NCBI GenBank assembly: GCA_002717225.1
Contig: PBDG01000009.1
Coordinates: 38,538 to 72,106 of the forward strand
DNA from: Rhodospirillaceae bacterium
GTDB lineage: Bacteria > Pseudomonadota > Alphaproteobacteria > UBA828
Direction: 5' to 3'
Length of the DNA: 33,569 nucleotides
The notes below the pieces were generated by a model. The model saw only the letters and a list, made by a program, of their open reading frames with translations, had not been told where the DNA came from and did not search any database. The translations under genes and the position numbers were made by a program. Shown here one piece after another: positions 1 to 33,569 of the stretch; positions within the stretch are counted from its first letter, which is position 1, and every line of letters begins with the position of its first letter.

Positions 1-77
1 GCCTCAGCTGCCTCAGCCCAAAAGGCTTCCGGGTCGGCCAACGCGCGCGCGTAGACCTGATCAAATATCTTACTCAT
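1..77 (-). CDS. Acyl-CoA synthetase (acetyl/propionyl-CoA ligase-like), N-terminus only
   Basis: Only the first 25 codons are inside the window; the gene runs off the left edge. Translation from the ATG at 77 reads MSKIFDQVYARALADPEAFW and continues with AEAAE. The 'dPeaFWaeaA' pattern is the usual opening of AMP-forming acetyl-CoA and propionyl-CoA synthetases (ACAS N-terminal domain), which activate short-chain carboxylates with ATP and CoA. A GGGAGAG ribosome binding site lies about 10 bases upstream of the ATG. Substrate cannot be decided from so few residues. The call rests on one short motif, so it is moderately confident as a family and weak on specificity. Confidence 0.55.
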   Translation of the reverse strand, partial: MSKIFDQVYARALADPEAFWAEAAE

Positions 78-456
78 ACCGGTTTTACTCTCCCTACGGA
101 TTTATTGTCTTTACGTTTCAATGGGCAAATTGCAAACTATCAAGAAAGGAGGAGGAATCGACAGATTTTGTGAAAGGAGGCGGAAGCATTCACGGAACCC
201 GTGATGAGGTGCAAGCAAATTTGGAGCCATCAAGAAAACCACGAGCAATCTCATGATCGGCTATATCTAACGTTTCAACCCGTGCTGTATCTCCTCGCGT
301 AAAGAGAACACAAGCGGCGGTATCTCCCTGCAGTTGTCACTCAGCTGCAAGCCTCCCACTCACGGACGAGATTGTTCAAATAACTTCGCCAGCACCTCTT
401 CCCAGTTAGAGAAGAAGAGTTAGCAGCAAGGTGCAAAATACGCGGAGTACACCCCA
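78..456. other. Intergenic region between the acyl-CoA synthetase start and the amine dehydrogenase end
   Basis: About 380 bases without a convincing gene. It must hold the promoter of the leftward acyl-CoA synthetase gene and the 3' end of the leftward dehydrogenase transcript. The only structure I see is a pair of purine-rich imperfect direct repeats, GAAAGGAGGAGGAA at 144-157 and GAAAGGAGGCGGAA at 172-185, 28 bases apart (13 of 14 identical). On the minus strand, in the direction of the synthetase gene, they read as pyrimidine tracts. Their role is unknown. No clear intrinsic terminator was found. Confidence 0.5.
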
Positions 457-2508
457 TCAAACCACTACCCGTTCACGCTTATAGGGCACACCAGTAATTG
501 GTGTTGCTTCGAACTCTCGGGCATAGCGATGACCGGCATAGACAGCATGAGCCACCGTTGCAGGCGCCAGCGCGTCGCCAATACGAGTGAGACTGTGCCA
601 GGGCGCTTCAGACCGCTCTCTCAAATCTAGCCACAGGTCATCATTGGAGGTTCGCGAAGTAACCAGCACTATCGCCGAATGTGCGCTTTCCTGTTCCTCG
701 CCTGTATAGACGCAGGCATGACGCGCCACACCCTCAATAGCGAGTAGCCGCCGACCGACCGTTACGGTCACTCCTACCTCCAGCACACGGCGTTGAATGG
801 CGGGCTGCTCAAGAGTGTTTTCAGTCCAGGGCGAAACCATGGTGTAGGGTGTCATGAGCTCCGTTTCCAAACCCATGGCTGCCAGTGCCTCAGCAATTAG
901 CCCCGCCATAAGGTAACCATCGTCGTCATAGATCAGTACGGATCCCACCGCGGGCACATTCCCTGCCATAATGTCGTCGGGGGTGAAGACCGCTAACCCG
1001 CCATCCTCCATGTCCATGGGATAGCGTTGATGCCGGCCCATACCGTCAAGCCGCCAATGGGCGCCGGTAGCGATGACGACATGATCAGCGCCCAACGCAG
1101 CAACCGCATCCGCATCCAGCTCACTGGCGAGATAGGTCTCGACATTGGCAAGCTTGGTGAAGGCATCGAGACGGTGCTCAACAACACGTCGATAAGAAGC
1201 CATACCGGGGAGTTTCGATTCTCCGCAGATGCGCCCGCCGAATGCCTCGCTCGCTTCCGCCAGGATGACGTCATATCCCCGCTGGCCGAGCGCACGGGCA
1301 CATTCGAGGCCGGCCGGGCCACCGCCGACAACCAAAACGCTGTCCTTTGAGGATGCTGGGGCGATCTGCTCCGGATGCCAGCCTTTGCGCCATTCCTCGC
1401 CCATGGTTGGATTTTGGGTGCAGCGTATCGGCGAGTAGGTCATGTCACCAGAGACGCAGATATTGCAGCCGATACATTCCCGAATTTCCTCAATCCGCCC
1501 CTCTTTGATCTTCTGGGGCAAAAAGGGATCGGCGATCGATGGCCTAGCTGCGCCAATAAAATCAAGCGTTCCGTTAGCAACAAGTTTTGCCATGCGGTCG
1601 GGCGAAGTGTAGCGCCCTACGCCGACCACGGGCTTGGTGGTGAGGGATTTGACGAATTGGATGTAGCGTTCCTGATAACCCTCCTCGGCAAAGCGAGCAG
1701 TCTGTGAATCATTTTTCCAATCGCTGATATTTACGTCCCACAGATCGGGCAGATCGGCGAGTATGGTAATGACCTCGGGCGCCTCGCCCTCAGCCAGCAT
1801 ACCATCCGGTCCCAACAGTTCGTCGACCGCCAGCCGCACCGCGACGGCGCAAGTATCGCCAACAGCGTCCTTGGTATCCTCGATCAACTCGCGTAGGAGG
1901 CGCACACGGTTCTCCAGCGCGCCACCATATTCATCGCGGCGCTTATTGTAGCGCGGTAACAGAAAATGCTGCGCCACTGAAAGGTCGTGCCCAGCATAGA
2001 CATACACGATGTCGTAACCGGCGCGCTTGGCAAGTAGCGCCGAGGTACGGTGACTTCGACGCACTTCGCGAATATCGCTCAGATCCATCTCGTAGCCCTG
2101 GACCGGTGCGAATGAAACCAGCGCCTGCGCGCTCGGCCCCATCGGCGGGACACGGCTTGCATGGTTGGCGCACGCGATTCCCTGTTGGCAGAGCTCGATA
2201 GCAGCCAGCGAGCCGTGTTCATGCACCGCGTCAACCATGCGAGCATGATAGGGAATGTCACTCTCGTCCCACATCCGTCCTTCTATTGCCGGGGTGAAAT
2301 CGGTGGTGTGATCAATCTCGACCTCTTCCGTCGAGACCACCGCCCAGCCGCCTTCGGCCTTAATGCCACGCATCGCAGCCATGCCGCGCGGCTGTCGCTC
2401 GCCCATGCCGTTGCAGTGAGGTACTTGATAAAATCGGTTGCGAGCCGTTACAGGGCCGATCCGAACTGGTTCGAAAAGAATATCGAAAACGGGATCGCGC
2501 TCACTCAT
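457..2508 (-). CDS. Trimethylamine/dimethylamine/histamine dehydrogenase-family iron-sulfur flavoprotein
   Basis: An amine dehydrogenase that oxidatively cleaves a C-N bond and passes electrons through FMN and a [4Fe-4S] cluster, normally to an electron-transfer flavoprotein. The first ~340 residues are an old-yellow-enzyme TIM barrel. The cluster motif is C345-x2-C348-x2-C351-x11-C363, followed by an NAD/FAD-type Rossmann pair with VLVVGGGPAGLECARAL. C32 in YQVPHC matches the Cys that carries covalent FMN in trimethylamine dehydrogenase (TMADH). Y171, H174 and D267 match its catalytic triad. Two residues of the TMADH aromatic substrate bowl are changed: Tyr60 is Glu62 and Trp355 is Asp355, while Trp264 is kept. 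That resembles histamine dehydrogenase more than TMADH, so the substrate is uncertain. Length is 683 aa, about 45 shorter than TMADH at the C-terminus. I chose ATG 2508 because AGGTGG sits 5 bases upstream; a GTG at 2517 would add three residues. A small gene lies 17 bases upstream and is probably cotranscribed. Confidence 0.9.
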   Translation of the reverse strand: MSERDPVFDILFEPVRIGPVTARNRFYQVPHCNGMGERQPRGMAAMRGIKAEGGWAVVSTEEVEIDHTTDFTPAIEGRMWDESDIPYHARMVDAVHEHGSLAAIELCQQGIACANHASRVPPMGPSAQALVSFAPVQGYEMDLSDIREVRRSHRTSALLAKRAGYDIVYVYAGHDLSVAQHFLLPRYNKRRDEYGGALENRVRLLRELIEDTKDAVGDTCAVAVRLAVDELLGPDGMLAEGEAPEVITILADLPDLWDVNISDWKNDSQTARFAEEGYQERYIQFVKSLTTKPVVGVGRYTSPDRMAKLVANGTLDFIGAARPSIADPFLPQKIKEGRIEEIRECIGCNICVSGDMTYSPIRCTQNPTMGEEWRKGWHPEQIAPASSKDSVLVVGGGPAGLECARALGQRGYDVILAEASEAFGGRICGESKLPGMASYRRVVEHRLDAFTKLANVETYLASELDADAVAALGADHVVIATGAHWRLDGMGRHQRYPMDMEDGGLAVFTPDDIMAGNVPAVGSVLIYDDDGYLMAGLIAEALAAMGLETELMTPYTMVSPWTENTLEQPAIQRRVLEVGVTVTVGRRLLAIEGVARHACVYTGEEQESAHSAIVLVTSRTSNDDLWLDLRERSEAPWHSLTRIGDALAPATVAHAVYAGHRYAREFEATPITGVPYKRERVVV

Positions 2509-2525
2509 GGTTGCCACCTATTCGT

Positions 2526-2774
2526 CTATGAGGCCAAGTTGGCAAACAAAATTAGCCAAATATAACAATCGCACTCCCCAAGTTCCTTACCGTCAGGAGC
2601 GGTCACGGGCGCTCGAGCATATTCGCGCTTATAGCCTTGAAGGACAGCCAAGTGTTTGCCGCGAAAAGCATCTCCGAAGAAAAAATTCTTATCAAATTTT
2701 GCTGCTTCATACTCCGTAGCCTTTAAGTCATAGGCTTCGCAGGTAAAGTGCACTATGCGCTCTGTCTCGGCCAT
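2526..2774 (-). CDS. Small conserved-looking protein upstream of the amine dehydrogenase
   Basis: An 82-aa protein of unknown function. The start is the ATG at 2774; the longer start at 2786 is less likely because its own first codons (ATGGAGG) form the ribosome binding site, GGAGG, for the inner ATG. Its stop is only 17 bases before the dehydrogenase ATG on the same strand, so the two are probably one operon. The sequence is soluble, rich in aromatic and charged residues, with Cys at position 15 and a C-D-C pair near the C-terminus; there is no signal peptide or membrane segment. I recognise no family. A partner, maturation or electron-transfer accessory role for the dehydrogenase is only a guess from position. 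Confidence 0.6.
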   Translation of the reverse strand: MAETERIVHFTCEAYDLKATEYEAAKFDKNFFFGDAFRGKHLAVLQGYKREYARAPVTAPDGKELGECDCYIWLILFANLAS

Positions 2775-3328
2775 TGGAACCTCCATTGGTATCCGCCCGA
2801 GCGAGGAGCGCTTGGCGTTCAGCCGATATTCCTAAATTGAAGCTCAAATTCAACTCCGTTATTGGATAAAATTTTTGCATTGAAAACCTACGAATACTGA
2901 AAATCAGTTGGCATCGTTGAGAACTCCTTGAAAAACAACTAACAAGGCTAGCCACCCCCCCTGGTTTCTGTGCCGGTTGTGCCGCCGTGGTGTGAAGGCC
3001 ACCGCCGTTCATTAGATAACCTGCGGTACGGTGTGGTCGTAATCACACCAGCGTCACATCAAGCGGATAAGGATGTACTGAAGAAATGACTTCGTACTTT
3101 GCAACATCAGAATAGTGGTCAGCACCATGATTTAGCTCACCAGTTTGCAAGTTTAATACCCAATACCCGATAACGTGGTTAACTGACACGACCTGGTCCG
3201 TCTCTATACCTAATTACCCAGCGAGTTGTTAAACCAAGGCACTATGTTACAGAAGTGCTTCGAAATAGGCAGGTTTGGGTTACATTCTCGCCCGCGCCAT
3301 CACGCGCAAACGAAGAGAGAGTTGGCGA
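2775..3328. promoter_or_regulatory. Divergent regulatory gap between amine dehydrogenase operon and first ligase gene
   Basis: A 554-base gap between divergent genes, AT-rich toward the left end, with no credible ORF of its own. It should contain promoters for both directions. One inverted repeat stands out: GGTGTG at 3030-3035 and CACACC at 3044-3049, separated by 8 bases, which could be an operator half-site pair. Near the right end GAGAGAG at 3314-3320 serves as ribosome binding site for the ligase ATG at 3329. I could not identify a strong sigma-70 promoter by eye. Confidence 0.4.
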
Positions 3329-4642
3329 ATGAACAAAGACGGTTTGATCTATTTGGTGTGGAGCGATCTGGTCGGCATGGCCCGCACAAGAGGTGTGCCG
3401 ATTGCAGATTTTGACAGACGGCTTGAAAGCGGACTTGGCTGGGCCAATGCCGGCCAGGCGATGACACCGTTTGAGCATCTCGCCGACAACCCATGGGGGC
3501 CGGTAGACGAGGTACGCCAAATCCCCGATCCAGAGACGCGGTTCACAATCCCGGGCAACGACATGAATCCGGTATTACACGCAGTGATCTGCGATTCGCG
3601 AGCCGCACCGGGCAAAAACTGGAACGCCTGTGTGCGGCAGTTTTGCCGCGAAGCAGTCGCCGAGCTTAAATCGGAAACAGGGCTCGATCTTATCGCCGCC
3701 TTCGAGCTCGAATTTCTAATCGAAAGCGAGGATTTTCACCCGGAAGCGCCCTTTTCTTTCCGCGCCGCTGCCGTTAATCATAACTTTCTCACTGGGTTGG
3801 AGCATATGCTCACCTCAGCTGGCTTCACGCCAGAGACGGTCGAGCCGGAATATGGCCGCGGCCAATATGAAATAAGTTGTCAGCCGCGCACTGCCCTCAA
3901 AGCCGCCGACGCGGCACTTGTCTCTTGCGAAATCGCGCGCGAGGCGGCACGCCGCTTTGGGCTTCGCGCCAGTTTCACTCCCAAACCGACGCCGAATCAT
4001 GTCGGCAATGGCTGTCACATTCACCTCAGCCTCGCCGACAAACAGGGGCACAATGTCAGCAGTGATCGCTCCGGGCCGCTCGGCCTCGGTAAAACCGCGG
4101 CGCAGTTTTGCGCGGGTGTGCTCAAGCATATGGAGGCAGTGCTTGCTTTTACCGCACCTTCACCGATCTCCTATCACCGACTGGGGCCGCATCATTGGAG
4201 CACCGGATATCGTTGCATCGGTTTGCAAAATCGAGAAGCGGCCCTTCGCGTCATGCCGGGCATCTCGCACGATCCGGAAAAGGCAGCCAGGGGTTTTAAT
4301 ATTGAAATGCGCGCAGCCGACTGCACTGCCTCGCCCTATCTCGCCCTCGGCGTCCTAACGCGTGCCGGTCTCGAAGGCATTCGCGGAGAATTTGAATTGC
4401 CGTCACCAGCAAAAATCGACCCCGCCAGTATGACAGCAGAGGAACGAGCCGAAGCCGGCATAACTGCTTTGCCGGTGAGCCTCGACGCGGCGCTGAAGGC
4501 GCTGAAAGCAGACGAGGTTGCACGCACCTGGTTTACCGACGATCTCTATAATACCTTTCTAAGCATCAAGAGCTGGGAGGCCGATTATGCCCGAAGCACC
4601 GCCCCGGACCAGACCTTTGCACGTTACCGCCACGCTTATTGA
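3329..4642 (+). CDS. Glutamine synthetase-family gamma-glutamylamine ligase
   Basis: A 437-aa ATP-dependent ligase of the glutamine synthetase superfamily, which couples glutamate (or a similar acid) to ammonia or an amine. Visible catalytic-domain motifs are ELEF at 126-129 (metal-binding Glu), E-x-GRGQYEI around 174-182, GNGCHIHLSL at 227-235 (His230/His232), NREAALR at 301-307, and E326-x-R328 followed by SPYLALG. It is shorter than housekeeping GlnA and resembles the PuuA/FluG/gamma-glutamylamide branch, not true glutamine synthetase. ATG 3329 is chosen over the upstream in-frame ATG at 3275 because a GAGAGAG site precedes it and family homology begins right after it. It is divergent from the amine dehydrogenase and convergent with the GntR gene, so it probably has its own promoter. 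The amine substrate is not readable; a gamma-glutamylation step in amine use is the likely role. Confidence 0.85.
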   Translation: MNKDGLIYLVWSDLVGMARTRGVPIADFDRRLESGLGWANAGQAMTPFEHLADNPWGPVDEVRQIPDPETRFTIPGNDMNPVLHAVICDSRAAPGKNWNACVRQFCREAVAELKSETGLDLIAAFELEFLIESEDFHPEAPFSFRAAAVNHNFLTGLEHMLTSAGFTPETVEPEYGRGQYEISCQPRTALKAADAALVSCEIAREAARRFGLRASFTPKPTPNHVGNGCHIHLSLADKQGHNVSSDRSGPLGLGKTAAQFCAGVLKHMEAVLAFTAPSPISYHRLGPHHWSTGYRCIGLQNREAALRVMPGISHDPEKAARGFNIEMRAADCTASPYLALGVLTRAGLEGIRGEFELPSPAKIDPASMTAEERAEAGITALPVSLDAALKALKADEVARTWFTDDLYNTFLSIKSWEADYARSTAPDQTFARYRHAY

Positions 4643-4654
4643 GTGAGCCACTCA
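4640..4654. repeat. Perfect inverted repeat shared by two convergent stop codons
   Basis: TGAGTG-AGC-CACTCA, a 6-base-arm hairpin with a 3-base loop. The left arm begins with the TGA of the ligase gene and the right arm, read on the other strand, begins with the TGA of the GntR gene. No T-run follows on either side, so this is at most a weak bidirectional terminator. Confidence 0.5.
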
Positions 4655-5359
4655 GGCAGTCGCACCAGGTGGAATCAACAAATCCTGCTGGGCAAGCAAG
4701 AGATGGTTATTCATTCGGACGACAGCGGTCTCCGGCTCCCGCTGTCGGATGGCATCGAATATCTCTCGGTGATGGGCATTATATTCTCTGATGCGTATCG
4801 GCGTAAGGATGGCGCCCTTCACAGATTGCCAACGATCATGGGTGCGCACATGGTTGATCTGGCCATAGATCCTAATCATCAACGGATTTCGCGTGCCTTC
4901 ACCAATGGCTAAGTGAAAAATTTTATCCCAATGGGAGAAAATCTCTTCGTCGTGCTCAGCACCTTCCATATGCTCCAGTGAATTCTCCAGGCCGGTAATG
5001 TCACGCGCTGTCATATTGCGGGCAGCGAGACGGACCATCTGCGCCTCAAGTGCAAGCCGCACCTCAAGCAATTGTAACGGGCTGGTGATTTCCGCCACAT
5101 CGTCGCGATCACCGCTATCGACCGTGCTATCTTCCGTCGGATCGGTAACGTAATTGCCGCTACCGCGGCGCCGCGCGATCAACCCGCTCTGTTCTAATAG
5201 GCTTAGTGCTTCGCGCACGGTTCCGCGCGATAGCCCATGGTGCTCCGCCAATTGACGCTCGGCAGGTAGTCGTTGACCATCGCCATACTCGCCGCCCAGA
5301 ATTTTCTGGCGCAACTCGGCAGCAAGGCGCATCGGCGCACTGTCAAGCATCAGATCCAT
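4652..5359 (-). CDS. GntR-family (FadR/FCD subfamily) transcriptional regulator
   Basis: A ligand-responsive repressor or activator. The N-terminal winged helix-turn-helix reads LAAELRQKILGGEYGDGQRL onward with LPAERQLAEHHGLSRGTVRE, the GntR signature. The C-terminal helical FCD domain has the usual metal/ligand histidines in FHLAI, AHHREI and MNNHL. About 235 aa, normal for the subfamily. The start is uncertain: ATG at 5359, ATG at 5350 and a TTG at 5395 are all possible, and no strong ribosome binding site decides. A TTGACA on the minus strand at 5421-5426 would put transcription start near or inside the TTG, which favours an ATG. It is divergent from the core operon and shares with it the gap carrying a FadR-type palindrome, so it most likely controls that operon and itself. 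The effector would be an acid or amine-derived pathway intermediate; this is inference. Confidence 0.9.
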   Translation of the reverse strand: MDLMLDSAPMRLAAELRQKILGGEYGDGQRLPAERQLAEHHGLSRGTVREALSLLEQSGLIARRRGSGNYVTDPTEDSTVDSGDRDDVAEITSPLQLLEVRLALEAQMVRLAARNMTARDITGLENSLEHMEGAEHDEEIFSHWDKIFHLAIGEGTRNPLMIRIYGQINHVRTHDRWQSVKGAILTPIRIREYNAHHREIFDAIRQREPETAVVRMNNHLLLAQQDLLIPPGATA

Positions 5360-5496
5360 TTGGTCAGGCCAATATTGTGGTAAATTGACTTGCAAATAAC
5401 GCTAAAAATCGCTTTAATTCTGTCAAATTGTTGGATCATCTGACGAACAGGGGCGGCTAGGTGATTATATTGGTTTTTCATACTAGACAGAAAATA

Positions 5497-5516
5497 TACC
5501 AATTTTTTAATTGGTA
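5497..5516. promoter_or_regulatory. Palindromic operator candidate for the GntR regulator
   Basis: Perfect inverted repeat with arms TACCAATT (5497-5504) and AATTGGTA (5509-5516) around TTTT. A further ATTGGT half-site lies at 5469-5474. TTGGT/ACCAA half-sites are typical of FadR-subfamily regulators such as LldR and PdhR, although their spacing is usually shorter. The site is directly upstream of the core operon and 137 bases from the GntR ATG. Confidence 0.6.
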
Positions 5517-5520
5517 CAAT
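5515..5520 (+). promoter_or_regulatory. Likely -10 element of the core operon promoter
   Basis: TACAAT matches TATAAT at five of six positions and overlaps the last two bases of the palindrome at 5497-5516, so a bound regulator would block RNA polymerase. No good TTGACA box is found 16-18 bases upstream, which suggests a weak or activator-dependent promoter. Transcription would start near 5527, about 40 bases before the first gene. Confidence 0.35.
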
Positions 5521-5567
5521 AGCCATTCAACACAATCAAAGTGGGCCTGCCAAGGAGAGAGCCAGAC

Positions 5568-6908
5568 GTGACCCCTTCACAAACCAAGTATCTTATCATC
5601 GGTGCCGGCATTCATGGTCTCAGCACCGCCTATCATCTCGCGACCGAGCTTAAGGCTAATGGGCAAGGCGGCGGCGAGGACATTTTAATTGTCGACAAGG
5701 GCAGCATTGCCTCGGGAGCATCAGGCATCGCCTGCGGCGTGATACGTAACAATTATTTCCAGCCGGCAATGCGCGAACTGATGGCGGAGTGCGTGCACGT
5801 GTGGGAGACAGACCCTGAAGCCTATCACTATCACGCCGTCGGCTATATGCAAATCAGCCCGGAATCGATGCACGCTGATGTGGCACAGATCGCTGCCGAG
5901 CAAAAAGCAATTGGCTACGAGTCAGAACTCATCGAAGGCGAAGAAGCGTGCCGCAGCTATATGCGCGGCATCTTCAGCGATTGGCGAGCAGAGGGAATTA
6001 CTTCCATTCTACACGAGAAGCGCGGGGGCTACGCCAACAACACTGCTTCGCTTTATGGCCTCGCAAACAAGGCCGAAGCGGCGGGTGTACGGATCATGTC
6101 CGGCACCGAAGTGACAGGACTGGAGAGTGGCAGCAACTCCGGGGCCATCACGGCAGTCGAAACTAATAAGGGCCGCATCGAGGTTGAGCAGGTCATTGTC
6201 GCCGCCGGTCCCTGGGTACCACGCATCTGGGACATGCTCGAGTTGCCAGATCGTATCGACGTGAAGGATACAAAGGGTGAGGTTCACAAGGACGTGCCTA
6301 TGTGGGTGTATTGGTGCCTACAGGAAGGCACGCTAGGAGTCGAACCGGGCTTTGGCATGGCGGATGACGGCAACATGCCACCGGTAATTCATGTCGATAC
6401 AGATGTGCCACTCTGTTCTGACGTCGACGGCCGGGTCCTTGTTGAGGATATGTGGGGCATCTATTACAAACCGGATTTTAATTTTGGCGGAATTCAGGGT
6501 GGCGCCGCGCCCTATCTGGTAAAGACCCCGGCGGAAAAAATAGCGATTGATCCTTATGGCCCTGATTCACCGGAATTCATCGTCGACGATCTATTTGCCG
6601 AAACCTGGTGCTCAGCACTGGCTTTTTGCCAAGAGCGCTACCAGGGACAGATCGGCAAATGGCGCAAGGAGCCGTCCGGCGGTATCGGCGCCTTTACCGC
6701 CGACAGTTTTCCGGTGTTCGATCGTTTTCGTGAGAATTGTTACGTCATCGCCGACTCCAATCACGGCTACAAGATGATTGCTGTAGGTAAGCTCGTTGCC
6801 GAGGAAGTGATGGGCGGTCAAAGCGCGCTCCTTGAGCCGTTTCGCTTCTCACGCTTCGCGGAAGGTAAACTTCACCCGATCTCGAACAGCCCGTTCCCGT
6901 GGAGTTGA
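5568..6908 (+). CDS. DAO-family FAD-dependent oxidoreductase (sarcosine oxidase beta-like paralogue)
   Basis: A flavoprotein oxidase or dehydrogenase acting on an amino acid or N-substituted amine. The FAD-binding Rossmann motif IIGAGIHGLSTAYHLA is at residues 10-25, followed by the GASG...GVIRNNYFQP segment and a C-terminal DSNHGYKMIAVGKL element typical of DAO-fold enzymes. Length is 446 aa. GTG at 5568 is chosen because AAGGAGAG precedes it by about 8 bases; the GTG at 5541 lies upstream of that site. It is the first gene of the core operon. It resembles the MgdA-like subunit encoded at 12068 (compare NNYFQP with SNYLTP), so it may be a stand-alone relative with its own substrate. The substrate is not determinable; a secondary or tertiary N-methyl amino compound is plausible from the context. 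Confidence 0.85.
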   Translation: MTPSQTKYLIIGAGIHGLSTAYHLATELKANGQGGGEDILIVDKGSIASGASGIACGVIRNNYFQPAMRELMAECVHVWETDPEAYHYHAVGYMQISPESMHADVAQIAAEQKAIGYESELIEGEEACRSYMRGIFSDWRAEGITSILHEKRGGYANNTASLYGLANKAEAAGVRIMSGTEVTGLESGSNSGAITAVETNKGRIEVEQVIVAAGPWVPRIWDMLELPDRIDVKDTKGEVHKDVPMWVYWCLQEGTLGVEPGFGMADDGNMPPVIHVDTDVPLCSDVDGRVLVEDMWGIYYKPDFNFGGIQGGAAPYLVKTPAEKIAIDPYGPDSPEFIVDDLFAETWCSALAFCQERYQGQIGKWRKEPSGGIGAFTADSFPVFDRFRENCYVIADSNHGYKMIAVGKLVAEEVMGGQSALLEPFRFSRFAEGKLHPISNSPFPWS

Positions 6909-6968
6909 GGGAACGGCGCGGAATAAAAACAACCGCAAAAAAGTAACGATAAAGGGGAGGAATACGAC

Positions 6969-8438
6969 ATGACCGATCTTGAAACCCATGTCGCGCAGGA
7001 GGGCCGCGACGAACTCGTGCGTCAAGTGCGTCAAAAGATCGACGAGCTCGGCATCACCTATATCTATTATCAATTCGTTTCCGTGACCGGGCGGATCGTC
7101 GGTAAGGGCGTGCCGGCCGATCATTGGGAGCAGGTCGCCGAACGAGGTTTTCAGCTCGTCTACGGCTCAACCGCCAATCTCTATCTTGACCGAGCGGGTG
7201 ATTATATCGGTTATGGCCCAGAAGCTTCCGAGTTGGTCGGCATCCCCGATCCGGAAACTTTCGTGCAACTTCCTTGGGACAAACGAGTAGCTCGGGTGTT
7301 CTGTACTTGCTTTCGGAATCGCGAAGAGCGCGAGAATCCGGGCGGCCATCTGACTTCGGATTGTCGTGGTAATTTACGCATCATTCACCAAGAATTTCAG
7401 GATAGGCACGGGCTGCAGCTTCGCAGCGGCGCCGAGCCAGAAATGATGTGGCTGAAGCGCGGTGACGACGGCAAAGCGAATGGCGGCGTAACCAAGCCGA
7501 ATTGCTATCACATAGACCAGTTCGAGGAACTCAGGCCGATCTTCATGCGGGTCATCGAATACAGTCAGGCCATGGGCCTCGACATGATCCAGGGTGATCA
7601 TGAGGACGCGCCGGGCCAGCTCGAATTGAATTTCATGTTCGACGATTCGCTCAGGACCGCTGACCGGCTTACTACCTATCGCCAGATTTGTGCCCAGGTC
7701 GCACGCGAACACGGTGTTATCGCCTGTTTTATGTCAAAGCCTTTCGTCGGCGTCTCAGCAAGCGGCTGCCATCACAATATATCACTCTGGCGGGGCGGCA
7801 CGGACCAGCTCAACGAGCTTCACCAATCGCCGCTGCCGGGCATGGATGATGTATTTTCCTACACAAAGGGCGGTGACAATCTGTTCATGCCGGACCCTGC
7901 AATCGATGAACGCAAGCCGGGGCCTGTGGGTCTGCAATGTATCGGCGGCGTGATGGAGCACATTCAAGCGCTCACAGCGATTGGGTCATCGACGGTCAAT
8001 TCCTACCGCCGTCTCTGGGATACCGGCTTCTGGGCACCAGTGTTTGCCGATTGGGGATATCAGAACCGCACCTGCGGGCTCCGCGTCTCAGCGCCGGGGC
8101 GATTCGAATACCGCTCGGTCGATTCCATGGTGAACCCCTATCTGCTCGCCGCCGGAGTGTTGAAGGCTTTCGACGACGGTATCAGCCGCGAACTTGATCC
8201 GGGCGAGCCAGAGGAACGTAACATTTATGAGGCGATGGACGCCGGCAAAGATGTTCGGCGGTTGCCGATGACACTCGGAGACGCGCTTGATGCACTAGCC
8301 GAGGATGAAATCATCAAATCTGCCATGCCAGGCGAAATGTATAGAGTATATGAGCATTACAAGCGCGACGAATGGGCGCGCTTCAACGCTACCGTCACCG
8401 ATTGGGATATGGACAGCTACCTAGATTGCCTGCCCTGA
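6969..8438 (+). CDS. Glutamine synthetase-like ligase, gamma-glutamylmethylamide synthetase position
   Basis: A 489-aa glutamine synthetase-superfamily ligase with an excellent AGGGGAGGA ribosome binding site. Catalytic features: GAEPEMM at 154-160, EDAPGQLELNF at 212-222, SASGCHHNISL at 263-272, SYRRL at 345-349, and E380-x-R382 followed by VNPYLLA. It sits directly before the three N-methylglutamate synthase genes, where gmaS (GlnT-type gamma-glutamylmethylamide synthetase) is found in methylotrophic clusters. On that basis it would make gamma-glutamylmethylamide from glutamate, methylamine and ATP. It is longer than the roughly 440-aa GmaS proteins I know, and its N-terminal sequence is not the familiar GmaS one, so I leave the symbol blank. 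It could ligate a different amine. Confidence 0.85.
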   Translation: MTDLETHVAQEGRDELVRQVRQKIDELGITYIYYQFVSVTGRIVGKGVPADHWEQVAERGFQLVYGSTANLYLDRAGDYIGYGPEASELVGIPDPETFVQLPWDKRVARVFCTCFRNREERENPGGHLTSDCRGNLRIIHQEFQDRHGLQLRSGAEPEMMWLKRGDDGKANGGVTKPNCYHIDQFEELRPIFMRVIEYSQAMGLDMIQGDHEDAPGQLELNFMFDDSLRTADRLTTYRQICAQVAREHGVIACFMSKPFVGVSASGCHHNISLWRGGTDQLNELHQSPLPGMDDVFSYTKGGDNLFMPDPAIDERKPGPVGLQCIGGVMEHIQALTAIGSSTVNSYRRLWDTGFWAPVFADWGYQNRTCGLRVSAPGRFEYRSVDSMVNPYLLAAGVLKAFDDGISRELDPGEPEERNIYEAMDAGKDVRRLPMTLGDALDALAEDEIIKSAMPGEMYRVYEHYKRDEWARFNATVTDWDMDSYLDCLP

Positions 8439-8468
8439 GCGATCGGCGTGGAAGAGGAGTAAAACGAA

Positions 8469-9425
8469 ATGTGTGGTATCGCAGGATTGATTCACCGAGG
8501 CGGCAATGCCGAGATCGGTTCGGAAATGACGTCGATGTTGCAAGCACTCAAACATCGCGGGCCGGATTCTACAGGTTTTGCACTCTATGGAGTGCCACAA
8601 AACGGCGACTATATGCTCCGTTTCAAGGTCGCCGAGCAGGAGGATATGGCACATGGCTTCGACATTCATGACGAAGTGAAACGCCGAAAAGCCGAAGTTG
8701 ATTTGCGCATCCAAAGTGACGGCACGAAGATCGTCACGGAGGAGAACGCCACGGAATACGCTTTTCGCTACCGCGTCCAATTCGCTAATGGCGCGTCCGA
8801 AGACCAAACGAAACTCAAACGCCTTGCCGATTATATCGAGGATATTGAAGGCGCAGAGATTCTCTCTATGGGTCGCGGGTTGGAGCTTGTAAAGGATCTT
8901 GGAGACGCTATCCGGGTGAGCGACCAATACCAACTTGGCACCTTTAACGGCACCCACGCTATTGGCCACACCCGCATGGCGACTGAATCCGATGTCGATA
9001 TCCGCTCCGCTCACCCCTATTGGGCGTATCCCTTCTCTGACATTGCCGTGGTGCACAACGGCCAGCTCACCAATTACTGGACCTTCCGGCGCGAACTCGA
9101 GCGGCGCGGGCACCGCTTCATGTCAAATTGTGATTCCGAATTAATCGCTGTCTATCTTGCGGACCGCATGGCGAGTGGCATTGCGCTTAAAGAAGCGATG
9201 GACCTCTCGGTCAGCGAGCTTGACGGTGTTTTTACCTATCTGGTCGCCACTGCTGACAGTCTCGGCATGGCAAAGGACACCATGGCTGCCAAGCCAATGG
9301 TGCTCTACGAAAGCGAAAGCTTCGTCGGCGTCGCCTCCGAGGAAGTGGCGATCCGCAGCATCTTCCGTGACGAAATCGACACCTGGGATCCGTATGAAGG
9401 GGAGGTCATGGTATGGCAAATTTAG
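8469..9425 (+). CDS. mgsA: N-methylglutamate synthase subunit A, class II glutamine amidotransferase
   Basis: The amidotransferase (Ntn-hydrolase) subunit of an N-methylglutamate synthase, also known as GlxB. It resembles the first domain of the glutamate synthase large chain. After removal of Met1, Cys2 (MCGIAGL) is the nucleophile that would release the amine from a gamma-glutamyl donor. Other family motifs are LKHRGPDSTGFALYG, IGHTRMATES and VVHNGQLTNY. Length 318 aa. GAGGAG precedes the ATG. The stop overlaps the next gene by 13 bases, a sign of translational coupling with mgsB. The assignment to methylglutamate synthase comes from the mgsABC-mgdABCD order; a related glutamate synthase-like role is the alternative. 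Confidence 0.85.
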   Translation: MCGIAGLIHRGGNAEIGSEMTSMLQALKHRGPDSTGFALYGVPQNGDYMLRFKVAEQEDMAHGFDIHDEVKRRKAEVDLRIQSDGTKIVTEENATEYAFRYRVQFANGASEDQTKLKRLADYIEDIEGAEILSMGRGLELVKDLGDAIRVSDQYQLGTFNGTHAIGHTRMATESDVDIRSAHPYWAYPFSDIAVVHNGQLTNYWTFRRELERRGHRFMSNCDSELIAVYLADRMASGIALKEAMDLSVSELDGVFTYLVATADSLGMAKDTMAAKPMVLYESESFVGVASEEVAIRSIFRDEIDTWDPYEGEVMVWQI

Positions 9426-10258
9426 GTGGGCAGCATAAATCGCACGATATGGGACTGCATCAGGAGCAACTCTCTGGGCGTACCCAGCAAATCTTCTTTT
9501 CACCCGAAGAAAGCGACAATTTTGTTTATCCGGAAAGTTTTGAAGTTGACTTTGCCAACAGGGCCGAATTCGACGCCGGCGAAATGACAATTGGCCAGGT
9601 CAATCTCAAGATCCGCGAGTTAATGCAGGCAGGCCACGGCCACATCGTGATCAAGAACCCTCTCGCCAAGCATTCCCTTGGCGTTGGCATCCTAAACCGG
9701 CTTAATCTCGAATTTGAGGGCAGCCTTGGCTATTTCGGCTGCGGTTTGATCGACGGGCCAAATGTGCGGGTCCATGGTCGTGTCGGCTGGTCATTCGGAG
9801 AAAATATGATGGCCGGGACGGCCGTGGTCGAGAAGAATGCCGGCTCAACTTTCGGCGCTGCAATTCGCGGCGGCGATCTTGTATGCAAGGGTGATGTCGG
9901 CTCGCGCACCGGCATAGATCAGAAAGGCGGCACCATCATTGTTGGTGGCCGCTCGGGCGCCTTTTCTGGCTTCATGATGCAGCGCGGACGAATGATCATT
10001 CTTGGCGATGCCGGCATCAATCTCGGCGATTCCATGTATGACGGCACCATTTACGTCGGTGGCAAGATTGATTCTCTTGGCGTTGACGCAGTACCAGCGG
10101 AGATCACCGATCTAGAAGCCGACTGGCTCGAACGCAAACTGTCTGCCCACGGCCTAAAGGCTCCTAACGGTGCGAAGAACCTGCAGAAGATTGTGGCCGG
10201 CAAGAAGCTTTGGAATTACGACAATCTTGAACCCACTGAAAAGAAAATCGTGCTCTAG
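9413..10258 (+). CDS. mgsB: N-methylglutamate synthase subunit B, GXGXG beta-helix protein
   Basis: A 281-aa protein matching the C-terminal right-handed beta-helix (GXGXG) domain of glutamate synthase, also known as GlxC. From about residue 95 to 220 it shows repeated glycine turns such as GSLGYFGCGL, GRVGWSFGENMMAGTAV, GSTFGAAIRGG, GDVGSRTGI and GDAGINLGDSMYDG. The domain is structural and holds the amidotransferase and FMN-synthase subunits together. It starts inside the end of mgsA with GGGGAGG about 7 bases upstream. Its presence as a separate gene, with the amidotransferase and FMN domains also separate, is characteristic of the Mgs/Glx version and not of GltB. Confidence 0.85.
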   Translation: MANLGGQHKSHDMGLHQEQLSGRTQQIFFSPEESDNFVYPESFEVDFANRAEFDAGEMTIGQVNLKIRELMQAGHGHIVIKNPLAKHSLGVGILNRLNLEFEGSLGYFGCGLIDGPNVRVHGRVGWSFGENMMAGTAVVEKNAGSTFGAAIRGGDLVCKGDVGSRTGIDQKGGTIIVGGRSGAFSGFMMQRGRMIILGDAGINLGDSMYDGTIYVGGKIDSLGVDAVPAEITDLEADWLERKLSAHGLKAPNGAKNLQKIVAGKKLWNYDNLEPTEKKIVL

Positions 10259-10275
10259 GGGAGAGGAACGGAATC

Positions 10276-11622
10276 ATGAGACGTAACCGCGAAGAGCGCA
10301 ACAAATCAGTCCTTGGGGAAAGCTTCATCTTTACCCCCGATGTGATCGACGACATCCATATCAAGGCAGAGCTTGGCCGCTACCGCATGCGTGGCCTGTC
10401 ATTATTTAAGAAAATTCCGTCATGGGACGACCTTACCTTCATGCCAGGCACGCTGACCCGTTTCGTCATCGAAGGATACCGGGAAAAATGCGAAACGCGG
10501 ACCATTATAGGCCCACGCGCCAAGCGCCCGCTCGACCTTGCGATCCCGATCTACATCACTGGTATGAGCTTCGGCGCCCTATCGTTTGAAGCGAAAACTG
10601 CACTCGCCCGCGGCGCCACCATGGCCGGGACAGCAACTTGCTCCGGCGAGGGCGGCATGATCCCCGACGAGCGGCGCTATTCGGAGAAATGGTTCTATCA
10701 GTGCATTCAGTCCCGCTACGGCTTCAACCCGCATCATCTGCGCCTCGCTGACGGTTGCGAGTTTTTCATCGGCCAGGGCTGCAAGGTCGGCCTGGGCGGC
10801 CACCTCATGGGCCAGAAGGTAACTGACCAGGTCGCCGAGATGCGCTCGCTCCCAGCAGGTATCGACCAGCGTTCACCGGCACGCCACCCGGACTGGCTCG
10901 GCCCGGACGACCTCGCGCTCAAGATTGAGGAGATCCGCGAAGCCACAAATGGCGAAATTCCGATCCAGCTCAAGCTTGGTGCAGCGCGGGTCTATGACGA
11001 TGTGCGCATGGCCGCTAAGACAGATCCGGATAGCATCTATATGGATGGCATGGAAGGCTCTACCGGCGCCGGACCGCACCTTGCCACTGAGGAGACCGGC
11101 GTGCCCGGTATCGCTGCTATCCGCCAGGCAAGGAAAGCACTCGATGATGTAGGCAAGTCCGGCGAGATCACGCTGATTTATGCTGGCGGAATCCGTAATG
11201 GCGGTGACCTTGCCAAGGCGATCGCGCTTGGTGCAGATGCGGTGGCGATCGGCCATTCAGCAATGATGGCACTTAATTGCAATAAGGATATCCCAGAGGC
11301 TGATTTCGAAACCGAGATCGGGGTCGAGGCGGGCTATTGCTATCATTGCCATACCGGACGATGCCCGGTTGGTGTGGCAACACAGGACCCGGAACTGCGC
11401 AAACGCCTCGATCCGGATGAAGCGGCTGAGCGGGTCTACAATTTCCTCCACACGCTTGCCATTGAGTGCCAGATGATGGCCCGCGCCTGCGGCAAGACAG
11501 ATGTACATTCTCTCGAACCGGAAGACCTTGCGGCACTCACCATGGAAGCTTCGGCTCTAGCCATGGTACCGCTCGCTGGCTCACAGTACACCGTCGGCCA
11601 GCCCGACATGACGCGCTATTAG
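10276..11622 (+). CDS. mgsC: N-methylglutamate synthase subunit C, FMN- and FeS-binding glutamate synthase domain
   Basis: The catalytic FMN-binding TIM-barrel subunit, 448 aa, also known as GlxD. It would join the released methylamine (or other amine) to 2-oxoglutarate and reduce the adduct to the N-alkyl glutamate. Visible features are PIYITGMSFGALS, the GEGGM(I)PDERR loop, MDGMEGSTGAGP and AGGIRNGGDLAKAIALGADAV (FMN phosphate site). The iron-sulfur cysteines are C355-x2-C358-x4-C363 in the sequence CYHCHTGRCPVGVATQDP, as in glutamate synthase. A GGGGAGAGG ribosome binding site follows 0-5 bases after the mgsB stop. Closely spaced with both neighbours. Confidence 0.88.
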   Translation: MRRNREERNKSVLGESFIFTPDVIDDIHIKAELGRYRMRGLSLFKKIPSWDDLTFMPGTLTRFVIEGYREKCETRTIIGPRAKRPLDLAIPIYITGMSFGALSFEAKTALARGATMAGTATCSGEGGMIPDERRYSEKWFYQCIQSRYGFNPHHLRLADGCEFFIGQGCKVGLGGHLMGQKVTDQVAEMRSLPAGIDQRSPARHPDWLGPDDLALKIEEIREATNGEIPIQLKLGAARVYDDVRMAAKTDPDSIYMDGMEGSTGAGPHLATEETGVPGIAAIRQARKALDDVGKSGEITLIYAGGIRNGGDLAKAIALGADAVAIGHSAMMALNCNKDIPEADFETEIGVEAGYCYHCHTGRCPVGVATQDPELRKRLDPDEAAERVYNFLHTLAIECQMMARACGKTDVHSLEPEDLAALTMEASALAMVPLAGSQYTVGQPDMTRY

Positions 11623-11635
11623 GGGAGACGATCAT

Positions 11636-12028
11636 ATGAGTGACAATACACAGGACGTTGATTATTTCCTCAACAAGAGTGGCCTCGACTCTGAGCGCGA
11701 AAAGGAAATCGGCCAACACATCGGTTATCGTTACGATGTCAACTTGCTGCCAGACTATTCCCTGCTCACGCCGTTCCTAAAAAAATACATCGATACAATG
11801 GGCTGGGACGACCTAAACTGGCTTGAGGATGTCCACCTTGGTTACGAGGAAGGCCGCCCGGCGGTGTTCGACCGCAACATCAACGGCTGGGTGTCTGTGC
11901 CGGAGGATTTGAAATTGCCTGACAATCAGCAGGAACGCGACATGATCGCACGCGAATTGCTTATTAAGTTTCAGATGTCACCGCGCCACCCAATGACTGA
12001 CCTTAATAAGGCCTACCGCAAGTTCTGA
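11636..12028 (+). CDS. Unknown 130-aa protein between mgsC and mgdA
   Basis: No family recognised. The protein is 130 aa, soluble, acidic and rich in Trp, Tyr and Asp, with no signal peptide, membrane helix or clear cofactor motif. It has a strong AGGGGAGA ribosome binding site that overlaps the mgsC stop codon, and it ends 39 bases before mgdA, so it is firmly part of the operon. Features are an N-terminal polar helix-like stretch, a central GWDDLNWLEDVHLGYEEGRP segment and a basic C-terminus ending AYRKF. Position suggests an accessory or assembly factor linking N-methylglutamate synthase and dehydrogenase, but nothing in the sequence proves it. Confidence 0.8.
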   Translation: MSDNTQDVDYFLNKSGLDSEREKEIGQHIGYRYDVNLLPDYSLLTPFLKKYIDTMGWDDLNWLEDVHLGYEEGRPAVFDRNINGWVSVPEDLKLPDNQQERDMIARELLIKFQMSPRHPMTDLNKAYRKF

Positions 12029-12067
12029 TGGCTCCCCCCACGCTGCCAGAAGAAGAATAACAAAACG

Positions 12068-13309
12068 ATGCCTTTTGGATTGATCAAATACGGCCTCTCA
12101 TCGAGCTATCCGGGCAAGCGTTTCCTGAGTGCCCAGCCAGATCTTAAGTCCAGCTACGACGTAGTCATAATCGGGGGTGGTGGCCACGGGCTGGCAACCG
12201 CCTATCACCTGGCGCGTTATCATGGCATCCGGAATGTAGCCGTGTTCGAGAAGGGCTATATCGGCGGTGGCAATACAGGGCGCAACACGGCGATCATACG
12301 CTCGAACTATCTAACGCCGGAGGGCGTGGCATTCTATGAGGAATCCGTTTCCCTCTACCGTCAGCTCAGTAACGAACTGGACTACAACATACTCTATTCG
12401 GAACGCGGTCACTTTACACTTGCGCATACCGATTCGGCGATGCGCACCTCGCGCTGGCGGGCCGAAGTCAACAAACATCTGGGAGTCGATTCCGAGCTCG
12501 TCTATCGTGATGATCTCGCGCGGCTCATCCCGCAGCTCAATTTGTCGGAAGATGTGCGCTATCCCGTGCTAGGTGCGCTCTACCATCCGCCTGGTGCCAT
12601 CGCACGACATGACGCAGTGGCTTGGGGTTATGCCGGGCGCGCCACCGAGCTCGGCGTCGAAATTCACCAGGGCACCACGGTCACCGATATTGAAGTGACC
12701 GACGGACGCGTTACTGGCGTAGTGACTGACCGGGGCACGGTTGCTTGCGGTACAGCGGTCCAGGCAGTTGCCGGCATGAGCAGTGAAGTAGCGCGCCTTG
12801 CAGGTATTAAATTACCGATTCGCACAATTCCGTTGCAGGCCTGCGTGTCTCAGCCCATGAAGCCTTCACTTGATCCAATCATCGTCTCAGGCAGTCTGCA
12901 CGTATATATCTCGCAAAGCGACCGGGGCGAGTTCGTCATGGGCGGGTCGACCGACCCCTATCCGCGCTATCAGACCACCTCCTCGCTAGATTTTATCGAG
13001 GGCCTAATGAGTCATGTTCTCGAATTACTACCTCATCTCTCGGAGGTGCAGATTTTACGACAATGGGCAGGCATGACCGACATGACTCCAGATTTTGCAC
13101 CGGTCATGGGCGAGACACCGGTTGAGAATTATTATATCGATGCCGGCTGGGGAACTTGGGGCTTCAAGGCAACGCCAGTCTGCGGCAAACGCATGGCCGA
13201 GCTGCTAGCAACCAGGCGGGTGCCTTCACTGATCGCCCCCTTCCGCTTGTCGCGCTTCGAGGATTTCAGCCTGGTCGGCGAAAAAGGCGCCGCGTCGGTG
13301 GGGCACTGA
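12068..13309 (+). CDS. mgdA: N-methylglutamate dehydrogenase subunit A (sarcosine oxidase beta-like)
   Basis: A 413-aa DAO-fold flavoprotein, the catalytic subunit of the heterotetrameric N-methylglutamate dehydrogenase/sarcosine oxidase type. The FAD Rossmann motif VVIIGGGGHGLATAYHLARY is at 32-51. GAIARHD carries His181, which corresponds to the histidine that binds FMN covalently in heterotetrameric sarcosine oxidase beta (known for the family). The C-terminus has PDFAPVMG and GWGTWGFKATPVCGK. The enzyme oxidises the N-methyl group and hands the formaldehyde-level carbon to the alpha subunit. The start is supported by homology; only a weak AGAAGAA precedes it. It leads the mgdA-B-C-D order. 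Whether the substrate is N-methylglutamate or sarcosine is not decided by the sequence; the mgs genes upstream favour N-methylglutamate. Confidence 0.87.
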   Translation: MPFGLIKYGLSSSYPGKRFLSAQPDLKSSYDVVIIGGGGHGLATAYHLARYHGIRNVAVFEKGYIGGGNTGRNTAIIRSNYLTPEGVAFYEESVSLYRQLSNELDYNILYSERGHFTLAHTDSAMRTSRWRAEVNKHLGVDSELVYRDDLARLIPQLNLSEDVRYPVLGALYHPPGAIARHDAVAWGYAGRATELGVEIHQGTTVTDIEVTDGRVTGVVTDRGTVACGTAVQAVAGMSSEVARLAGIKLPIRTIPLQACVSQPMKPSLDPIIVSGSLHVYISQSDRGEFVMGGSTDPYPRYQTTSSLDFIEGLMSHVLELLPHLSEVQILRQWAGMTDMTPDFAPVMGETPVENYYIDAGWGTWGFKATPVCGKRMAELLATRRVPSLIAPFRLSRFEDFSLVGEKGAASVGH

Positions 13310-13329
13310 GGAAAGGGTGAGGATCTGAT

Positions 13330-13635
13330 ATGAAACAGATGCAATGCCCCCTCAATGGTTGGCGCAACATCCAGGAATTCGCCCATGGTGGTGAGGTGGT
13401 GGACGAACCAGATCCCAACCGCTGCACAGATGCAGAATGGGCAGAATACATTTTCATGGAGGACAACAAGGCTGGCCTAGTGAAGGAGTGGTGGTGCCAT
13501 GTCGCCACTGCCTATTGGTTTATTGCTGAGCGAGATACGGTAAAGGACGAGATCGTGCGAACCTACGACCCGAGCGAGCTCTTCAAGGAACGCCGCGACT
13601 ACACCCGACCTGAAGCGTTGGAAGGGAAAAGCTGA
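13330..13635 (+). CDS. mgdB: N-methylglutamate dehydrogenase subunit B (sarcosine oxidase delta-like)
   Basis: A 101-aa small subunit aligning over its full length with sarcosine oxidase delta (for example EWAEYIFMEDNKAG and RDTVKDEI). In known sarcosine oxidase the delta subunit binds zinc with two N-terminal cysteines, a histidine and another cysteine. Here only Cys6 (CPLNG) and His57 (WWCHVATAYWF) remain: the second N-terminal Cys is Asn9, and no Cys follows His57. The zinc site therefore looks lost. It lies 20 bases after mgdA and 2 bases before mgdC. The fold and position make the assignment secure despite the missing ligands. Confidence 0.87.
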   Translation: MKQMQCPLNGWRNIQEFAHGGEVVDEPDPNRCTDAEWAEYIFMEDNKAGLVKEWWCHVATAYWFIAERDTVKDEIVRTYDPSELFKERRDYTRPEALEGKS

Positions 13636-13637
13636 TC

Positions 13638-16535
13638 ATGCAACGCTTAAGCGAACCCTTCGGCAGCTTGATCGACCGCTCGCAATCGATCTCTTTCCGC
13701 TTTGAAGGGGAACAGGTCAGTGGCTATCGCGGTGACACCATCGCTAGCGCCCTGCTTGCAAACGGCATAACCACCTTGTCGCGCTCGTTCAAATATCACC
13801 GCCCACGCGGCGTACTGTCCATGTGCGGTCAAGATTCTAATACCATGGTGCATGTGGGGCAGAAACCTAACGTACTTGCGGATCGCGTTATGATCGAAGC
13901 CGATCTCGAGGTGCGGGCACAGAATTATTGGGGCTCGCTGGAAAACGACCGCTTAGCCATGATACGCCATGTCAGCCGTTTTTTGCCGGTCGGCTTTTAC
14001 TATAAAGCGTTCTACAAGCCGCGTTGGGGCTGGCCGTTGTGGGCCAAACTGATTCGTCGCGTTGCCGGACTGGGAACAGTTGATCTCACCACGCCACATG
14101 GTTATTACGACAAGGAATATCTTTTTACCGATGTAACCGTGATTGGCGCAGGGCCGGCGGGTATGACTGCAGCTTTGGAGGCTGCAAAGGCTGGCGCAAA
14201 AGTATTGCTGATCGATGAGAATGCAAAAATCGGTGGCACGCTTGGCTACGCGCGCTTTGACGGCGATGGCCAGAGCGGCAGAAAGACCCTCGTCGACCTA
14301 GTCGCTGAAATCGCCAACGAAAAAAACATCCGCGTGATGACGGATACTGTGTGTACTGGCTGGTATAGTGACAATTGGCTGCCTCTGATAAAGGACAACA
14401 GACTCTATAAGCTGCGCGCCGGTTCACTGGTTGTGGCGACTGGCTGCTACGAGCAGCCGCTCATTTTCCATAACAACGATTTACCAGGAATCATGCTGGG
14501 CTCCGCAGCGCAGCGTCTGATACGACTTTACGGCGTGAAGCCCGGCAACCGCGCCGTGGTGGCGACCGCAAATCGTGACGGTTACGGCGTTGCACTCGAT
14601 CTTCTGGACGCTGGCGCGGAGGTTGCCTGCGTCGTCGATGTCCGAAGCAATCCGCCAGAAGATGAAATGAGCTCGGCGCTGATGCACCGTCATGTACCAG
14701 TCCTAGTCGGCTCAACACTGCGCGAAGCAGTGCCAACGCCTGGTGGCGGCGGAGTGCGCGCGGTCAAGATCGCTCATCTCGAAAGCGCCGAGCGCGCGGC
14801 CCGGCGCTACGACAGTTTCGCCTGCGACACGATTGCCATGTCAGGCAGCTACGCGCCAGCAGCGGCGCTGCTGCATCAAGCAGGTGGGCGCGTCAGCCTG
14901 CAAGATGGAAGCGGTGGATTTAGTGTTCACGATCTACCGGCGCATATCGCAGCTGCAGGCTCGGTCACCGGCACCCAGTCACTCGACTATGTTCTAGCAG
15001 AAGGCCAAGACGCCGGCCGCCAGGCGGCGCGTGACGCCGGGTTTGAGGTGATGTCGGCAAGCGAGCCACGCAGGACCGAACCGAAGGCTTCCGCTTGGCC
15101 AATCATCAGCCACGCCAAGGGTAAGGATTTCGTCGATTTTGATGAGGATTTGCAGACCCGGGATATCGAAAACGCCCTCACCGAAGGCTATCAGCATATT
15201 CAGCTCCTCAAACGCTTTACCACTAATGGCATGGGGCCCTCACAAGGTCGCCACGCCACCCTGCCAGCGATCCGTCTTGCCGCCCGAAGAACCGGGGCAA
15301 GCCTGAATGAAACGGGTTCAACCACCTCACGCCCACCGATCGGCCCTCTCACTATGGGGCATTTAGCGGGGCGTAGCTTCGAGCCAGTGCGCTACACGGC
15401 TATGCATTTCCGCCACCTAGAACGCGGCGCCAAGATGATGCCCGCCGGAGCCTGGATGCGACCGGAATATTACGGTGACGCGCGGAACAGGTTAGAGAGC
15501 ATCGCCGCCGAGGCCAGAAATGTGCGGGAAAATGTCGGTATAATTGATGTCTCAACCCTAGGCGGACTCGAGATTCGCGGCCCCGATGCAGCGGAATTTC
15601 TTAACCGCATGTACACTTTTGCCTATCTCAAACAGCCGGTGGGGCGCTCTCGATATGTGTTAATGACCGACGAGGCCGGTGTCATCGTCGATGATGGCGT
15701 CGCCTGCCGAATTCACGAAAATTATTTCTACGTCACTGCTACCACCTCCGGCGTAGATGGCGTGTATCGGACCATGCTCTGGTACAACACCCAATGGCGC
15801 CTTAAAGTCGATATCACGCATGTTTCAGCCTCTTACGCCGGGGTAAATATCGCCGGCCCGAAAAGCCGCGAGGTGGTCGATAGAGTTTGTGACGATGTCA
15901 ATCTTACCCCTGAGGAATTCCCTTATATGGGCGTGCGGCGTGGCCACGTCGCGGGCATTCCCGCCCTCTTTCTCCGCGTCGGATTCGTCGGCGAACTCGG
16001 ATATGAATTGCATGTGCCCGCAAGCCAGGGTGAGGCCTTGTGGGACGCCCTTATTGAGGCGGGTGCGGACGCAGGCATCCGTCCCTTTGGTGTTGAGGCC
16101 CAGCGTCTGCTGCGTCTTGAAAAGGGCCATATCATTATCAGCCAAGACACAGACGGGCTAACCACACCGCCTGAGGCGGACATGGCTTGGGCAATTTCCC
16201 GCAAGAAACCCTATTATGTCGGCATGCGCTCGGTATCGATCCAGGAGGCCAGTGGCCTCACGCGCAAGCTGGTCGGTTTTGAGATTGCTGATCCGGAGAT
16301 TACTCAGCCGAAGGAATGCCACCTTGTTATACGCGGCAATACTATCACCGGACGGGTGACATCTGTGGTGCGCTCACCCACACTTGGCAAGGTTATCGGC
16401 CTCGCCTATGTCGCACCCGATCAAGCCGAGCTCGGCAACAAGATCGACATCAAAGTAGATGGCGGCGAAATGGTGCAGGCCGAAGTGGTGAAACTGCCGT
16501 TCTACGACCCGGACGGCGAGCGGCAGGAGATGTAG
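13638..16535 (+). CDS. mgdC: N-methylglutamate dehydrogenase subunit C (sarcosine oxidase alpha-like)
   Basis: A 965-aa multidomain subunit of normal length for sarcosine oxidase alpha. In order: an N-terminal Fer2-like fold (about 15-105, with SFKYHRPRGVLSMCG), a nucleotide-binding region with VTVIGAGPAGMTAALEAAKA near 166 and a second part with LVVATGCYEQP, and from about 585 a GcvT-like aminomethyltransferase domain (NVGIIDVSTLGGLEIRGPDA, GVEAQRLLRLEKGHII) that binds tetrahydrofolate. The last domain traps the one-carbon unit as 5,10-methylene-THF, which links the enzyme to the fhs gene downstream. The stop overlaps the ribosome binding site region of mgdD, 2 bases before its ATG, which implies coupling. 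Confidence 0.9.
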   Translation: MQRLSEPFGSLIDRSQSISFRFEGEQVSGYRGDTIASALLANGITTLSRSFKYHRPRGVLSMCGQDSNTMVHVGQKPNVLADRVMIEADLEVRAQNYWGSLENDRLAMIRHVSRFLPVGFYYKAFYKPRWGWPLWAKLIRRVAGLGTVDLTTPHGYYDKEYLFTDVTVIGAGPAGMTAALEAAKAGAKVLLIDENAKIGGTLGYARFDGDGQSGRKTLVDLVAEIANEKNIRVMTDTVCTGWYSDNWLPLIKDNRLYKLRAGSLVVATGCYEQPLIFHNNDLPGIMLGSAAQRLIRLYGVKPGNRAVVATANRDGYGVALDLLDAGAEVACVVDVRSNPPEDEMSSALMHRHVPVLVGSTLREAVPTPGGGGVRAVKIAHLESAERAARRYDSFACDTIAMSGSYAPAAALLHQAGGRVSLQDGSGGFSVHDLPAHIAAAGSVTGTQSLDYVLAEGQDAGRQAARDAGFEVMSASEPRRTEPKASAWPIISHAKGKDFVDFDEDLQTRDIENALTEGYQHIQLLKRFTTNGMGPSQGRHATLPAIRLAARRTGASLNETGSTTSRPPIGPLTMGHLAGRSFEPVRYTAMHFRHLERGAKMMPAGAWMRPEYYGDARNRLESIAAEARNVRENVGIIDVSTLGGLEIRGPDAAEFLNRMYTFAYLKQPVGRSRYVLMTDEAGVIVDDGVACRIHENYFYVTATTSGVDGVYRTMLWYNTQWRLKVDITHVSASYAGVNIAGPKSREVVDRVCDDVNLTPEEFPYMGVRRGHVAGIPALFLRVGFVGELGYELHVPASQGEALWDALIEAGADAGIRPFGVEAQRLLRLEKGHIIISQDTDGLTTPPEADMAWAISRKKPYYVGMRSVSIQEASGLTRKLVGFEIADPEITQPKECHLVIRGNTITGRVTSVVRSPTLGKVIGLAYVAPDQAELGNKIDIKVDGGEMVQAEVVKLPFYDPDGERQEM

Positions 16536-16537
16536 CG

Positions 16538-17236
16538 ATGGCGCTCAAACCCACCCAATGCGCCCGGCGAAGCTTCCTCTATCGGGAGCTTGAAAACTCG
16601 GGGGCAAGATTCGAGGAACTGAATGGCAGTGCCATCGCAATAAACTATGGAGATGCTGAAGGCGAGACCGCACAGGCCCGCAAACTTGGCATCTGCGATC
16701 TCTCGTCGCTCCAGCGAACCGGATTCAAGGGTTGGAACATGGCCGATTGGCTCCGCCTGCAAGGTGTAGTTTTGGCCGAGGAAAGCAACATCACCTCGCC
16801 CCAGACAGACGGTACGCGGGTCGCTCGGCTTGCCCCCGGCGAAGCCTTGGTCCTAGGAGACTATCAAGGCGGCGGGGCGCTCATTGAAAAGCTCGATAGC
16901 ACCTGGTCGATGGAAAGTGCTGACGGATGCTACCAAGTACCTCGTGCCGAAACTAATTTCTGGTTAGCACTCACGGGCACCGAGGCACCGGCACTATTTA
17001 CCAAGATCTGCGCCGTAGATCTCCGCGACCAAGCAACATCAGTGCACAGCGTGGTACAAACAAATGTGGCACGGCTGAACGCAATCATAATCCGAGGCGG
17101 CACAGCCGAAGTGCCGGTGTTTGACCTCTTGAGCGATATAGCTTCAGCTGTATACCTCTGGCGCGCGCTACTAGACGCTATGGGGGAATTCGGCGGCAAA
17201 CCGATCGGCCTCAAAGCGTTGCAAGATTTGACATAG
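16538..17236 (+). CDS. mgdD: N-methylglutamate dehydrogenase subunit D (sarcosine oxidase gamma-like)
   Basis: A 232-aa protein placed and sized like sarcosine oxidase gamma. Recognisable pieces are [25 protein letters not shown] and the C-terminal [20 protein letters not shown] region, which resemble a degenerate GcvT-like fold. The gamma subunit is structural in the heterotetramer. ATG 16538 is chosen: AGGAGA lies 7 bases upstream, inside the end of mgdC, and the open frame further upstream (to 16316) is only read-through over mgdC in another frame. It is followed 14 bases later by the folate ligase gene. Confidence 0.82.
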
Positions 17237-17250
17237 AAAAGGGTAGAGAG

Positions 17251-18951
17251 ATGGCGACGAGTTCACAACATAAGAACCCCAAAAGCGATATCGATATCGC
17301 CCGCGTCGCCAAAAAGCGACCGATCCTGGAGGTCGGCAAGGATCGCCTCGGTATCGGTGCAGAAAACCTAGTACCCTACGGTCACGACAAGGCCAAAATT
17401 TCTCTCGATTATATTTCTTCGCTTCCGGACAATCCTGACAGCAAGCTAATTCTCGTCACCGCTATTACGCCAACTCCAGCGGGTGAAGGCAAAACAACCA
17501 CCACTGTTGGCCTCGGCGACGGTCTTAACCGTATTGGCAAGAACGCGCTCATTTGCCTGCGCGAACCAAGCCTGGGCCCCTGCTTCGGGCTCAAGGGCGG
17601 CGCCGCCGGCGGCGGCTATGCCCAGGTGGTCCCTATGGAAGAAATCAATCTCCATTTCACCGGCGACTTTCACGCCATCAGCGCCGCCAACAATCTTCTC
17701 GCCGCAATGGTCGACAACCACATCTATTGGGGTAACCGCGCGGAGATCGATCCGCGTCGGGTGAGCTGGCGGCGCGTCGTCGATATGAACGATCGTGCGT
17801 TGCGTTCCATTGTGTCGTCTCTGGGCGGTGTCGCCAACGGCTTCCCGCGCGAGGACGGTTTTGATATCACCGTGGCTTCCGAAGTAATGGCGATCTTCTG
17901 TCTCGCCCGCGATCTTGAGGATTTACGCAGCCGCCTCGGCAATATCGTCATCGGCTACAAGCGCGACCGTACGCCGGTACGCGCCCGAGAGGTCTCAGCC
18001 GAAGGCGCGATGACCACCCTCCTCAAGGACGCGCTTGCGCCCAATCTGGTACAGACGCTGGAGAACAATCCAGCACTTGTCCATGGCGGGCCATTCGCCA
18101 ATATAGCGCATGGCTGCAATTCTGTATTGGCGACGCGGACGGCCATGAAAATCTCCGATTACGTTGTTACTGAGGCCGGCTTCGGCGCTGATCTCGGAGC
18201 TGAGAAATTTTTTGACATCAAATGCCGAAAGGCTGGACTTTCACCGAATTGCGTCGTGTTAGTAGCTACCATTCGCGCGCTGAAAATGCACGGTGGCGTG
18301 ACAAAGGACGATCTGGGTAAGGAAAATCTCGAGGCACTCGCCACTGGCATGTCCAATCTTGAGCGCCATCTGTCCAACATCCAAAAATATGGCGTACCCG
18401 TGGTGGTCGGTGTTAACCGTTTCTCCGCCGATTCTGAAGCCGAACGTCAATTGGTCGTTGAGCGCTGCCAAGCAATGGGCGTCACCGCGGTCGAAAGCGA
18501 TCATTGGGCGTCGGGCGGTGCCGGGGCCGAGGGTCTGGCGCACGCTGTGGTCGAAACTATCGATAACAAGCCTAGCAACTTCAAGCCGCTCTACGGTGAT
18601 GATATTCCACTCTGGGATAAGGTACGCACCGTCGCCCAGCAAATTTATGGCGCCGAAGACATCATCGGCGACAAGAAAGTGGTAGGCCAATTCAAGGATT
18701 TGCAGGGAGGTGGCTTTGGTGACTTTCCGGTCTGTATAGCTAAAACACAATACAGTTTCTCTACTGACCCCAATCTGAAGGGTGCGCCCACGGGCCATGT
18801 CGTACCGGTACGCGAGGTGCGTGTCTCAGCGGGCGCAGAATTTCTCGTCGTTGTATGCGGTGATATCATGACAATGCCGGGTTTACCCCGCACACCGGCC
18901 GCCAACAGTATCGATGTTGACGATAGCGGAAACATCGTGGGATTGTTTTGA
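17251..18951 (+). CDS. fhs: Formate-tetrahydrofolate ligase
   Basis: A 566-aa enzyme interconverting formate, ATP and THF with 10-formyl-THF. The nucleotide-binding loop [18 protein letters not shown] is near residues 70-87, and [22 protein letters not shown] plus the C-terminal [16 protein letters not shown] are diagnostic for the family. In methylated-amine users it either releases formate from the folate-bound C1 unit with ATP gain or assimilates it. Its location right after mgdABCD fits the methylene-THF product of that enzyme; folD and purU partners are not in the window. A GGGTAGAGAG site precedes the ATG. It ends one base before the next start codon, so the deaminase downstream is translationally coupled. 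Confidence 0.95.
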
Positions 18952-18952
18952 C

Positions 18953-20239
18953 ATGGACCTCATTGTTCGTGGTGCCAATTTGCCGGATGGCCGCTCCGGT
19001 ATCGATATCGCAATCAAAAGTGGCAAGATCGCAGCAGTAGAAGCTAATATAGATACTTCTGCAGCGCGAGAGATAGATGCCATCGGCCGGCTCGTCACGC
19101 CGCCCTTCGTGGATTGCCACTTCCACATGGATGCCACGCTGCTCTGTGGCTACCCACGCTACAATGAAAGCGGCACTCTTCTTGAAGGTATCGAGCTCTG
19201 GGCCGAACTCAAGCCAAACCTCAGTCATGATTGGTATATCGAGCGCGCGCTCGAATATTGCGACTGGGCAGTGGGGCGCGGTCTCCTTGCCATCCGCAGC
19301 CATGTTGATACCACGGACCCCAGCCTTGGCGCTGCAAGAGCGCTGGTAGAGGTACGCGAGCAGGTTAAGGACTATATTGACCTCCAACTCGTTGCTTTCC
19401 CGCAGGATGGGTACCTAAGGTCTCCCATTGGCGTGGAGAACCTGGACAAAGCTCTAGACATGGGCATTGACGTAATCGGCGGCATCCCACATTTCGAGAG
19501 TACCAATGCTGAAGGCACCGAGGCGGTGCGACGCCTTTGCGCGCTCGCCGCCGAGCGCGGCCTGATGATCGATATGCATTGCGATGAGACCGACGACCCT
19601 AATTCCCGCCATATCGAGACGCTGGCTGCCGAGACCATCCGCCTGGGCTTGCATGGCCGGGTCGCAGGCTCCCATCTATCCTCGATGCACTCCATGGACA
19701 ATTACTATGTATCGAAACTCATTCCGCTGATGGCTGAGGCCGATATCCAGGTCATCGCCAATCCCACAGCGAATATGCTGTTGATGGGTCGCCACGACAC
19801 CTATCCCAAGCGCCGTGGTATGACTCGGGTGAAAGAATTGATGGCGGCGGGGTTAAATGTCTCTTTCGGCCAGGATTCGGTGATGGACCCTTGGTGCTCG
19901 CTCAATACGGGCGACGTGCTCGACGCCGCCCACATGGCAGTCCACGCCGGCCATCTTTCGGGCCACAATCAGATGAGCGCCTGCTTTCACGCGGTAACGG
20001 ACAATCCGGCACGTACCATGGGGATCGAAGGCTATGGCCTGGAGGTTGGCTGCAATGGCGACTTGGTGGTCCTCCAGGCGTCCGATCCGGTTGAAGCTGT
20101 GCGTCTACGCCCAACACGTCTCCATGTCGTTCGCCGCGGCAAGGTAATCGCCGAATGCCCGGCACAGACTGCCACACTCGATCTCCCTGGCCGCCCCAAA
20201 ACGACTGAGTTCATTCGCCAGACCAAACCACCGGCGTAA
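18953..20239 (+). CDS. CodA-family cytosine/creatinine deaminase-type amidohydrolase
   Basis: A 428-aa amidohydrolase, the same length as E. coli CodA (427). Metal and catalytic residues line up with a constant offset of five: H56-x-H58 in DCHFHMD, Q151, H209 and E212 in HCDETDD, H241 in GSHLSSMHS and D308 in FGQDSVMDPW. Two residues in the last motif differ from CodA: its Asp314 is Ser309 and its Phe316 is Met311, so specificity may not be cytosine. Creatinine deaminase belongs to the same group. ATG 18953 is one base after the fhs stop, making this the last gene of the N-methylglutamate operon. That placement would suit an enzyme releasing ammonia from a cyclic N-methyl or pyrimidine-like substrate. 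The upstream frame extension to 18914 is within fhs and is rejected. Confidence 0.85.
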   Translation: MDLIVRGANLPDGRSGIDIAIKSGKIAAVEANIDTSAAREIDAIGRLVTPPFVDCHFHMDATLLCGYPRYNESGTLLEGIELWAELKPNLSHDWYIERALEYCDWAVGRGLLAIRSHVDTTDPSLGAARALVEVREQVKDYIDLQLVAFPQDGYLRSPIGVENLDKALDMGIDVIGGIPHFESTNAEGTEAVRRLCALAAERGLMIDMHCDETDDPNSRHIETLAAETIRLGLHGRVAGSHLSSMHSMDNYYVSKLIPLMAEADIQVIANPTANMLLMGRHDTYPKRRGMTRVKELMAAGLNVSFGQDSVMDPWCSLNTGDVLDAAHMAVHAGHLSGHNQMSACFHAVTDNPARTMGIEGYGLEVGCNGDLVVLQASDPVEAVRLRPTRLHVVRRGKVIAECPAQTATLDLPGRPKTTEFIRQTKPPA

Positions 20240-20244
20240 TGCGC

Positions 20245-21477
20245 TTAGGCGTTCGCACGGGCAACCATCGCGTTTAACAGCACATCGCAGCCCGCCGCGA
20301 GATCACTGGGAGTGGCTTCCTCAATCTCATTGTGGCTTATGCCGTCCTCACAAGGAATGAAAATCATAGCCGTGGGGGCAATACGCGACACATAGACTGC
20401 ATCATGGCCGGCGCCTGAGGTGATCGGCCGATTCGCGTGCCCGAGACCATTCGCCGCCTTCTGCACCGCGTTGACGCAGGCTTCGTCGAAGATCACTGGC
20501 TCGGAATACCAGATACGGTTGAAATTGAGCTCAAGTCCAAGTTCGACGGCGATTTTTTCACACGCCGAATGAAACTCGTCCTCCATGCCGTCGAGAAAGT
20601 TAGCGTCCGGGTGCCTAACATCAGCACGGAAAAACACCCGGCCAGGAATCACATTAGTCGAATTAGGATGCACCTCCATATAACCAATGGTGGTACGCCC
20701 GTCGGGCATAGCAGCCTCGCCAATGCGGTGTGCCTCACTCACCATGCGTGAGACACCGACAAGAGCGTCTTTGCGGCGTTCCATAGGTGTCGTGCCAGCG
20801 TGGGACTCCATACCTAAAACTTCGATTTCAAACCAACGAATGCCTTGTACACCCTGGACTACGCCGATGGTCTTCTCTTCGGCTTCTAAGATTGGACCTT
20901 GCTCAATATGCGCTTCGAAGAAGGCGCCAAGCGGGCGCGGCGCGCATTTCAAATCGCCGTCATAACCAATGCGCTTAAGCTCATCGCCGAGTGTCGCACC
21001 GTCTTTATCGACGCAGGCAAAGCCTTCCTCCAGGCTGAATTCACCACAAAAGACGCCCGAACCAATCATCGCTGGAGCGAAACGCGAACCCTCTTCATTG
21101 GTCCAAGCAGATATTTCGATGGGCGCGTTAGTTTCGTAATTAAGATCGTTCAGCGTGCGTACCACTTCGAGTCCGGCAAGCACACCATAGATACCATCAT
21201 ATTTGCCGCCGGTTGGCTGGCTGTCGATATGGCTGCCAGTGCAGATGGGCGGCAGCGAATCATCTTTTCCCGCACGTCGTGCAAAAATGTTGCCCATCTC
21301 ATCGACGCTGACCGTACAACCCGCATCCTCACACCATTTGACATAAAGATCGCGCGCCGCCTTGTCTTCGTCGGTTAATGCCAAGCGGCATACGCCGCCC
21401 TTCTCAGTACTGCCGATCTTGGCCATCTCCATCAGACTTTCCCACAGGCGGTCACCATTTACCTTGATGTTCTGCAC
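20245..21477 (-). CDS. Zn-dependent N-carbamoyl-amino acid hydrolase (AllC/HyuC/beta-ureidopropionase type)
   Basis: A 410-aa M20-fold amidase that cleaves N-carbamoyl amino acids, N-carbamoyl-beta-alanine or allantoate to the amino compound, CO2 and ammonia. Binuclear metal ligands are visible: His and Asp in TGSHIDSQPTGGKYDGIYG, Glu in WTNEEGSRF, His in EAHIEQGP, and the final His in EDGISHNEIE. The dimerisation segment ESHAGTTPMERRKDALV is also typical. The start is GTG at 21477 with GGGAGA six bases upstream. It converges with the CodA-like gene (5-base gap) and is divergent from the DNA glycosylase gene. The substrate cannot be chosen between carbamoyl-beta-alanine, carbamoylsarcosine-like compounds, other carbamoyl amino acids and allantoate. 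It may complement or replace the two nitrilase-type enzymes nearby. Confidence 0.88.
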   Translation of the reverse strand: MQNIKVNGDRLWESLMEMAKIGSTEKGGVCRLALTDEDKAARDLYVKWCEDAGCTVSVDEMGNIFARRAGKDDSLPPICTGSHIDSQPTGGKYDGIYGVLAGLEVVRTLNDLNYETNAPIEISAWTNEEGSRFAPAMIGSGVFCGEFSLEEGFACVDKDGATLGDELKRIGYDGDLKCAPRPLGAFFEAHIEQGPILEAEEKTIGVVQGVQGIRWFEIEVLGMESHAGTTPMERRKDALVGVSRMVSEAHRIGEAAMPDGRTTIGYMEVHPNSTNVIPGRVFFRADVRHPDANFLDGMEDEFHSACEKIAVELGLELNFNRIWYSEPVIFDEACVNAVQKAANGLGHANRPITSGAGHDAVYVSRIAPTAMIFIPCEDGISHNEIEEATPSDLAAGCDVLLNAMVARANA

Positions 21478-21504
21478 GATTTTTCTCCCTAACTGGTCCA
21501 GTGT

Positions 21505-22083
21505 ATGACCCTTGGCCCGAATCGCCTCCCAATGTCAAGATTAAGCGGCATGAGTCAAAGACGGAAAGAAACAGAGGATGCGGTGCTGCCGGATGTGCTG
21601 GAGCCAGGACTCGAAGTAGTGTTTTGCGGTTCAGCGGCAGGACGTGTATCAGCCGAAGTTGGCGCCTATTATGCTGGGCCAGGCAACCGCTTTTGGCCGG
21701 TTTTGCACGCGACGGGATTGACGCCCCATAGGGTGTTGCCCGGTGACTTCCGTAGTGCGATCGATTACGGCATAGGCCTGACGGACATGAGCAAATTCCA
21801 ATCTGGTGCCGACAGCGCGCTCGCAAAGGAAGGTGATGATACTCAAGCCCTCGCCGCGAAAATAAAGGCCTATAAGCCGCGTGTCCTCGCCTTCAACGGC
21901 AAGCGCGCGGCGCGCGTCTTCTTTAATGAAATCATCGACGCGCCGCTCGGCGATTATGGCCTAAAATTACAGCGCCTGGGTTCAACAGCACTTTTTGTCC
22001 TGCCCTCGACCTCGGGCGCTGCCAGACGCTGGTGGGATGAAGCGCAATGGCACGCGCTCGCAAACTATCTTTACAAGGAATAA
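21505..22083 (+). CDS. Mismatch-specific (G:U/G:T) DNA glycosylase, Mug/TDG family
   Basis: A protein of at most 192 aa that would remove uracil or similar bases from mismatched DNA. The family core is seen as VVFCGSAAGRVSAEVGAYYAGPGNRFWPVL and the distal VLPSTSGAARRWWDEAQWH (the NPSG-like second motif appears as LPSTSG). The first motif is GSAAG instead of the GINPG of E. coli Mug, so the Asn that positions water is missing. Three in-frame ATGs (21505, 21532, 21550) are possible and none has a good ribosome binding site; the conserved region starts after the third. Its start is close to the divergent hydrolase gene and its stop is one base from the convergent nitrilase stop. It has no obvious link to the catabolic genes. 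Confidence 0.8.
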   Translation: MTLGPNRLPMSRLSGMSQRRKETEDAVLPDVLEPGLEVVFCGSAAGRVSAEVGAYYAGPGNRFWPVLHATGLTPHRVLPGDFRSAIDYGIGLTDMSKFQSGADSALAKEGDDTQALAAKIKAYKPRVLAFNGKRAARVFFNEIIDAPLGDYGLKLQRLGSTALFVLPSTSGAARRWWDEAQWHALANYLYKE

Positions 22084-22084
22084 T

Positions 22085-22954
22085 TTACGGGCGGCGCGCA
22101 GCGTGGACGTAGGTCTCGGGTCGGCGATCGCGGTAAAATTGCCACTGATCCCGTACCTCTCGGATCAGGCCGAAATCGAGATCGGAGACCACCAGAGCAT
22201 CACGATCATCCGGCCCCTGATCAAGCACATTGCCGCGCGGATCAGTGAAATAACTTGAGCCGTAAAACTGGTGATTTCCTATCACCGGCTCTACGCCGAC
22301 CCGATTGTTGGCACCAATGAAAATGCCGTTAGCGATGGCCGCCCCTGGCTGCTCTAGTGTCCAGATATGATCACTCAGGCCCCGAAAGGTGGCAGAGGGA
22401 TTGAAGACCAGCTCTGCACCATTCAGGGCAAGTTCGCGCCAGCCCTCAGGGAAGTGGCGGTCGTAGCAGATATAGACGCCGACTTTGCCCACAGCCGTCT
22501 CGAATACCGGAAAGCCGAGATTGCCATCCGCGAAATAATACTTTTCGTCAAATTTTCCAACCTTAGGAATATGAATTTTGCGGAACTTACCGCAATAACG
22601 ACCGTCGGCATCAATCACCGCGGCGGTGTTATAAAGTTTATCGTCGTCGCCAAGCTCGTAGATCGGTGAGACGATCACCATGTTAAGACGCTTGGCTGTC
22701 TCCATCATCAATTGTGTAGTCGGCCCCTCCGGAATCGCTTCAGCCGAAGCAAACCAGCGGTCATCGATCTCCGCTGGAAAGTAAGGCATAGTCCAAACTT
22801 CTTGTAGGCCCATAACCTGTACGCCTTGGCTGGCGGCATCTTCGATCAGTGCCATATGGGCTTCGGTCATCTTGTCGCGGATAGCGTCCAATGAATCGCC
22901 CAGAGGATCAGCCTTCAGCTCCATCTGGATGAGGGCGGCCTTGACAGTACTCAT
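22085..22954 (-). CDS. Nitrilase-superfamily beta-ureidopropionase-like amidohydrolase, copy 2
   Basis: A 289-aa carbon-nitrogen hydrolase with the Glu-Lys-Cys triad at E52 (GLQEVW), K126 (FRKIHIP) and C163 (YICYDRHFPEGW). The segment NGAELVFNPSAT with LSDHIWTLEQPGAAIANGIF matches beta-ureidopropionases and N-carbamoylputrescine amidases, which hydrolyse N-carbamoyl amines to the amine, CO2 and ammonia. ATG 22954 is preceded by GAGAGGAAA; the longer frame to 22987 overlaps the upstream gene and is rejected. It lies 20 bases after a close paralogue on the same strand, so the two are one transcription unit. Expected product in this context is beta-alanine, but carbamoylputrescine or another carbamoyl substrate is possible. 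Confidence 0.9.
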   Translation of the reverse strand: MSTVKAALIQMELKADPLGDSLDAIRDKMTEAHMALIEDAASQGVQVMGLQEVWTMPYFPAEIDDRWFASAEAIPEGPTTQLMMETAKRLNMVIVSPIYELGDDDKLYNTAAVIDADGRYCGKFRKIHIPKVGKFDEKYYFADGNLGFPVFETAVGKVGVYICYDRHFPEGWRELALNGAELVFNPSATFRGLSDHIWTLEQPGAAIANGIFIGANNRVGVEPVIGNHQFYGSSYFTDPRGNVLDQGPDDRDALVVSDLDFGLIREVRDQWQFYRDRRPETYVHAARRP

Positions 22955-22974
22955 AACGGTTTCCTCTCTAGCTC

Positions 22975-23847
22975 TCACGCGTGCCAATCAGCGATACGGG
23001 AATAAGCATCGGGGCGTCGGTCACGGAAGAACGCCCAGGTCTCGCGCACCTGGCGTATCGTGTCAAAATCGAGGTCCGCGACCACCAACTCGTCGTTGTC
23101 ATCCGAGCCTTGGTTGAGAATTTCGCCGCGCGGGTTGACAAAATAGCTCGAGCCATAGAATTCGCCTTTCTTCCAAGGCGCCTCCCAGCCGACTCGGTTG
23201 TTGGCGCCGATGAATATTCCGTTCGCCACGGCTGAAGCGGGTTGCTCGATGGTCCACAGATGATCGCTCAACCCCTTTGTGGTGGCCGACGGATTGAATA
23301 CCAGTTCGGCCCCGTTCAACGCCAGCTCGCGCCAGCCCTCGGGAAAATGGCGATCATAGCAGATGTAGACACCAACCTTGCCAACAGCAGTTTGAAACAC
23401 CGGATATCCAAGATCACCGGGCTTGAAGAAAAATTTCTCGTGATAGCCAATTACATGAGGTATGTGAATCTTACGAAACTTGCCAAGATAGCTGCCGTCG
23501 GCATCGATCACGGCGGCGGAGTTGTAATAGACGCCAGCCATTTCCTCTTCATATACCGGCACCACCAAAACCATGCCATGCTCCTTAGCAACAGATTGCA
23601 TATGCTTGGTCGTCGGGCCATCCGGGATCGGCTCAGCGCTGGCATACCATTTTGGATCGTGGCTGGCGCAAACGTAGGGGATATTGAAAATTTCTTGCAG
23701 GCCCAGCACCTGCACTCCTTGACGCCCAGCGTCTTCGATCAGCACCATATGGGCATCGAGCATTTTCTTCTTGATGGTTTCAGGCGAATCGCTCCCAACA
23801 TCACCCTTAAGGCCCATCTGAATGAGCCCCGCCTTAATCACCGCCAT
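22975..23847 (-). CDS. Nitrilase-superfamily beta-ureidopropionase-like amidohydrolase, copy 1
   Basis: A 290-aa paralogue of the next gene, with the triad in the same positions: E52 (GLQEIF), K126 (FRKIHIP) and C163 (YICYDRHFPEGW). The block from about residue 154 to 189 is almost identical between copies, while the substrate-side segments differ (CASHDPKW against PAEIDDRW near 60-67, and WEAPWKKGEF against VEPVIGNHQF around 224-235). This points to a tandem duplication followed by specialisation. ATG 23847 is chosen; a GTG at 23868 is also possible. Its upstream gap of 266 bases probably carries its own promoter. The product would be an amine or beta-amino acid plus CO2 and ammonia. Confidence 0.9.
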   Translation of the reverse strand: MAVIKAGLIQMGLKGDVGSDSPETIKKKMLDAHMVLIEDAGRQGVQVLGLQEIFNIPYVCASHDPKWYASAEPIPDGPTTKHMQSVAKEHGMVLVVPVYEEEMAGVYYNSAAVIDADGSYLGKFRKIHIPHVIGYHEKFFFKPGDLGYPVFQTAVGKVGVYICYDRHFPEGWRELALNGAELVFNPSATTKGLSDHLWTIEQPASAVANGIFIGANNRVGWEAPWKKGEFYGSSYFVNPRGEILNQGSDDNDELVVADLDFDTIRQVRETWAFFRDRRPDAYSRIADWHA

Positions 23848-24113
23848 CGCTGCTGACCCCCTTGGCACGTGTTTTCAGAACAAATTAACCCAAGATTAGC
23901 GCCCAGAGGGAACATGATCAATCTACGAGGCACCGATATTGCTGAAGAAACAAATTCGTCATCAATAGATTGAGTATCCAGCCAAAACAAATAACAGCGC
24001 GATGGCAGCGAAAGACATAATGAAGCTATTTGTTGATTAATGTGAGCCTGCTTAGGCGCATTTGGTTGGCTCTTATTTCTCAATCCTTCTACTTGTGGAA
24101 GAGCAGCTTTTTG
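23848..24113. other. Intergenic gap upstream of the tandem nitrilase genes
   Basis: A 266-base AT-richer gap on the path between two minus-strand transcription units. It should hold the end of the dehydrogenase transcript and the promoter for the nitrilase pair. I see no strong terminator hairpin with a T-run and no clear promoter box, so both are inferred from spacing only. Confidence 0.35.
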
Positions 24114-25613
24114 CTATCCCATCATCGGGAAGCTGAGGTCTACACCACTGCGAATCCCGGTTGGCCAGCGTGCCGTAATCGTTTTCATCTTGGTGCTGAA
24201 GCGCACACCTTCCATGCCGTGCATGTTGTGGTCGCCGAAGAGCGACCGCTTCCAGCCACCGAAGCTATGATAAGCAACCGGGACCGGTATGGGAACATTG
24301 ACACCAACCATGCCGATTTCGGCTTGCGATGCAAAATCACGGGCGGCATCGCCATCGCGAGTGAAGATCGCCGTACCATTACCAAACTCATGATCGTTGA
24401 CCATCTTGACGGCCGCATCGTAATCCGGCGCACGCACCACAGAGAGGACCGGGCCAAATATCTCTTCTTTATAAATCTTCATTTCGGGCGTAACGTGGTC
24501 GAATAGGCACGGGCCGATGAAATAACCATTCTCATAGCCCTGTAGCTTGAGATCGCGTCCGTCCATCACAAGGTTGGCGCCTTCCGAAACGCCGTGATCG
24601 ACATAGCCGCGGACTTTGTCTAAGTGCACCTTGCTTACGAGTGGGCCCATTTCCGAATCGGCATCGGTGCCAGGGCCAACCTTGATTTGCTCGATCTTGG
24701 GCTTCAGCGATTCGATCAGCGCATCGCCCGCCTTATCACCCACTGCAACCGCAACAGAGACCGCCATACAACGCTCGCCGGCAGAGCCATAGGCGGCACT
24801 TACCAGGGCGTCAGAGGTCATATCGAGATCGGCATCGGGCAGCACGATGGCATGGTTCTTGGCTCCGCCAAGGGCCTGCACCCGTTTGCCATGGGAACAG
24901 CCAGTGGCGTATATATATTCTGCAATGGGGGTGGACCCTACAAAGCTTATCGCCGCAATATCAGGGTGCTCGAGGACCGCATCAACCGCTATCTTGTCTC
25001 CATGGACAACATTAAAGACCCCTTTCGGACAGCCTGCTTCTTTTAAAAGCTCGGCCATGTAATTGGCGGCCGAGGGGTCCTTTTCCGAGGGTTTTAGGAT
25101 GAACGTGTTACCGCAAGCGAGTGAGATTGGGAACATCCACATCGGCACCATGGCTGGGAAGTTGAAAGGCGTAATACCGGCGACCACGCCGAGAGGCTGA
25201 CGCATGGAATAGCTGTCTACACCGGTGCCAACCGCCTCGCTGAACTCACCCTTTAGCAAATGCGGGATGCCGCAGGCGAATTCAACCACTTCTAGGCCAC
25301 GCGTGATCGAGCCCATCGCGTCGCTCAAGACCTTGCCATGCTCGCGGGTTACGATCTGGGCAAATTCGTTCATATTCGCCTCGATCAGCTCCTTAAATTT
25401 AAAAATCATGCGCGCACGGCGAATTGCCGGGGTTGAGGCCCATTCCGGCGACGCCGCCTTAGCCGCGGCAACCGCCCGGGCCACTTCATCCACACTGGCA
25501 AAGGGCACCTCGGCAATCTTCTCGCCGATAGCCGGATTAAACACGTTACCGGTTCTACCACTACCGCCAGCGACCGACTGGCCGTTGATCCAATGGCTGA
25601 GGGTCTCGCTCAT
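24114..25613 (-). CDS. mmsA: CoA-acylating methylmalonate/malonate-semialdehyde dehydrogenase
   Basis: A 499-aa aldehyde dehydrogenase of the MmsA/IolA type, converting methylmalonate semialdehyde or malonate semialdehyde with NAD+ and CoA to propionyl-CoA or acetyl-CoA plus CO2. Evidence is the catalytic Cys282 in GSAGERCMAV, GITPFNFPAMVPMWMFP, and LGGAKNHAIV, where the general-base Glu of ordinary aldehyde dehydrogenases is replaced, a hallmark of the CoA-dependent group. It follows the alanine dehydrogenase gene by 25 bases. With the upstream aminotransferase it forms the last step from beta-alanine to acetyl-CoA. The Met start at 25613 has the normal family N-terminus (HWINGQ). Confidence 0.93.
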   Translation of the reverse strand: MSETLSHWINGQSVAGGSGRTGNVFNPAIGEKIAEVPFASVDEVARAVAAAKAASPEWASTPAIRRARMIFKFKELIEANMNEFAQIVTREHGKVLSDAMGSITRGLEVVEFACGIPHLLKGEFSEAVGTGVDSYSMRQPLGVVAGITPFNFPAMVPMWMFPISLACGNTFILKPSEKDPSAANYMAELLKEAGCPKGVFNVVHGDKIAVDAVLEHPDIAAISFVGSTPIAEYIYATGCSHGKRVQALGGAKNHAIVLPDADLDMTSDALVSAAYGSAGERCMAVSVAVAVGDKAGDALIESLKPKIEQIKVGPGTDADSEMGPLVSKVHLDKVRGYVDHGVSEGANLVMDGRDLKLQGYENGYFIGPCLFDHVTPEMKIYKEEIFGPVLSVVRAPDYDAAVKMVNDHEFGNGTAIFTRDGDAARDFASQAEIGMVGVNVPIPVPVAYHSFGGWKRSLFGDHNMHGMEGVRFSTKMKTITARWPTGIRSGVDLSFPMMG

Positions 25614-25638
25614 TATGTACTCCCAAAATTCCTAATTG

Positions 25639-26757
25639 TTATGCGGCAAGCACATTATGCGGATCGACGAAGCGGTGTCCAAGGTCACGTGCTACCGCCT
25701 CGTAAGTCACGTCACCACGGTGGATGTTCAGGCCATCTGCAAGATGTGGATCGTCCAGGAGCGCCTGACGATACCCCTTGTTAGCAAGCGCTAAAACGAA
25801 AGGCAGCGTAGCGTTGGAAAGTGCGAGCGTTGAAGTCCGCGCTACCGCGCCTGGCATATTCGCAACGCAATAATGCAGCACGTCATCAACTTCATAGGTC
25901 GGTTCCGCATGGGTGGTCGGCTTGCTGGTCTCAAAGCATCCGCCTTGGTCAATAGCAACGTCAACCACGACGGAGTTACGCCGCATGTTAGTCAACATGT
26001 CCTTACGCACTAGCTTGGGAGCTGCCGCGCCGGCCACCAGCACAGCCCCAATCACTAGGTCGGCGTTATAGACTGATTCCTCAAGCGCCTCTGCGGTGGA
26101 ATAGATCGTTTGCGCTTTAGCACCATACAACTCGTCGAGTTGGCGAAGACGCGGTATGGACCGATCAAAAATTGACACTTGAGCACCCATACCAACTGCC
26201 ATGCGCGCGGCGTGGCTACCGACCACGCCGCCACCGATGATGGTAACATTCGCCGACTGAACACCAGGCACGCCGCCTAGCAAAACGCCGCGACCCCCTT
26301 GCTCTTTTTCGAGACAATGTGCGCCAGCCTGTATCGACATTCGCCCGGCCACCTCGCTCATCGGCGCCAATAGCGGCAAACCGCCGGCTTCGTCGGTTAC
26401 TGTTTCATAGGCGATTGCGACACAGCCGGAATTTACCAATGCGTTTGTCTGTTCGGGGTCGGGGGCAAGATGAAGATAAGTGAAGAGAACCTGGCCCTCG
26501 CGCAGCATGGCACATTCAGCCGGCTGCGGCTCCTTGACCTTCACCACCATTTCGGCACGAGAAAAGATTTCCTCCGACGTATCGACCAATTCGGCACCCG
26601 CACGCTCGTAATCCTCGTTGTGCATACCGATTTCGTCGGCCGCGTCGCGCTGCACCATGACCTGATGGCCATTACCAACCAACTCGCGCACGCCCGCAGG
26701 CGGCAAACCAACGCGATATTCGTGAACTTTTATTTCTTTAGGAATGCCGACGAGCAT
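25639..26757 (-). CDS. ald: Alanine dehydrogenase
   Basis: A 372-aa NAD-dependent enzyme converting L-alanine to pyruvate and ammonia. It opens with MLVGIPKEIKVHEYRVGL, including Arg15; Lys75 (VKVKEP) and His96 (YLHLAP) are the pyruvate/substrate residues, and VTIIGGGVVGSHAARMAVGMG is the NAD fold. The VDVAIDQGG motif near residue 270 supplies the active-site Asp. GGAGAA precedes the ATG. Lying between an omega-amino acid:pyruvate aminotransferase and MmsA, it would regenerate the pyruvate acceptor that the aminotransferase turns into alanine, so the net result is deamination of beta-alanine. Confidence 0.95.
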   Translation of the reverse strand: MLVGIPKEIKVHEYRVGLPPAGVRELVGNGHQVMVQRDAADEIGMHNEDYERAGAELVDTSEEIFSRAEMVVKVKEPQPAECAMLREGQVLFTYLHLAPDPEQTNALVNSGCVAIAYETVTDEAGGLPLLAPMSEVAGRMSIQAGAHCLEKEQGGRGVLLGGVPGVQSANVTIIGGGVVGSHAARMAVGMGAQVSIFDRSIPRLRQLDELYGAKAQTIYSTAEALEESVYNADLVIGAVLVAGAAAPKLVRKDMLTNMRRNSVVVDVAIDQGGCFETSKPTTHAEPTYEVDDVLHYCVANMPGAVARTSTLALSNATLPFVLALANKGYRQALLDDPHLADGLNIHRGDVTYEAVARDLGHRFVDPHNVLAA

Positions 26758-26824
26758 TGCTATTTCTCCTATATTGAATACAGCTGGGGCCGTGGGGGAG
26801 GGAGGAAGGCCCGCCCGGCTGGTG

Positions 26825-28168
26825 TCAGGCGGCCTCTTTCAAGACTGATCCGATGGTGTCAAAGATTTGATCGATCTGGTTCTTCTCGACAATGAGTGGA
26901 GGTGAGAGGGCAATGATATCGCCTGTGGTGCGGATTAGCACGCCACGATCGTAACATTTTTGAAAGGCGTCGAACGCGCGCGCCGTGGGTTTATCCGGAA
27001 TAGGCTCCAACTCGATGGCACCAACTAAACCCATAGCGCGGATATCCATAATATGAGCATAATCTCGGAGTGAAAATGCAGCATCGATCCAATAATTTTC
27101 GAGTTCGGCGGCACGCTCGAACAGGCCATCATTGAGATAAATATCCAGCGCCGCATGGCCCGCTGCGCATGCCACCGGGTGGCCCGAATAGGTGTAACCA
27201 TGGAAAAGTTCGATTGCATTATCGGGGCCACTCATGAAGGCATCATAGATATGCTTGCGAACTAAGACAGCGCCCATTGGTACTGCGGCGTTGGTAAGGC
27301 CCTTGGCGAGGGTCATAATATCGGGTACCACGCCAAACCGCTCGGCGGCAAAGCTTTCACCCAGGCGACCAAAGCCCGTGATGACCTCGTCAAAAATCAG
27401 CAGAATGCCGTACTTGTCGCAAATTTCGCGCAAACGCTTGAGATAGCCTTTGGGCGGCAAGATAACGCCGGCAGAACCGGCCATGGGTTCAACGATGACT
27501 GAGGCAATTGTTGAAGCATCGTGTAAAGCCACCAGACGTTCCAAGTCTTCCGCTAGATGGCCGCCCCATTCTGGCTCACCCTTGGTGAAGGCGTTGTGCT
27601 CGAGGTTAGAGGTATGGGACAGATGATCAACACCGGATAGGGCATTGCCGAAAAATTTGCGATTATTCGAAATGCCACCGACCGAGATACCGCCGAAGCC
27701 AACTCCGTGATAGCCCTTCTCGCGTCCTATCAGACGGGTGCGTGACGCATTGCCGGAGACATTGTGATAAGCGAGTGCGATCTTGAGCGCAGTATCAGCG
27801 GATTCGGAACCAGAATTGGTGAAAAACACATGGTCGAGATCGCCTGGCGCCAACGCGGCGAGCCGGGCTGCGAACTCGAAGGAGGCCGGGTGACCAATCT
27901 GAAAGCCAGGGCCATATTCGAGACGGCCCACCTGGGCACTAACCGCTTCAGTGATTTCCTTGCGAGCATGGCCACAATTGACGCACCAGAGACCCGACGT
28001 GGCATCTAGTACCTGACGATTATCAGTGGTGGTGTAATGCATCCCCTCAGCAGAGACGAACATACGCGGCGCACTCTTGAACTGCCGGTTAGCCGTAAAC
28101 GGCATCCATAACGGCTCGAGATCGTTAGGCATTGTTTCGTAACGAGCATTCTGGCTGCTATTTGGCAT
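26825..28168 (-). CDS. Omega-amino acid:pyruvate aminotransferase (class III, beta-alanine-pyruvate type)
   Basis: A 447-aa PLP enzyme transferring the amino group of beta-alanine or another omega-amino acid to pyruvate. The N-terminus LEPLWMPFTANRQFKSAPRM is typical of omega-amino acid:pyruvate transaminase. Cofactor residues are Asp260 (FDEVITGFGR) and Lys289 (TLAKGLTN), with TNSGSESADTALK at 117-129 for the phosphate. ATG 28168 has GGGAGA seven bases upstream; the earlier frame start at 28210 lies in the leader and is rejected. It is first in a minus-strand unit with ald and mmsA, divergent from an XRE-cupin regulator. Beta-alanine is the likely substrate given the neighbours; taurine or other omega-amines are alternatives. 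Confidence 0.92.
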   Translation of the reverse strand: MPNSSQNARYETMPNDLEPLWMPFTANRQFKSAPRMFVSAEGMHYTTTDNRQVLDATSGLWCVNCGHARKEITEAVSAQVGRLEYGPGFQIGHPASFEFAARLAALAPGDLDHVFFTNSGSESADTALKIALAYHNVSGNASRTRLIGREKGYHGVGFGGISVGGISNNRKFFGNALSGVDHLSHTSNLEHNAFTKGEPEWGGHLAEDLERLVALHDASTIASVIVEPMAGSAGVILPPKGYLKRLREICDKYGILLIFDEVITGFGRLGESFAAERFGVVPDIMTLAKGLTNAAVPMGAVLVRKHIYDAFMSGPDNAIELFHGYTYSGHPVACAAGHAALDIYLNDGLFERAAELENYWIDAAFSLRDYAHIMDIRAMGLVGAIELEPIPDKPTARAFDAFQKCYDRGVLIRTTGDIIALSPPLIVEKNQIDQIFDTIGSVLKEAA

Positions 28169-28219
28169 CTTCTGTCTCCCCAGCTGGTAACGACTACCAA
28201 AACTCACCACCAGCGTATC

Positions 28220-28225
28220 ATTATA
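28220..28225 (-). promoter_or_regulatory. -10 element for the aminotransferase-ald-mmsA unit
   Basis: A perfect TATAAT on the minus strand, 52 bases upstream of the aminotransferase ATG. The -35 region at the usual distance (TTACGC) matches poorly, so an activator or extended contacts may be needed. Confidence 0.4.
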
Positions 28226-28265
28226 TAAAAATTAGACAATCCGCGTAACTGCATCAACTATCTTG

Positions 28266-28293
28266 TTGATATTGCGAAAAGCACTATTATTAT
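28266..28293 (+). promoter_or_regulatory. Sigma-70-like promoter of the XRE-cupin regulator
   Basis: TTGATA at 28266-28271 and TATTAT at 28288-28293, each five of six to consensus, 16 bases apart. Transcription would start about 28300, inside the palindrome at 28295-28310, a layout expected for autorepression. Confidence 0.45.
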
Positions 28294-28294
28294 T

Positions 28295-28310
28295 GTTTAA
28301 TATATTAAAC
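28295..28310. promoter_or_regulatory. Perfect 16-base palindrome, operator candidate for the XRE-cupin regulator
   Basis: GTTTAATATATTAAAC is a perfect palindrome in the divergent gap between the aminotransferase and the regulator. It is the only strong symmetric site there, and it overlaps the predicted start of transcription of the regulator gene. An HTH dimer of the XRE type would bind such a site. Confidence 0.55.
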
Positions 28311-28338
28311 GTATTAAGCGGTAACGGGATAGGCAACA

Positions 28339-28899
28339 ATGTCTAACAGCGCGGATTTCAACGTAGGAGCGCGACTGAGTGCCGTGCGCAAGATGAATCA
28401 TCTCTCACAACGCGAGTTAGCCAAGCGCGCTGGCGTTACTAACGGTACTATCTCGCTCATCGAGCAAAATCGGGTCAGTCCTTCTGTAAGCAGCCTACGT
28501 AAGGTATTAAAAGGCATCCCCATATCCATTTCCGATTTCTTCAGTCTCGAAGAAGCTCCGCGCCAACAGGTTTTTTTTGGCGCAAACGAATTATTGGAAA
28601 TCGGAGACGGGCGAATCTCCTACCGCCAAGTGCGGCGCGACCTAATCGGTCGCACACTACAAATTCTCCATGAGCGATATGCACCGGGTAGCGATACCGG
28701 ACGCGCCATGCTGCGCCACCAATCCGAGGAAGGAGGCATCGTCATCCGCGGCAAGCTTGAAGTGACCATCGGCGATCAACGAAGGGTGCTTGGCCCGGGA
28801 GATGCATATTATTTTGATTCTCGCTTGCCGCATCGCTTCCGAAATATTGGTGAGGAGGAATGCGAACTGGTCTCCGCCTGCACTCCGCCGAGCTTTTAG
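28339..28899 (+). CDS. XRE-family regulator with C-terminal cupin domain (PuuR-like)
   Basis: A 186-aa protein. Residues about 10-65 are a Cro/CI-type helix-turn-helix (LSQRELAKRAGVTNGTISLI then EQNRVSPSVSSLRKVLKGI), and residues about 110-180 are a cupin barrel with HQSEEGGIVIRGKLEVTIGD, GPGDAYYFDSRLPHRF. This layout is that of PuuR and related regulators of polyamine, amino acid or nucleobase catabolism, which sense a small ligand in the cupin. It is divergent from the beta-alanine operon and 79 bases upstream of the deaminase homologue on the same strand, so it may control both. No strong ribosome binding site precedes the ATG (GGGATAGGCAACA only). Confidence 0.9.
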   Translation: MSNSADFNVGARLSAVRKMNHLSQRELAKRAGVTNGTISLIEQNRVSPSVSSLRKVLKGIPISISDFFSLEEAPRQQVFFGANELLEIGDGRISYRQVRRDLIGRTLQILHERYAPGSDTGRAMLRHQSEEGGIVIRGKLEVTIGDQRRVLGPGDAYYFDSRLPHRFRNIGEEECELVSACTPPSF

Positions 28900-28906
28900 C
28901 TCACCG

Positions 28907-28935
28907 TTGACAGTACAATTTAGCGTTCTAACATT
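28907..28935 (+). promoter_or_regulatory. Possible promoter of the adenine-deaminase-like gene
   Basis: A perfect TTGACA at 28907-28912 with AACATT at 28930-28935 after 17 bases; the -10 matches only three of six. It lies just after the regulator stop codon and 44 bases before the next ATG, which has GGGGG nearby as a ribosome binding site. Confidence 0.35.
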
Positions 28936-28978
28936 TATTTATACACACGAGTAATATCGTCACAGATAGGGGGATTAG

Positions 28979-30778
28979 ATGGGATTGGAACGTGAAGCAC
29001 TGATAGATGTCGCTATGGGCTACGAGCCCGCCGACAAAGTCATAAAAAACTGTCAGATCGTTAACAGCCATACCGGGACAATCCACAAACCAAGCGACCA
29101 TGTCGCCATCAAGGGCGAACGCATCGCGGCCGTGGGTGATATGGATTATACCATCGGCAAGGATACAGAGGTGATTGACGCCGGCGGACGCTTCCTCGTT
29201 CCCGGCCTGATCGATCCGCATTGCCACCAATGGCACACCTACGCCAATTCCACCGTGTTTGCCGCCTGCCGCTTGCTGCACGGATCGACCACTATCGTCG
29301 ACGGCTTCTATGGACATGCCATCGTCAACGGACTACGCGCGTCGCGGTTTTTTCTCGATGAGTTACTACGCACGCCAGTGAAGCCTATCTTCGTCGTGCC
29401 GACCATGTGCTACACTCAGAACCGTGGCATCGGGTTTCCTGCCTCACCAAATGCGCCGAGTATCCAAGAACTACTTGATTCCCTCGAATGGCCCGAGACC
29501 AAGGGCATCGAAGAGATCAGCCCGGAACTGATGCTCTATCGTAACCAGCGCGACGCTGATCTCCTCAGCCTGATGGAGGAGTGCCTAAAACAGGGCAAAG
29601 TAATCCAGGGTCATTCGGCGGGTATGACCGACGATAAGATCACTAATGCATGGGTCTCCTCCGGCATCATGCACAACCATGAAATCGTTAACGCCTCAGA
29701 AACGCGGCGCCAAGCCGAGCTCGGCATCTGGATTGTCATCCGCGAAGGTAGTGCGTGCAAAGATATCGAGGCCTGCATCCCGGTGATCACCGAGGAGAAA
29801 TATGACGCGCGCGCTTTCCAGCTTTGTACCGACGTAATCACCCCAGATTGGATGCTGGAGCGCGGCCAGATGGATAATGCCATTCGTGTTGGCATTCAGA
29901 ACGGCTTAGATCCTATGACCGCTATCCAGATGTCAACCATCCAACCGGCGGAATTCTACCGGGTCAATCACGATATGGGCATGATCGCGCCTGGCCGCTA
30001 CGCGGATATCGTATTCGTCGAAACCCTGGAGGAGTTCGAGATTTCAAAAGTTATGGCTAATGGCAAGGTTTGGGTTGAGGACGGTAAACTACTCGAGCCA
30101 CTCGAAAACCCAAAGTATCCGGACTGGCTTTATGGGACCATGAATATCGACCGCACCCTCACTCCGGAGGATTTTCAAATTCGGGCGCCAGAAGGCGCCG
30201 GCGACACCGTCAAAGTTCAGGTAATCAACACGCGGGATGGCTCTCTGGAGACTCCGGGTTCAGTCGAGTGTCTAAAGGTGGTTGATGGTCTAGTGCAGGC
30301 TGATCCGGAAAATGGCATCAACAAGATTTGCATGATCGACCGCATCATGGGTACCGGTGAGATCGGCCTGGCCTTCGTCAAGGGCTTTGGCATCCAAGAA
30401 GGCTGCATTGGTACCACGGCAAACGTGTTCAACCAGAACATCGTGCTAGTCGGCACGTCGGACGAAGACATGGCCGCTGCTGCAAACGAGACAATTGCAA
30501 TGGATGGCGGTTTTATTGCGCTGCGAAGGGGTGAGGTGGTGGCTTCGCTGCCAACGCCGTTGAACGGTCTCGCCTCTGATTTGCCGTTTAATGACCTGTT
30601 CGAGAAACAGTTCGAGCTAATCAAAGCATGGCGCGACATGGGCTGCGACCTAGAAACACCCCAAATGAATCTCGAATTCGTCTCCTTGGTGACGATACCC
30701 TACTACCGTATCAGCACCAAAGGGCTCGCCTATATGACCCAGGACCGCTTCGAGCTGGCCGAATTATTCGTGCAGTAG
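28979..30778 (+). CDS. Adenine deaminase-family amidohydrolase with altered active-site motifs
   Basis: A 599-aa member of the Ade family (adenine deaminase) by overall layout and length. It has the N-terminal composite domain (VIDAGGRFLVPGLIDPHCH, HxH at 81/83), IQGHSAG, MHNHE, then MTAIQMSTIQPAEFYRVN with PGRYADIVFV, and a C-terminal Ade domain. Several hallmark motifs are changed. The DPHEIANV motif is DGFYGHAIVNG, the HIES that normally follows the HxH is HQWH, the GH of the GHxDxxIR motif is GQ, and the C-terminal AHDSHN is ANVFNQN. The enzyme therefore probably has a different metal centre and substrate, and calling it a true adenine deaminase would be unsafe. It follows the XRE-cupin regulator on the same strand. 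A nucleobase, hydantoin-like or other cyclic amide substrate is possible. Confidence 0.8.
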   Translation: MGLEREALIDVAMGYEPADKVIKNCQIVNSHTGTIHKPSDHVAIKGERIAAVGDMDYTIGKDTEVIDAGGRFLVPGLIDPHCHQWHTYANSTVFAACRLLHGSTTIVDGFYGHAIVNGLRASRFFLDELLRTPVKPIFVVPTMCYTQNRGIGFPASPNAPSIQELLDSLEWPETKGIEEISPELMLYRNQRDADLLSLMEECLKQGKVIQGHSAGMTDDKITNAWVSSGIMHNHEIVNASETRRQAELGIWIVIREGSACKDIEACIPVITEEKYDARAFQLCTDVITPDWMLERGQMDNAIRVGIQNGLDPMTAIQMSTIQPAEFYRVNHDMGMIAPGRYADIVFVETLEEFEISKVMANGKVWVEDGKLLEPLENPKYPDWLYGTMNIDRTLTPEDFQIRAPEGAGDTVKVQVINTRDGSLETPGSVECLKVVDGLVQADPENGINKICMIDRIMGTGEIGLAFVKGFGIQEGCIGTTANVFNQNIVLVGTSDEDMAAAANETIAMDGGFIALRRGEVVASLPTPLNGLASDLPFNDLFEKQFELIKAWRDMGCDLETPQMNLEFVSLVTIPYYRISTKGLAYMTQDRFELAELFVQ

Positions 30779-31203
30779 CGCTACGTCAGAAGCAGTACCA
30801 AGCTAAATGACCTTGCGATTACGGCACTGCCTGGCTTCGTAGAGCAGCTCAAAGACACCAATATGGCTAAGGATTTCGTGCGCATTCCAAATGCGCTCGG
30901 TCTCCTTCTGCAGGCGCGCCTGATGCGCATCAATTGCTCCCGATTATACAACTATGCCGGCTTGTGCGTTGAGAGCGCGTTGGAACTAGGGATCAACAAA
31001 GCGGTTTCCACCGAACTAGGTGTGCTTCATGGCGAGCAATTTGAACGGCTTAAATCAGGCGTTCGTGTTATTTAAAACATGAAAGCAAACGCGGAATGCC
31101 CATCGGTTACCGCGCACATTGTCTATCGGCTGAGACAGCAGATGGTGAACTCATCAAAAAGCCAGAGACCGGGCATATACCCGCGCAAGTTAGACGTCCT
31201 GTC
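30779..31203. other. Intergenic stretch with a possible gene remnant
   Basis: A 425-base gap. From 30779 to 31075 an uninterrupted frame of 98 codons continues directly in frame after the TAG of the preceding gene; its first Met is at 30863 (70 codons, no ribosome binding site). The end, with VESALELGINKAVSTELGVL then HGEQFERL, loosely recalls the C-terminal tail of class II fumarate lyases (aspartase/fumarase, 'A..A...g.s..e...e.G.l..eeld..l'). That resemblance is weak, so this may be a decayed fragment, a small real gene or chance. The remaining 128 bases show nothing clear. Confidence 0.3.
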
Positions 31204-32265
31204 TCAAGCGCGAGCTTCCGGGATGATTTTAAGCTCGCGCATTTTTGTGAAATAGCGGGTGAACATTTCCTCGGTATAGATAATCTCACCGTAACCGTGA
31301 CGAATACGCTTCCGGTCTTCAAGGATTATGTCCCAATCGCGCGCGAACACCCAATCGGCGAAGATCCAATTGGCGAGTTCATCCATCTTATAGGATTGGA
31401 GCTGGTGCTTCTGGACGATTTCGTCCCACACCGGGCCCTTGTCTTCCATCAGTACAGTGAGCGAACAAGGTCTTACCTGGCCGCGGCGGCAGCCGAAAGT
31501 CTCGCCTATCTCATGCCAGATATGCTCCCAGCGGAAGCAATCGCCATTAGTGATATTGAACTCTTCATTTGCACAATTGTCTTTAGTTGATGACCACACT
31601 TCGAAGCGTCCTAGAATTTCTGCATCCGTATATTTGTTGAGCGCCTGCCAGGCAGCCGGTCGGCCCGGGAAATCGAAAGGAATGTCGAGTTCGGCGGCGA
31701 TGGCGGCGTAGACTGAAACAAAATTTAGCGTATTCAAGGGCACCCCGGCGGAGAGGCCAATGACGATCTCAGGCCGAACCATGGTGAGCCCCCAGCTTTT
31801 TCCCTGCTGCAGCTCTTTCAGGTAATCCTGTTGATTGTAGTAGAAATTGGGCGGCATATGGCGCGGGTCGGTCTCGACTGAAGGCGTCTTGTAGGGACCG
31901 AGATGGCAACCATAATATTTTCCGCCCTGGGTCAATGTGACTCGCTCGAGGGCCGGTGAGACACGGTCAAGAATGCCAACGGAATTGCGCACCAGGGCCA
32001 CGTTGCCCTCAATATTCTCAGCCTCAAAGCCACCGGCGAGGCCGCAATAAAACACGTGCGTCACGTCAGTAAGGGGCGCGAGCTTGGCTTCAGCGTCCGC
32101 TTCGTCCTCCAGATCGACGGAGATGAAAGTGGCTCCGGTCTCAAAACCGGGGGCGCTTCGGCTAAGTCCGATAACCTCCCAGCCACCCTCAGCCTCCAAC
32201 GTCCGCACTACATTCCTTCCCGTCGTGCCACGCGCACCGACCACAACTGCTTTTCTCTTTGGCAT
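31204..32265 (-). CDS. PRISE-type short-chain dehydrogenase/reductase (progesterone 5-beta-reductase/iridoid synthase-like)
   Basis: A 353-aa NADPH-dependent reductase of the extended SDR superfamily. VVVGARGTTGRNVVRTL at residues 7-23 is the nucleotide-binding loop. The PRISE active-site pair is visible as Lys116 in TQGGKYYGCHLGP and Tyr142/143 in PNFYYNQQDYL, followed by VRPEIVIGLSAG. These enzymes reduce enone double bonds; in bacteria the physiological substrates are mostly unknown. ATG 32265 is chosen because GGGAGA sits seven bases upstream; the frame open to 32472 runs through the tRNA region and is not coding. It stands alone on the minus strand. Confidence 0.88.
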   Translation of the reverse strand: MPKRKAVVVGARGTTGRNVVRTLEAEGGWEVIGLSRSAPGFETGATFISVDLEDEADAEAKLAPLTDVTHVFYCGLAGGFEAENIEGNVALVRNSVGILDRVSPALERVTLTQGGKYYGCHLGPYKTPSVETDPRHMPPNFYYNQQDYLKELQQGKSWGLTMVRPEIVIGLSAGVPLNTLNFVSVYAAIAAELDIPFDFPGRPAAWQALNKYTDAEILGRFEVWSSTKDNCANEEFNITNGDCFRWEHIWHEIGETFGCRRGQVRPCSLTVLMEDKGPVWDEIVQKHQLQSYKMDELANWIFADWVFARDWDIILEDRKRIRHGYGEIIYTEEMFTRYFTKMRELKIIPEARA

Positions 32266-32355
32266 GTCTATCTCCCGTTCCATTAATATAACGGATAGTT
32301 TCGTTGCCGCATTATCCGCGAACCGCGCCGCCACGCAAGCCACCCCATGGCAGGC

Positions 32356-32361
32356 TTGACA
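32356..32361 (+). promoter_or_regulatory. -35 element for the tandem leucine tRNAs
   Basis: A perfect TTGACA 42 bases upstream of the first tRNA, the expected distance for a stable-RNA promoter. The -10 is not evident (a CTTTTT lies at the right spacing), so only the -35 is called. Confidence 0.4.
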
Positions 32362-32403
32362 ATTTGCCTCAACCCCTGCTTTTTGTGTCGCCCCGGCAAA
32401 TAC

Positions 32404-32490
32404 GCGGCTGTGGCGGAACTGGTAGACGCGCAGCGTTGAGGGCGCTGTGGGGGAAACCCCGTGGAGGTTCAAGTCCTCTCAGCCGCACCA
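32404..32490 (+). tRNA. tRNA-Leu (anticodon GAG)
   Basis: An 87-base gene including the encoded CCA. The acceptor stem pairs GCGGCTG with CAGCCGC. The D arm reads GCGGAACTGGTAGACGC. The anticodon stem CAGCG/CGCTG encloses the loop TTGAGGG, giving anticodon GAG (reads CUC/CUU). A long variable arm, GTGGGGGAAACCCCGT, marks a class II tRNA such as Leu. The T arm holds GGTTCAAGTCC. Confidence 0.95.
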
Positions 32491-32532
32491 TTTCCCGGGA
32501 GGCGCAACCAAGTTGCGCTGCTGGTGCGCGTT

Positions 32533-32619
<87 letters not shown>

Positions 32620-32657
32620 GCGCGGCCCCGAGCCTTGCCCTACAAAGGAAAACAATA

Positions 32658-32981
32658 ATGATTGTTGAACAACGTACCTACACTCTTCATCCAGGCCAGC
32701 ATTTAAAATATTTGGATATTTATGAAAAAGAAGGGCTGAAAATACAGCGCCCAATTCTGGGCAATTTGGTTGGTTACTTCTTCACCGATATTGGACCGCT
32801 AAACCAGGTCGTCCACATGTGGGGCTATGAGTCTTTGGACGATCGTGCCATCAGACGTAGAAAATTGTTTGAGGATGCGGGCTGGGTCGCCTATGTCCAA
32901 AAGATCATTCCTCTAATTGCGTCACAGGAAAGTAAAATACTGATTCCAGCGCCTTTCTCGCCGATTGGCGGTAGCGGATAG
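32658..32981 (+). CDS. NIPSNAP-family small protein
   Basis: A 107-aa protein with the NIPSNAP ferredoxin-like (dimeric alpha-beta barrel) pattern: it opens IVEQRTYTLHPGQHLKYLDI, followed by LGNLVGYFFTDIGPLNQVVH and MWGYESLDDRAIRRRKLFED. Bacterial members often lie beside catabolic enzymes, but their biochemical role is generally not established. AGGA lies seven to ten bases before the ATG. No link to the tRNAs just upstream other than position. Confidence 0.88.
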   Translation: MIVEQRTYTLHPGQHLKYLDIYEKEGLKIQRPILGNLVGYFFTDIGPLNQVVHMWGYESLDDRAIRRRKLFEDAGWVAYVQKIIPLIASQESKILIPAPFSPIGGSG

Positions 32982-33012
32982 GCTGCAAAACAAAACATGA
33001 CAGGTATTATCT

Positions 33013-33569
33013 TTGACTAACGAATTAGCCTCCAGGATCGTTGCTTTCTGGGTCGGTCCAAGTCTTGAAGGACCCGAGGCCGCATTCGCCCGCAAAGATT
33101 GGTGGTACCGCGGAGGAGAAGCAGTCGATGAAGAGATTCGCGCCCGGTTCGAGGAACTTTTACCCCGCGCTTGCGTCGGTGCCCTGAACGAATGGAAGCA
33201 AACAGCGACTGGTAGTTTGGCTCTGGTAATCCTGCTCGATCAATTCACCCGAAACCTCCATCGCAATACGCCGGATGCATATATTGGTGATCCTTTGGCA
33301 TTTGAAATTGTTGAGAATGCGATTGATCAAAAAATGGATCACGAGCTTCACCCTGTCGAGCGAATCTGGCTCTACCACCCGTTTCACCATTCTGAGGACA
33401 TTCACCAACAGGATAAAGGCCTAACCCTGCTTAATGAATTGGAGCATGCCGTCGACAATGTTTGGCAACCCTATATCAGAAATGCCATCGAAGGCTGGAC
33501 CCGCCACCGCTATATTGTTGCCCAATTCGGCCGATTTCCACATCGCAATGAAGTACTAGGTAGAAGCGA
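33013..33569 (+). CDS. DUF924 family protein, C-terminus cut by the window end
   Basis: A partial gene of 185 codons. The family signature is clear: FWVGPSLEG, LALVILLDQFTRNLHRNTPD, WLYHPFHHSEDIHQQDKG, and near the end QFGRFPHRNEVLGR, so only a short C-terminal piece is missing. The frame opens at 33001 after a TGA, and the first usable start is TTG at 33013 with AGG about eight bases upstream; the ATG at 32997 is in another frame and stops after seven codons. The biochemical function of DUF924 is unknown to me. It follows the NIPSNAP gene by 31 bases and may be cotranscribed with it. Confidence 0.85.
   Translation, partial: MTNELASRIVAFWVGPSLEGPEAAFARKDWWYRGGEAVDEEIRARFEELLPRACVGALNEWKQTATGSLALVILLDQFTRNLHRNTPDAYIGDPLAFEIVENAIDQKMDHELHPVERIWLYHPFHHSEDIHQQDKGLTLLNELEHAVDNVWQPYIRNAIEGWTRHRYIVAQFGRFPHRNEVLGRS

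Follow-up and report, generated by a model that had tools for sequence, protein, structure and literature searches.

Not all members of the family that includes the adenine deaminases Ade/AdeC act on adenine. The substrate that YerA and Bh0637 deaminate is N6-methyladenine or N6-methyladenosine rather than adenine (PMC12133300; PMC13296781). The metal ligands of YerA are H87, H89, E179, H210, H231 and D283, and the residues of a third metal are absent from it (PMC12133300). Arg260 of the adenine deaminase Atu4426 is described as contacting the base, and the equivalent arginine also contacts the base in YerA (PMC12133300). The whole stretch of DNA that was analysed here (33,569 nucleotides, called the window) encodes an Ade-like protein whose R255 aligns with Arg260 of Atu4426, the Arg in IREGS. 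The gene and its parts are the following:

28979..30778, + strand: gene for an Ade-like metallohydrolase (subfamily 'D'), 599 aa, ATG start, full-length ORF
29219..29227, + strand: metal ligands H81 and H83, the HxH pair (PHCH), which map to H87/H89 of YerA; QWH follows in place of IES
29300..29329, + strand: DGFYGHAIVN in place of DPHEIANV, residues 108-117
29513..29515, + strand: E179, bridging metal ligand (GIEEIS), invariant column, maps to E179 of YerA
29612..29614, + strand: H212, metal ligand (QGHSAG), invariant column, maps to H210 of YerA
29678..29683, + strand: H234, metal ligand, and E235 (HNHE), invariant columns; H234 maps to H231 of YerA
29831..29836, + strand: D285, metal ligand/general base, invariant and mapping to D283 of YerA, followed by V286
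30260..30739, + strand: Adenine_deam_C domain, residues 428-587, with NVFNQN in place of HDSHN

TIGR01178 (adenine deaminase) was by far the best-scoring family model for the window protein, at 322 bits, which is under its curated cutoff of 472.5; the enterobacterial adenine deaminase model gave 206.6 bits (cutoff 768). Two Pfam domains scored above cutoff, Amidohydro_1 (PF01979, 82.9 bits) and Adenine_deam_C (PF13382, 146.2 bits), and the best phmmer match among solved proteins was 3nqb, the adenine deaminase Atu4426. No membership of the hydantoinase/dihydropyrimidinase group was found with TIGR02033, which matched residues 21-108 only (31.9 of 393 bits). An AlphaFold model built on an alignment of nine close copies and of Ade proteins found on viral_contigs (pLDDT 91.1, pTM 0.91) aligned with 3nqb over the whole length (Z 47.1, 2.8 A, 572 residues). 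Isoaspartyl dipeptidase, the next family, matched over the barrel only (Z 32.5, 332 residues), and 3nqb/3t81 were the sole full-length structural matches among the matches listed. Judged by its sequence and predicted structure, with both domains, the Ade fold over the whole chain and the ligands of the binuclear site, the window protein is a member of the Ade/COG1001 family. Automatic annotation would tend to label it adenine deaminase. No second Ade-family gene was found in the window's genome, which is 87% complete.

The six ligands of the two-metal site are all present (H81, H83, E179, H212, H234 and D285), as are R255 and E235. Indeed, the six ligands and E235 are among the columns that are invariant in 20 diverse Ade proteins, and their retention suggests a binuclear metal content for the window protein. 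Published residue numbers for the two Asp of the CTDD element in Atu4426 name the second one as the base (PMC12133300). The YerA-like sequence used here (its C-terminal part is 82% identical to that of B. subtilis YerA) and two Thermus proteins have TTDG at this position. Since YerA has a single Asp there, we took the first Asp of CTDD as catalytic, which argues for D285 as the catalytic residue retained in the window protein. In adenosine deaminase, D295 is the metal residue and D296 the N7 residue; by analogy, the second Asp of CTDD would bind the purine.

The hallmark motifs were compared in an alignment that included E. coli Ade, Atu4426 and Ade-family proteins of many Alphaproteobacteria, with residues numbered by alignment column. 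HIES is replaced by HQWH (E85 to W, S86 to H), DPHEIANV by DGFYGHAIV (D109 to G, P110 to F, H111 to Y, E112 to G, N115 to I) and HDSHN by NVFNQN (H483 to V, D484 to F, S485 to N, H486 to Q), and these replacements are fixed in the window protein and in all eight full-length subfamily relatives compared. CTDD has become CTDV, a replacement absent from the earlier note, and V286 is fixed in all nine proteins. The HIES, DPHExxNV, CTDD and HDSHN elements of adenine deaminase proper are thus absent from the nine proteins, each replaced by a fixed alternative. The earlier note had described a full-length Ade homologue that kept the architecture, length and HxH pair and lost four hallmarks. The first part is confirmed by the ORF, the Pfam domains and the match to 3nqb. 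The second holds for HIES, DPHEIANV and HDSHN, but GHxDxxIR is altered at one residue alone: it reads GQMDNAIR, with H297 to Q as the sole change and D299 and I302-R303 retained. Atu4426, a genuine adenine deaminase, is also without the GHxD histidine, so a missing motif alone is no proof of lost function. More broadly, conservation reaches 95% or more in 93 columns of an alignment of 34 Ade proteins; the window protein keeps 56 of these and has changed 37, mostly to one residue that is fixed in the subfamily.

A scan of 84,980 species genomes by short exact peptides, the reach of which is close relatives only, returned ten loci, all in MAGs of uncultured Alphaproteobacteria: eight full-length (L006-L013), one near full-length (L014) and one fragment (L015). 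With the window copy, the eight full-length relatives share 78-93% identity. The enzyme gene is present in 10 of the 21 genomes of the window's family (its own genome counted) and in one Hyphomicrobiales genome (L013, 78%). About 1,300 genomes, drawn from the family and sampled more widely in the class (385 genomes), the order to which L013 belongs (397) and the phylum (398), yielded no homologue of 36%-78% identity. Among eight aligned copies 425 of the 599 residues are invariant, every copy that is not ended by a contig edge is full-length, and dN/dS is 0.02-0.12, the low end being rough as several dS values are near saturation.

The subfamily forms a clade with 100/100 support on a long stem. 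By its phylogeny, it is a deep and separate branch, new and uncharacterised, of the known Ade family in uncultured Alphaproteobacteria of marine type. Its possible sister is a rhizobial/lactobacillus clade (90/67), a grouping that was not recovered when YerA and Thermus proteins were included in a second tree. YerA groups with the Thermus proteins (100/100), with the window clade outside; the YerA row in the tree was assembled from in-frame segments of a frameshifted relative and from the C-terminal part in the PDB, and its branch is long. A frameshifted, Bacillus-like yerA-yerB region was seen in a sequence labelled as a Klebsiella variicola plasmid (L130, CP063894.1 23195-28512), which is probably a mixed or noisy assembly.

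The neighbourhood of the enzyme gene in the window contains these features:

26825..28210, - strand: AptA-type omega-aminotransferase, ancestral neighbour of the regulator
28295..28310, no strand: perfect palindrome GTTTAATATATTAAAC, exact on both strands and conserved in the family between AptA and the PuuR-like regulator, whose operator it may be
28339..28899, + strand: PuuR-like regulator (HTH and cupin), member of the AptA cluster
28900..31203, no strand: segment with the enzyme gene between the regulator and the PRISE gene, missing at the collinear site from G007 and from contig C587 of G008
28907..28934, + strand: match to the promoter consensus, TTGACA-16-TAACAT, immediately upstream of the enzyme gene, with equivalents in L014 and L006
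31204..32472, - strand: PRISE-like SDR gene, which adjoins the regulator in genomes without the enzyme gene

The genes for AptA, alanine dehydrogenase and MMSDH run divergently from that of the PuuR-like regulator. The pair of AptA and regulator occurs in 11 of the 21 family genomes, eight of these 11 being without the enzyme, and at the set threshold the regulator was missing from seven family genomes with the enzyme. In G008 both genes are present but on separate contigs. The gene order in G007 is PRISE, 15 bp, regulator, AptA, Ald and MMSDH, with the enzyme gene absent, and the window is collinear with G007 on either side of 28900-31203. In G008, the site on contig C587 is intact and empty, and the enzyme gene is on a second contig, between 39 bp that match the 3' end of the regulator and 169 bp that match the 3' end of the PRISE gene. 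These remnants of the regulator and PRISE genes indicate that the same junction once existed in G008 (L006 5011-7148 and L122), which has either a moved copy or a mixed assembly.

The palindrome GTTTAATATATTAAAC is present solely in the AptA-regulator gap, and no match was found near the enzyme gene at up to three mismatches. Promoter-like matches in the region are at chance level by count. TTGACA-16-TAACAT has its equivalents in L014 and L006; in the other genus a different conserved stretch lies upstream of the enzyme gene. From their conservation, the palindrome is a putative operator and TTGACA-16-TAACAT a putative promoter. Control of the enzyme by the PuuR-like regulator had seemed a plausible reading of this locus. 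It is not supported, since the linkage data, the empty site in G007 and the operator-like palindrome all speak against it. The enzyme gene rather looks as if it had been inserted beside the AptA regulator with its own putative promoter, and not recruited by the regulator. Separately, the HTH-cupin regulator of omega-amino acid catabolism is uncharacterised, and the palindrome at 28295-28310 is an obvious candidate for its operator. A beta-alanine-type pathway that joins the enzyme to AptA, alanine dehydrogenase and MMSDH, to which the adjacency of the genes had pointed, was dropped, because the arrangement is the same in genomes without the enzyme.

The genomic context of the enzyme differs among three lineages, and co-occurrence is partial. 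In genus g6, the gene of an NAD(P)-dependent Gfo/Idh oxidoreductase starts 11-17 bp after the enzyme gene (mechanical start calls), usually followed by two luciferase-like flavin monooxygenases (LLM1 and LLM2) and an acetoacetate-decarboxylase-like protein (ADC); genes for a class III aminotransferase and an ABC transporter are also nearby. At L013, a ribose-type ABC transporter precedes the enzyme gene, and HyuA/HyuB-type subunits and another luciferase-like monooxygenase follow it; the solved proteins closest to this HyuA are N-methylhydantoinase, acetophenone carboxylase and 5-oxoprolinase. No recognisable purine genes or NCS2 purine permease were found in the three contexts examined. Of the 22 genomes tested, six have LLM1 of g6; each of these, the window's genome included, also has the enzyme (chance of 6/6 ~0.006 by hand calculation with 11/22 genomes having the enzyme, relatedness uncorrected). 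Two well-assembled genomes, G013 and G019, have the enzyme and no LLM1, so that the link is suggestive only.

Several other gene sets were seen in the window's genome. Four clustered luciferase-like monooxygenase genes lie near a nitrilase and an SDR gene on contig C62 (L120 6779-10867, G000); LLM1 on this contig, which is unlinked to the enzyme gene, is 90% identical to the g6 operon gene. Positions 6969-18951 of the window hold a complete-looking N-methylglutamate set with GmaS-like and MgsA/B/C-like genes, sarcosine-oxidase-type (N-methylglutamate dehydrogenase-like) subunits and formate-THF ligase, comparable with methylamine use in marine bacteria. A homarine/N-methylglutamate link was considered for the enzyme, as the N-methylglutamate genes are 10 kb away, and the literature search gave no usable support for it. 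Finally, a cytosine-deaminase-like gene (PRK07572 over cutoff), a Zn-dependent hydantoinase/carbamoylase and two tandem N-carbamoylputrescine-amidase-like nitrilases lie at 18914-23868, possibly an N-scavenging cluster.

The loss of several family hallmarks could be taken to mean that the protein is a decaying or non-catalytic relic of Ade. However, the replacements are common to eight relatives at the dN/dS values given above, which excludes decay, and the full-length copies, the invariant residues and the retention of every ligand agree with the earlier note on this point; the relic explanation is extremely improbable. A conserved and non-decaying separate branch makes a changed substrate the likely reading. 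The new functional subfamily that the earlier note proposed is thereby upheld as a separate, constrained branch with invariant motifs, while its change of substrate is likely only. We think it probable that the protein is a catalytically competent, binuclear-metal hydrolase or deaminase of the Ade family on its own branch, and that its substrate is most likely a small nitrogen compound other than adenine. The elements tied to purine recognition and to the third metal site have been replaced, and the loops around the site remodelled and then frozen, so adenine is most likely not the substrate. We infer the reaction and substrate of the subfamily, as distinct from its fold, ligands, selection and separateness, which are read from the sequences and the model. 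A metal-bridged hydroxide, activated by D285, would attack an sp2 carbon that bears nitrogen, and ammonia or an amine would be released or a ring C-N bond opened, as in other amidohydrolases. The substrate would be a small nitrogen compound in N-scavenging catabolism. The gene itself travels between genomic contexts. The operon partners in sister genera (luciferase-like monooxygenases, Gfo/Idh, class III aminotransferase and lactam/imide hydrolases of the HyuA/HyuB type) point to the catabolism of a nitrogen compound. A more specific version, in which a new ring-opening or C-N-hydrolysing enzyme degrades a marine N-heterocycle together with luciferase-like monooxygenases and HyuAB-type or aminotransferase steps, in a pathway that would itself be new, is a speculative one that we consider doubtful.

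Since R255 and the catalytic ligands are retained, adenine or an adenine derivative could still be the substrate. For example, the protein may be a divergent adenine deaminase in which the hallmarks serve a dispensable third metal and adenine is still converted to hypoxanthine. The whole fold, the six ligands and the adenine-contacting Arg are kept, the genome has no other Ade found and TIGR01178 is by far the best model, all of which suits this explanation. Yet 37 of 93 near-invariant positions have changed and mostly become fixed, the score is below the TIGR01178 cutoff and the second CTDD Asp is lost, though two other divergent clades in the same comparison keep it. Moreover, the three contexts are without purine genes or NCS2, unlike those of the rhizobial/lactobacillus Ade-like genes, and we regard this explanation as quite unlikely. 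Slightly better placed, if still rather unlikely, is an enzyme that deaminates a modified purine or another aminopurine or aminopyrimidine, in parallel to YerA with N6-methyladenine/N6-methyladenosine. YerA-like and Thermus homologues are without the same hallmarks and have a similar stretch at the metal ligands, and the equivalent of R255 touches the base in YerA; but the subfamily is not placed with YerA in the tree, the YerA recognition residues seen to be conserved are those of the shared core, and nucleoside genes are absent from the contexts. A small nitrogen compound other than adenine is the substrate that we favour, and nine full-length proteins make a bounded set for assays.

Adenine-linked elements have been lost in at least three separate clades of the Ade fold: the YerA-like proteins, the rhizobial/lactobacillus proteins and the window subfamily. 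The two-metal core is intact in the window clade and in YerA, and one ligand is exchanged in the rhizobial clade. The Ade family is therefore well suited to the study of how a deaminase core comes to be directed to new substrates. A further Ade-like clade (L030, L032 and L034, match region 1501 onward) shows the reverse of the window pattern: it keeps HIES and DPHE but has changed catalytic-site positions (AGDIN, GQ, SHV) and lost the Arg; it is possibly non-catalytic or has another metal site.

The window protein shares with Ade/AdeC (TIGR01178; Atu4426 3nqb, E. coli AdeD/YicP) the two-domain fold, the six ligands and the IREGS Arg. It differs in its identity of about 27-35%, in the replacement of HIES, DPHEIANV, HDSHN and the second CTDD Asp, in its score below the TIGR01178 cutoff and in the absence of purine genes nearby. 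The rhizobial/lactobacillus 'C' clade (S. meliloti WQP29458, L. reuteri WP_321533645; about 36% identity) has likewise lost DPHEIANV and HDSHN but, unlike the window protein, keeps HxHxE, GHxD and CTDD, has Cys for the GH metal ligand and adjoins NCS2 permeases. On S. meliloti pSymA (L066 8645-13755), two Ade-like genes flank an NCS2 permease, and WQP29458 is annotated as adenine deaminase. YerA/Bh0637 (cog1001 subgroup 2) resemble the window protein in the absence of the hallmark and third-metal elements, in the kept two-metal site and in having one Asp only behind the T of strand 8. HIES, DPHE and HDSHN are missing from the YerA-like and Thermus sequences, which, like the window protein, have a PHxHx[WF]xxY-like stretch at the metal ligands. 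In contrast to YerA/Bh0637, the window protein lies in a separate clade with different remaining loops, and its identity to the Thermus members is about 25%. Hallmark loss is not new in itself, as YerA is without the same elements and active on another substrate, and on this precedent the loss of the motifs in the window protein predicts a change of substrate.
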